Below the pieces are notes generated by a model, which worked only from the letters and a program-made list of their open reading frames with translations, did not search any database and was not told where the DNA came from. From Chlorops oryzae (Eukaryota > Arthropoda > Insecta > Diptera > Chloropidae), in NCBI GenBank assembly GCA_020466095.1, contig CM035808.1:78803863-78867862 (forward strand): a stretch of 64,000 nucleotides of DNA, read 5' to 3'. The translations under genes were made by a program, and so were the position numbers. Below, piece after piece: positions 1 to 64,000 of the stretch (its first letter is position 1; each line of letters starts with the position of its first letter).

Positions 1-356
1 ATATTGTAAGATCAGCAATATTGATCTATAAAAACGGAGCTTCGACGAGTGGAAGCGCAGACTCAATCTGAGACTCAACGAGACTTCTTCTGCGAGCGTA
101 CTCACCCACGGGCCACGACGTCGGAAGCATAGGGAAGTTTCAAGTTAGGATAAGTAATTCTGTTTAGACCTAAGGATTCAAACCTTAAATAAAAGGATTA
201 AACCTTAGATAAAATCTTTTATTTAAAAGGAAATATAGGAACTATTATACGCTCGACACTGTCTGAGCGCTTGGTTTCCTATATCTCAGCATTGGAATAA
301 AGGAACGTTTATACGCTCGACCCCGTCTGAGCGCTTCACTTCCTTAGATCCCAACA
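1..356 (+). repeat. Partial LTR of a gypsy-type retrotransposon
   Basis: This stretch aligns in patches with 8848-9165, the 3' half of the split LTR: shared blocks include AAAACGGAGCTT, CACGACG, TAGACCTA, a TCTTTTATTTA block and GGAATATAGGA. It has AATAAA-type signals and ends in CCCAACA at about 356. It contains a short tandem duplication at about 238-283 and 300-346, each unit carrying TATACGCTCGAC and GTCTGAGCGCTT. No primer-binding site is evident after it, so it may be a solo or truncated LTR. From 357 to about 515 I see nothing recognisable. Confidence 0.5.
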
Positions 357-514
357 CCCGATTTAAGGTCAAAATATGCGCGGTTTTGTTTCGATAACGG
401 TTGCAATTTTAAAGGTAATTTTCATTATGCCTCTCTCATAAGAAGCCCTCGTTCCTATTAGAAAAAAAATTGAGACAGCGAATTTCAAGAAGCCTCTCTT
501 GAAGCGAATGTTTC

Positions 515-1395
515 ACCAGCAAAAATTTTCGCCATGGACAGGAACAGAATGGTAATCACTTGGAGCCAGGTCCCGGACTATAAGGTGGATTCAGAAGAAC
601 CTCCCAACCAAACTCCCGGAGCTTCTGGCGAGTCACTATCGATGTGTGTGGCCTGGCGTTGTCCTGATGGAACACAATTCCTCTCCTATTGGCCAAAGCT
701 GGCCGCTTATGGGCGATTGCTTCCTTCAGACGGTCCAAATTGTTGATAGTAGAGTTCCGAGTTAAGAGTTTTGCCGTATGGGAGCAGCTCATAGTAGATA
801 ATTCCTTGCCAATCCCACCAAACACACAGCAAAACCTTCCTGGCCGTCAATCCTGGCTTGGCCACCGTTTCCGCCGGTTCACCGTGTTTCGACCACGACC
901 GTTTTCGCTTGACGTTGTCGTAAGTGACCCACTTTTCATCACCAGTCACCAACCGCTTCAGGAATGGGTCGATTTTGTTGCGGTTCAGCAGCGATTCGCA
1001 GATGGAAATTCGCTCTATGAGGTTTTTTTGCGTTAACTCGTGTGGCACCCATACATCGAGCTTCTTTGTGTATCCAGCCTTATTCAAATGGTTCCAAACG
1101 GTTTTTGTGCAATCTTTAGCTCTTTTGCAATCGAAACAGTGCTAACATGACGGTCGGACTCGATCATTTCCATGATTTTATCGGTATTTTCGACAATTGG
1201 CCTTCCAGTGCGTGGTGCATCCTTGACATCGAAGTTACCGGAACGGAATCGACGAAACCAAAATTGCGCATGATTGGCTGTTACAGTATCAGGTCCATAA
1301 ACGCTATTCACATTTTCAGCCGCCTGGCTTGCGTTTTCTCCCTTATCGAAGAAAAACTGTAAAATGTAGCGAATTTTCGCTTTGCTGATGTCCAT
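515..1395 (-). pseudogene. mariner transposase, frameshifted
   Basis: This is a cut-and-paste transposase of the Tc1/mariner superfamily, with an N-terminal paired-type DNA-binding region and a D,D34D catalytic domain. The likely start is the Met beginning MDISKAKIRY at 1395. Visible family motifs are WVPHELT, TGDEKWVTYDN (first Asp) and HQDNARPHT (second Asp). The third-Asp block (PDLAPSDYH type) is readable only after a shift near 578. Two more frameshifts lie near 1095 (A-rich run) and 745. Full length would be about 345 residues; the C-terminus fades into stops near 515. I could not define terminal inverted repeats. It is a dead copy, with family assignment very secure. Confidence 0.93.
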
Positions 1396-1569
1396 CTTTG
1401 ACAAGCTCTCAAACAAAACTGAATCAATCAATCAAAAAAGTGTCAGAAAAGCTTTTTTAGTAGGAACTGTCATCTTTCTAATGCCCCCTAGCGGAACACG
1501 ATCGGACTTATACAACGCGAGATGCAGATAAATAACGCCATCTATTGGAAAAATAATGGATTTCTTTTT

Positions 1570-2060
1570 ACTACGCCTAATATTACATGTAATTATTGCG
1601 GAAAAGAAGGGCATTGGGAATTTAATGTTTTGGCCGGCTTAGAAATCTATTTTGCAATATATGCCCAATGAAAGGCCACGAAAGTATCATATTTGAAAAA
1701 AGAGGCAAAATGAATAAAATATTTAAGATATTCAGACCCTGAATAGAGCACCGCTTAGAAGAGACTCGATTCAAAATTAGACAGACAATTTTAATCACAA
1801 CCAGTCCTTCTATCATCAATTTTACCGCAATAGTGGGTCGAATAGTTTCATAAAAAATTTCCCTGAAAATATCCGCACTGACAATCAGTGCTACAAATGC
1901 TCTCCATTTGGGCATACAGCAAGATTTTGTAAGGCGCAGCAGCAAGGGGATAGTAGTTAGGGAAACTCCCAGTGGTCCGTTCAAGGCCAAAAAACGGAAT
2001 GCCACAGTAAAATTCAAAGTTCAAAGACCACACCGAGTTCAAAGTAACGAGAATGTAAAA
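1570..2060 (+). pseudogene. Relic of a retroelement gag/ORF1 with CCHC knuckles
   Basis: Two plus-strand zinc-knuckle remnants are visible. One at about 1590-1620 reads CNYCGKEGHW but lacks the final Cys. The other at about 1888-1932 reads CYKCSPFGHTARFC, a complete C-x2-C-x4-H-x4-C motif, followed by a Gln-rich stretch and stops. CCHC knuckles of this type occur in LINE ORF1 and LTR-element Gag nucleocapsid regions that bind RNA. The remainder is too decayed to place in a family. Confidence 0.5.
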
Positions 2061-3474
2061 AGGAATAACGAAAAATAAAGAAAAATAAAGAAAAACCAAT
2101 AAATTTACAAGAATTAGATAAAAATAAAAATATTTTGATGAGTTAGATGAAAATTATATTTGCAGAAAGTCAAGCAATATAGTCAGAGAAAGGAAATTTC
2201 GTTAACTAATAAAAGTCTGAGGAAGAAAAAGGACTGTTTTAATGACAAAACGTCGTGTGTTTTATCGAAGGTGAAGATTTAGTATGAGAAAACGAATATC
2301 AAGAAGATATTGTCAGAAAAAATAGGTGCATTGTCAAAAATAGAGAAGAGGCAAGAGGAGGATTTAATAGGCAGATATTTATATATTAGAGAGCAGTAAT
2401 AACATATAATATTTAAGAAAAAGAAGGAAAGCAAAACAGAAAAGTTTACGGTTCAAGCCTTTGAAGCTTGAGTAGTTGCAATTTGTGCCAAAATATATTT
2501 AGGAGATGAAGGAGTTTATAAAAAGGAAATTATACCAGATTTGATAAGAAAATCGCCTAATATTATTGGAGGAAAAGGAGTTAAACCTATTTTTTACAGC
2601 ATTGAGGTTGAAGTCAGGTAGAGAAAAAGATTATAAACTCGACGAGGAAGTCGATAGAAATCTTTATGGTAGTTTAGTGAAAAAGAGAGATGATGCTTCA
2701 GTTAAAAAAGAAAGTTTCAAACACGTTTTTAAGACAACCCACTGAGTAGGGTTTACAATTCCGCAATAAAGGAACAAATCTTGAAATATATTTTAAGGTC
2801 TTAGATTCACGAATATTTTGAGCAAGTTGCGGAACACGTTTTGATTCAACTGAAATATTTGGAACTAAAAGCATTAATAGGCAGGAAATAAAATCAAAAG
2901 AAGCGATCTGTTAAATACTTCAAGGCATAAACTCAACGAAGACCGCATTATGACTTTTGAAAAAAAAAAACAGAACATTCCGAAAGCAAGAAAACGAAAA
3001 ACTAGGGAGTCGAGGACAGCAACTTGTATATTTTTTTGTATTTTGCTTAAGACAAGCTTACGTGGAAATAAAAATAGCCGGACCAGAATAACGAGAGGGA
3101 AGAATAACAACAAAAACGGAAAATAAATTGGTAAATAATAACAAGGATATACAGGGAATATACTTTGAATGTATAGGTATTTTGGCCATTATGAAACCAT
3201 TAAAAACTATTTCAGAAAGATAACTAAATAAAAAATTATAAAAATAAGTAAATAAAAGAAATGAAGAAAGTAATAGTTAAAAAGGTTACCTTTACTGAAT
3301 TAAAAAATAAAATTATGAATTAGAACTTAAATTTTTATATAAATAAAGAGTAAAACAGACACAAAAAAAAGTACCTTAAAAATATTGAAAAGTCAATAGA
3401 AAACAGAAAAAACCAAAAATGGAAACAATGTAAGAGTAAAAAAAAAATTATATTTATTTATTATATATATATAT
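2061..3474. other. A/G-rich unassigned DNA
   Basis: This is strongly purine-rich on the plus strand, with many GAAA and AAATAAAG runs and no open frame that looks coding. It could be decayed retroelement sequence continuing from the CCHC relic, but nothing in it is diagnostic. Confidence 0.3.
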
Positions 3475-3937
3475 CAGCGTTGCCAGATGAATTTTCTTAA
3501 AAAGCGGGATTTTTTTAAAAATTTATCCAAAAAATGCGGGATTTCACAAGCAATTGCGGGACAAATTTAAATTTACTTTCGCGAGACAACAAATGTGGAA
3601 TTCCAACAAAAACCCCTTAACAAAGTATTAATTATGTATATTCAGAATTACTTTTTCTTTCTATGGCTTTATTGCTCGCATTCAAAGATTTTAAACATTT
3701 TGTTACGTTAGTAAATTATTTTTAAATTTCTTACATTTTGTTACATTAGTAGATTATTTCAAATTTATTTGTAATTTTCTGACCCTTTCACCGAAACTAA
3801 GATTTCTTTTTTATCTTTAACAAACTAAAAGTTAGTTTCCATATATTTGAAAAAAAAGCGGGATTTTTCATGTCCCGGCGGGACATTATAATTTTAGGCC
3901 AAAAAGCATCCCGCAAAATGCTGGACGTCTGGCAACG

Positions 3938-3940
<3 letters not shown>
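3475..3940. mobile_element. hAT-type MITE in a TA microsatellite
   Basis: It starts CAGCGTTGCCAGA and ends TCTGGCAACGCTG, perfect 13-bp terminal inverted repeats of the CAG...CTG form typical of hAT elements. Internal AAAGCGGGATTTTT and GCATCCCGC segments are subterminal repeats. Both flanks are ATATATAT, compatible with the 8-bp duplication expected of hAT although the flanking TA repeat makes this uninformative. At 466 bp with no coding capacity it is a non-autonomous element. Confidence 0.85.

Positions 3941-3987
<47 letters not shown>
3941..3987. repeat. (TA)n microsatellite
   Basis: A pure TA run continues the flank of the hAT-type MITE and also precedes it. It is the insertion site for both the MITE and the Tc1-like remnant that follows. 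Confidence 0.95.
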
Positions 3988-3990
<3 letters not shown>

Positions 3991-4450
3991 TCGTGTTCGA
4001 GATAATAAGAACAAACATTATAAGATTGCAAACAGGCTCATCAGACTTTCCAAATGACTTTTAAAAATATTTCTTTATTTCTTATAAACAGTCTCAGATA
4101 TTGGGCTCATAAAAATGAAAGTTACGACAGTCTGGAAAGTCTAACTTTTTTTTAGGAGCAACGTTAGCGCTTGAAGTCAAAAACTGCCTGTTCGAAAAAA
4201 TAAGAACAACTCCAAAATTGTAAAGATGTGGTTTTGAAAACAAGCAGTGAATATTGGCAATTCCTTAGAAGTGCAGTTGGCATAGTTTTCAGTTGCTATT
4301 GTTATAAAATAATTGTGATCTTAACTGAACAATGAGATGAAGCAAAAATTGTAGACCTGAGCTTAGAAAATCCATCAAAAAACTGCTCGATAAACGGAAA
4401 ACATTTGATATTATTAGGGAGACTCTCGTCATTTCTAATGGGATGATGAA
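3988..4450 (+). pseudogene. Tc1-like element, 5' remnant
   Basis: The remnant starts with CAGTCGTGTTCGAGATAATA directly after a TA. A related block, CTGTTCGAAAAAATAAGAAC, recurs at about 4190, giving the IR/DR layout of some Tc1 elements. At 4352-4447 a plus-strand frame encodes a helix-turn-helix piece containing KKLLDKRKTFDIIRETL and ISNGM, as in the N-terminus of Tc1 transposases. The catalytic domain is absent because a mini-me-type repeat takes over at about 4455. Confidence 0.7.
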
Positions 4451-4454
4451 AGAG

Positions 4455-4897
4455 TCAGATTTTTAAGCAGTTTTGGGATTTTTGTGGCAGACCCTAGTCC
4501 TGGGGGTACCCTTAATAATGGACCGATCAAGAAAATTTTTTGGAAGGATGTTTATGGCTACAAAGGAAGCATAAGTGCCAAATTTCGGGTGTAGGAGACA
4601 ATTTTCGAAAAACGCCCTTCAGCCACGCCCACTTTTCCATTATATCAAGTTTCATCAAAATGTCTTGAAATCTTCGATCTTAGAGATCGAGATAGCTCAG
4701 CTCCTTCGATAAGATAACTGCATACAGACAGACAGACGGACAGACAGACGGACATTTCTAAATCGAATCTCTTGGTGACGCTGATCATTTCAAAATATAT
4801 TATTTTTCGTTTTTCTCTACTGGTTCTGGGTGTTACACACAACCACACAAACGCAATATACCCTCGACACAGAGTGTGTCGGGTATAAAAACAACAA
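4455..4897 (-). repeat. mini-me-type dipteran repeat, copy 1
   Basis: Read on the minus strand it begins TTTTATACCCGACACACTCT, followed by the GTCGAGGGTATATTGCG block. It contains a GACA/GACG tetranucleotide tract (about 4727-4757, GTCY on the other strand) and the 'acgcccacttttcc' block shared with the copies at 9232, 25165 and 41678. A TA or GTCY proto-microsatellite is the hallmark of mini-me elements in Diptera. The repeat does not code for protein. Confidence 0.65.
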
Positions 4898-6895
4898 ATT
4901 CGCTTCAGCGCAGAGTCGGAAATGATATTGAGAAGAGCAAAATTTAAAATGAATCAACGACTACATGGAAAAGTGTTATCAATAATAAAACCATTGAGGC
5001 AGCTAAAACATGCTATCATGTAATCATCCAAACTCCGAGTTTTCGATCATCGCGACAGTCCCGACTTCTTTAACGGGGGAGGGATGTTGTGAATCGCGAT
5101 TCGACTCAAACATTTCCCATTACCTGTCCCCTATTTTCTACGCCACTGAACAAGCAAAGCAACAGCTAGTCAACATTACACAAGAGATCAATATCACAAG
5201 CGTCCGCACAATGAACGAGCTTAATATCAACAACAACAACAAAACTAAGTATCAGAACGGTGACCAAGGAATGATCGACTCAGCAGAACGATTGGCAAAA
5301 GTAAGCAGCATAAAAGTCAACACACCAGCAATGCAATTCGGCACTTTAAAGTGGGTCGACAAATATGAAGCAAAGCAGAGACTGACCTACGGTAACAAAA
5401 AAAGAACAGAGCAACTGAACAAAGAGCATAACATCGATGGGTTGCTGAGAAACCACCAAATCAGCACTATGTTTCTTAGAGGTGACATAGTGTTGTATGG
5501 AGATTCTTAGTAACAAGTTTTCGATACGCTGTGACCTCTTATTTTGTGAGGTTTGGCATAAAAATGCATGAGCCAAAAAATGGGGAGGGTGGGGTCTCGG
5601 CAAATGGCTCCTCATCGGGGTCAAAGATGGGTTAAAACGAGAAAAAATCCATGAAAAGCTTTATAACTGTCCCAGAGTCGCTCCTAGAGGGGTAAAATAT
5701 AACACCGACCTCCATTAATTTTCTCCCCCGAATATTTTCTCTGATCAAATATGCCACCTATCTCTCCTCCTTAAGGGGGATCCCATACAAAAAAAATATT
5801 TTTATAAATTTTCCCCCCACCGTCGTTACTAGCCCCAGAGTGCCCCTAGAGGAGTCAAATGTATGACCGACCCCCATCAACTTTGTCCCCCTAACATTTG
5901 TTTCCAACATACTGACACCCTATCTCCCCTCCTTAGGGGGTCACCCATACAAAATTACCTTAATTTTATCACAATTTCATACAAAATGGCTGTCACTACA
6001 GTCAAACCCCTCCTAGGGGGATGGAATATATAACCGACTCCCATTATTTTTTTACCCCAAACATTTTCTTCAAACATACCTACCCTCTATCTCCCCTCCT
6101 TAGGGGGGTCCTTATACAAAATTAGGGTTAAATTAAAGAAAAATGCCTCACGAACTTCAATCTATAATGTAGATGCCGTAGGAACAAGAACGAGCATGTT
6201 CAGTATGCATATTCGAAAAATCTACAAAATTACCTTTTAAACGAGCCTAATATGAAGAATATTGGATTCGTTTTGGTATGTTTTAACAATATGTTATAAT
6301 TATTACCTTTTTATAAAACTGAATTTTGGGTTCCATCCCCTAACTGGCCAAAGAATGACCCTAGCAGAAAAAAATAAATGTTCGATTCAAATGCCGCAAA
6401 CCTCAATCTATGACGAGTTTTTTGAAACTATAACCACTAAAATCGGTTAGTGGTTTCTATTCCTAAAATTAATTCAAAACAAATATTTTTTGAAACGCAC
6501 TATTCACTGTTTTCACGTTCGTGTCTTCAGTCTTTACATGCATCCAGACCGAGAGAGATATGCAAAGACCTAAGAAACGAACGTGAAAATAGTGAACAAT
6601 GCGTTTCAAAAAATATTTGTTTTGAATTAATTTTAAGAATAGAAACCACTAACCGATTTTAATGGTTATAGTCTCAAAGAACTCGTCATATATTGAGGTT
6701 TGCGGCATTTGAATCGAACATTTAGTTTTTTCTACTAGGGTCACTATTTGGCCAGTTAGGGGATGGAACCCAAAATTCAGTTTTATAAAAAGGTAATAAT
6801 TATAACATATTATTAAAACATACCAAAACGAATCCAATATTCTTCATATTAGGCTCGTTTAAAAGGTAATTTTGTAAATTTTACGAATATGCGTA

Positions 6896-8120
6896 CACTT
6901 GATCCTCGTTTTACGCGAATTTTTTTTATGCGGTTTTTTTCTACGCGGTGTTTTCAAAACATCCCCCGATTACTTTTTTTTTTTGTGCGATTGGTCTTTT
7001 TTGCGCGTATTTTCATAGATTAGTTTTTTCTTTTTGTTGTTCAAATACATTTTGTCCGCCATACATCTAACAGTGCTGGGAAAATGTATGGAAAGATGTT
7101 GTGGTACGCGAAGAAAATGATATCGATACTCTGTTTTCGTATGCCGATATCTTCCAATTGGCCAATCAAATTGGCGGAGAAGGATTTAGTAATATGTCTA
7201 TTGAAGACCCTAATGAGCTTTTTGAAAATGTCGTTATCGAAGATGAAGAAATTTTACAAGCAGTTGACGGAAACAATAATGAGCCTTCGGATAGCGACGA
7301 TGAAATTGACTGCTGTGATACTCCACCGTTCACAGCTTCAGTACTTCGACATGGTCTAGAAAAATCAAAAGAGCTTGAAGTTTTTTTTTCCAATAACGAT
7401 CCGGATGACGAGCGCTCAACAGCATTTTGTCGTAATCTTCAAGAATTAATTAGGGGTGTCATAGAATCCGATAGCTGACGGAATTGTAATTTTAGTCAAC
7501 TGCATTTTCATATATATCTGATAAAAAGCCGGATAAAATATGGTTCTGTGCAACTAAGAACCGATAATGGTTCCGAATCAAAACCAAAAACGACAAAATT
7601 TGTAAATTCTGTATGAAATTTTCGATCGGTTTTAATTCCGATTACGACAGTTATCGGATTCTGTGACACCCCTGAATGCAAGGCTATCGAGATGTGTATG
7701 ATAACCTAAAAGAAAATGCTACTCAGCGTTTAATAACTGATTACATTAAAAACTAAAAAATACAAATCAAACTTTGTATGATCTCTTTTTCATCTTGGAC
7801 TGAACCATTGTATTTTTTTTTTTTTAACACTGTAAAACAGCAAGAAGTACATATGTACATATTAAATATTGTTTTAAATACATTTGGATTCGGGATTTTT
7901 TTTTAAACATATCCAAAAGCGCGCATATTTTTTAAGGCACGAGGTAAGAAAATTGTATGTAAGTTTAGACTTTTTTGCGCGAAAAATATTTTTACGCGAT
8001 TTTTTTTACAATGTGGCCCCAATTAGCTGTTTTGTTTGAAAAGTTTACTTTTTTAACGCGGTTTTGTTTTACGCGTACTTTTTCTGGTCCCGTCAAACCG
8101 CGTAAAACGAGGATCAAGTG
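6896..8120 (+). mobile_element. pogo/Tigger-like element
   Basis: Terminal inverted repeats CACTTGATCCTCGTTTTACG (6896) and the complement (CGTAAAACGAGGATCAAGTG, to 8120) match the CCTCGTTTTA core of Tigger ends. A TA dinucleotide flanks each side (6894-6895 and 8121-8122), as expected for Tc1/mariner/pogo insertion. Removing it restores the palindrome of the host element. It is 1225 bp long and internally deleted, retaining only the transposase C-terminus. Confidence 0.85.
7071..7478 (+). pseudogene. pogo/Tigger transposase C-terminal fragment
   Basis: The frame is open from 7071, just after a stop, to the stop at 7476-7478. It reads QCWENVWKD, then an acidic region (PSDSDDEIDCCDTPP) and a helical tail containing VLRHGLEKSKELEVFFS. 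This acidic plus helical C-terminus is typical of pogo/Tigger-type DDE transposases after the catalytic core. The CENP-B-type HTH and DDE parts are missing, so the fragment cannot catalyse transposition. Its location between matched Tigger-type ends supports the assignment. Confidence 0.65.
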
Positions 8121-9231
8121 TACTGAACATGCTCGTTCTTGTTCCTACGGCATCTATATTATAGATTGAAGTTCGTGAGGCATTTTTCTTTAATTTAACC
8201 CTAATTTTGTATGGGGACCCCCCTAAGGAGGGGAGATAGAGGGTGGGTATGTTTGAAGAAAATAATTGGGGTAAAAAAATAATGGTGGTCGGTCATATAT
8301 ATCATCCCCTTAGGAGGGGTTTGACTGTAGTGACAGCCATTTTGTATGAAATTGTGGTAAAATTAAGGTAATTTTGTATGGGTGACCCCCTAAGGAGGGG
8401 AGATAGGGTAACAGTATGTTGGAAACAAATGTTAGGGGGACAAAGTTGATGGGGGTCGGTCATACATTTGACTCCTCTAGGGGCACTCTGGGGCTAGTTA
8501 CGACGGTGGGGGGAAAAATTTATAAAAATATTTTTTGTTTGTATGGTAGCCCCCTTAAGGAGGAGAGATAGGTGGCATATTTGTTCAGAGAAAATATTCG
8601 GGGGAGAAAAATAATGGGGGTCGGTGTTATATTTTACCCCTCTAGGAGCGACTCTGGGACAGTTATAAAGCTTTTCATGGTTTTTTTCTCGTTTTAACCC
8701 ATCTTTGACCCCGATGAGGAGCCATTTGCCGACACCCCACCCTCCCCATTTTTTGGCTCATGCATTTTTATACCTAACCTCACAAAGAAAGAGGTTACAG
8801 CGTATCTAAATCGAAAAGTCGTGCACTATGCCACCCCTAATGTTCCTATTAAAACGGAGCTTGAATCCATGGAAAGGCAGATTATTCTTAACGTTATTCC
8901 TGAAGAATCTCAGCTCTATCGCAATTACTACCCAGGAGCCACGACGAATAGAGTTAAATAGTTAGAATGAGGCAGTTTTCGAGTGATTAAAAGGAGCTAA
9001 GATTAACATGAAACCTGTGTAGACCTACGGATTTATATTTATTAAATAAAAAGATTGTAAACTGTCAATCTCATCTTTTATTTATAAACGGAATATAGGA
9101 TTGTATGACGTGCGTACCTACCAAAGTGCCACGGCGTCATACCATTTAATCGCCGTTTCCAAACATAATTGGCACAGCTGGTATTGGACTGACTTTCAGT
9201 CGGATCGAACTCAGATCTTTTAGTTTTTATA

Positions 9232-10125
9232 CACAGCGTAAGCGGGGTATATTAGTTTTGTGCGAATCTGGTAACAGGTAGAATTAAGCTCCGGAGATAT
9301 AGACAAATATATTTATATAACATATAAATGATCAGGATCAAAAACTGAATCGATCTAGACATGTCCGTCTGTCCGTCCGTCCGTGGCCGGATCTCCTTCG
9401 AAACGGCTGAACCAATTAAGTCGAAATTTGGTACCCATGTATATCGGAGTTCGACTATGATCCTAAGTAAAACTGGGAGACATCCGCCCACTGCCACTCC
9501 CACAAATGAATTTATTGTGTTTTCAGTAAATTGCTTGTAACTTGCGAACCACTCAACACATTCCATTGATATTTAGTGTGCTGGTTAACTACAAAAAGGG
9601 ACATATCCTGAAAAAATGGACGCCGCCCTCCTCGAGCCACGCCCACAAATAAGGATTTCTCGTAACTTGTGAAGTAAAAGACGTAGACGCTTCAAATTCG
9701 CAACATAGGTTGACAAAGGCAAATGAAAGGTGTAGGAAAAAATTTTATGAGGCCCGCCCACAGCCACGCCCACAAATGATGATTTTTCGTAACTTCCGAA
9801 GTAAAAGGCGTAGAAGCTTCAAAGTCGCAACATAGGTTGAACAGGGCAAATAAAAGGTGTAGGAAAAAAATTTATGTGGCTCGCCCACTGCCACGCCCAA
9901 AAATGAAGATTTTTCGTAACTCCTGAAGTAAAAGTCGTAGAAGCTTCAAATTCGCAACATAGGTTCATCAAGGCGAATGAAAGGTGTAGGGAAATATTTT
10001 ATGTGGCCCGCCCACTCCCACGCCCACAAATAGAGAAGCAAAACATAGTGCGCCAATAATGTCGGGACGCTGGGTATTTCAAAGTCGGGCTTGACCGACT
10101 TTAGCTTTCTTACTTGTTTTAATTA
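9232..10125 (+). repeat. mini-me-type repeat with internal tandem array, copy 2
   Basis: It begins near a TATACACAGCG/GGGGTATATT block. A (GTCY)n tract (GTCCGTCTGTCCGTCCGTCC) lies at about 9362-9384. It ends with the hairpin GTCGGGCTTGACCGACT followed by CTTACTTGTTTT, an ending shared with 23345 and 42500. Between 9640 and 10030 a unit of about 125 bp is repeated three times (GCCCGCCCACNGCCACGCCC and TCGCAACATAGGTTGA in each). It is non-coding. Confidence 0.65.
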
Positions 10126-10403
10126 TTGATCGTCACGGTTTGACTTGTGACGCTATTCAGCTAATTGGCACTGTGACAGTAAGTTATTACCGAACTTGCA
10201 GAAAAGCTCGTTAAATTGAACTGCAATAAAGATTATAATTTTTAAGCAAAGTTTACATCGACAAGGTTCGCTTGCCAATATAGCTGAGCAAAAAAGCTTG
10301 AAAGAAAATTGAAATCTTATTTCAAAAGTTTACAAATATAATCGGCTACGAAAAAAAATCGCCTTGAATTGGGGCTGTGACAGTCTTAAAAAGTAATTAT
10401 TTA
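10126..10403. other. No gene seen
   Basis: This is AT-rich sequence between the mini-me repeat and the LINE 3' end. It contains two 'CTGTGACAGT' blocks (about 10170 and 10375) but no supported feature. It may be the LINE 3' region. Confidence 0.3.
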
Positions 10404-11720
10404 TTACCAAGACAAGCCGGAAAAACAAATTCGTAGGAAAGATTTTATGGCAAAACGCTTGTAGAATTTTTTTCTTTTCTCATATCCTTTTGTCAAACAG
10501 GAGGAAGTACTTGAAGAAGCAGAATGATGACGCTGGTGTAAAAAAGAAAAGTTTTCTCCTTGAGTCCCGTTTTGTAGGCGAACTGGTAGTTCAAACGAGG
10601 CTTGGTACCGATTGGCATTGCACATTAGCCTCAAAACGCATTTTTGCAAAATGAGAAGCGGCTTATTGTATTGGCATACGCACCTCCGCAGCAAGATATC
10701 CCATATGTAAGCCTTGAGTGAAACAACCCAAAATAAAACATTTTAAGTATGTGTCCAGAACAAAATTCGATAGTAAAACTTACGAAGGAAAGACCTAAAA
10801 TAATTATATTAATTAATATATAATAATTTTTCAAGAATAAGGTTTGCTGCTTCCAATTTAAAATTTTATATAAATATTATAACTCCTCAGTGTTTTATAC
10901 TCATAAACGTCGATAATAGGAATGCAATATGTTTTGCAGCTTGCAGGTTCATTTTAATAATTATCAGACGATAAAGGGTACTTTTCACAGCAAGAGTCGT
11001 GATAAATAATATCTATATCGAGCTGAACATGACGAGAAAAGTCTAAATGCATGAATCTTGACTAGTTGCTAATGAGGAGTTTGTTGTTCGTAAACTATTT
11101 CCTGAGAAGGTCAACGTCATGATTTAAGTCACAAATAAGCTAAAAATGTGTAGAAGATTTACAAGATAGTCCTAAATCATCAGCAAATTTAATTGATGAA
11201 GACTAGAAATAAAATAGCGCCGAGTGCTGAACCCTGAGGAACACCTAGATTTAAAACTGATGGGTTGCTTAAATCGTTTCCTTTTTTTTACTCTATGCTT
11301 ACGATTGCTTAGATAAGAAGTAAACCAATAATAAACAAAACCATGGAAACCAATCCTGTAGAGCGTTTCCAATAAAATTTTGTGATCGACCATATCAAAT
11401 GCTTTGGTAGTGACGACGAAAAAACAGGCACAGAGCTTGTTGTCATCGAGTCCTTTATGAAGGAAGGAGCGAAAATTTAGAAGTGCGTCTTCAGGAGACA
11501 TCCCAAATCTGTTACCATACTGTTTGGGGTAAAGAAAGTTGATTTTACTTAAAAAATTGATGACAAGGTCTTTAACAGCGTTTTCAAAAATTTTAGATAC
11601 GCATGAAATGATAGATATTGGTCGATAGTTAAGTACATTGTTTCGGTCTTCTATTTTGTGGAGAGGAACAACGATTGCTTGTTTCAGTTGATCTGGAAAA
11701 ATTACATTCGTTAAACTACG
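10404..11720 (-). pseudogene. EN-RT LINE (CR1/jockey group): RT 3' half and C-terminus
   Basis: This continues the ORF2 of the LINE at 15658-17100, from which it is separated by a hAT insertion. A long frame (11172 up to the insertion) carries RT blocks: VVPLHKIEDRNNVLNYRPIS, then a motif-A-type KAFDMVDHKILLETL, then IGFHGFVYYWFTSYL. The FADD catalytic motif appears at about 11185-11197 in a shifted frame. At 10400-10834 lie C-terminal-type segments (FGLFHSRLTYGISCCGGAYA; LLILQKCVLRLM). Frameshifts and stops make it dead. In the family ORF2 encodes endonuclease plus reverse transcriptase for target-primed retrotransposition. Confidence 0.85.
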
Positions 11721-13387
11721 GATGAACACAGGGGCGGATTTACCCATGGGCACTTGTGGGCAACTGCCCGGGGCGGCAAGTTTTAGGGGGCGGCAAATTT
11801 TGGTAAAAAGTATATTTTCCGAATCTTCAATCGTGTCGTGTCGCGAAAGCTCTTTTTGGATTTGTAGGCACATGTAGGCTTACAGGCGGGCATGTTACGG
11901 AAATTACTATTACAGTCGTCAATAACTTTAAATGCTCCTAAAATCATGCCGATTATGTTTTGAGCTTCCAATTCGAAGGGATTAAATATATGTGTGCCTT
12001 ACATCTGTAATAATGAAACAAAAGTTTTGTGGTAACGAATTATAGGGCACATAAAATTTCGGAGATCGTCAGTTTTTGACGATATTGATTTCCGTAACAT
12101 GCCTGTTAAACCAATAAACAACAATAATTTACAAATTTTCTCTTTGCTGTCTATTGCGCGAAAGCAAGTGCACAATTCATTCATAAGTAGGGCTCGCACA
12201 AATAAGCAAATTTAGCACTTTCAGCACCTTTTTCCGCAGCTTTTGTGTTTAGATGTAAACTGTAAGGCTCTTTATCCCACGCCAACGTTGTTTTCCGCCA
12301 GTGTTGCCAAACTAATACAAACTGATCGAAAGTGATACTTTTTTTCCAAATGATACGGGGATACTTTTTTTCTGAATTTGATACCTTATTTTTTTTAAGG
12401 GCTATAATGAAAAAATTCTCAATCAATGGAAAATACATACTTGCATTTGACAAAAATGTAAAGATAACACTGCTTAACAAATTTGGAATTTATAAAAAGC
12501 AACTGAATATTTGTGCAATTTTCCTGTAGATCTCGGCCTCCTAAGCAAGAAAAAAAATTTTTTTAATTTTTTTATGGAAGAGTTTTTGAGAAAAAATTTT
12601 TTGAAATTTTTTTCAGTGCATTTCGTAGGTGCACTTGCTATTTCAAGCATATCTCGGGCCCCGATCTACCGATTTTAATAAATATATTTTCCAAATATAG
12701 ATAATTAAGCTCCCTACAACTTTTAGAAACAAAGTTTTTGATTTGCATGAGTAGTTTTAGTGCTAGAGGTGCAATTATACAAGAAAATTGTGTTTTTTTC
12801 AAAAAAATCAGGGTAAATTTTTCATATAAAAATTTGTAAAAAATAGAAATCGAAGTGGAAAACCCATTTTCAAATTTTTTGCGTATAGCTAAGTATTTCT
12901 TCTAAAAAATAAGCCCCGTTTGGCTAAAAGCGGTGAAAAATTTACGGAGCTATGATTTTTTTGCCAAAACACTAAAAAATCGATATTTCACAATTTTTGC
13001 TTTGTTCACAAAACTTGTTCATATGAGCCGAAATTATTTTATGAAGGTGCAATTGAGTAAATTTTCACATATATAAATGCATAAATGCTGCCTCTTTATT
13101 GATTAAAAATGAATGTCGTTTTGCCCTGCCTTTTAGAATATTGTGGTGGATTTGTTTACCTGCCGGTCTCAATGACCTGTACCAGATAAAAAAGGGTGCA
13201 GTGCTTTCCCTTAGTGGAAAAAAATATAAGGTATCATGAATACGTTTTGTGCGTTAACGTCAGTTTTTATACTAAACGTGTTTCTTTACTTTCAATTTTG
13301 CCTAATGAATTGAGCGTAGTATAAAATACCTGAGGTTTTGCATACTTTACATACATACTTACATACAGTATAGAAAATTTATGGCAA

Positions 13388-13425
13388 TATATAAAAGGGT
13401 AACACTTATGCGTTTAGATTAGTAG
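13388..13425 (+). promoter_or_regulatory. Putative core promoter of the loop gene
   Basis: TATATAAAAG at 13388-13397 precedes an initiator-like TTAGTA whose A at 13421 lies 31 bp downstream of the TATAAAAG start. That leaves a 70-nt leader before the ATG at 13491. The same promoter is mirrored in the right arm at about 14052-14090, firing toward the loop from the other side. Spacing fits a TATA/Inr core promoter; transcription is inferred. Confidence 0.5.
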
Positions 13426-13490
13426 TCTTGAACTAAATTTTGAACAACGTACATCAATTGAAAATAAAACAAATTTTAAAATATAAAAAA

Positions 13491-14017
13491 ATGAGTAAAA
13501 GAACTCGTGTATTCATGTGCAAAAACAATCCGGACGATTTTTGCAATATTTGTGGATTATATATGTTAAAAAATAAAGGATTAGCGTTTACTGAAGCACT
13601 GCAAAAGCACTATTTCCATTACTTCGGTGTTTTGCCAACTCTCAATGAGCCGTGGACGCCTAAAAGAATATGTGACCTATGTCATAGAAAGTTATCAAAA
13701 TGGGCTTCTGGAGAACGGTAAGAATTAAAATTTAATACGCTATAAAAAAAACTAACTATTTGCATTCTAGCTGTTACATGGATTTTGACACGGCAATGGA
13801 ATGGAGTGAGCCCTTTTGTCACTCGGTGGACTGCTATTTTTGCCTTAGTGCAAGAAGTGGATTTGGGAAACATTTAAAATGGGAATACGCGAAAGTTGAT
13901 TCGGTAAAATTTCCTCTACCTCATTCAAGTGATGTGCCTTATCCAGAATGCCCTGGCTCAGCACCCATTTTTTTATTCATTTTTTTATATTTTAAAATTT
14001 GTTTTATTTTCAATTGA
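13491..14017 (+). CDS. Two-exon zinc-binding protein gene in foldback loop
   Basis: Exon 1 runs 13491-13717 and exon 2 13771-14017. The 53-bp intron has GTAAG, a CTAAC branch-point candidate at about 13752 and TTCTAG. Splicing gives about 157 residues. Exon 1 has an N-terminal CNIC pair (residues about 18-21), a YFGVLPTLNEPW block and a CDLC pair (61-64). Exon 2 carries EWSEPFCHSVDCYFCLS and VPYPECPG. This ordering (CxxC, Y-F-G, W-x-P, CxxC, H-x-x-DCYFC, then a proline-rich stretch) resembles a poorly characterised arthropod family often found scattered and TE-associated. Function is unknown; a Zn-binding, possibly nucleic-acid-binding role is inferred. The last 15 or so residues come from arm sequence, so the true C-terminus is probably lost. 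The start is fixed by the ATG after an A-rich leader. Confidence 0.7.
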
Positions 14018-15657
14018 TGTACGTTGTTCAAAATTTAGTTCAAGACTACTAATCTAAACGCATAAGTGTTACCCTTTTATATATTGCCATAAATTTTCTA
14101 TACTGTATGTAAGTATGTATGTAAAGTATGCAAAACCTCAGGTATTTTATACTACGCTCAATTCATTAGGCAAAATTGAAAGTAAAGAAACACGTTTAGT
14201 ATAAAAACTGACGTTAACGCACAAAACGTATTCATGATACCTTATATTTTTTTCCACTAAGGGAAAGCACTGCACCCTTTTTTATCTGGTACAGGTCATT
14301 GAGACCGGCAGGTAAACAAATCCACCACAATATTCTAAAAGGCAGGGCAAAACGACATTCATTTTTAATCAATAAAGAGGCAGCATTTATGCATTTATAT
14401 ATGTGAAAATTTACTCAATTGCACCTTCATAAAATAATTTCGGCTCATATGAACAAGTTTTGTGAACAAAGCAAAAATTGTGAAATATCGATTTTTTTGT
14501 GTTTTGGCAAAAAAATCATAGCTCCGTAAATTTTTCACCGCTTTTAGCCAAACGGGGCTTATTTTTTAGAAGAAATACTTAGCTATACGCAAAAAATTTG
14601 AAAATGGGTTTTCCACTTCGATTTCTATTTTTTACAAATTTTTATATGAAAAATTTACCCTGATTTTTTTGAAAAAAACACAATTTTCTTGTATAATTGC
14701 ACCTCTAGCACTAAAACTACTCATGCAAATCAAAAACTTTGTTTCTAAAAGTTGTAGGGAGCTTAATTATCTATATTTGGAAAATATATTTATTAAAATC
14801 GGTAGATCGGGGCCCGAGATATGCTTGAAATAGCAAGTGCACCTACGAAATGCACTGAAAAAAATTTCAAAAAATTTTTTCTCAAAAACTCTTCCATAAA
14901 AAAATTAAAAAAATTTTTTTTCTTGCTTAGGAGGCCGAGATCTACAGGAAAATTGTACAAATATTCAGTTGCTTTTTTTTTGTTTGACAGTGTAATCGAT
15001 GATATTGAGGATTTTTGGGGCAACGTTTCAAATATGAAAAACACAATCTAAAACAAACACATTGCTTTGTTGTTGCTAAACTAAACGGATTTTGACATTC
15101 CCATTTCGTTTGATATCACTGATCTGTGATTTTTATTTTTTTTTCAGTTGTTGTCCTAGTGCCTACACCTTGAATTGAAGTATGTTCATATGTTTATTTT
15201 AAGCCCGATTGTTATGTTTGTTAGCATAAGAATAGCTGATTTTGTTCCTATTTTTTATATTATTTTTTGAAATTGTGAAAATGACTTCTTTTTTTAACAT
15301 TGAAATTTGAAGAAAGTAAAGAGTTTCCGTTTATTATTTTAGTAGAGTTTTTTCAATTTTTAATGGACATTTTCATTGGCGTTATCAAATTATACTTTTG
15401 ATACATTATTTATAACACAATTTGCAAATAAAAAAGCTAGGCGAGTGTTTATAGAATAATTTTTCTTTTATGAAAGATGAAAAGGAAATATTGTATAGTA
15501 TTTTCTCTAATATAAAAACTATACTGTAAAAAAGATTGAATTGTTTCGTTTTTTTTTTTCTACAAATTTGATGCCTAAATTAGAGGAAGAGTGGGGGGCG
15601 GCAACTTTATAAGTGCCCAGGGGTGGCAGGATGCCTAAATCCGGCCCTGGTTGAACA

Positions 15658-17100
15658 GGTATGCTACAATATCCGATATGTTTAAGGCACAATTTTTTAA
15701 AAGTTATACTTGAAATATTATTAAAGCCCCAAGAATAAGACTTTTTGAGCAAGTTAATGGTTTTTACAACTTCGATTGCAGTAATTCGAACAAAAAAAGA
15801 AACTTCTATATGAAGGGGTCATCGATGATGGCGGTGCAAAGATCAGTAATAGTATTATTGAAAGGAGGAGGCTGTAAGTTAGAAAAATAAGTTATGAATT
15901 CATTTGCAACTAATTCACTATCTGAACAAATTATATAGTTGATCGATTTTTGAGGCTTACCGTGTTCATTAGTGATTTCATTTATTAGAACCCATTGCTT
16001 TTTTACATCACAGCGACAACTTTCAAATTGGGATTTATAAAACTGATCACGAAGGATTTGAATTTCCTGTTTAATTAAATTTGCTTAGTGTTTAAAGCGT
16101 TGTCTGAGGGAGGTATCATCAAGATGAGAAGCACATTTACGACTTAGTTTATTCTTCAAAAAAGTTTTCTTGATTAATTTTTCAGTATCCATGGTTTTAG
16201 TTTTTTTAGTTTTTTTTTTTTTTTGTTTTTTGGAGAGGAATAGTTAACTTAGCAGAATTTATGTGAGACATAAAAGTATTTAGTTAATTTGAATAGACTT
16301 CAGAAATACTAACTGTTTTGTACACGTCACTCCAAGACTTATAACAAAGCTTTTCATTCAAAAGTCGGTAGGTAATTTTAGATGCAAATTTAGGATCAAT
16401 ATCTTTAGCGATCTTCCGAGAAATATTAACCGAATCCCGTCATGCAATGGTCCGAAATCGAGAGGTCAAGATTGTAGCAAGTAAAAGAACTTAGATGAGG
16501 CTTAAGGCGGCCTACAAAAAAGTCAAGACAAGTGCCAGAAGACAGACGCGTAGGGGAATTTAAAAAAGAGTTAAAACCAGACTTAGCTAGTAGAGTTTTG
16601 TATCTTTCTGAAGTGTCACACTCAGAGAGAAGGTCAAGGTTGAAATCGCCAACGAGTTGCAAATTTTGACACTGATTATAAGAAAGACAATTGTCAAGTT
16701 CAAATAAAAAATCATTTACAGAATGAGATTGTAAACGATAAACTCAGAAATAGCAGAGGTGCTCGTTATTGATATTGCAATTTAGCTTGTGTTTGTCAGC
16801 GGTGTTAAATGAAAGATTGACAGTGGAGTATGTAATATTAGATTTTATGAAAACTCCGACTCCACCTGCTGGGTAGGAATCATTTGGAAACGCGGAAAGG
16901 GAATATTGAGGTATCGAATAGCTTTCAATTTCATTAGTATACAACTAAATTTCTGTAATAAAAATCAGATCAGGAAGTTTAGGAAATGTATTAAGGCTGG
17001 CGACTAAACTACCAAAATTGCGTCTCAAACTTCTTACATTTTGATGACACACAAAAAAAGAATTTATTGTATTATAACTGACAAAAATATTATTTGATTA
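15658..17100 (-). pseudogene. EN-RT LINE (CR1/jockey group): endonuclease and RT 5' half
   Basis: Reading leftward from about 17060, NVRSLRRNFGSLVASLNTF and LPDLIFITE begin an APE-type endonuclease. Next comes SAFPNDSYPAGGVGVFIKSN (16744-16944), then QLVGDFNLDLLSECDT, SSGTCLDFFV and SDHC (16426-16662), the last two Asp/His catalytic blocks. A decayed linker leads to the RT start (TINLLKKSYSWGFNNIS) at about 15700. The frame is then cut by the hAT insertion and resumes at 11720. Several stops (for example after FITEI) show it is inactive. The 5' end abuts the jockey-like LINE near 17158. Confidence 0.85.
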
Positions 17101-17157
17101 ATGGGTAGTATAAGAAACATCAAAGTTTGTTTTACGATCATCATTTAATCGTGTGTG

Positions 17158-17199
17158 TCATCTTTCGTGTGTGTCACCGAATCAGTTAGACGTGTGTTC
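17158..17199 (+). promoter_or_regulatory. Internal promoter of a jockey-like LINE
   Basis: CATCTTTCGTGTGTG begins at about 17159 and AGACGTGT follows at 17188-17195. Jockey, Doc, F and I-type LINEs use an internal promoter with an RGACGTGY downstream element about 28 bp after the start site, and the spacing fits. If so, the element retains its true 5' end here. Confidence 0.5.
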
Positions 17200-17499
17200 G
17201 GTGTGCTCCTGAAAAAGCAAACAAAAAAAAATAAAACTAACAAAACACGTCACTTGAGCAAAGATAATTCTACATAGTCGGTCCTGGATTGATACTTAAC
17301 GTCGAGTGCCGTGTCGGACGAGTCTTTCAAATCCAAGACGCCGTAAATTTGCGTCTTTAAGTTGCAAATTTTCTCCTGGTAAGAATTTCTTTAATAAGAA
17401 GATACTCCGTCCTGCTTCCTGTTCCCAATTATTTTATTCAAGCGGGACAGCTGTAGCTGCGGCTTAAGCAGCTCATAGCTGTGCTATCAGAGTTGATTT

Positions 17500-18927
17500 A
17501 TGCCAGTCGATCGTTCGCTGCCCCCGCTTAGCGGGAGCTCGAACCACTCAACATCCAACTACCTGCCTGCAGATGGCGCTTCGCAGCATATCCCAGCAAA
17601 CCAAATCTCAATTTTGATATCGAAGAGCCACCCTCAGAGACAACGCTCCAACTCTATTAGCCAGATCTCCTTGAACAGGAAAACCTCTTCAATTACCAAT
17701 GATTCAGCAACAGTAATGCAAAACACGCCACTAAACACCTATACTTATACGGATAGTGTCCCTAGCGATTCTCGAACCACAAAAACCATAAAAAATAACC
17801 CCGAAATCACTAATAACAACAACACATCACATCCAGGCTCTTGGAAAACTGCAAAGAGTAGCAAACTCGGTCGCACTAGTCCTGACAAAGTGCATACGAA
17901 CACGAAACCACAGAAGCTAGTTAATTATTGGCTAGCAACTCCAAACAGATTTGCAAGCCTAGTTGATGAAGATGCAGAAAAATCAAACGTGCAGCCCAAC
18001 GAAATCAAGCTCCCAAAGCCCCCACCAATATTCGTATCAGGTGTTGCTAACATATTGCCTTTAAGAGAAATGCTCGAAAAAATCGTTCCGAACGAATATG
18101 AACTGAAAATTTTGGCTAACAATGAAGTCAGAATACAACCAAAGTCGGCAATATGCTAATCAAAGATTACCAAGTCCCTAGTTGAAAAAAACACCGAGTT
18201 TCATACGTATAAGCTTAAACAGGAGAGAAGCTTTAACGTTGTACTCCGGGGAATCCACCCACCAATACCCGAAGAGGAAATAAAAGAGGCATTGACTGAA
18301 TTAGGCTTTGAGGTTGTCAATATCAGCAACATCAGACAACGCTCAACGAAAACACCGCTCCCTCTTTTCCTAATTGGACTCAAGAATACTGATAAAGTTA
18401 AATCAATTTTTGACTGTATTATCTTGCTGCTAACAAAGATAGTTTTCGAAGTCCCGAGGAAAAAACGGGAGCTGCCACAATGCACTCGGTGCCAGCGTTA
18501 TTGCCACACCAAGCACTTTTGCAACCGCTCGCTCCGTTGCGTCCAATGCCTACAAAACCATTTAACAATCGAACGTCCTCGTAAAGGAATTAACAATGAT
18601 GTAGGGTGCGTACTGTGTGAGGGCAACCATCCAGCTAACTACAAAGGTTGCATAGTCTATAAACAACTTCAGCAAAAAGCTTTTCCACCTTTGCGCAAAA
18701 AAGAACACACCAGGCCACAAACCTCTCAAGGTACATCATACGAAGAAAAAGGACTGTCATTTCCGAATGTTGCTAGATATGCTAACATAAACAACAAAAT
18801 TCCAACAAATCCAAGCAGCAACGATGATCACTCCGAGTTGAAATCAATGCTCAAATCGCTCATTGGTAAAATGAGCACGATGCTCAATCTTCTAACTGCC
18901 TTCGTCGCTAATACATCAAATAAGTAA
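17500..18927 (+). pseudogene. jockey-like LINE ORF1 (Gag-like)
   Basis: ORF1 proteins of jockey-clade LINEs bind RNA and drive telomeric or nuclear targeting. The first frame (17500-18159) is a low-complexity Ser/Asn/Thr-rich N-terminus ending in a NYWLATPNRFASL segment and a PPPIFV block. After a frameshift/stop at about 18157, the frame resumes (RSFNVVLRGIHPPIPEEEIK) and includes the PRE_C2HC-type region (PRKKRELPQCTRCQRYCHTK), followed by CCHC knuckles (CVQCLQNHLT; CVLCEGNHPANYKGC). The stop TAA is at 18925-18927, immediately before ORF2. A leader of about 340 bp precedes the chosen ATG at 17500. Confidence 0.85.
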
Positions 18928-19100
18928 ATGAGTAAATTAAACGTAGCTATCTGGAACGCCAATGGCCTGGCGCAACACATCTAAAAAGTAAAAACCTTTC
19001 TCTCAGTCAATGACATCGATGTAATGCTTATATCCGAAACACACCTTACACCAAGAAGTCACCTGTATTTACCAAATAATGTAATTTACAAAGCTGTTGT
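18928..19100 (+). pseudogene. jockey-like LINE ORF2, truncated endonuclease
   Basis: The ATG at 18928 directly follows the ORF1 stop, a typical jockey arrangement. It reads MSKLNVAIWNANGLAQHI, then a stop, then VNDIDVMLISETHLTPRSHL, which is the N-terminus of an APE-type endonuclease with the ISETHL motif. Homology stops at about 19100, so the RT is lost. The copy retains its 5' end but is 3' truncated, the reverse of the usual LINE truncation, suggesting deletion or later insertion. Confidence 0.8.
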
Positions 19101-19169
19101 GAGCAGCAGCATCAACGCCTTTTGGAAACAGTCGTTCCTCCCAGGCACCAATGAATGAAACGTCGTTCC

Positions 19170-19336
19170 TGTTCAATGGTTTATTTAAATAAAGGACTTC
19201 AGTATTCGCAATCGATATCGATTTCGATCCTCACTTGCCAAAATTTTGTTTTCACTTTTTAACTTTGTTAATTTTATACTTTAAGATTGTAGTATCCTCC
19301 CGACTATCCTTAGTCGAATACCGGCTGCGCCATAAA
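19170..19336 (-). other. Primer-binding site and leader of a gypsy-type element
   Basis: On the minus strand TGGCGCAGCCGGTATTCGAC starts at 19332, four bases after the LTR end. It resembles the tRNA-complementary site of insect gypsy-type elements and the TGGCACAGCTGG at 9170. About 150 bp of leader follow before an abrupt change of sequence at about 19170. The coding region of the element is absent. Confidence 0.55.
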
Positions 19337-20342
19337 TGTTGCGTGTCTGCTGGGGAGAAAGGACCTCTGTAAGCGCCAACAAGGATTCCGTTTTTTCGCC
19401 AAATAAAACACTCCTTTACTCGTTGTAATAATTGTTCATTTATTAAAGTCTTTTTCAAACGTTCTATTCTAGCTTACTGTAGTGCCCTAATTCCCTAGCT
19501 AACACTGAGATCCACACTTTGTCGTCCTGGCTCGTAAGTAGGTGCGCCAAAGTTGAGATCTTCTTAATACTCCGAGTGCCAATCGATGATAAGTCCCTTT
19601 TTCTCCATCGTACTTTGCTTTTATAGTTAAATATTGCTCCGTTCGCAATATCGATAGTTGCTAGCGTGATAGGTTTCTTCTTCAGCTAACCTCCCTGCAA
19701 GCGTCCCTTGGTCACCGTCTATTCTGCATTTCGGCTTTTTCGGCGATTGCATAAGTGCCGTTGTCTTCTATTTAATCGTCGTGCCATATATTTACAATCA
19801 GCTAAATATGCCGATCACTCCAAACCCATTCGACATATGTACGGTTTAATGCAAGCCAAGTGCACACACAAAAGACGTAAAGAACGAAATGTAATACGAA
19901 CAAGCAAACGCATGCCGCACACATCCCTTGTTTGTGTGTGATCCACATGCTGACTCGGCGGCTCGTGTTCTTTCGCCTTTCGTCTGCCTGCTTTCCCTTC
20001 CGATCCATGGCCTTGAACGATCGATTCTCGGTTGACATTGATATCGACGGGCTGTTTGTCATTACGAGCCCGTGTTGTTGTTGTTGCCGTCTCCGGTAAC
20101 AGTGTCTCTTTCTGTGACTTCGAACGCCGACCGTTGTTGTTTTGTTGAGGCGTTCGATTTCATGCTCGCTCGTGCTGTTGTAGTTGGAGGTGTTAGGTGT
20201 TGAGTTGAAGTGGTGCCGTTGCATTTGTTTATGCTGCATTATTTATTGCACTGCTTTTGGCTTAGCGCTGATAGCGTGCCGTTGACGCTAGTGCTGGCAG
20301 CGTTACGTTAGCGTGTGACGTGACGTTTTTTGACTCACAACA
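19337..20342 (-). repeat. 1006-bp LTR of a gypsy-type element
   Basis: Read on the minus strand it begins TGTTGTGAGTC (20342) and ends CGCAACA (19337), with TG...CA borders and the primer site just beyond. Its first bases match the LTR at 5085 (TGTTGTGA). A polyadenylation-type AATAAATG is present near 19445. An open frame at 19802-20239 lies wholly inside the LTR and is not a gene. Confidence 0.6.
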
Positions 20343-20840
20343 GGGAGTAGTCGGTATTTAAAAATGGTGTAAGATTAGAAAGGTACTTTTCCATGCTTTC
20401 ATTTTTTCTTTCAATTGATGTATTTGAAGAAGTTGTTTGTTAAAAATTTTTTTACATTATTGTAAAACATTTTATGGTTGATTTTTCAATGATTTTGAAG
20501 AAAAAAGCAAAAAACCACGCATAAACCTCAAATTTCTTGATCATTTTTAAATTTGAGGCCTGAAGATGAAAAGTTACAAAGTTTTTGTAGAGTAGTGTAT
20601 TGTAGATCACTTTAAGGACTTCAATTTCTCAGAAGACAAAAAAGTGATATCTCCAATATTTTTCGAGATATAAGCATTACGAAGAAGGCATGTTGTTTAA
20701 AACGCCCCAAAAATGGGAGTGGCCATAAAACGAAAAGTTTGCCTAATAATTCAAAATCCAGCTAGGAGTGAACTTCTACTATGCTAACCTTTCAAACGCT
20801 CAGGTGATTTTGTAACTGATTTTTTGACTGTCGCACTGTG
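20343..20840. other. No gene seen
   Basis: AT-rich sequence with no recognisable domain. It includes text resembling mini-me interiors ('atgggagtggccataaaacg' near 20715) but without diagnostic ends. Confidence 0.3.
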
Positions 20841-20849
20841 TAATAAGAT

Positions 20850-21960
20850 GTCGCTATGTTCGGCATCGATTTCTTCCAAGTATGCTCTGAATTGACGATG
20901 CGTCAAAGCTGTCCACGGCTGATATTTCTTATTGTTTTCACAACTATGGCCATCGTGTCCTCCAAATTAAGAGATTTCGCCACTAAATTTTCTTTATGAA
21001 GAAGGGAATGGAATGTAGGTATATTCATATTATTGTTACGTAGCTGACCTACGAATCCTTTATTACATCCCACCCTAACCTTAGCGCCATCAGTGTATAC
21101 ACAAGACAGTTTGTCTTTATCAGCAAAATAAAAAACCTTTTCGTTGTTTTTTCTCTAAGCGACAAGATTCTATTTTATTTTCATATCTAAATTCGGGCTT
21201 TGTCAATAATTTTAATTTTTTTTTAATTTTTATCATTACACATAGTAATTTTAAGGCAATCAGAAAAAAAACATTTTTCTGATTGTCGAATGTGGAAAGC
21301 CGATGCGATCGATTTCGAACCCAGCTTACGGCGTTCTTCGTCAGGCAATTACCACTTCGACCACGTCAGGTTTGTGACGCTGGTCGACTTGCCTTTTCGT
21401 TTAAAACGTTGTAAAGGTCTTTCCCTCTTACGTTACTTCTCATTCCAATTAAATTAAAAAATCCCTCTGTAACTTCAAAATTTGCGTCGCCCGATATGAA
21501 ACACAATATAAGTTGGCTGGTGTCATTTATATCGATAGTTTCGTCAAAAGACAAAGCAAAAGTTTCTGACTTTTGAATGGTTTGTTTTGCTTTTAAAAAA
21601 AGGAACTCGCGACATCTTCTTTTCGCCTTGTAATTGTTCTACGAGACACGGGAATATTTTTCACGATTTCGCTCGTTTCCTGTCCTTTTTGGCCAAAACA
21701 ATTTTAAGTATCGACGGCTACTTCATTTACAAAAGTGCATTCGTTTAAAAGCCGCCATTTTTTCGCCGATACAATGGCGCTTGGTATGAAGCTTTTAAGT
21801 TGGCATTCGGAGGTAATTCTTCGGCCACACTATTTGCCTTAGCCTCATTTTGTTTTTTAACAAAACCAAGTTTTAATTCAGAAAGCTTTAAAAACCTCTG
21901 TTCCCCCTTACATTCTTCAAACTCTTTATGGAAAGGCAAATAATGTCTTTGACAATAATG
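20850..21960 (-). pseudogene. hAT transposase relic (ZBED/GTF2IRD2-like group)
   Basis: Minus-strand segments follow the order of this cellular-looking hAT group. An N-terminal KEFEECKGEQRFLKLSELKL region lies at 21745-21939. At 21366-21554 is SFDETIDINDTSQLILCFIS, the strongly conserved 'DE(S/T)TDIND' DDE start. At about 20900-21120 lie VYTDGAKVRVGCNKGFVGQL and the 'R.I.NSEHTWKKS' continuation. At least three frameshifts and several stops interrupt it. The C-terminal dimerisation region was not found. Members of this group are widespread as dead copies and as domesticated genes; this copy is dead. Confidence 0.75.
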
Positions 21961-22480
21961 TCTTAAACCAAAAAAGAACTCATTTTCATATTTTTTTTAA
22001 ACATCGTTTATTTTTGAAAGTAATAAAATGTAAGGAGACAAAATATACTACAAAAATTATTTAATCAAAAGTATAATCCAAATACAAATACAACCAATAT
22101 TATCTTTTTTATTTAATGCGCGCAATCTTTTGAACACGTTGTTATTCGCTTCGATTTATTTTTCATTTGAACTTCGCAAAGCATGCTTCGATTAAAACAT
22201 TTTGCTTCCTCTCAATTTTGTAGAATGCACCTAAAGCCTTTTCTGATTGGTTAATTTTCTCTCACTGACAAATTTTTTGTTCTCTTCTCTGTCGCTGCTT
22301 TTTGTGCTGCTACACAAGTTCTTACTCTCACAGCTCCATGGAGTTCTCATGCCCAGCCCTGTTGATGAGCGAGTGAAAGTAGCGAAAAATATGAGCAAAA
22401 ATGGCTCTTCTGACCTCATAGGAGCCACAATTTCAGTCGTAGGGTTGCTTTTAGGCATTTAAAATATTTGTACAGTCTTA

Positions 22481-22813
22481 GGGGCTGTTTCCACTACAGA
22501 CGCATTTAGCATTTTTCAGCATTTTTAAAAAATGCTCAAAAATGCGGCTTTGAATTACATGTAATTGTTGTTGTTCTTAAAACAGCATTTTTCAGCATCT
22601 TGAGAAAATCCGATAAAAATGCTAAAAACCGTCTAGTTTTCATTGATATTTTCTTCAAATTTTTAACATTTCAAAGCCTACTTCAAAGAATTCAAATATT
22701 TTTCCGAACAAAAATTCAAATTTTCACAAAATGCTAAATGCGAAACGCAGTGAAAACGGGTCTAGCATCTTTAAAGATGCAAATGATAAATGCGGTGTAG
22801 TGGAAATAGCCCC
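22481..22813. mobile_element. PIF/Harbinger-type MITE
   Basis: Ends GGGGCTGTTTCCACTACA and the complement TGTAGTGGAAATAGCCCC are inverted repeats, flanked by TTA on both sides (22478-22480 and 22814-22816). The TTA (TWA) duplication is characteristic of PIF/Harbinger. Internal repeats of GCATTTTTCAGCATTTTT occur. It is 333 bp and non-coding. Confidence 0.85.
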
Positions 22814-22849
22814 TTAGGTATATCTGCTTGGATAGTTTATACGGTAAAT

Positions 22850-23350
22850 GAGTTGTGGCCCGAAATATGGGGCGAAGTAGAGAAAATTGACTTTTTTCAC
22901 ATTTTGGGCCATATCTCGGAAACGCTACTTAAATTCATCAAACCATTGACCTTTTTGAATTGAGGGGGACCTTTAGTAACAAAAAATAGCCAACAGAAAA
23001 AAATGGCCGAAACGCTGTAGCATTGTGTTATTTAGGGTAACTCCAGTAATCCAGGCTAAGGGTAACTCCAACATCAGACTTCTTCGAAATTTTTCATAAA
23101 AACTTCAAAATTGAGCGTATATGTAAGCCTGAAATTGGAATTCTGAAAATTTGGCAAAAGTGAGCGGGAGTTTTTCATATGAAATTTGAACAAAAATTTA
23201 AATATGTACCTCCTTATGGCCTTAAAAATCTCTACAATTTTTTCTTTTGTTCTGATTTTAATCGTGTTATACAAATTATTTAAATATGTGTGTATGTGTC
23301 GGGTATTGTATTGTTAGGCTCGGCCGACTGTAACATCCCTACTTGTTTAT
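22850..23350 (+). repeat. mini-me-type repeat, 3' part
   Basis: It ends GTCGGGTATTG, then the hairpin GGCTCGGCCGAC, then CCCTACTTGTTT, the ending shared with 10120 and 42500. The upstream part is not clearly related to the other copies and the 5' start was not found. Confidence 0.5.
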
Positions 23351-23509
23351 TTTTGACATTGAAAATAAGTCTCAACTTATGACTACTTCGATTCGTCTAA
23401 ACAACATAAATCGTGTAAACGGTTAAATTCTACGATTTACGCATTACGCTTCTTTTTCTTAATACGTCAATTTGTTTTGGTTAACGTTGTTAGAGTTGAA
23501 GCTTTTTAT

Positions 23510-24830
23510 TAAATCCATTTTCCACAGGTTAGGAAAAGTTGATGAGGTAATGCAGTGATTTATTAGATGCGTAAACGGATGATAAACGGTAGGATCATTT
23601 TAACAAACCTTATAGATATTCCATCATGGCCCACTAGGTTTGATTTTATTTTGAAAATAAATTGTGAAACTTCATTTTCAGGTACATGTAGTACCGGAAT
23701 TCAAACGAAGAATTTTTAACAGATTGGCAGTGGTTCTCCCAGTTTGTACTCCACTCTTCAACGATATGACTGATCGAGCCAATTGATAGAAATTATCTGT
23801 TCAACAGATTGGGGTCCAAGTTGCATATAGCGACAGCTTTATTGCAAATGCCTAACTGGCGTTTATTAGACCATAGCTTAGAAGCCGGCAGTGACACATT
23901 AACTTTAGCCGAAAAATAACTTTGCTTTGCAGCACGAACTATAGAGACAGCTCTATTACGATTCGACTTGTTGTGTATCTTGTTTCGCTCCCTAATGCCC
24001 CTACCCACCTCAGCGGTGTACCACGGATATGCTACATTGCGAATTTGTTTCCGACGAAGAGGAACGTTTTTTTCAAAAGTTTCATTTTTTTTCGACATAA
24101 GAAAAGTGAACTTTTCATTGACATGTTTAAGGAATTTGGATCTAATTCTTTAAAATCTCTATAGAAGTAGGTAGAGTTTACTTCTTCACCGTAAAGTTTG
24201 AAGCTAAGAGAGCAAAAGATAAGGTCATGATCAGATAAAAAAGTATTTGCCAAAAAAGGAGTACGTATGTCAAGTCCGAGGCAATGAAAAGATCAATAAG
24301 GCTTGGTAAGAAAGTATTACAAAGGCGTGTGAGAACATACTTATTCACAACATCTAGATCTCCTTGAGTTACCAGTCTATTGAGATTTTCACTTACTCCG
24401 TCAGAGCGCAACAGGTCAATATTGAAATTCCACATATAGCAACACGATCATAATTCGTTAAGTATTGATTGATTTCATTAAAAAATGGTTCCAAGCAGAA
24501 AATTCGCTTGGGATTATATAGGCAGGAAATTTAAACTTTCGAGTGTCTATCAACGATGTAGATATTGAGGAATTCTGTCATTGAGCCGCTCAAACGACTA
24601 ATTTCATACGCTTAAAAATGCTCTTTGTAATATATGAGTATACACCCCCCACGCTTATCTTTTCTTTCATTACGAAACAGCTTATAGCTAGGTATCGAGA
24701 CCACACTGTCACTTAAGTCCGAGTGAAGCCAAGTCTCTGTTACACAGATTACATCAACATTACTGCGCTCATATATAAACTGAATATTATCAGCCTTAAC
24801 CGAATTCAGTGAATTATATTAAAAACAGAA
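23510..24830 (-). pseudogene. Second EN-RT LINE fragment (CR1/L2-like)
   Basis: Reading leftward from about 24800, the endonuclease motifs NVDVICVTETWLHSDLSD and RNERKDKRGG appear. They are followed by NFNIDLLRSDGVSENLNRLV and SLIDLFIAS (24178-24435) and FLSDHDLIFC (24253 leftward). After the linker (VPLRRKQIRNVAYPWYTAE, 23793-24098) the RT start is seen at about 23570-23650 (KSNLVGHDGISIRFVKMILP). The sequence stops near 23510, before the catalytic RT core. Frameshifts are frequent. The family is related to, but distinct from, the LINE at 10404-17100. Confidence 0.8.
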
Positions 24831-25164
24831 TACCGCTTACAGAATATATTCAAAAGAGAAATGTGGAAATTATCAGCACCATCAGACAAACTGTTACTCA
24901 TACCAAAAAGACCAAAACGAGAGAGACGTAACTAAAGGCAAGTGCATCAAGTAGAGAAGTAGAGTGAACTTATAGATATTAAATATCTTTACATAAATAT
25001 GAATGTGAAAAATAATATAAAAACAGAGAAAATAAAGGGACATTCGAAGTTTCTGACATAAGCTTAATAGTTTTTTAAGTCATTTTCAGAAACTGCAAAA
25101 GGCCGATCACCTTTCCGTTGGCGAATATAGACTATAGAGAATATAGTAAAAATATTCAACTACT
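24831..25164. other. No gene seen
   Basis: AT-rich sequence between the LINE 5' end and the mini-me repeat. If Medea spans this region it is intronic DNA downstream of its exon. Confidence 0.3.
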
Positions 25165-25515
25165 AAATTTCATCAAAATATCTTGAAGAACTCCGGTTTT
25201 AGAGCAGTTTTTGTGATTTTCATAACAGAGCCCAGTACTGGTGGTACCCTTAAAAATGGTCCGGTTGGGTCCATTCTGGAACTTGTTCTCCCTTTTGTCC
25301 CCGTGAGCGCGCATACAAATTTTTGTCTAGGTAGCTCAACTCCTTCCATGAAAAAAACTGTATATACACAGACAGACGGACATGTCTTAATCGAATCTCT
25401 TGGTGATGCTGTTCATTTCTATATATATTTTGTATGGTCGCTCTCGGCTGGTTCTGGGTGTAACAAACAACCACATAAACGCAATATACCGCCGACATAG
25501 AGAACGTTGGGTATA
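25165..25515 (-). repeat. mini-me-type repeat, copy 3
   Basis: On the minus strand it begins TATACCCAACG, then GGCGGTATATTGCGTTTATG. It contains a CAGACAGACGGACATG tract (about 25367-25383) and the block encoding nothing but 'AGTACTGGTGGTACCCTTAA', shared with copies 1 and 4. It lies 250 bp downstream of the Medea exon. Confidence 0.6.
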
Positions 25516-25763
25516 AATACGTTCGAAACTTCCAATTCCTATTTTTATTTATTTTAGCGGTTGAATATAAAAACTCTTATATAGAAAAAATTATTTCTCC
25601 CTTATTTTTAGCAATTTAATTGAGTTCAGTTAAACCTTTGAAAACATAAAAACTGGAAATGTTCTAACAAACTTTATGTATTCTTAAAGGTCAACACCGC
25701 GAAAAATGCGTGCTACAAACCTCCAGCAGTGAAATGAAATTGATAAAATTGTGATAACTTTAC

Positions 25764-26019
25764 CTTGCTCTCTCCGACTGTTCAGTGCGGTGAACGTTAC
25801 TTAAAGCTCCCAAACAAAAACGATTTCCTCCAGATGGATCCACATAGCCATCAATTATTACATTGGGCTTGGCTGAGGGTACCTTAAAAGTTTCTCCCAC
25901 TTGTGTATCAAGCTCAAAATAGGCAATAGAGCACCAATACTCCGGAGCTGGTTGACGCGATAACAGACGAGGCTGCTGCTGATGCTGGCTTGTTATATCC
26001 CCGGTAGCTGGCGCACTCC
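25764..26019 (-). CDS. Med: Medea (Smad4) exon, start of the MH2 domain
   Basis: Medea is the fly co-Smad: it partners receptor-activated Smads and carries TGF-beta/BMP (Dpp) signals to target genes in the nucleus. The exon begins after TTTCATTTAG (acceptor) and ends at AG/GTAAAG (donor), 256 bp. It encodes a Gln-rich linker end, [20 protein letters not shown], then [27 protein letters not shown] and [13 protein letters not shown]. These are the first strands of the MH2 trimerisation domain, and the match to fly Medea/Smad4 is unmistakable. The next exon (expected to begin LHIGKG) is not in the 25.7 kb downstream, nor are other exons in the 38 kb upstream. The frame is intact, with no stops, so the exon is probably functional. 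Confidence 0.93.
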
Positions 26020-26260
26020 CTAAATGAAAATATTTCAAGTTTATCGATATATTGTTTATAACTTCTTTAAGAAAATGTTGGCAAGGCATATAACATGCGA
26101 TAAATTTTTGTTTTTCCCTATATGCATTCTTGAGTTAAAGAAGTATTTCCTCTACAAAAATGGAAAACATTATTAGGTTAAAACTTTTGAAGTAAAATTA
26201 TTTTCTGCTTTGTTTATTCAAAATGAATTTAGCCTGTCACTTTGTATTGTAAATGTATCG
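26020..26260 (-). other. Medea intron sequence next to the exon
   Basis: About 240 bp of AT-rich sequence with the acceptor polypyrimidine tract. It separates the exon from the border of the giant inverted repeat. Confidence 0.5.
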
Positions 26261-26772
26261 GTGGCCACATTAATATAATAAAATTAGCATCCGTGTACTC
26301 CAAAAAATGTTGGAGTAGAAAGTAAACCAAAATGGTTTGTATATAAATCCACACGAAATTAGTTTAAAATGTAAACCATCGTCTCTAATAAAAATTTAAA
26401 CGATGAATGTTTTAAAATATAGATGATATTATAAAAGTGATTTATACCATCTGACGCGTACAATTGATAACGAAAAAAGTTTACACAGATTTTACAAATC
26501 GATTGTTTATATAATTTATGCTAAAAATAGTGTGAAATTGTTTTACACAAACATGGTGTAAAATTTATGCGAAAATCAGTTTAAATGGGTTTTAAAGGGG
26601 ATGAAGTTATTTTAAAATTTTACTCAGGTATTAATGTAATTCAAAATGAAATACAACGAAAATTTTTTTAAATGTAAGAAGAGTTATTTTTATTAATGTT
26701 GTTGTCATGTAACAATTAAACGCCATATAATTTTTACAAGTATATTACAAGGTTTTCCTTAGTATAAACATC

Positions 26773-27000
26773 TTATTTTTTTTTTTGAGATGTAATAAGC
26801 TCATATGATTTGAAACTTTTATAGTTTGCGAAACTTAAAACACACTTTTCGTTTGTTTTAATAAGCTGAAACGAGTTGTGAAAATCACTGAAGCCACAAA
26901 TTTTAAATTCTGTGCAAACAAGAAAGTAAGCATGGCTTTTCAAAACTATGTTATTTATTTGGTACTCTGAAATATCTTCAATATTAGGAGCTGTCACCAA
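26773..27000 (-). CDS. Unassigned TE-type ORF, arm copy 1
   Basis: The frame encodes 75 residues starting MVTAPNIEDISEYQINNIVL, with AYFLVCTEFKICGFSDFHNS and a Tyr/Phe/Lys-rich tail. I do not recognise the family. The same protein recurs at 53153-53392 and, lacking its start, at 56538-56759, with conserved frame. It looks like the C-terminal exon of a transposon-borne protein; no catalytic motif is visible. Confidence 0.35.
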   Translation of the reverse strand: MVTAPNIEDISEYQINNIVLKSHAYFLVCTEFKICGFSDFHNSFQLIKTNEKCVLSFANYKSFKSYELITSQKKK

Positions 27001-27954
27001 GAGGCCACTACAAAAGTATGCAAAATATTCTATCCAATGCAGAAATTTTTACCTTTGGGATAAACGTAGACTCCCATATTGTATTAGATTTAAGCACTAA
27101 GCAAATAACATAGAGGTCTAACGTAGAACACAAAATTGGCTGAAAGTTGCGCTGAGCTTTACCACCCCAAAAAGCTATTCACGCCTTCGGAAGCATTCGG
27201 TTTTTGCTTTTGCGCTTGCAAATTGGTTTTGCTTCACATATCAAAGTCAAGTCAACATGAATTGATACTCCGAAGCGGAAGGTTGTCGCTTTGTTGAGTT
27301 GAAAATTTTATTTTTTTTTTGTTATTATCTTGTATGTGTGTACACAACAACTTCATAAAATACAAATTCGCTCTTCATTTTGCGAAGACGAGTGACATAG
27401 GTCTTACCTTCAAAAGCATTCATGCCAAACTAAGCTCACAAAGCATTATTTTAACGAAAATAGCTCTCTGCTTTGCACTGAAAGAATTGTAGTGGTTCAT
27501 TTTTCAGTTTCAGTGAAAATTTTAAAATAAAACTATATTATAATATGTTAAAATTAAAAAAAAGGGAAATTGAAATTTCAAAATAAAAAGCCTTATTTCA
27601 AGGAATTGATAATTTTCATCAAAATCGAAGCTGGCTTTGTCCTAAAAAAACAGAAAACCATGCAAATGTAAAATATAAAAAAGAGTTCTTAAGCCTAGAA
27701 ATGCGTTATACGCCAAAAACTAATAATAATAAAACTAATACTATTAATGAAAAATATTCGAAAAAACATTACATCAATTCGCATAAATCATTCGACAAAC
27801 GCCTCCTTCACTGGCTTCTTAACAACAACTGAGCTCGTTGCGAGTGCGCTCTTTATATCTGTACTCGGGAGCAACGAAGTTTCGCTCTCATTTGCTCGTT
27901 TCGTGCTCGCGTGGCCCGCCCTGCTCATAACATATATTTCAGCACAACGAGCAA

Positions 27955-28811
27955 CCCAGCAAGCAAATTTCGGAGCGCTCCGAATTATGTGTCTAAAAAG
28001 AGCCTTATTTAAGAGCGTTTAATGGGTAAGCACAAAAAATGGAGCGTTTTAGGAGCGTTTTCGGAGCATGTTCTGTCGTTTTTTAGCACGGGCTCAGAAA
28101 AAGCACTTTTTTCTGAGCGTTTTCAGAGTTGACAACTGGTTTGGTTGAAAGTTCTGCGAAAAATAACGCGATATGCAAGACGATTCAAATTTTCAGTTGT
28201 GCTTTTCAGTTCTGGTTAAATTTGAATGCGAAAGATGTGTAAGTAGTCAATGTGACAATTATAAAATTTAAGTTTTAGCCGGGGGAAAAAGAAAAAATTA
28301 AATAAAATGAGTAGTGCGCAAAGGTGAAGCCGGGAGGAGTACATTAAAATCGTGAAGCAGCCCATAGGAGAGAAACGACGCCGCAGCCAGTCTTTGTCTT
28401 TAAGTTTTGTTTATTTTAATTAAAGAATGTGAAGTTTTATTTATTTTTTACTGTTTTTAATAAATTTTGTTAGTTGTTATTATTAAAAATGCTATTATCA
28501 AAAATTTTAATAATTTCGTTTCCTTCTAAAGTGCACAGGTAAGTGCACAGTTTAGTGCACTTTTTGCAATTAAATCTGCACTTCACAATGAGTGATAAAA
28601 GAGCCTTTTAGGAGGTGATTCAGTAGCATTTCAATTGCCTAGAAAATTATCTTTTAGGTGCCTTTTATGAGGTTTTTATGTGCTTCATTAGGAAGGTGAA
28701 AGCACTTTTTTCGGAGTCCGAAAAGAGTCATATTAGGCTCACAAACTATCCACATAAAGTGCGACCGGTGCGACGGTTTCATAGAAAAAACGCTCATTTT
28801 GGACTCTTTTT
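27955..28811. repeat. CCCAGCAA-ended repeat, truncated copy
   Basis: It starts CCCAGCAAGCAAATTTCGG and runs into many GAGCGTTTT and GGAGC blocks. It corresponds to the complete copy at 51258-52200 but is cut at 28811, where it joins the GATAGAGGTATCGACACG block. Confidence 0.6.
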
Positions 28812-28817
28812 TGATAG

Positions 28818-29160
28818 AGGTATCGACACGATGGAGTAAATCTACTCCACATTCGATTACCAGTAGTATACTTTTCGGCATTTTTTTTTAACTAACACAG
28901 GATTTAAAAATAATAAATTGTCCAATTTCAAAGCCGTGTAACTTTGGTTTCTGTGAACCGATTTAAATCTATAATCGTAATTGAGCGTTGTTTTTTCCTG
29001 TTCGAGCTGAAGTAGAAGGATTTTAAACTTTCATGGCCTTTTTTTTCAGGGCACGTTCTGAAATGAAACCGATAAATAGATAATTATATAAATTGTTATA
29101 ACAAACCTTATGCAAAATAACCTATTTTTTTCAAGAAGATTTTTGTTGAAATGGCAAATA
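28818..29160 (+). repeat. Direct repeat inside left arm
   Basis: The block GGTATCGACACGATGGAGTA through the GGGCACGTTCTGAAATGAAA region is repeated at 30961-31300 with few differences. It occurs once, inverted, in the right arm at about 50110-50445. Confidence 0.8.
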
Positions 29161-29389
29161 TGCCTTTTCGCAAATGGTTCAAAATTGATAGGTTCAACAA
29201 TTTTTGGCATGACTTGATAATTTCCTCAGGTCTGAGTTTCTTCGACAACATATCTCCGTAAAATTTTGGTCGATCGTAGATTCGTTGCTTTCCTTTGAAA
29301 GATAGTTTTATAACCAAAAATTCTGGGAACATAATTGTATTTAAAAAATGAGATTAAAGCTAAAATTCTAAATTTTTCCATTGAAGTCG

Positions 29390-30530
29390 AAAATCGTCAT
29401 ATGGTCAGGCCACGAGAAACGTGACATAGTGGGTCTGGATTTTGATTTTTGGCTACATCCAAAGATTATAAGCGTTCATAGCTCCGCCATAATATATAGA
29501 GAGAATTCCCGTCAGTTGTTGTTGTTGTTGCAATTTGAAAATCGAAAATTTGACAATTTTTTCAATATTTCCTTTTATTCTTAATTATATCTAAAATAAG
29601 ACTTGAGATAATGAAAAATTCTTTCTTTACTCGTTTAGAATTTTAAATTGAATAAAAAATTAAATCGAAAAATTAGTATACACTGAAAAAATTGTTGGAA
29701 ATTCGAATTTAAAATAAACATTTGCGATTTGTAATAGAGCGAGCTACCGCCAATGTACCAATTGTACATTATTAGTAACCATTGAGCTTGTTTCAGAACA
29801 ATAAAAAAATCTTTGTCATTTCCAAGAATTTCGACACAGAGTATTTTTGTGAGACATTCATATATAAAGGCGCAAAACCATTGTAAAGCTTTTATTTCAA
29901 ATTTGCGACTAAAATAATATGAAGTTAGCAAAAACTCTGAATGAATGATCTGCACTTTTACATTACTTTGATATTGTTTAATTGTTAGTAAAAGAGCTTT
30001 TAGGAGGTTTGCAGACATTTCTAAGTCCGAAAATTACTTTTAGCACTTTAAGTTTTTTGTGTTCTTAGAAACACTTTTTTGAGTCGAAAAATAATAGCTC
30101 ACAAATATCCCATCAAGTGACCAAGGTTCGAAGTTTATAAAAGGGGCATATAAATTTTTTATGCAATATAGGGCAATGTATAAAGTAAAAATGTCAAAAA
30201 TGTGTCGAAACGTTTTGTTTGCGGAAGCTTCGGACTTACTGCTAGATTGGAATAAAGTTCTAACCTTTCGGAATAGGAAAATATCGATACTATAGACAAT
30301 CTTTGAACATATTTCGCGGATTAGTGAACCAATGTTCGGAGAATTCTGCACGAAGGTGAAAAGTATGGTGGCACAAGCATTAAATTCGAACATTTTCAGA
30401 TGCAGAAAATAAGAGCCATGGCCCCTCCAATTTAATTGTTTGAGGGGAAAAAAGTGCTTTCGCCCATAGTAGCGCAGCAATGTGCGAAAGTCTGAACTCT
30501 AAATGCGTAAAAAAGCGCAGTAGGAGAGAA
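29390..30530. repeat. Repeat block shared with 47790-49860
   Basis: It contains GTCAGGCCACGAGAAACGTG, a GTTGTTGTTGTTG run and a region matching the AACTTTATTCCAAT-containing part of 48201-49040. In the right arm the same material forms its own inverted repeat. No coding region is supported. From 30540 to 30660 a short piece matches, inverted, the gene relic at 62237. Confidence 0.5.
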
Positions 30531-31348
30531 GCGATTTTAATGGTTGACGCTCTAAGAAATCGCGTCAGCGAACCTAGTTTAAGGAATTTTAAGCATATTT
30601 TTAAGTTGAAATGTATTTTGGATTTTTAGAAATAGTTAGTTGTAATAAAACCGATGGCGAAAGAACAATTTAAACGGCCAGACCAAAACAGGGCTTTATG
30701 TGTTTTATTTCCAACAATTATATCTTAAAACTTTGTTGAGTTGATATTTTTTTTTTTTTTTTGTTATAATTCTCTTGTTTCTGTGTACGTACGTTAATGT
30801 GTGCACAAATGCCAACCCAGTCGGAAATTTTCCCATAAAGGACCAATTCATTAATTTTTTCACCAATGATATCAAGGGAAAAATTCGAGTACTTCTTAAT
30901 TGCAATGGCAATGTCATCGGGAAGAAATGTTATTCATCGCAACTCAAATGGCAGTGTCATCGATAGAGGTATCGACACGATGGAGTAAATCTACTCCACA
31001 TTCGATTACCAGTAGTATACTTTTCGGCATTTTTTTTTAACTAACACAGGATTTAAAAATAATAAATTGTCCAATTTCAAAGCCGTGTAACTTTGGTTTC
31101 TGTGAACCGATTTAAATCTATAATCGTAATTGAGCGTTGTTTTTTCCTGTTCGAGCTCAAGTAGAAGGATTTTAAACTTTCATGGCCTTTTTTTTCAGGG
31201 CACGTTCTGAAATGAAACCGATAAATAGATAATTATATAAATTGTTATAACAACCTTATGAAATAACCTATTTTTTCAAGGAAGATTTTTTTGAAATGGC
31301 AATATGCCTTCTTTCAAATGGTTACAAAATTGATTACAAGAAGAAGGT

Positions 31349-33264
31349 TCAATAAAAAGATTTTGTGCCCATAGCAGCTGCCATTTTCCGAAAACCATTC
31401 ACTGTACTTTGAGTGTTTTTCGGTTTCGGAAATGCATTTTTTAAATATTTGTTCTTTAATTTGTGCAGAATTCGGAGTTTTATCAAAGACACTTTTAAAA
31501 CTCTCGAAGTGCTTTCTAATTTGAAGAAGAAGTCAGAAGGAGCCTTCAGTTTCAATGAATTACTCATAGAAGCATAGTTCTGATTTTGTAAAAATAACTC
31601 AGAGGAGTCGATATACTCTTCATCGTGTCTTAAGAGCTGTGATCATTTTGTACAATCATGTTTTTGCATGAATTTTAAAAGTATATAGCCAGCAAAATAT
31701 CGCAACGCATTATCGTTAAACACGTTTTCCGCAATATTTGACACTGTTTCATCTAGGGCTAAATATATGAGTTCTTTAGAGCTTGCTGACATTAAGTCTT
31801 TGGGTATCTTATTTTCCAACGTAGAAATAGATTGTGAGCTTTCTTTACTGTCATTTTCACACTGGATTGCATTTAAAATTGTTCGGTTATTATTTGTCGC
31901 ACCTCGAGACCTTATTAGCTAAAATAAAATTTCTAAGGGATCTTCATTGAATTAAGATATTGCCAAGAAAGTATATTTCCGGATTTTCCTCCCACATTTT
32001 TTCACCCAAGGCCAATATGGATGAAATGGACAGGATAATTCCATCAATACAATAAACCTTTTTGTGGTACTTGCGGTTCCGAAAATATTCTATCATCTCC
32101 TCCCTTAGAAAAGTATGGACCTCAATATTTTTTGTCAGAGCACTACGATAAGGGTTTTTGTCATATAAGACATGACTGTTTAAACAATCAAAGAGCCTGT
32201 TTACCTTCTCCACAAACTTAGCTGCAGCAATTGCAGTATCGCGGAAATCGGAAAATTCGTTATTGGTAATCATAGTCCGAATTGCTGCACAAACAGTATG
32301 GCTAAATATTTGAGTTGCATATTTGACTTTCATTTTTTCGAAAGTATTTGGGCTTAATTGAGGACAAAGACGAGCAGAATATTTCGAATCGGTTGCAAAA
32401 AGGCGGGATATCACCGTCCACGAATTTTTTCCGTCTGGTGTTACCAAATCATCCTTCATAAAAACATTTCGTACGGACTTAATCAAATGGGGACATCGAA
32501 CATTACGAAAACTGGTTTCCCATTTACCACAAACGATAATTCTGGTTGAATACCGAAATTCGAAAACGTCGCTCTATTATTTGACCCTTGGTCATAACAT
32601 ATTGACCTAACCTTTATTCCGACATCCTCCGCGGCACATATGTTGTTGCTTACAATAGGCATTAACTGTTTGGATGTCAAACCGGTAGAGGAGGCGTAAT
32701 AACTTAAGACATATTTCCAATTTTTAAATATTCCACGTAACATAAAAACGAATATTTGGTTTCTTAAGTCTGGAGTCTTTTCAATTCCATTGTCGACAAA
32801 GCCCTGTATTTTATCCAAAACAATATTGTATTGAAGGGCTATTTTTATTAAAATTTCGTCAAACAAAAGAACTGCTTCTCTATTTCTACCGTCCATATTC
32901 GAAAAAATTGTTTTTAAATTGCTAAGAAAAGCTGTGTTTAGTCCTGGTGTCACATTCTTTAAAGGGGCCCACCGCGCTAATGATGCCTTGGATGGCAGAT
33001 TTAATTTCAGGTCATTTCGTAAGAAATCATAAGTTCTGGCAGAGTAAAATGTATGTTTTGGGAAATAACCTTTTCTTCAGGGTTCCATATCGTTTTATCG
33101 CTTACAAGCATTTTACAAAAATCTTTACTTTTTTCCAATATTCCTTCAAAAGCGTTAACACCTTTAAGAAAGAGAACTCGCATTTCATTATTTTTAAGCT
33201 TTAAATTTTTCCAATGTTCCTTCAAAAGCGTTAACAGCTTTAATAAAGAGAACTCGCATTTCAT
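31349..33264 (-). pseudogene. P-element-like transposase, left arm
   Basis: This is a P-superfamily transposase (THAP-less as preserved), which in the family performs GTP-dependent cut-and-paste with 8-bp target duplication. Segments in order are: KSKDFCKMLVSDKTIWNP-type N-region (33264-33007); LLFDEILIKIALQYN, IQGFVDNGIEKTPDLRNQ, FVFMLRGIFKNWKYVLSYY and ICYDQGSNNRATF (32953-32483); KYATQIFSHTVCAAIRTM (32486-31944); and KLKAPSDFFFKLESTSRVLK (31567-31349). A frameshift in a C-run at about 32484 destroys the DxPHL-K-S-RN block (reads FDVPI then stop). The right-arm copy has the same break, so it predates the arm duplication. The THAP zinc finger is not seen. Confidence 0.88.
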
Positions 33265-33316
33265 TATTTTTAAGCTTTAAATTTATCCAATGATCCTTCA
33301 AAAACGTTAACACCTT
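33137..33316. repeat. Tandem repeat of about 75 bp at the P-like gene 5' end
   Basis: CCTTCAAAAGCGTTAACACC, AAGAGAACTCGCATTTCATT and TTTTTAAGCTTTAAATTT recur about every 75 bp, giving nearly three units. The mirror set is at 45490-45665. A further single unit at 47546-47625 faces the opposite way beyond the 3' end of the right-arm P-like gene. It may be a subterminal transposase-binding repeat of this P-like family. Confidence 0.6.
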
Positions 33317-33317
33317 T

Positions 33318-33849
33318 GTTAGGTAGACTGGTTTGTCAACCTATTGATGTTGGCATAAAAGATTTCAATTGCAGCATATAAACTGAATTGCGCTTTTATG
33401 TTGATTTGGCGCGACAAACGGCACTTTAACCGTGTCACTTCTGCTTTAATGAAATGCTTGTTTTGACTTCAATTAAAGAGTAAATATTATTTGCACCTTA
33501 CGGCGTTTATATCCTAAAATTTTGTTGACAAGCTATAATTTTCATTTTCATAAATACAATTCAAATATAACGAACTTATTGCAATGGTTGCATTATCATG
33601 ACTATGAACTACAATGTTACGCAAACAAATTATTGGGTATTGACTTGTTATTGATCTGCATTTTCGAATTCAAAGTTCGAGCCAAAACAAAAGGGCAATT
33701 TGATATGAATGCAGTGTTGGCAAAATTCGCGATACAATTTTTATAAGTCGTCATTGAAGTTTATTTGTTACCAAGTTCATTGCTCAAGTTTGTAAATGCA
33801 ATCAAAACAAAAAAACAGAACTACGCAAAATGATACGACATCTGTATAT
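33318..33849 (-). repeat. BEL retrotransposon LTR (3' LTR of the minus-strand element)
   Basis: On the plus strand it begins TGTTAGGTAGACTGGTTTG and ends near ACGACATCTGTATAT, where a palindromic element (33850-36023) is inserted. Near-identical copies occur at 43296-43825 and, inverted, at 44975-45481. Its outer border is fused to the P-like gene region at the same base as the third copy. The ORF inside it (33522-33746) is not a gene. Confidence 0.7.
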
Positions 33850-36023
33850 TAGGGGTGTCCTTATTTTTAAAAACTGGATTTTTATAAACCGCCGGGCAGA
33901 TTGTTGTTCCTTTATCTTAAAACAGTAAGTAAATGAAATTTGGAGTAAATCCGATCATTTTTAATGGACCCGGAAACGACTTGAAAATGTAGTGGAGAGT
34001 GGAAATATAGAGTCGAAGCCCCATAACTCCCCAGAAGTCGCACCTACGGACATATAATGTATGACCGACCCCCATTACTTTTTTACCCCTAACATTTTTT
34101 CTGAACAAACCTACCCCCTATCTCCCACTCTTAAGGGGGCTCCCATATAAAACTTATATTTTTATAAACTTCCCCCCACCGTCCTAACTAGCCCCAGAGT
34201 GCTCCTAGAGGAGTCAAATGTATGACCGACCACCATTAACTTTGTCCCCCTAACATTTTCTCCCAACATACTTACCCTCTATCTCCCCCCCCCCCCCCCC
34301 CCCCCCCCCTTAAGAGGACTCCCATATAAAACTACCTTAATTTGAGCAAAATTTCATACAAAATGGCCGTCACTACAGTCAAACTGCTCCTAGGGGGCTG
34401 ATATATATGACCGACCCCCATTATTTTTTTACCCCAAACATTTTCTTCAAACATACCTACCCTCTATCTCCCCTCGTTAGGGGGGTCTCCATACAAAATT
34501 AGGCTTAAATTAATGAAAACTGCCTCACGAACTTCAATCTATAATATAGATGCCGTAGGAACAAGAACTAGCATGTTCAGCATGCATATTCGAAAAATTT
34601 ACAAAATTACCTTTTAAACGAGCCTAATATGAAGAATATTGGATTAGTTTTTGGTATGTTTTAATAATATGATATATTTTATTACCTTTTTTTAAATTTG
34701 AATTTTGGGTTCCATCCCCTAACTGGCCAAATAATGACCCTAGTAGAAAAAAAATAAATTTTCGAGTCAAATGCCGCAAACCTCAATCTATGACGAGTTT
34801 TTTGAGACTATAACCATTAAAATCGGTAAGTGGTTTCTATTCATAAAATTAATTCAAAACAAATATTTTTTGAAACGCATTATTCATTGTTTTTACGTTC
34901 GTTTCTTAGGTCTTTGCATGTCTCTTTCGGTCTGTACGCATGTCTCTCTCGGTCTGTACGCATGCAAAGACTCAAGAAACGAACGTAAAAACAGTGAATA
35001 ATGCGTTTCAAAAAATATTTGTTTTGAATTAATTTTATGAATACCAAACATTAACCGATTTTAATGGTTATACGTCTCAAAGATCTCGATATATTTTGAT
35101 GTTTGCGGCATTTGAATAGAAAATTAATTTTTTTCTACTAGGTCATTATTTGGCCAGTTAGGGGATGGAACCCAAAATTCAGTTTTATAAAAAGGTAATT
35201 AATATAACCACTAATTTTAAAACATACCAAAACGAATCCAATATTCTTCATATTAGGCTCGTTTAAAAGGTAATTTTATAAATTTTTCGAATATGCATGC
35301 TGAACATGCTCGTTCTTGCTTCCTACGGCATTCTATATGTATAGATTGAAGTTCGTGAGGCATTTTTCCTTAATTTAAGCCTAATTTTGTATGGTGACCC
35401 CCATAACGAGGGTGATAGAGGGTAGGTATGTTTGAAGAAAATGTTTGGGGTTAAAAAATAATGGGTCGGTCATATATATCACCCCCTAGGAGCAGTTTGA
35501 CTGTAGTGACGGCCATTTTGTATGAAATTTTGCTCAAATTAAGGTAGTTTTATATGGGAGCCTCCTTAAGGGGGGGAGATAGAGGGTAAGTATGTTCGGA
35601 GAAAATGTTAGGGGGACAAAGTTAATGGGGGTCGGTCATACATTTGACTCCTCTAGGAGCACTCTGGCGCTAGTTAGGACGGTGGGGGGTAGTTTATAAA
35701 AATATAAATTTTGTATGGGAGCCCCCTTAAGAAGGGGAGATAGGGGGTAGGTTTGTTCAGAAAAAATGTTAGGGGTAAAAAAGTAATGGGGGTCGGTCAT
35801 ACATTATTTGTCGGTAGGGGCGACTTCTGGGGAGTTATGGGGCTTCGACTCTATATTTCCACTCTCCACTACATTTTTAAGTCGTTTCCAGGTCCATTAA
35901 AAATGATCGGATTTACTCCAAATTTCATTTTCTTACTGTTTTAAGATAAAGGAACAAGAATCTTCCCGGCGAACTGGAATCCAAACACTTTAAAACTTTC
36001 CCATACAAATAAGAACACCCCTA
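33850..36023. mobile_element. Palindromic foldback element, copy A2
   Basis: Ends TAGGGGTGTCC (33850) and the complement (to 36023) match those of copy A1. Flanks are CTGTATAT (33842-33849) and ATGTATAT (36024-36031), a 7/8 target-duplication match. Arms of about 1.08 kb meet near 34935 at a CATGTCTCTCTCGGTCTGTA repeat. A run of 25 C bases occupies 34285-34309. No transposase is encoded; short frames such as 33917-34108 are mirror artefacts. Confidence 0.85.
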
Positions 36024-36043
36024 ATGTATATACAAAATAATGC

Positions 36044-37560
36044 TTAATGCTTGAAGTGTAAACATTCTGCCCGCCTTGAGCTCTGCTCGAAATTTATAGT
36101 GCTGAGGTGGCATTTCTTGGGCGTCTGCTCTGTTGACTTGCTGTTGTTGTTTAGATATGCACTGTAAAGTCTGTTGTTGTTTGTTGATTTCGTGGTGCTG
36201 GTCTTGGAGAGTTTTTTGACTTTCGTTTGATCGCCAAGTAGATCAGTACGCAGATTGTGATAATAAGTGCTGTATAGCCGACCGTCACGTGATGGTAATT
36301 TTGAGTTTTGAATTAATTTGGAAGCTGGAGTACTTCCTGTGTGGCTAGTGAGGTTTGTAGCGCTGTTAGATTTTGTATTTGAGATATGCACTTTGTATTT
36401 ATTTCGTTCAGCAGCGGTTTCGCTCGTTCCATGTGGATTTTCTCAGTAAACTCCCAAAGGCTGGTGTAAGATGTCTTGAGAGCGCTGGATATTACTTGTT
36501 GCCCTTGTATAGACATAAAGTCATGCTTGAGTATGCATTGTGGTTCGAGGCTGAGCAAGCCCGATCCCGTGAGAGTTAATTGTGTAATTTCTCTTTTGCA
36601 TACCGCCGTTGCGCGAGAAGCTGTTGGAATTGCGTATATCCAGTTGTTTCTATGCCAAAGAGGAATCCAGACAGTTTTATCAGTTGGACGCTGCAATGCG
36701 CAATCGGATTGAGTTTTGTTGTGAAATAAGTTCATTTCACATGCACACACTGTTGAGCCGTGGTCATATCGCACTTGACCCTTGGAGCATATATACGATT
36801 GTTCTTTGATGATCGAGCATGTTTTTAATTCAGAAGCACTGATGGTGAAATATTGGTTGTGCTCAATGTTTATAGCCAGGAGAGAGGAACATGGTCTAAT
36901 GGATATCATAGTATTGTTGATCCAATTTGGGATTGGCACCAGGTTGAACAACTGAAACTATCAATGGTAAGGTAATGCTAAAAATTACGGTGTTTTTCGT
37001 GAGTCGTCCTTTGATGTTCATTAGTTTGTACAGTTGCAATACATCTTCCTGTTTTACAGGCAAGTCAATTGACTCCGGCAGATGAAATCTTATTTTGTCA
37101 ACTTCATGCTGCAGCTGTATTGGTGTAAGCAGTAATGGACTAATGATGCCATGGTGAGTGTTGGTAAGAACATCGAGAATTGAAGCTTGTGTTCGCTGTA
37201 AGTTTGCGGCAATGATGGTAAGTTGAATGCACGATGAAGAAAAAATCCGATAAATGCGGTCTTGGTATTGTTCTTCACTATCATTTCGTATGCGGTTATA
37301 GATTTGGGATAGTTGGTTGTCAATGTTATCAAATTTTGCCTTCACAGCCTCTTGATCTGATTTCAAGATGTTGATGGTAGAATCAATAATCGAAGTTTGA
37401 TTTTTTAATAATTTAAAAGATGCGCTTCATTTTCCTTAGCTTGTGTTATTATTTGTGACATTTGTTCAGCATAGTCAGAGTCTAAAACTCCAAATAAAGA
37501 ATGGGCGAGGTTGCAACTAAATTAACCGCTCCGCTTTTGTGCCTTTTTCCCAACAATAGC
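36044..37560 (-). pseudogene. env-like gene of the BEL element, membrane subunit only
   Basis: This is a retroviral-type envelope relic carried by a BEL/roo-like element. The frame at 37366-36896 has a long helical stretch and FSITLPLIVSVVQPG. After a frameshift it continues at 36951-36313 with PNWINNTMISIRPC and a Cys-rich part (CSKGQVRY, CACEMN). A hydrophobic membrane segment lies at about 36235-36300 in another frame. The upstream surface subunit is missing: sequence before about 37560 is joined directly to the integrase. At least three frameshifts and a large deletion leave it non-functional. Assignment rests on Cys pattern, position after pol and membrane segment. Confidence 0.7.
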
Positions 37561-37569
37561 GTGCTGTCC

Positions 37570-38161
37570 ATAACAAGCGCAGCTTCCGTACGTTTAAAAT
37601 ATACCAACGAAATTTGTTGCGTTGTCACAATAAAGATTTGTACTTACAATGGCCTCTTCTGCTTATAAATTGCTTCAGGGATCCCACAAAGGCGTCCGTT
37701 GTTAAATCGCTGACAAGTTCTAAGTGTACAGCCTTGGTGGCGAAACAGCACAACACTGCGATGTAGGCCTTTTGTGGTTTCTTTCCTCTTACTTTATAAT
37801 GTACCCAAAAGGGCCCGCAGAAATCCGCGCCAGAGTCGATAAATGGTCGCAATTTTGTGATGCGAGGTTTTGGCAAGTTACCCATGACTTGACTGAGTAG
37901 TTTTGGTTTGGCTTTTGTGCATCGTATGCAATGTTGTACGACGGATCGTGCTGCCGATTTTCCTTTGACTGGCCAATATCTTTGCCCCATGTGAGAAAAA
38001 AGTGCTTGTGGCCCACAATGACGGTTTTGCTCGTGAATCGTTTGAATTAGTATTTTTGCTATCGGGTCGTTGTATGGAATTAGCATAGGGTGCTTGGCTT
38101 CATATGACAGTAGAGATGACTCCAATCGTCCTCCTACTCTGATGATACCGCTTGTATCCAA
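37570..38161 (-). pseudogene. BEL integrase, truncated
   Basis: Integrase inserts the cDNA into the genome. Visible are GGRLESSLLSYEAKHPMLIP, the zinc-binding H...H...C..C region (HEQNRHCGPQALFSH then CIRCTKAKPKL) and the first catalytic Asp in DSGADFCGPF. The second Asp block (CDNATNFVG) is readable at about 37600 only after a frameshift. The Glu-containing part and C-terminal domain are deleted, since env-like sequence follows within about 50 bp. Confidence 0.88.
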
Positions 38162-38901
38162 AACGGACTGAGATTGCTTATTTGGCTGCTTTTGTTTACT
38201 TCATTATGTTTTTTTAAATCTTTCGATTCGTTCTGGAACTCTGATTCCTGCATTGAACGAATGATGACTACCAGAGCATTTTCAAGTTCTTGGACAGTAA
38301 GCTCTTTATTGGACTGTTTTTGTTGTTTTCTTGCATGTGTTACAAACCTCAACACATAAGCGATGATACGTTGTAGCGTTCGAAATGATCCCTTATGGTC
38401 GATGTTGTAGACCATACTAGCTGTATTGGATGCTGCTGCTACTACCGTAACCGTTCTTCTTCGTTCCATGTTGTTATTGTCGCACGTATACTTTGCTTTG
38501 GAGAAAATTGGTGGCCAAAACTCTTCCCGACCGTGCAGAAAAAGAGGTCCACAAAGCCATAAGTTGCATGTTGACAATTTCTTTGGAGAAAGGCCTCGTG
38601 ATAAAATATCCGCAGGATTGTCCTTCGAACGTACATGTCGCCATTGCTCAGATATTATTAGCTCCTGTATGCCTGATATTCGATTTGCCACGAATGTTTG
38701 ATAAGAAGATGAATTAGAATTGATCCATGCTAAGACGATCTCTGAATCTGTCCACAAATACGTGGGTGCACTGTCGAACTTCAAATCCTTTTTTACTCTT
38801 GCCATAAGTTGAGCACATGGCAAGGCAGCGCAGAGCTCAAGCCGAGGGAAAATTTGTCGTTTCAGGGGTGCCACTCGTGTTTTTGCACAAAATAACCTCA
38901 C
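38134..38901 (-). pseudogene. BEL RNase H region
   Basis: The frame opens with FPRLELCAALPCAQLMARVK, then LWTDSEIVLAWINS and WRHVRSKDNPADILSRG, the conserved BEL/Pao RNase H signatures with catalytic Asp and the HV.S..NPAD motif. It overlaps the integrase frame by about 28 bp, indicating a frameshift in the ancestral single pol polyprotein. Confidence 0.9.
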
Positions 38902-39141
38902 TATTGTAGTTCCATCTTTTATTAGTGATCTTATATAAATTGCTGCTCCATACGCTCTTTCCGAAGCATCCGAAAAGGCATGAAGCTGTATTTTTGATGG
39001 AACATGATCCTAAAAAATGTGTCGCGAAAACTGCATGTTATTCACACTTTCCAAATCATTTCGGAATGTATTCCATCTTGTGTGCATCTCTGCTGGTAGA
39101 GCTTTGTCCCTAGAGAGCTTCATATGCCACAATTATTGAAT

Positions 39142-40294
39142 TTACATTTTGGCTAAGATTGTTATTGGTGCTAATATCCCCAAAGGATCGAATAATCTTG
39201 CTAAGTCAGAACTGACTGTTTGTTTGGTCACACGTGTGTTTTGTCCTAGGCATACCTCGGCACAAAATTTATCACTCTTAGGTATCCATGCCAAGCCTAA
39301 TGTTTTGATTGCTTGAGAGTTGTTAAAATCAACGTTGACTTCTTGATTCTCTCCCACGACATTTTGGAGCAACTGTTGGTGATTACCATGCCACTTTTGA
39401 AGGTTGAGTCCGTGTTGTTTCAATATGTGAGTAAGTTCTCATTGAATGGTCAGTGCTGTATTTAAACTGTCAGCTCCACCTATTCCATCATCCACATAGA
39501 AATTTGCAAGAAGAAACTGCGCTCCGAGAGGATATCGTGCCATATTATCCTCTGCTATCTTCTGCAAGCATTTTGTAGCCAAATATGGTGCAGCTCGAGT
39601 TCCATATGTAATTGTGTTGAGCTTTTAATACTTAATTGGCATGGTTGGATCCTTCCTCCACATGATGATTTGGAAAGCTTGGTCTTCTGGGTGGATGAGC
39701 ATTTGCCGATACATTTTTTCGACCTCGGTGGTGAAGACGAAACGAGGTAGTCGAAAGCGAAGTAAAATGGAAAATAGTTCGCTCTGGACGGTGGGACCTG
39801 CGTGCATTAAATCGTTCAAGGAAATTCCTGATGATGTTTTTGCAGATGCATCGAAAACTACTCAGAATGCAATGGTGAGGGATGAAGTAGTTTGCTTTCG
39901 GGATGGAGTCAACATCTTTTTGTGTCATATGACCCAATGATTCATATTCCTCCATGAAAGGTTCGTACTGAGTTTTCGTTTCCGGTGTCTTGTTGAGACG
40001 GCGTTCCAAAGAAAGAAATCGGTTGAATGCTATTCCATGTGATTCACCTAGTGCATCTGGGCTATCACAGAATGGAATTCTCACCACAAATCTGCCACTC
40101 TTATCGATGGTGAGGGTTTGCGCAAAATGAGCTTCGCATTGTCTTTCGGAGGTAGAAAGGGTTTTGTCTGCTATTTTAATGTCATCCAGTTCCCATAATC
40201 GAGCAATATCTTCTTCCAAACTGGTTTCATCGTCTGTGCATATACCACACGTTGCCGTTGATAGCTGATTTCCGTAGATTTTTCCTGCGATCAC
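39142..40294 (-). pseudogene. BEL reverse transcriptase
   Basis: Segments in order are the N-terminal region (ESHGIAFNRFLSLERRL, YESLGHMTQ), the palm motif region FTTEVEKMYRQMLIHPEDQ (39819 frame), TYGTRAAPYLATKCLQKIAE, and the YVDD box in NFYVDDGIGGADSLNTA at about 39480-39520. The connection domain follows with ARLFDPLGILAP (39190). Three frame changes and one stop break it. In the first palm motif the usual catalytic Asp (ADIEKM-type) is Glu (TEVEKM), which would impair catalysis even if the frame were intact. Confidence 0.9.
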
Positions 40295-40741
40295 CTATCC
40301 GAGTCGAGTATTTTGCAGATTTGGCAACTCATTTGATAGTTTTATTTGTCCGATTGCTAGAAGTTGATGGTAAAACTCCGCACCTAAAAGGACATCAATG
40401 TTGGTGGGCCGATTAAGTTCTGGGACTGCTAGCGTTATATTTTTAGGAATTGGCCATGTCTCAATGTTGAATTCTTTTGATGGTTGAGGAGCAATGATGT
40501 GTGGCAGAACAGCTGCTTCAAGCCTTGTGGTGAAATTGTTGATTCGAGAATGTAATGCAATGTTGACTCGGTGTCTTACTTTAGTGTTTCTTGATCCGAT
40601 TCCGTTTATATGTATTGAAGCTGCTTTTGTTGAGATGCCAAGTCGTTTAATTAAACGTTCGGTGATAAAATTGAGCTGTGATCCTGAGTCGAGAATCGCT
40701 CTCCATTGTACTTCTGTTCCATTTGCTCGCACATTGATCAT
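40295..40741 (-). pseudogene. BEL aspartic protease region
   Basis: The frame of 148 residues has WRAILDSGSQLNFITERL (the DSG active site), INGIG and IDVLLGAEFYHQL, the typical retropepsin layout of BEL/Pao. It processes the polyprotein. It begins at the boundary with the gag knuckles and is intact on its own, but it sits in a broken pol. Confidence 0.88.
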
Positions 40742-40903
40742 TGCCGTGCCGAGGATGACGTAACTGATAGATTTTTACTGCTTTGCTGTCGCTAGCGATG
40801 CCGCTTCCCGACTGACTTGTTCTGCCTCCGCAACCGCTGATGATGTGTTTTCAGATGGATTATTCTGTGATTTTGTTGTGGTGGATGATGACGTTGTTGC
40901 CGC

Positions 40904-41677
40904 CTAGTGTTCAAGATGTAGAAGAGTATTGTGTTTCTTGTTGCATTTTGTACAGATTGTTGATGAACACGTTTTTGTGCCATGTCCAGTTTTTAAACAG
41001 TTGAAACAACACTTTGTCTTTTGCACAAATTGAAGTCGTGCTGATGGCATCACCTGAAGGAACTTTTTACAAGCAAACATAACACAAGATCCATCAGGTT
41101 GATTCTCTGATGTGACTGAAGTGCACACTGTTGGCTTCGAGTTTGATGATTTTTCTTTTAGACCGATTGCCTCCATCGATTGGAAATGCCTTTCCAGAAA
41201 CGCCAAGAAGTCCTTCATAGTTGGAATTTCTCGTGGTTGCAGCAGAGATTGCTCAAAACGAAGGCGTGCAGCTTAATCTAATCCTTTGAGTAAAATGTGG
41301 AGTAGTAGAGGGTCCCAGGTTGAAGTATTTATTTAAAGATTTTGTAGCGCTAGTAGGCATTCTTGAGTTCTGTCATGTAATGCCTTGAAAGTGTCATTTG
41401 GTGCGTTTATAGGTGTCGCGACCAGCTCCTGAACTAATTTTCCAACCAGCAATCTTTTAATGTTGTAGCGATCAATCACAATTGACCATGCAGCTTCGAA
41501 ATTCTCTCCAGTTGCCGAAAAATGCTTTATCAGGTTTGCAGCCTCCCCTGTCAAGTGTGTTTTTAGGTACCAAATTTTTTGAACGTTTGTCATCGGTTGA
41601 TTTATTACCAGTGACGAGAATAGGTCGTGGAATTCTTGCCACTTTAGGTGATTACCATCAAATTTTGGAATCGTGAT
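40904..41677 (-). pseudogene. BEL gag, middle and nucleocapsid
   Basis: ITIPKFDGNHLKWQEFHDLF starts the DUF1759-type capsid region at 41689. The capsid runs to about 41333, with stops at about 41275-41330. The frame at 41218-40904 holds nucleocapsid knuckles: CFNCLKTGHGTKTC, a perfect CCHC box, and CTKCNKKHNTLLH. The N-terminal half of gag continues at 42505 beyond a mini-me insertion. Confidence 0.88.
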
Positions 41678-42504
41678 TATACCCGACACACTCTGTGTCG
41701 AGGGTATATTGCGTTTGTGTGGTTGTTTGTAACACCCAAAACCAGTCGAGATAGACCATACAAAATGTATATAGAAATGATCAGCGTCACTAGGTGATTC
41801 GATTTAGCCGTTTCCGTCTGTCTGTCCGTCTGTTTGTATACAGTTTTCTTATCGAAGGAGTTGAGCTATGCGTGCTAACGGGGACATGAGTAAGAACAAG
41901 TTCGAGAATGGACCCGATCGGACCATTTTTAGGGGTACCTCCAGTACTAGGGTCTGTTATGAAAATCACAAAAACTGATCTAAAACCGATGTTTTACAAG
42001 ATATTTTGATGAAATTTGGCATTTGAACATATATTAGGCCAATTAATGTGATTTACAAAATTAGAAAAATGGGCATGGTCGAAGGGCGTTTTTCGAAATT
42101 TGTCTCCTACTCCCGAAACGCCTATGGGACTTGAACGAAAATTGGCACTTATACTTCCTTTGTAGCCATAAACATTTTGCCCAAAAATTTTCTTTATCGG
42201 TTCATTATTAAGGGTACCTCCAGTACTAGGGTCTGTCACAAAAATCTTAAAACTGCCCCAAAATCTGACTTTTTCCAAATATTTCAATGAAACGCGTATA
42301 TTTAAGCCTCCGATTAGAATTTCGAAAAATTGGAAAAGTAGGCGTGGCAAAGGAGCGGTTTTCATTAAGAAATTAAACAAAAGTCGGTATATGAGGCCGC
42401 AATGGCCTTAAACAACTCCTTATATTAAAAATTATTTGAAGATGTGTGTCTGTGTCGGGCATTCTATTGTCAGGCTCGCCTGACTATAACACCCTTACTT
42501 GTTT
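41678..42504 (+). repeat. mini-me-type repeat inserted in BEL gag, copy 4
   Basis: It begins TATACCCGACACACTCTGTG and ends CACCCTTACTTG before the gag frame resumes. It has a GTCTGTCTGTCCGTCTGTTTG tract (about 41816-41837), two GGGGTACCTCCAGTACTAGG-type blocks and the terminal CTCGCCTGAC hairpin. Gag reads MPK on one side and IPKFDG on the other, giving clean insertion borders and showing this repeat is mobile as a unit of about 827 bp. Confidence 0.75.
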
Positions 42505-43150
42505 TTGGCATTGGTATTGACTCTGCTCGATTATTGGTTTGCATAGGGAGCGATTGAGTTGATAATTCGCTTGTCATAGCTTTACAGGCATTTCTGATGA
42601 TTTTTTCGAGTGAAATAAACCTGTTTATGTTGTAACCTCTTTCTACTGGATCAGCATATATTTCACTTATTTTGTAGTGAAGATCTTGGATGTTTTCCCA
42701 TAGTTTTTGTGCAATTTGAAGGTCCTGGTCAAAAAAATTGTCTTCTAATAGCCGCTCAAGAGAGTCCATCATAGCACGTTGTCTGCGAATTAATTTCGTC
42801 AGCTCAGTGCATTGTTCTATTTAGTTGACCTCCCATGGATGCTTGCTGAGGATCATTGTTTGTGTTTGATTGGTGAATCGGGCCTGGTTGGTCGATTCTT
42901 AGTATCGGAGTGACTTAAAGCATTGCTAATTCGAATATATCCCTGTGTTCTTGGACGATATTCATTATAGCAGTGTAATAATCCTTAGTAAAATATTCAT
43001 GCTCGAGTGGTGGATTATCAAGTTGTCGGATCAGGTTGTCTGTGGCTTCAAATCTGGTCCATTCATCGTCCAGTTTTTTAAGTCGCTCTTGGTAGTAGCT
43101 TGCAGAATTTTTTCTTGCTGCTGGGTCCTTTTTGTAATTTCGAATAATTA
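42505..43150 (-). pseudogene. BEL gag, N-terminal part
   Basis: Two coiled-coil-like segments are present. The frame at about 43150-42918 reads SASYYQERLKKLDDEWTRFE and ends ...FELAML then stop. The next (42772-42505) begins MMDSLERLLEDNFFDQDLQI and includes NINRFISLEKIIRNACKAM. Both fit the helical N-terminus of BEL Gag that precedes the DUF1759 region. The stop and frameshift between them make it a pseudogene. Confidence 0.75.
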
Positions 43151-43267
43151 GTTCTATTCGTGCTTACTTCTATTCATGCTTCGAGCTAAAGGATAGCTTT
43201 CCTTAATCGGTCGTGTTGTTGATTTTCCTCCGTAGACTTGGTGCGGTTCAAAATAAGGTCGCTCTTT

Positions 43268-43295
43268 ATTTTGTCGTTGAGGGTCACCAAAAATG
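43268..43295 (-). promoter_or_regulatory. Putative primer-binding site of the BEL element
   Basis: Directly inside the LTR end, the minus strand reads TTTTTGGTGACCCTCAACGA. A TGG-started site with GACC following is the expected position and form of a BEL/roo tRNA primer site. This fixes the element's direction as minus. Confidence 0.5.
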
Positions 43296-43825
43296 TAAGG
43301 TAGACTGGTTTGTCAACCTTTTGATGTTGGTATAAAAGCAGCACATAAACTGAATTGAGCTTTTATGTTGATTTGGCGCAACAAACGGCACTTTAACCGT
43401 GTCACTTCTGCTGTAATGAAATGCTTGTTTTGACTTCAATTAAAGAGTAAATTTTATTTGCACCTTACGGCGTTTATATACTAAAATTTTGTTGACAAGC
43501 TATAATTTTCATTTTCATAAATACAATTCAAATATAACGAACTTATTGCAATGGTTGCATTATCATGACTATGAACTACAATGTTACGCAAACAAATTAT
43601 TGGGTATTGACTTGTTATTGATCTGCATTTGCGAATTCAAAGTTCGAGCCAAAACAAAAGGGCAATTTGATATGAATGCAGTGTTAGCAAAATTCGCGAT
43701 ACCATTTTTATAAGTCGTCATTGAAGTTTATTTGTTACCAAGTTCATTGCTCAAGTTTGTAAATGCAATCAAAACAAAAAAACAGAACTACGCAAAATGA
43801 TACGACATCTGTATATTAGGGGTGT
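43296..43825 (-). repeat. BEL retrotransposon LTR (5' LTR)
   Basis: It is almost identical to 33318-33849, with differences such as a missing TTTCAATTG block near 43340. It shares even the palindromic element starting TAGGGGTGTCC at its far border, so the same insertion site is present in both LTRs. Confidence 0.75.
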
Positions 43826-44331
43826 CCTTATTTTTAAAAACTGGATTTTTATAAACCGCCGGGCAGATTGTTGTTCCTTTATCTTAAAACAGTAAGTAAA
43901 TGAAATTTGGAGTAAATCCGATCATTTTTAATGGACCCGGAAACGACTTGAAAATGTAGTGGAGAGTGGAAATATAGAGTCGAAGCCCCATAACTCCCCA
44001 GAAGTCGCCCCTACGGACATATAATGTATGACCGACCCCCATTACTTTTTTACCCCTAACATTTTCTCCGAACATACCTACCCCCTATCTCCCACTCTTA
44101 AGGGGGCTCCCATATAAAACTTATATTTTTATAAACTTCCCCCCACCGTCCTAACTAGCCCCAGAGTGCTCCTAGAGGAGTCAAATGTATGACCGACCAC
44201 CATTAACTTTATCCCCCTAACATTTTCTCCGAACATACTTACCCTCTATCTCCCCCCCCCCTTAAGAGGACTCCCATATAAAACTACCTTAATTTGAGCA
44301 AAATTTCATACAAAATGGCCGTCACTACATC
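43826..44331. mobile_element. Truncated palindromic element, copy A3
   Basis: This is the left part of an arm, matching 33850-34372, and stops at GGCCGTCACTACA (44331) where env-like sequence begins. Its C-run is 10 bases (44252-44261) against 25 in copy A2. Confidence 0.8.
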
Positions 44332-44336
44332 GTCGC

Positions 44337-44892
44337 GTTGAAGAGCGAAGTGGCAGAACTGATTCGAGCATGCCAACTGGCAAAGAGGGGGACCGTCAAC
44401 ACTAATCTACTTAACAAGGAGGAAATTGGCCAAATCATCTCCGAGATTCCTACTCTCCCTTATGCAAACGACGTCGAAGCGATCGAGTATAGTATGCCCT
44501 CTATTTATACTAATAGTTCTCTGCTTCTTTACGTATTAGCTGTTCCAAAAATGCGAGACGAGTCCTTCAATGTACTTAGTGTAAGGGCAACAACACTGAA
44601 CGGCAAGCAAATTGAACTACCATACCAACAGGTGATGGTGAATGAGCTTCACACTTTTGGAATGGTGGGAAACTGCCAAACGATCAGCAACTTGACTGTT
44701 TGTGAAGACAGAGAATTGGAAGAGATACCCGAGAACGCTTGTGTCTCCCGTCTGCTAAAAGGAGGACACGCCAACTGCACCTTTGTAAGAAGCAATAAAG
44801 AGGTCATCGAGTTTCTGCACCAAGACACGCTGTTCGCGACGAACTTCAATGGCGAACTATCATCCGGAAAGTTTAAACCTTCGTCTTTTTAA
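44337..44892 (+). pseudogene. env fragment of a gypsy/errantivirus-like element
   Basis: An open frame of about 184 residues has EAIEYSMPSIYTNSS, LLLYVLAVPKM, a Cys pair region (GNCQTISNLTVC), VSRLLKGGHANC and NFNG near the end. This pattern is that of the membrane-proximal half of insect errantivirus envelope proteins. It differs from the env of the BEL element here, so it comes from another retroelement. Neither the N-terminus nor the membrane anchor is present. It begins abruptly at the truncated palindrome, with no ATG. Confidence 0.65.
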
Positions 44893-44974
44893 AAAGGGAA
44901 AATAAGCGATCAAGTTGGCTCACTTCTTTGTATTTTTTTATCCTTATCCTGTAGGAAAAGGATAACTTACATAT

Positions 44975-45481
44975 GACCTATGATTTTGCGTAGTTCTGTT
45001 TTTCGTTTTGATTGCATTTACAAACTTGAGCAATGAACTTGGTAACAAATAAACTTCAATGACGACTTATAAAAATTGTATCGCGAATTTTGCTAACACT
45101 GCATTCATATCAAATTGCCCTTTTGTTTTGGCTCGAACTTTGAATTCGCAAATGCAGATCAATAACAAGTCAATACCCAATAATTTGTTTGCGTAACATT
45201 GTAGTTCATAGTCATGATAATGCAACCATTGCAATAAGTTCGTTATATTTGAATTGTATTTATGAAAATGAAAATTATAGCTTGTCAACAAAATTTTAGG
45301 ATATAAACGCCGTAAGGTGCAAATAAATTTACTCTTTAATTGAAGTCAAAACAAGCATTTCATTAAAGCAGAAGTGACACGGTTAAAGTGCCGTTTGTCG
45401 CGCCAAATCAACATAAAAGCGCAATTCAGTTTATATGCTGCAATTGAAATCTTTTATGCCAACATCAATAGGTTGACAAAC
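44975..45481 (+). repeat. BEL LTR, third copy, inverted
   Basis: It is the reverse complement of 33318-33830. Beyond CATTTTGCGTAG it diverges to TATGACC where the other two read GTCGTATC then the palindromic element. It abuts the P-like region at the same base as the left copy. Confidence 0.75.
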
Positions 45482-45499
45482 CAGTCTACCTAACAAAGG

Positions 45500-47455
45500 T
45501 GTTAACGTTTTTGAAGGATCATTGGATAAATTTAAAGCTTAAAAATAATGAAATGCGAGTTCTCTTTATTAAAGCTGTTAACGCTTTTGAAGGAACATTG
45601 GAAAAATTTAAAGCTTAAAAATAATGAAATGCGAGTTCTTTTCTTAAGGTGTTAACGCTTTTGAAGGAATATTGGAAAAAAGTAAAGATTTTTGTAAAAT
45701 GCTTGTAAGCGATAAAACGATATGGAACCCTGAAGAAAAGGTTATTTCCCAAAACATACATTTTACTCTGCCAGAACTTATGATTTCTTACGAAATGACC
45801 TGAAATTAAATCTGCCATCCAAGGCATCATTAGCGCGGTGGGCCCTTTAAAGAATGTGACACCAGGACTAAACACAGCTTTTCTTAGCAATTTAAAAACA
45901 ATTTTTTCGAATATGGACGGTAGAAATAGAGAAGCAGTTCTTTTGTTTGACGAAATTTTAATAAAAATAGCCCTTCAATACAATATTTTTTGGATAAAAT
46001 ACAGGGCTTTGTCGACAATGGAATTGAAAAGACTCCAGACTTAAGAAACCAAATATTCGTTTTTATGTTACGTGGAATATTTAAAAATTGGAAATATGTC
46101 TTAAGTTATTACGCCTCCCTCCGGTTTGACATCCAAACAGTTAATCCTATTGTAAGCAACAACATATGTGCCGCGGAGGATGTCGGAATAAAGGTTAGGT
46201 CAATATGTTATGACCAAGGGTCAAATAATAGAGCGACGTTTTCGAATTTCGGTATTCAACCAGAATTATCGTTTGTGGTAAATGGGAAACCAGTTTTCGT
46301 AATGTTCGATGTCCCCATTTGATTAAGTCCGTACGAAATGTTTTTATGAAGGATGATTTGGTAACACCAGACGGAAAAAATTCGTGGACGGTGATATCCC
46401 GCCTTTTTGCAACCGATTCGAAATATTCTGCTCGTCTTTGTCCTCAATTAAGCCCAAATACTTTCGAAAAAATGAAAGTCAAATATGCAACTCAAATATT
46501 TAGCCATACTGTTTGTGCAGCAATTCGGACTATGATTACCAATAACGAATTTTCCGATTTCCGCAATACTGCAATTGCTGCAGCTAAGTTTGTGAAGAAG
46601 GTAAACAGGATCTTTGATTGTTTAAACAGTCATGTCTTATATGACAAAAACCCTTATCGTAGTGCTCTGACAAAAAATATTGAGGTCCATACTTTTCTAA
46701 GGGAGGAGATGATAGAATATTTTCGGAACCGCAAGTACCACAAAAAGGTTTATTGTATTGATGGAATTATCCTGTCCATTTCATCCATATTGGCCTTGGG
46801 TGAAAAAATGTGGGAGGAAAATCCGGAAATATATTTCTTGGCAATATCTTAATTCAATGAAGATCCCTTAGAAATTTTATTTTAGCTAATAAGGTCTCGA
46901 GGTGCGACAAATAATAACCGAACAATTTTAAATGCAATCGAGTGTGAAAATGACAGTAAAGAAAGCTCACAATCTATTTCTACGTTGGAAAATAAGATAC
47001 CCAAAGACTTAATGTCAGCAAGCTCTAAAGAACTCATATATTTAGCCCTAGATGAAACAGTGTCAAATATTGCGGAAAACGTGTTTAACGATAATGCGTT
47101 GCGATATTTTGCTGGCTATATACTTTTAAAATTCATGCAAAAACATGATTGCACAAAATGCTCACAGCTCTTAAGACACGATGAAGAGTATATCGACTCC
47201 TCTGAGTTATTTTTACAAAATCAGAACTATGCTTCTATGAGTAATTCATTGAAACTGAAGGCTCCTTCTGACTTCTTCTTCAAATTAGAAAGCACTTCGA
47301 GAGTTTTAAAAGTGTCTTTGATAAAACTCCGAATTCTGCACAAATTAAAGAACAAATATTTAAAAAATGCATTTCCGAAACCGAAAAACACTCAAAGTAC
47401 AGTGAATGGTTTTCGGAAAATGGCAGCTGCTATGGGCACAAAATCTTTTTATTGA
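45500..47455 (+). pseudogene. P-element-like transposase, right arm
   Basis: It has the same domain order as the left copy, with the C-terminal part better kept. The frame at 46985-47455 includes NDNALRYFAGYILLKFMQKH and CTKCSQLLRHDEEYI, the family's 'AGY' C-terminal region. It carries an additional frameshift at about 45988 (T-run) and sequence changes at 46120-46140. It shares the FDVPI-stop break (about 46318) with the left arm. It also lacks a THAP domain and is non-functional. Confidence 0.88.
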
Positions 47456-47629
47456 ACCTTCTTCTTGTAATCCTTATTCGCAAAAATTGCATTTGGCTTA
47501 CCGACAAAATAACGCAGAAACTTAAAATACTTTCCCAATAATTTTTTAAGCATAAAATTTATCCAATGTTCCTTCAAAAGCGTTAACACCTTTAAGAAAG
47601 TGAACTCGCATTTTCATATTTTAACCATA

Positions 47630-49900
47630 TACATTAGGGTGGGTCGTTTTTACGAAAGTTCTAAGATCGCGATGGAATAGTAAAATTATGTTTCCTTATG
47701 TATAAAAAATATATTTGTGTAAAAGAAAATTCAAAATAAGCTGCATCTTTATACCTCGCAAACGGATTGAAAGTTGGAAAAAAAATTATTTATATGGGTC
47801 AGGCCACGAGAAACGTGACATAGTGGATCTGGGATTTTGATTTTTGGACCTTACATCCAAAGATTATAGCCGTTCATAACTCCCCATAATATATAAGAGA
47901 GAAATTCCCTCAGTTGTTGTTGTTGTTGCAATTTGAAAATCGAAAATTTGACAATTTTTCAATATTTCTCTTTTATTCATAATTTTATATCTAAAATAAG
48001 ACTTGAGATAAATGAAAAATTCTTTCTTTACTCGTTTAAGAATAAATGAAGAAAAAAATTAAAATTCGAAAAATAGTATACACTGAAAAAAATTGTTCGG
48101 AAATTCGAATTTAAAATAAACATTTGCGATTTGTATATAGAGCCGGAGCTAGAATTTTAAGCAATTGTACATTATTATGTAGACCATTGAGCTGCGTTTC
48201 AGAAACAATAAAAAAAAATTTGTATTTACAAGGAATTTCCGACACAGAGCGTTTTTTGTGAGACAACCTTCATATAAGAAGGCGCACAACCATATAAAAA
48301 TCGGTTTCTCTCCACTGCAGCTTTTATTTACGCATGAAGAGTTCATGAACTGCGCACAGGCGCGGCAACTATGGGGGTAAAGGCACTTTTTTCCCCTCCA
48401 AAAATTTTATTGGAGGGGCCATGCCCCCCCCAATATTTCGGCAACTGAAAATTATTCGAATTTACATGCCTGTGCCACCCTACTTTTCACATTCGTGCAG
48501 AATTCTCCGAACATTGGTTCCAACCTAATCCAACCAAAATATGTGTCAAAGATTGTCTATAAGTATCGATATCTTTCCTATTCCGAGAAGGGTTAGAACT
48601 TTATTCCAATTGCAGTAGATAGAAACAATAAAAAAAAATTTGTATTTACAAGGAATTTCCGACACAGAGCGTTTTTTGTGAGACAACCTTCATATAAGAA
48701 GGCGCACAACCATATAAAAATCGGTTTCTCTCCACTGCAGCTTTTATTTACGCATGAAGAGTTCATGAACTGCGCACAGGCGCGGCAACTATGGGGGTAA
48801 AGGCACTTTTTTCCCCTCCAAAAATTTTATTGGAGGGGCCATGCCCCCCCCAATATTTCGGCAACTGAAAATTATTCGAATTTACATGCCTGTGCCACCC
48901 TACTTTTCACATTCGTGCAGAATTCTCCGAACATTGGTTCCAACCTAATCCAACCAAAATATGTGTCAAAGATTGTCTATAAGTATCGATATCTTTCCTA
49001 TTCCGAGAAGGGTTAGAACTTTATTCCAATTGCAGTAGATATACTGCACTATTTCAAAATTTGACATCTACTCAACACTGCGTATTGTTCCCTGCATAAA
49101 ATTTTATTTTGCCCCCCCAATATTTTTGGAACTTGCCTCCCCTGACTGAGCATTTAAGTGTTTATGCACTAAATGAGTTTTAAGAACACATTGTTTTTGT
49201 TATTTCTTCGGTCTTAGCCAGTCGCACAAACTAAAATTACTAACAAAAACAATACGAACAGTAATGTAAAGCAGATCAATCAGATCAGACGTTTTTGCTA
49301 CCTTCATATTATTTGTAGTCTGCAAACATGAAATAAAAGCTTTTCATATGGTTTTGCGCCTTTTTATATGAAGGTTGTCTCACAAAAAACGCTCTGTGTC
49401 GGAAATTCCTTGGAAATACAAATATTTTTTTATTGTTTCTGAAACACAGCTCAATGGTCTACATAATAATGTACAATTGGTACAATTGGCCGGTAGCTCC
49501 GGCTCTATATACAAATCGCAAATGTTTATTTTAAATTCGAATTTCCGAACAATTTTTTTCAGTGTATACTATTTTTCGAATTTTAATTTTTTTCTTCATT
49601 TATTCTTAAACGAGTAAAGAAAGAATTTTTCATTTATCTCAAGTCTTATTTTAGATATAAAATTATGAATAAAAGAGAAATATTGAAAAATTGTCAAATT
49701 TTCGATTTTCAAATTGCAACAACAACAACAACTGAGGGAATTTCTCTCTTATATATTATGGGGAGTTATGAACGGCTATAATCTTTGGATGTAAGGTCCA
49801 AAAATCAAAATCCCAGACCCACTATGTCACGTTTCTCGTGGCCTGACCCATATGAGATTTTTCCGACTTCAATGATAAAATTTAGAATTTCTCAGCTTTA
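47630..49900. repeat. Nested repeats of the right arm
   Basis: It begins near ACATTAGGGTGGGTCGTTTT. An internal inverted repeat pairs 47790-48360 with 49330-49855 (GTCAGGCCACGAGAAACGTG, a GTTGTTGTTG run, GACACAGAGCG). Between them lies the exact tandem duplication 48201-48620 / 48621-49040. No coding region is supported. Confidence 0.6.
48201..49040 (+). repeat. Exact 420-bp tandem duplication
   Basis: 48201-48620 and 48621-49040 are identical over every line compared, starting AGAAACAATAAAAAAAAATT and ending TTGCAGTAGAT. It contains the GGAGGGGCCATGCCCCCCCC block. Confidence 0.95.
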
Positions 49901-50759
49901 ATCTCATTTTTTAAATACATTATGTTCCCAGATATTTTTGGTTATAAAACTATCTTTCAAAGGAAAGCAACGAATCTACGATCGACCAAAATTTTACGGA
50001 GATATGGTCGAAGAAACTCAGACCTGAGGAAATTACTCCAAGACATGCCAAAAATGTGTTCGAACCTATCAATTTTGCAACCATTTGGAAGAACGCATAT
50101 TGCCATTTCAAAAAAATCTTCCTTGAAGAAAATCGGTTATTTCATAAGGTTGTTATAACAATTTATATAATTATCTATTAATCGGTTTCATTTCAGAACG
50201 TGCCCTGAAAAAAAAGGCCATGAAAGTTTAAAATCCTTCTACTTCAGCTCGAACAGGAAAAAACAACGCTCAATTACGATTATAGATTTTTTAAATCGGT
50301 TCACAGAAACCAAAGTTACACGGCTTTGAAATTGGACAATTTATTATTTTTAAATCCTGTGTTAGTTAAAAAAAAAAATGCCGAAAAGTATACTACTGGT
50401 AATTGAATTTGGAGTAGATTTACTCCATCGTGTCGATACCTCTATCGATGACACTGCCATTTGAGTTGCGATGAATAACATTTCTTCCCGATGACATTGC
50501 CATTGCAATTAAGAAGTACTCGAATTTTTCCCTTGATATCATTGGTGAAAAAATTAATGAATTGGTCCTTTATGTGAAAATTTCCGACTGGGTTGGCATT
50601 AGTGCCCACATTAACGTACGTACACAAATACAAGAAAATAATAACAAAAAAAAAAAACAAAATTTCAACTCAACAAAGTGTTAAGATATAATTGTTGGAA
50701 ATAAAACACATAAAGCCCTGTTTTGGTCTGGCCGTTTAAATTGTTCTTTCGCCATCGGT

Positions 50760-51190
50760 TTTATTACAACTAACTATTTCAAAAAATCCAAAATACATTT
50801 CAACTTAAAAATATGCTTAAAATTCCTTAAACTAGGTTCGCTGACGCGATTTCTGCTGCAGTCGCATTCCCCCGCTGCTGTTTTTTCGCTTCAGTTTCTG
50901 CTGACGTCCTCGTCTTTCGCAACTTTCTCGCACGCACTTTGGACTTGCATTCCAATTCTTCATATTCTTGCCCGAATGCATTATTTAACTTCCACTCAAC
51001 TGCTCCAATTCAAACTTTTTAGGCCGTTGGTGCTTGTTGTTGCTTTCTTGCTTCCGATCAGCACAGTGGGTTCACGATATGTGTGTTATGATCACAAAAT
51101 TCCTTCCCCCTTTTTGTAAAAGATGGATCCGCATTCATGTGGATCGGTGGAGTAGTGGTTGGAGTAGGGCTGGGAGGTGGGATCGTTATG
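50760..51190 (-). pseudogene. Second copy of the K/R-rich gene relic
   Basis: It matches 62168-62602 in the same orientation (CTAGGTTCGCTGACGCGA, CGGTGGAGTAGTGGTTGGAG). It ends abruptly at GTTATGTCTTATAAGCTTAT. It holds the C-terminal part of the relic described at 62237-62884, with several base changes. A shorter inverted piece lies at about 30540-30660. Confidence 0.6.
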
Positions 51191-51257
51191 TCTTATAAGC
51201 TTATAAGCATACTCACTTACGCACACTCACTCACGCAGCTACAGTCCGAACGCACTT

Positions 51258-52200
51258 CCCAGCAAACAATATGAGCGTTTTCGGACACTTTTTGTACACT
51301 TTTTGTCGACTTTTTTATGAGCATTGACCCTCATAATGTGCACAAAAAAGAGTCCAAAATGAGCGTTTTTTCTATGAAACCGTCGTACCGGTCGCACTTT
51401 ATGTGGATAGTTTGTGAGCCTAATATGACTCTTTTCGGACTCAGAAAAAAGTGCTTTCAACTTCCTAATGAAGCACATAAAAACCTCATAAAAGGCACCT
51501 AAAAGATAATATTCTAGGCACTTGAAATGCTACTGAATCACCTCCTAAAAGGCTCTTTTATCACTCATTTTGAAGTGCAGATTTAATTGCAAAAAGTGCA
51601 CTAAACTGTGCACTTACCTGTGCACTTTAGAAGGAAACGAAATTATTAAAATTTTTGATAATAGCATTTTTAATAATAACAACTAACAAAATTTATTAAA
51701 AACAGTAAAAAATAAATAAAACTTCACATTCTTTAATTAAAATAAACAAAACTTAAAGACAAAGACTGGCTGCGGCGTCGTTTCTCTCCTATGGGCTGCT
51801 TCACGATTTTAATGTACTCCTCCCGGCTTCACCTTTGCGCACTACTCATTTTATTTAATTTTTCTTTTTCCCCCGGCTAAACCTTAAATTTTATAATTGT
51901 CACATTGACTACTTACACACCTTTCGCATCCAAATTTAACCAGAACTGAAAAGCACAACCGAAAATTTGAATCGTCTTGCATATCGCGTTATTTTTCGCA
52001 GAACTTTCAACCAAACCAGTTGTCAACTCTGAAAACGCTCAGAAAAAAGTGCTTTTTCTGAGCCCGTGCTAAAAAACGACAGAACATGCTCCGAAAACGC
52101 TCCTAAAACGCTCCATTTTTTGTGCTTACCCATTAAACGCTCTTAAATAAGGCTCTTTTTAGACACATAATTCGGAGCGCTCCGAAATTTGCTTGCTGGG
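51258..52200. mobile_element. MITE-like element with CCCAGCAA ends
   Basis: Ends CCCAGCAAACAA (51258) and the complement of CCCAGCAAGCAA (to 52200) form short inverted repeats. The interior is full of short GAGCGTTTT, GGAGCG and CACTTTTT blocks, with a GGAGCGCTCC palindrome near one end. It is 943 bp and non-coding, with no clear target duplication (CTT / TTG flanks). I cannot assign a superfamily. Confidence 0.5.
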
Positions 52201-53152
52201 TTGCTCGTTGTGCTGAAATATATGTTATGAGCAGGGCGGGCCACGCGAGCACGAAACGAGCAAATGAGAGCGAAACTTCGTTGCTCCCGAGTACAGATAT
52301 AAAGAGCGTACTCGCAACGAGCTCAGTTGTTGTTAAGAAGCCAGTGAAGGAGGCGTTTGTCGAATGATTTATGCGAATTGATGTAATGTTTTTTCGAATA
52401 TTTTTCATTAATAGTATTAGTTTTATTATTATTAGTTTTTGGCGTATAACGCATTTCTAGGCTTAAGAACTCTTTTTTATATTTTACATTTGGATGTTTT
52501 TCTGTTTTTTAGGACAAAGCCAGCTTCGATTTTGATGAAAATTATCAATTCCTTGACATAAGGCTTTTTATTTTGAAATTTCAATTTCCCTTTTTTTTTT
52601 TAATTTTAACATAATATAGTTTTATTTTAAAATTTTCACTGAAACTGAAAAATGAACCACTACAATTCTTTCAGTGCAAAGCAGAGAGCTATTTTTGTTA
52701 AAATAATGCTTTGTGAGCTTAGTTTGGCATGAATGCTTCTGAAGGTAAGACCTATGTCACTCGTCTTCGCAAAATGAAGAGCGAATTTGTATTTTATGAA
52801 GTTGTTGTGTACACACATACAAGATAATAACAAAAAAAAAAATAAAAATTTTAACTCAACAAAGCGACAACCTTCCGCTTCGGAGTATCAATTCATGTTG
52901 ACTTGACTTTGATATGTGAAGCAAAACCAATTTGCAAGCGCAAAAGCAAAAACCGAATGCTTCCGAAGGCGTGAATAGCTTTTTGGGGTGGTAAAGCTCA
53001 GCGCAACTTTCAGCCAATTTTGTTTTCTACGTTAGACCTCTATGTTATTTGCTTAGTGCTTAAATCTAATACACTATGGGAGTCTTCGTTTATCCCAAAG
53101 GTAAAAATTTCTGCATTGGATAGAATATTTTGCATACTTTTGTAGTGGCCTC

Positions 53153-53392
53153 TTGGTGACAGCTCCTAATATTGAAGATATTTCAGAGTACCAAATAAAT
53201 AACATAATTTTGAAAAGCCATGCTTACTTTCTTGTTTGCACAGAATTTAAAATTTGTGGCTTCAGTGATTTTCACAACTCGTTTCAGCTTATTAAAACAA
53301 ACGAAAAGTGTGTTTTAAGTTTCGCAAACTATAAAAGTTTCAAATCATATGAGCTTATTACATCTCAAAAAGCAATAAGATGTTTATACTAA
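53153..53392 (+). CDS. Unassigned TE-type ORF, arm copy 2
   Basis: This is the mirror of 26773-27000, differing at a few residues (NNIILKS for NNIVLKS) and at the C-terminus. The tandem duplication that follows starts inside this frame at 53188. See the left-arm entry for what can be said of the protein. Confidence 0.35.
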   Translation: MVTAPNIEDISEYQINNIILKSHAYFLVCTEFKICGFSDFHNSFQLIKTNEKCVLSFANYKSFKSYELITSQKAIRCLY

Positions 53393-54085
53393 GGAAAACC
53401 TTGTAATATACTTGTAAAAATTATATCTATATTGAAGAATGGCGTTTAATTGGTTAATGACAACAACATTAATTAAAATAACTCTTCTTACATTTAAAAA
53501 AATTTTCGTTGTACTTCATTTTGAATTACTTTAATACCTGAATAAAATTTTAAAATAACTTCATCCCCTATAAAACCCATTTAAACTGATTTTCGCATAA
53601 ATTTTACACCGTGTTTGTGTAAAACAATTTCACACTATTTTCAGCATAAATTATATATACTATCGATTTGTAAAATCTGTGTAAACTTTTTTCGTTATCA
53701 ATTGTACGCATCAGATGGTATAAATCACCTTTATAATATCATCTATATTTTAAAACATTCATTGTTTAAATTTTTATTAGAGACGATGGTTTACATTTTA
53801 AACTAAACTCGTGTGGATTTATATACAAACCGTTTTGGTTTACTTTCTACTGCAACATTTTTTGGAGTACACGGTTGCTATTTTATTGTATTAATGTGGC
53901 CACTAGGGTGATGACTTTGCGTGTTTTTTGCTCCAAAAAAGTTTCCTGTATTATAGTACGATGAACTTTTATTAAAGATGCCATAAAACACTAATTTTAA
54001 GGATATTTGATAAAAAAAAATGTCACGCACCAAGTCATTTGTAAAATTTAATTTTTGATTTTTTTCCAAACTTTTGATGTTACTG

Positions 54086-55000
54086 TAAGCAGAGTCGCTC
54101 TTAGAGGAGTCAAATGTAAGACCAACTACCATTATTTTTTTATTCCCAACAATTTATCCAAACATACCTTCCCCCTATCTCAACTCCTTAAGGGGGCTCC
54201 CATACAAAAGTAATTTTTTTAATGAATTTTCCCCCCACTGTCCTAACTAGCGCCAGAGTGCCCCTAGAGGAGTCAAATCTTTGACCGACCCCCATTAACT
54301 TTGTCTCATTAACATTTTTTCCCAACATACTGACCCCCTATCTCCCCTCCTTGGGGTTCACCCATACAAAATTACCTTAATTTTATCACAATTACATACA
54401 AAATGGCTGTCACCACAGTCAAACCCCTCCTAGGGGGATAATGTATATGACCGACCCCCATTATTTTTTTACCCCAAGTATTTGCTTCAAACATACCCAC
54501 CCTCTATCTCCCCTCCTTAGGGGGGTCCCCATACAAAAATAGGCTTAAATTAAAGAAAAATGCTTCACGAACTTCAATCTATAATATAGATGCCGTAGGA
54601 ACAAGAACGAGCATGTTCAGTATGCATATTCGAAAAATTTACAAAATTACCTTTTAAACGAGCCTAATATGAAGAATATTGGATTCGTTTTTGGTATGTT
54701 TTAATAATATGTTATAATTATTACTTTTTTTTAAACTGAATTTTGGGTTCCATCCCCTAACTGGCCAAATAATGACCCTAGTAGAAAAAAATAAATTTTC
54801 GAAACAAATGCCGCAAACCTCAATCTATGACGAGTTTTTTAAAACTATAACCATTAATATCGGTTAGTGGTTTCTATTCATTAAATTAATTCAAAACAAA
54901 TACTTTTTTAAACGCATTATTCACTGTTTTTACGTTCCTTTCTTAAGTCTTTGCATGTCTCTCTTGGTCTGTATGCATGCAAAGACTCAAGACACGAACA
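54086..55000. mobile_element. Half palindromic element, copy A4
   Basis: One arm of the A family, with AGAGGAGTCAAATG units and CTATCTC...CTCCTTAAGG blocks. It runs to ATGCATGCAAAGACTCAAGA, where the mirror arm is replaced by the gene downstream. The duplicate is at 57572-58487. Confidence 0.75.
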
Positions 55001-55077
55001 CGCGGTAGCGATTGAAACTCAACTAAATTCAAAGTTCATATGCAAAAAGTATTTATTTATAAAACAATTTTTAGTTT

Positions 55078-55704
55078 TTATACAATATTCATACTTAAAG
55101 TTTGCTTATATTTTTTAATATCTATATACTCCAAATCTGAGCCTTGACGTATATCTGCTACTTTAATAGTTTCCAATTCACCATTGCTCACAATGCGTTG
55201 TTCATATATTTCCTTATACTCGAAACATTAAATTGTTAGCGATCTTGCTTTATAGTCACTATTGTATGTACATCTTACACAAAGTTGCACATTTTCATTC
55301 TCTAATTGGAAATGTCTGTAAAACGGATGTGGACTTTCAACAATCCCAGCTATAGCAGATTCCTTCCGAACAAGTTCTTGCCTGAAAATTTCGATTGCAT
55401 CCTTTACAGTGACAAATCCTGAGTCATCTGAATATATTCGGGGGGTCTCTGTTGTTGTTGTATCGTTTTCTAATGTACTTACAGTACCATTAACATACGA
55501 AGGATAATCTTCACTTGGTTTCAACAAACGTAGCTTTAAGTCGACTTGAACAACATCATTGTTAGGTAGAACCATTGCAAATACCATATTTTCTTCGACA
55601 TCCTGTTTTCTTGGAATGCGCATAGGAATGGGACTTGCTGGTACTGGTGCTGTATACAAATATTCCGTTAAGAATAATAAACACAGAAATAAAATTTTAT
55701 TCAT
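55078..55704 (-). pseudogene. Predicted secreted protein gene, copy 1
   Basis: The start is chosen at 55704 because a TATA box (TATAAAAG, 55782-55789) and initiator (TCAGTC, 55753-55758) lie upstream and the ATG has a CAAAATG context. The first 17-20 residues (MNKILFLCLLFLTEYLYTAP) are a signal peptide. The mature part is acidic, with VFAMVLPNNDVVQVDLKLRL, a Thr-rich segment with NGT and NDT glycosylation sites, and a Cys-containing end (QLCVRCTYNSDYK). A TAA at 55228 gives 158 residues, but the same frame continues 49 codons (FEYKEIYEQRIVSNGELETI...) to 55078, just before AATAAA. Family not recognised; it may be cargo of the adjacent Polinton. Confidence 0.6.
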
Positions 55705-55918
55705 TTTGCTCCTGCCGATTACTTCGTTATTTCTGATTGAAATCAAAATCTCGACTGAACTATATTGCAAATTTTCCGCGACTTTTATATGATGATGACT
55801 CACCTTTCTTGTGAAATTCGTAAAAAAAAGAATTAATTTTTATTTTTTTATTTTTATTTATTTATTTTTTTTTTTTGCATTAATTCTTATACTAAATACA
55901 TACACATATACATAAAAT

Positions 55919-56168
55919 TTAGTTTATATCCATATGTTCACTAGTAACAATACCATAGTGTCCCCATGCAAAAGTATTAATACCATCTGATTGAATGCAC
56001 CTCTTGTCATCTGGATTACTTAATACTACTTTTTTCCACAATTCGGTATAAATGGCATGAAACTTACTTCTAAACATATACATACTACCAAAATATATCT
56101 TATTTTCTAACAAACACAATCGCTAATCATCAATAGTTAATTTCATTAATGCAGCCTTTTTGATTCTT
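55919..56168 (-). pseudogene. Polinton-type DNA polymerase B, C-terminus, copy 1
   Basis: It carries MYMFRSKFHAIYTELWKKVV, DDKRCIQSDGI and WGHYG, the C-terminal block of protein-primed polymerase B of Polintons/Mavericks. A TAG at 56121-56123 replaces the Tyr codon kept in copy 2 at about 59606. The frame is cut upstream by a MITE at 56172. Confidence 0.75.
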
Positions 56169-56171
56169 TTA

Positions 56172-56483
56172 GGCCCGATATTACAGTGCATACTTAAGTT
56201 AAGGAAGCTTTAAGACTTAAGAACACCTTAAGTGTCAAGCGGTTTAACAGTCAATTTTTATCCAAAACTCACGAAAATTGTTTTCGGCAGGCAACATTTG
56301 AAAAAACCGATATTTTTTATTTATACTTTTTTAAAATTCGTAAAATTAGTGAAATTCCTTCATTAAATTAATTTGAAAACTAATTTAAGGAGCACTTAAA
56401 ATTTGTACTGTTAAAATGCTTTACAGACTTAAGCTTTACTTAAGTGCTAAGGAGACCTTAAGTATGCACTGTAATATCGGGCC
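56172..56483. mobile_element. Harbinger-type MITE, copy 1 (inverted)
   Basis: Ends GGCCCGATATTACAGTGCAT and its complement, flanked by TTA (56169-56171) and TAA. It is internally palindromic with CTTAAG blocks. Its interior is in the opposite orientation to copy 2, and the 54 bp following it are the reverse complement of the 54 bp preceding it. Confidence 0.85.
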
Positions 56484-56537
56484 TAAAAGAATCAAAAAGG
56501 CTGCATTAATGAAATTAACTATTGATGATTATCGATT

Positions 56538-56759
56538 GTGTACCAAATAAATAACATAATTTTGAAAAGCCATGCTTACTTTCTTGTTTGCACAGAATTT
56601 AAAATTTGTGGCTTCAGTGATTTTGACAACTCGTTTCAGCTTATTAAAACAAACGAAAAGTGTGTTTTAAGTTTCGCAAACTATAAAAGTTTCAAATCAT
56701 ATGAGCTTATTACATCTCAAAAAAACAATAAGATGTTTATACTAAGGAAAACCTTGTAA
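56538..56759 (+). pseudogene. Unassigned TE-type ORF, third copy lacking its start
   Basis: It matches 53187-53392 from YQINNIILKS onward; the N-terminal part (MVTAPNIEDISE) is absent because the duplication joint falls inside the frame. A few changes (FDNS for FHNS) are visible. Confidence 0.5.
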
Positions 56760-57353
56760 TATACTTGTAAAAATTATATCTATATTGAAGAATGGCGTTT
56801 AATTGGTTAATGACAACAACATTAATTAAAATAACTCTTCTTACATTTAAAAAAATTTTCGTTGTACTTCATTTTGAATTACTTTAATACCTGAATAAAA
56901 TTTTAAAATAACTTCATCCCCTATAAAACCCATTTAAACTGATTTTCGCATAAATTTTACACCGTGTTTGTGTAAAACAATTTCACACTATTTTCAGCAT
57001 AAATTATATATACTATCGATTTGTAAAATCTGTGTAAACTTTTTTCGTTATCAATTGTACGCATTAGATGGTATAAATCACCTTTATAATATCATCTATA
57101 TTTTAAAACATTCATTGTTTAAATTTTTATTAGAGACGATGGTTTACATTTTAAACTAAACTCGTGTGGATTTATATACAAACCGTTTTGGTTTACTTTC
57201 TACTGCAACATTTTTTGGAGTACACGGTTGCTATTTTATTGTATTAATGTGGCCACTAGGGTGATGACTTTGCGTGTTTTTTGCTCCAAAAAAATTTCCT
57301 GTATTATAGTACGATGAACTTTTATTAAAGATGCCATAAAACACTAATTTTAA

Positions 57354-57482
57354 CCCGGTAGCGCCTGAATTGAAAAAAATAAATATTAAAAATAAAATAA
57401 AATATGAACCGGTTTTGAAGTTTTGATGACAAAACACGAACTTTTTTAGTGATGCCATATGGCATCGCTAGGCGCTACCGGG
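57354..57482. mobile_element. piggyBac-type MITE, 129 bp
   Basis: Ends CCCGGTAGCGCC and GGCGCTACCGGG are perfect inverted repeats, flanked by TTAA (57350-57353 and 57483-57486). TTAA duplication and CCC...GGG ends are the piggyBac signature. Unit 1 of the tandem duplication has the empty site with a single TTAA at 53997-54000. Confidence 0.92.
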
Positions 57483-57571
57483 TTAAGGATATTTGATAAA
57501 AAAAAATGTCACGCACCAAGTCATTTGTAAAATTTAATTTTTGATTTTTTTCCAAACTTTTGATGTTACTG

Positions 57572-58487
57572 TAAGCAGAGTCGCTCTTAGAGGAGTCAAA
57601 TGTAAGACCAACTACCATTATTTTTTTATTCCCAACAATTTATCCAAACATACCTTCCCCCTATCTCAACTCCTTAAGGGGGCTCCCATACAAAAGTAAT
57701 TTTTTTAATGAATTTTCCCCCCACTGTCCTAACTAGCGCCAGAGTGCCCCTAGAGGAGTCAAATCTTTGACCGACCCCCATTAACTTTGTCTCATTAACA
57801 TTTTTTCCCAACATACTGACCCCCTATCTCCCCTCCTTGGGGTTCACCCATACAAAATTACCTTAATTTTATCACAATTACATACAAAATGGCTGTCACC
57901 ACAGTCAAACCCCTCCTAGGGGGATAATGTATATGACCGACCCCCATTATTTTTTTACCCCAAGTATTTGCTTCAAACATACCCACCCTCTATCTCCCCT
58001 CCTTAGGGGGGTCCCCATACAAAAATAGGCTTAAATTAAAGAAAAATGCTTCACGAACTTCAATCTATAATATAGATGCCGTAGGAACAAGAACGAGCAT
58101 GTTCAGTATGCATATTCGAAAAATTTACAAAATTACCTTTTAAACGAGCCTAATATGAAGAATATTGGATTCGTTTTTGGTATGTTTTAATAATATGTTA
58201 TAATTATTACTTTTTTTTAAACTGAATTTTGGGTTCCATCCCCTAACTGGCCAAATAATGACCCTAGTAGAAAAAAATAAATTTTCGAAACAAATGCCGC
58301 AAACCTCAATCTATGACGAGTTTTTTAAAACTATAACCATTAATATCGGTTAGTGGTTTCTATTCATTAAATTAATTCAAAACAAATACTTTTTTAAACG
58401 CATTATTCACTGTTTTTACGTTCCTTTCTTAAGTCTTTGCATGTCTCTCTTGGTCTGTATGCATGCAAAGACTCAAGACACGAACAC
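57572..58487. mobile_element. Half palindromic element, copy A5
   Basis: Duplicate of 54086-55000 in unit 2, practically identical. It lacks the second arm. Confidence 0.75.
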
Positions 58488-58563
58488 GCGGTAGCGATTG
58501 AAACTCAACTAAATTCAAAGTTCATATGCAAAAAGTATTTATTTATAAAACAATTTTTAGTTT

Positions 58564-59190
58564 TTATACAATATTCATACTTAAAGTTTGCTTATATTTT
58601 TTAATATCTATATACTCCAAATCTGAGCCTTGACGTATATCTGCTACTTTAATAGTTTCCAATTCACCATTGCTCACAATGCGTTGTTCATATATTTCCT
58701 TATACTCGAAACATTAAATTGTTAGCGATCTTGCTTTATAGTCACTATTGTATGTACATCTTACACAAAGTTGCACATTTTCGTTCTCTAATTGGAAATG
58801 TCTGTAAAACGGATGTGGACTTTCAACAATCCCAGCTATAGCAGATTCCTTCCGAACAAGTTCTTGCCTGAAAATTTCGATTGCATCCTTTACAGTGACA
58901 AATCCTGAGTCATCTGAATATATTCGGGGGGTCTCTGTTGTTGTTGTATCGTTTTCTAATGTACTTACAGTACCATTAACATACGAAGGATAATCTTCAC
59001 TTGGTTTCAACAAACGTAGCTTTAAGTCGACTTGAACAACATCATTGTTAGGTAGAACCATTGCAAATACCATATTTTCTTCGACATCCTGTTTTCTTGG
59101 AATGCGCATAGGAATGGGACTTGCTGGTACTGGTGCTGTATACAAATATTCCGTTAAGAATAATAAACACAGAAATAAAATTTTATTCAT
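58564..59190 (-). pseudogene. Predicted secreted protein gene, copy 2
   Basis: It is identical to copy 1 at the protein level as far as compared; one silent difference lies near 58781. It has the same TATA box (59268-59275), initiator (59239-59244), signal peptide, TAA after SLTI (58714) and 49-codon same-frame continuation ending TAA at 58564, just before AATAAA. It lies 114 bp downstream of the polymerase stop, on the same strand. Without the inner stop the product would be about 208 residues. I list it as a possible pseudogene because the stop may be a nonsense change; it could equally be the genuine end. Confidence 0.6.
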
Positions 59191-59656
59191 TTTGCTCCTG
59201 CCGATTACTTCGTTATTTCTGATTGAAATCAAAATCTCGACTGAACTATATTGCAAATTTTCCGCGACTTTTATATGATGATGACTCACCTTTCTTGTGA
59301 AATTCGTAAAAAAAAGAATTAATTTTTATTTTTTTATTTTTATTTATTTATTTTTTTTTTTGCATTAATTCTTATACTAAATACATACACATATACATAA
59401 AATTTAGTTTATATCCATATGTTCACTAGTAACAATACCATAGTGTCCCCATGCAAAAGTATTAATACCATCTGATTGAATGCACCTCTTGTCATCTGGA
59501 TTACTTAATACTACTTTTTTCCACAATTCGGTATAAATGGCATGAAACTTACTTCTAAACATATACATACTACCAAAATATATCTTATTTTCTAACAAAC
59601 ACAATCGATAATCATCAATAGTTAATTTCATTAATGCAGCCTTTTTGATTCTTTTA

Positions 59657-59968
59657 GGCCCGATATTACAGTGCATACTTAAGGTCTCCTTAGCACTTAA
59701 GTAAAGCTTAAGTCTGTAAAGCATTTTAACAGTACAAATTTTAAGTGCTCCTTAAATTAGTTTTCAAATTAATTTAATGAAGGAATTTCACTAATTTTAC
59801 GAATTTTAAAAAAGTATAAATAAAAAATATCGGTTTTTTCAAATGTTGCCTGCCGAAAACAATTTTCGTGAGTTTTGGATAAAAATTGACTGTTAAACCG
59901 CTTGACACTTAAGGTGTTCTTAAGTCTTAAAGCTTCCTTAACTTAAGTATGCACTGTAATATCGGGCC
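59657..59968. mobile_element. Harbinger-type MITE, copy 2
   Basis: 312 bp with ends GGCCCGATATTACAGTGCAT and complement, flanked by TTA at 59654-59656 and 59969-59971. It sits within the polymerase gene, just before its C-terminal block. It appears to be the original orientation, since both flanks read as polymerase-type sequence. Confidence 0.9.
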
Positions 59969-60415
59969 TTAGACTTTTTTATTTCAAAATTGTCTAAAGT
60001 TTTTAATGAATACATTTTCGATCTGAGTCCAATAAACTTTTAAATTATTCTTCCACGAAGCTCATCCTTCATCATTCCCAAAACTTTTTTAATTCTAAGA
60101 GGAATTTAAATTGATTATCTGGAGAATAGTCTGATGTATATATGTATAAAAATATATATGTATTGAAATTGATATCATGAAAAATTTCTTTATAAAAATC
60201 AGAATTTTCAATAGTGTATATGAATGAATCAGTGTCCATATAATTTAAAGACAGATGTTTTCCAATTTTCGGTAGCGAAACCCAAATACATGGGCTTGTC
60301 ATATAAAATGTTTTCTTTTTGCAGTTCTATGGATTAAATTGTCTGAGAAAATTTTAATATTACGAAAATTTGGTTTAGATATGAGAGCTTTAGCACCAAG
60401 ACGTTTACCCTTATA

Positions 60416-60869
60416 GGGCATTTACATATACGTTTTAGCGCTACTCGTTTAAGCTAAAACGACTAAGTCAAAACGGGGTGTTTACATATGCACATGTCGT
60501 TTTGTTATTTTGTGGTTATCTTTTGTTTGCTTAACACGTGAAATATGAGTGAATATTGTTATTTAGATAAGAAACAATTATTGAAATTGCGTTCGTTTTC
60601 TACATTGGTTGTGAAAACAACCTCACAATTTTTAAATTAGAAATTTCAATGACCATATGTTTTGCATTTTTATAGTAATGACACTCAGATTTCGATATTT
60701 TTATTAGTTATAAGCAGGATTTATCTTGTTTAGCTACTTGTTTTAAATTAAAACAGGAAAGTTTCTCGTTTTAGTTTTGTATGATAAAACGGGAAAAATC
60801 TAAGTTGTTTTAGTGCTAAAACGGGCAAAGTTGCTAAAACGCGAATAAAACGGCATATGTAAAACGGCC
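60416..60869. mobile_element. 454-bp MITE in the polymerase gene
   Basis: Ends GGGCATTTACATATACGTTT and the complement of GGCCGTTTTACATATGCCGT, flanked by TA on both sides. The interior repeats AAAACG/CGTTTT blocks. The polymerase frame reads VEEWE before and GKRLGAKALI after it. A TA duplication suits Tc1/mariner-type mobilisation. Confidence 0.75.
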
Positions 60870-62236
60870 TATTACTCTCCCACTCTTCTACTAATTTTAT
60901 ATTTCTTCTCTTTTCAATATTTTCCATAGCTTTATCGTACACTGCATTATTCAAAAGCTTAAAAAGGTTTTTCTCAAAATCGTTTTTAGCATTTTGTCTA
61001 CATTCAGTATTAAGGTTTATGTATTTTTGTAGCCAAGAAGACTGTTTGAACTCTAATATTCGATGAACTTTTACTAGTTTAAGACCATGTCTTTAACACT
61101 GTTGAAGAACTCTATAATGAATGGTAGAGTTATGTTTGGGAGTCAAGTCTGCTAAAAGCTTTGCAATTTTTCCGCATGATGGCTTCTTGTTTGCTGGACA
61201 AAATGGACGATCATTATGTAAGTCATGAATTTCTTGTGGATATTCCAAATCAACTTCTTATATGTAGCCAAATAGTGAATCGGCTGGTATTGAGAAGACA
61301 TTGAAATTTTCAATATTTTCTAACCACTTGAAACCTCCATAGTGCAGATATTCGGACATTGCATATCCATACAAATTATTTGCGTCTAAATACACAGTTG
61401 TAGATGAAGGCCTACTTGCATCAAAATCTTCCATCATGTATATATTGTTTGCAGTAGAATGTCTTTTGCTACATTGAACCAAACCGCCACGTATATTATT
61501 TCTAATTAAATAGAGCATTTCAATGTCAGTTAAAAGCTCTAGTTATATTTTTGTGTACTTAAACATTGCATCCCATGATAGCGCTGGTAATGTTAAATAT
61601 TGGCATGGGTCCAATTTATAAATATTTTGGGAAACTTTTCTTAAGTTTTCCATAACATCAGCTAGCAACAAAACATCTGTCTTTAAATATATAGACATAT
61701 AATCGCAAATCGTTGTACAATTGAAAAAATGCCAAACATTTTGAGCATGTTGATAATCTTCAATGGTGCATGCTTGGTTTGTTAGTTTATTGAAAAAAGC
61801 TTCGCGTGGTGGTAAGCTTGTTTCTTTTAGATTTTCAAATGATTTAACTTAATCGTATGGAAATACACCTTTAGGTGTTAATAAATTTTTTTTCATCCTC
61901 ATCGTGAAATTCTGTACTCAAAATAATAAAACTGTCTTTCTCCAGATTTCGAGCTAAGGTGTCTAGGCTGGCTGGTGGAAATCTAAATGAGTCCAGAAAA
62001 CGTATTTTCCGCATATTGTTTATCTTTATATTGTTGTAATATAAAATGTTGGAATATAAATGTTAGAATAAAGGACACTAAAACGCTTTTTATATGGATT
62101 TTCAATGCTCTTTAATTTTCCCGTTTTAACGGTTATTCTTCTGTTGGTTATATAACAACTGCGAGTTTATTACAACTAACTATTTCTAAAAATCCAAAAT
62201 ACATTTCAACTTAAAAATATGCTTAAAATTACTTAA

Positions 62237-62884
62237 ACTAGGTTCGCTGACGCGAACTCTGCTGCAGTCGCATTCCCCCGCTGCCGTCTTCTCTCTTAAG
62301 TTTCTGCTGACGTCTTCGTCTTTCGCAACTTTCTTCCACTTGCTTTGGGCTTGCGTTCCAGTTCTTCATTATTTTGCTGGAATGCATTATTTGACTTCCA
62401 CTCAACTGCTCCAATTTAAACTTTTTAGGCCGTTGGTGCTTGTTGGTGCTTTCTTGCTTCCGATCAGCACAGTGGGTTCACGATGTGTGTGTTATGATCA
62501 CAAAATTCCTCCCCCCTTTTTGTGAAAGATGGATCCACATTCATGCGGATCGGTGGAGTAGTGGTTGGAGTAGGGCTGGGAGGTGGGATCGTAATGTCTT
62601 TGTCTGGTAGTCGAAGTTCAAAATTTTCTGAACCATTCGCTGGTTTTGTTTGTATCACATCACATTTTGTTTACTTCTTCGCGTCAAATTTCTTGCCGCC
62701 ACCTGTTTATAATTTGGTGACATTCGTATTCGGTAACCCTGATTTTTTGGTTTGTTTTGACTGCTGCTATCATTGACTGATGACGAAATATTTCAGGGCT
62801 GTTGGAAGCTTTTCTGCTCCCGACAAGTATGGACGGTGGGAGTTCATACACTGCTTTCGTCGCTAATGCCATTGTTTTCGGCAT
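62237..62884 (-). pseudogene. Unassigned gene relic with K/R-rich C-terminus
   Basis: The ATG at 62884 starts MPKTMALATKAVYELPPSIL and a helical part (VTEYECHQIINRWRQE) that resembles Myb/SANT- or MADF-type DNA-binding helices. After a frameshift near 62670, a Pro/Thr-rich stretch (PPPSPTPTTTPPIRM, 62658-62464) follows. After a second shift near 62465 comes a Lys/Arg-rich tail (ESCERRRRQQKLKREDGSGG), ending at TAG about 62237. Repeated copies at 50760-51190 and 30540-30660 show it belongs to a mobile element. I cannot name it; DNA binding is only suggested by composition. Confidence 0.4.
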
Positions 62885-64000
62885 TTTATCGCTGATGTGG
62901 TGTCGATGACGTTATCTTCGTCGGAACGTACCCACTGGATACTCCCGGTATCTGGATGAAAAAGCTGCTGGATGAAAAAGCTCTAGCTGGATCCCTCGTT
63001 GCCGTCACAACTTTAACTTAAAATTAAGGTTTTCCTATATATATATATATTTTAGTATTTTCTAATTTTTTTAAATTTTTTTGTTATATATTTTTTTTTT
63101 TTTTTGGTGTTGTAATTTTTTTTTTTTTCAAACTGTTTTTTATATATTTTTTATTTCGAAAACCATTCTTTATTTAATTATTTATTTATTTTTCTAAAAA
63201 TTTTAAAATTTTTTTCTTTTTCCTATTTATATATGTATATAATTGGTCCTTTAATTACCCATATTCTCCCTTTCCGTCTCGTTAGACGTCGAAGTTTATG
63301 ACTATTTAAATACATATTTTTTTTAACGCTAGCCTAAACGGCTGTCCTTTGAACTTAAAAATAATAAATTGAACTTAAAATAAAAAATTGACCAAGACTT
63401 TGTGTTACGTTAAATTGAATAATATTTAAGTTCGACAAAACTTTTATTATAGTAACTTTTTTTTTGTGTTACGTTACGTTAAAATGAATATAACAATAAA
63501 ATAAACAAAACCTTACTTCGTCAAATTTCCCATCTTTCATACAACTGGTCACCGATTTTACGTTTCTTCTTTTTCCCTATTGGGTCGTTTTGTTTCTCGT
63601 TGACCATCTTCAGCGTTGTCACTTGACTTGAATTTTGCAAGGAATAAATTACACAGTGCTAAAAAAAAAAAATCGAAATCACTTTTTGAGCGATCTAGCA
63701 TACGTTGTAGGTCTTGATGAGTACATCATGAAAATGTGTTTCAAAATTGTCTAACACCCCCAAATTTTCAAGTTATTGTTTAAAAACCGTTTTTCCCGTA
63801 CTCCGCGCACTTAAACGATTGTCACTCCGTCAATTTTTGACCGATTTTCAATTGCTATACAGTTTTGGAAACTAGAAACATTGAGCTTTCGAAACATATA
63901 CAATTATCTATACTTCCTACAAAAAGTTGGATATTTATGAAAGTTATCTAAAATTTACCCATTTTTTTCACGTTGTTTACAGTTTGACGTATTTTTTATG
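62885..64000. other. AT-rich DNA, no gene seen
   Basis: It contains a short direct repeat (GGATGAAAAAGCT twice, 62956-62985), TA and T runs (63030-63140), two CTTTGTGTTACGTTAAA/TTTGTGTTACGTTACG-type blocks (63400 and 63465) and a generic AT-rich tail. No frame or terminal repeat is supported. Confidence 0.4.

What the first reader, a model, noticed from the sequence alone, without database searches (positions are those of the whole stretch)
12494..14985. Natural long hairpin: 1-kb inverted arms that duplicate a gene's promoter and start codon around its own coding loop
Seen: arms of about 1 kb pair almost perfectly. The left arm contains a TATA/Inr, 5'UTR and ATG; the right arm mirrors them, including the ATG (about 13979-13981 on the minus strand), with homology ending within about ten bases after the start codon. 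The loop is the rest of the gene with a 53-bp intron. Inference: read-through transcription gives a long hairpin RNA with a spliceable loop, and convergent promoters add antisense. Fly Dicer-2 processes such hairpins into endo-siRNAs, so this could silence related genes in trans.
Basis: partly seen in the sequence, partly recalled or inferred. Interest (0 to 1): 0.75.

Follow-up and report, generated by a model that had tools for sequence, protein, structure and literature searches.

The report
Two-headed broken copy of jumping gene
The 1-kb hairpin is one defective copy of a young, abundant jumping gene whose right half was replaced by a mirror image of its left half, most likely by faulty DNA repair; it could make hairpin RNA against its own family, but nothing yet shows that it does.

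Summary
The hairpin is real: 1010-nt arms with 4 mismatches, 464 nt between them; its junction occurs once in the 442-Mb genome. It is not a host hairpin-RNA gene. It is a defective copy (12468-14992, TAA duplications) of a young DNA transposon, inserted in a hAT-like element whose empty sites are found elsewhere. Intact copies are about 3.79 kb, have 0.87-kb terminal inverted repeats and encode a 557-aa two-exon protein with Chapaev3 hallmarks (CAC/GTG ends, TWA target sites, C(2)C, LH and mostly H(4)H motifs). In the intact copy examined, the repeat stops before the TATA box and a poly(A) signal follows the gene before the right repeat. Here the right half is an inverted left half (repeat, promoter, 5'UTR, ATG), joined through a short templated filler after about codon 141. 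A second double-left copy and one double-right copy were seen, so such foldbacks arise repeatedly, probably by gap repair that switches between the long repeats. The plan resembles maize Mu killer, but expression and silencing are untested.

The parts
11729..15649 (.). non-autonomous hAT-like element into which the hairpin element is inserted
   Evidence: CAGGGSCGGATTTA-type inverted ends, flanks GATGAACA/GTTGAACA, 7 of 8 alike; 40 of 40 scored places (268 candidates) match the joined flanks across the insertion point
12465..12467 (.). target-site duplication TAA, left (preceded by A)
   Evidence: empty site GATAATCGATG seen in L041 and L043
14993..14995 (.). target-site duplication TAA, right (followed by T)
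12468..14992 (+). the whole element: double-left foldback derivative of a Chapaev3-type transposon, 2525 bp
   Evidence: CACTG...CAGTG ends; comparison with the 3786-bp intact copy in L026
12468..13366 (+). left terminal inverted repeat, A-type end (family's normal repeat, element 1-899)
13367..13494 (+). left-specific promoter, 5'UTR and ATG: unique in the intact copy, mirrored here
13388..13427 (+). TATA box (13388) and Inr-like site (13414); transcription start inferred at about 13421
   Evidence: sequence only
13491..13717 (+). exon 1 of the truncated transposase gene (ATG 13491)
13718..13770 (+). 53-nt GT-AG intron, present in the intact copies too
   Evidence: splicing not observed
13771..14017 (+). 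exon 2 remnant: transposase to about codon 141, then 16 residues read through filler and inverted arm to a stop
13968..13976 (+). junction filler which, with the base before it, repeats the adjacent ATTTTTTTAT; it lies between element position 1500 and the inverted left half
   Evidence: the junction occurs once in the genome
13977..14104 (-). inverted copy of promoter, 5'UTR and ATG (ATG 13978-13980, minus)
14105..14992 (-). right terminal inverted repeat with B-type end
14371..14376 (+). first AATAAA after the loop in the plus direction; the gene's own signal (element 2764) is deleted

Best explanation
This is one defective, double-left foldback copy of a young Chapaev3-type DNA transposon with long (0.87 kb) terminal repeats. 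Shown: its left 1500 bp equal an intact copy, and its right side is an inverted copy of the left half up to the ATG, joined through a short filler that repeats the neighbouring bases. Inferred: it arose when gap repair after excision switched from the right to the left repeat of a template, copied inward past the promoter and was finished by end joining. Inferred: with the gene's poly(A) signal lost and two facing promoters, it can make RNA with an 83-bp 5'UTR stem and convergent sense/antisense RNA that match the promoter-proximal part of the whole family, as in Mu killer. Whether it is transcribed or silences anything is unknown; the default is that it is so far an inert by-product.
For: Left 1500 bp identical to the intact 3786-bp copy; the right arm matches the left half beyond the normal repeat end and stops at the ATG, with filler. 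The junction is found at 1 place with up to 3 mismatches, while the promoter segment occurs at 110 places. A second double-left copy (L030, AAA/AAA duplication, (AT)n junction) and a double-right copy (L040, TAA/TAA) show that the process recurs. All three have an A and a B outer end. 12 of 14 full-length copies have the 557-codon frame; in L026 AATAAA lies 14 nt after the stop, before the right repeat. Stem 83 bp, fold z -11.3 against 20 shuffles. Empty sites. Mu killer has both TIRs from the mudrA end and an inverted duplication (PMC3440606, abstract and passages).
Against: No RNA or small-RNA data. AATAAA also occurs at 13463 and 13572, inside the 5'UTR and exon 1, although the intact copy carries these too. 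The family looks young and many copies are intact, so no silencing is visible. Formation by crossing-over between copies, or by foldback priming at a break, is not excluded. Unlike Mu killer, almost no coding sequence is duplicated in this copy.
Confidence: 0.8

Rival explanations
1. A functional hairpin-RNA locus: transcribed, cut by Dicer-2, and silencing the transposon family (or related genes) in trans, retained because it helps the host.
For: 83-bp perfect self-complementary stem from its own promoter, spliceable loop, facing promoters, loss of the gene's poly(A) signal; match to the promoter segment present at 110 places; Mu killer precedent.
Against: One copy and near-identical arms, so no time for or sign of selection; 12 of 14 sampled full-length copies are intact; no expression data. 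In Mu killer itself the passages read argue for short antisense transcripts rather than the long hairpin, and report that antisense transgenes did not silence (PMC3440606).
Confidence: 0.12
2. A protein repressor copy, like P-element KP (recalled): the 157-aa product keeps the N-terminal Cys/His region and lacks the catalytic part, so it could compete for ends or multimerise.
For: The frame is open through the remnant and keeps C18, C21, C61, C64, H93, C97 and C100, which are found in 27 to 30 of 30 aligned sequences, own protein included.
Against: One copy only; 16-residue tail of no known meaning; its mRNA would fold its own 5'UTR into the stem and probably be translated poorly (inference); the KP comparison is recalled, not tested.
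Confidence: 0.06
3. Assembly artefact: two copies collapsed into a false palindrome.
For: Long near-perfect palindromes among more than 100 near-identical copies are an assembly hazard (general knowledge); no reads were available.
Against: Correct TAA duplication, different A and B outer ends, a variant at arm position 37 otherwise seen only on B ends (7 of 7), a variant at 495 in 1 of 42 sampled arms (this one), filler at the junction, matching hAT flanks and empty sites.
Confidence: 0.04

Closest known systems
Chapaev3 transposons (Merrow, Garfield, Conan)
   Same: CAC/GTG ends, 3-bp TWA target sites between A and T, two-exon transposase of nearly the same size (Garfield_BM 556 aa, here 557), C(2)C, LH and H(4)H motifs (PMC4079192, passages)
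   Different: Element 3786 bp with 0.87-kb repeats, against 2289 bp in all for Garfield_BM, of which about 1671 are coding, so its repeats must be much shorter (my arithmetic); interior found in both orientations relative to the two terminus types; foldback derivatives
Mu killer of maize (derivative of MuDR)
   Same: Internally deleted transposon copy with both TIRs from the transposase-promoter end (PMC3440606, abstract and passages)
   Different: Other superfamily, and a plant; silencing shown for Mu killer, not here; in this copy only promoter, 5'UTR and ATG are duplicated, not the coding part (in L030 about 0.3 kb of the gene is)
Drosophila hpRNA loci (endo-siRNA hairpins)
   Same: Long inverted repeat with a loop, potentially self-complementary RNA (starts of the abstracts of PMC10317233 and PMC10292708 in the listing)
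   Different: Those studied silence selfish host loci and are supported by siRNA work; this is an untested transposon copy
Galileo and other Foldback-like elements
   Same: DNA transposons with long, structurally variable TIRs; defective copies ascribed to abortive or template-switched gap repair (PMC4168063, passages)
   Different: P superfamily, not Chapaev
Tc1 read-through dsRNA silencing
   Same: Inverted ends of a transposon form dsRNA in transcripts (review PMC3878927, passages)
   Different: Tc1 relies on flanking transcription; here promoters lie inside the duplicated arms

Membership tests
Chapaev3 (parent transposon) | 5'-CAC ... GTG-3' termini with inverted repeats | tested here: met
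   Found in the window copy by free alignment. In the other loci the ends were located with A and B motifs that begin with CACTG: both ends found, each beside a 3-bp duplication, in 17 of 18 fetched loci and in L040; L025 had one end only
Chapaev3 (parent transposon) | 3-bp TWA target-site duplication between A and T | tested here: met
   3-bp duplication in 19 of 19 elements with both ends (window, 17 loci, L040); TWA in 18 of 19 (L030 is AAA); left A in 18 of 19, right T in 16 of 19
Chapaev3 (parent transposon) | transposase motifs C(2)C, LH, H(4)H | tested here: met
   In 30 aligned sequences (own protein and 29 of the 1861 relatives): C325/C328 and L373/H374 in 30 of 30; H509 in 30, H504 in 22 (Q in 8)
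Chapaev3 (parent transposon) | catalytic D, D, E | tested here: inconclusive
   Candidates D252 (30 of 30), D306 (29 of 30), E506 (30 of 30); the assignment is mine; no transposase model hit in Pfam
Chapaev3 (parent transposon) | Chapa zinc finger (RAG1 N-terminal type) | tested here: inconclusive
   Pfam RAG1_imp_bd: E 0.91 and 0.56 for the loop protein, below the cut-off; no such hit at E <= 1 for the full 557-aa protein; 3 of 30 aligned sequences, best E 0.0064; zf-AD in 15 of 30, best 0.00049
Chapaev3 (parent transposon) | groups with Chapaev3 transposases in a tree | not tested
   No named Chapaev3 sequences were fetched
hpRNA / endo-siRNA locus | transcript folding into a long duplex | tested here: inconclusive
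   Predicted 83-bp perfect helix; the transcript itself is unproven
hpRNA / endo-siRNA locus | phased 21-nt, Dicer-2 and AGO2 dependent small RNAs | not testable with these tools
   No RNA data
Mu killer-like silencer | internally deleted copy with both ends from the promoter end | tested here: met
   Window copy and L030
Mu killer-like silencer | inverted duplication of part of the transposase coding gene | tested here: not met
   Window copy: mirror identity stops one base after the ATG. L030 does meet it, element 1-1325 duplicated
Mu killer-like silencer | silencing of active family members | not testable with these tools
   needs crosses and RNA

The most novel reading that the evidence does not exclude
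Long terminal repeats make this Chapaev3 family inherently self-limiting: each transposition risks a repair product with two promoter ends, and such products (this copy with an 83-bp stem, L030 with 372 bp) act as newborn Mu killer-like loci in an animal, feeding the siRNA pathway against the whole family.
Probability: 0.12. Interest if true: 0.75.

Novelty: new variant of a known kind. Interest (0 to 1): 0.42.

Why it matters
How a genome first recognises a new DNA transposon is an open question. Mu killer is a well-known case (to my knowledge the clearest) in which a rearranged transposon copy does it, and it is a plant case. Here is a family caught young, with three foldback copies of two kinds and many intact relatives, so one can ask directly whether such accidents start small-RNA silencing. 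It also suggests what long terminal repeats cost a transposon: they invite gap repair to take the wrong end.

Tried and rejected
Host-gene hairpin: rejected, since the loop belongs to a protein family with 1861 relatives at E <= 0.001 (no source name shown there calls it a transposase, that reading is mine from ends, target sites and motifs), and full-length copies abound. P-superfamily foldback (Galileo-like): rejected for this element because target sites are 3 bp and the protein differs; P-type (TNP-like) domains lie elsewhere in the window. The loop protein alone found no homologue (3 candidates, none at E <= 0.001), no solved structure at E <= 1 (its 141-aa form gave GATA-3 at E 0.72) and no viral locus (2 pattern matches, none confirmed). 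Rfam and tRNA scans of the window: nothing. My first orientation of the fetched loci used a probe inside the repeat and was ambiguous; redone with a promoter probe. First translations used a wrong start base and gave an empty protein; corrected. Notes place the ATG one base too far right. Literature: no title or abstract on foldback Chapaev copies was seen in searches (20 of 158 papers listed; 6 of 6; 12 of 54); this is weak evidence of absence. One search returned no paper; searches returned 3, 3 and 2. PMC2996935 and PMC8355894: one passage each. Recalled, from no call: the likeness to the RAG1 N-terminus that led me to Chapaev, the polymerase-theta style of templated filler, P-element KP, N-RAG-TP before I read of it. 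The species was not identified; 'animal' and 'insect' rest on the named relatives and on the kinds of elements seen.

Full report
Observation. The inverted repeat is real: 1010 nt per arm, 464 nt between, 4 mismatches. It contains, in both arms, a TATA box, an Inr-like site and the ATG. No other stretch of the 64-kb window matches it among matches of 100 nt or more at E <= 1e-10.

What it is. Beyond the arms, gapped inverted homology continues to CACTG...CAGTG at 12468-14992, with TAA on both sides. The element sits inside a hAT-like element at 11729-15649, beside which lies a reverse-transcriptase frame (11172-11873, minus, overlapping the hAT end). Joining the hAT flanks with one TAA gives a sequence matched across the joint at 40 of 40 scored places among 268 candidates; GATAATCGATG is seen directly in L041 and L043 (L042 did not match the words printed there). 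So this is a transposon insertion.

The parent. A genome search with the left arm scored 40 of 422 candidates, all about 100% identical. In the first 20 loci (1.5 kb on each side), only the window's own locus, L001, shows the complete right arm next to the loop; L011 shows an inverted piece of the loop, later seen to be the foldback L030, and L012 a piece of the repeat, later seen to be a copy with an internal deletion. Eighteen regions around the best matches were fetched, so the sample is biased towards well-preserved copies. The copy in L026 is 3786 bp, with terminal repeats identical over 873 aligned bases and one gap, and a two-exon gene for a 557-aa protein. Of the 18 fetched loci plus the window, 14 elements have both ends 3.7-3.85 kb apart, and 12 of these 14 keep the 557-codon frame; left out of that count were L025 (one end found), L029 (insertion), L031 (deletions), the truncated first copy in L035, and the foldbacks L030 and window. 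The protein has 1861 relatives at E <= 0.001 among 6435 candidates; of the 120 listed, five bear names, all from insects (Anthophora, Onthophagus, Mythimna, Scirpophaga, Odynerus).

Classification. Chapaev elements have CAC/GTG ends and the motifs C(2)C, LH and H(4)H; Chapaev3 has TWA sites between A and T, and Garfield_BM has two exons coding 556 aa (PMC4079192, passages read). Here: 3-bp duplications in 19 of 19 elements with both ends, TWA in 18 of 19, left A in 18 and right T in 16 of 19; C(2)C and LH in 30 of 30 aligned sequences, the first H of H(4)H in 22 and the second in 30 of 30. A Chapa zinc finger, reported for Chapaev and Chapaev3 transposases (PMC4411706, passages read), is only weakly supported: RAG1_imp_bd matches are below the cut-off for the loop protein, absent at E <= 1 for the full protein and present in 3 of 30 aligned sequences. 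No tree was made. The element is about 1.5 kb longer than Garfield_BM, which the long repeats would explain (inference; Garfield's repeats were not seen).

How the hairpin arose. In the intact copy the repeat stops at element position 899, before the TATA box. In the window copy the first 1500 bp equal L026 without a change, then comes a 9-nt filler (13968-13976) that, with the base before it, repeats the neighbouring ATTTTTTTAT, and then an inverted left half starting one base after the ATG. The outer right end is of the B type with a variant at arm position 37 found in 7 sampled arms, each a B end; a change at position 495 is in 1 of 42 sampled arms, this one. The junction occurs once in the genome at up to 3 mismatches. 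L030 is a second double-left copy: element 1-1325, an (AT)n junction, then 2634 to 27 inverted, B end, AAA/AAA. L040 is a double-right copy with A and B ends and TAA/TAA; its middle 0.37 kb aligns to the element only with many gaps. The promoter segment has 110 places, of which 100 are listed; among the 94 on C1-C3, two inverted pairs occur (window and L030). The right-end segment has 150 places; among the 100 listed, one inverted pair occurs (L040). Of the 88 promoter places within the range that both lists cover, 65 have the right marker at the full-length spacing, 6 shorter, 1 longer and 16 none listed (right markers with mismatches were not listed, so 'none listed' is not absence). Foldback counts are therefore lower bounds. 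The simplest account, inferred and not shown, is gap repair after excision: each broken end copies its own terminus, switches within the 0.87-kb repeat to the wrong end of a template, copies inward, and is closed by end joining with filler. [quoted passage not shown]

What it could do. In the intact copy the gene's AATAAA at 2764 lies 14 nt after the stop and before the right repeat, and the predicted fold of its transcript has no perfect helix over 10 bp. In the window copy that signal is gone and the first AATAAA after the loop is at 14371. A transcript from about 13421 to 14390 folds with an 83-bp perfect helix, z -11.3 against 20 shuffles. L030 would give 372 bp unspliced or 296 bp with its left intron removed. 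The two promoters face each other, so sense and antisense RNAs would also overlap. Against this: AATAAA also lies at 13463 and 13572, in L030 one lies before the stem's second half (position 3186) and could end the transcript early, transcription starts are inferred from sequence only, and there are no RNA data.

Comparison. Mu killer is an internally deleted MuDR with both TIRs from the mudrA end and an inverted duplication, and silences MuDR; individuals that silence carry transcripts antisense to the 5'UTR and first exons, while the long-hairpin route is treated as possible but minor, and antisense transgenes did not silence (PMC3440606, abstract and passages). The plan here is the same in outline, in another superfamily, but in the window copy hardly any coding sequence is duplicated. 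Silencing from transposon inverted ends is known for Tc1 (PMC3878927, passages), and hpRNAs suppress selfish loci in Drosophila simulans (starts of abstracts). Thus the mechanism would be of a known kind; the case is a new variant.

Verdict. Real, explained, and moderately interesting: a foldback derivative of a young long-repeat Chapaev3 family, with a testable but unproven silencing role.

Noticed in passing
L021-L038: The two terminus types (A and B) occur as A..B in 7, B..A in 6 and A..A in 1 of 14 full copies, and an interior variant (alignment column 2095) is found in both classes: the interior seems to have flipped between the long repeats more than once.
   Followed up: partly
L030 (C1:104999532-105003498): Second double-left foldback copy with a predicted 372-bp RNA stem, AAA target duplication and an (AT)n junction.
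   Followed up: partly
L040 (C1:89702069-89704702): Double-right foldback copy with TAA target duplication and an irregular middle.
   Followed up: partly
window 26261-33846 and 44968-53903: Several stretches present twice in inverted order at about 91-99% identity, with P-superfamily-like (TNP-like domain) frames at 31944-32896.
   Followed up: no
window 53188-59743: Tandem duplication of about 3.4 kb at about 99% identity carrying a 158-aa frame (55228-55704 and 58714-59190, minus) with a signal-peptide-like start (my reading) and no Pfam match at E <= 1 for the first copy.
   Followed up: no
window 48201-49041: Perfect tandem duplication of a 420-nt unit.
   Followed up: no
L031 (C1:104055200-104065000): Two neighbouring copies share the same 608-bp internal deletion (element 1724-2331), so a deletion derivative was copied or duplicated locally.
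   Followed up: no
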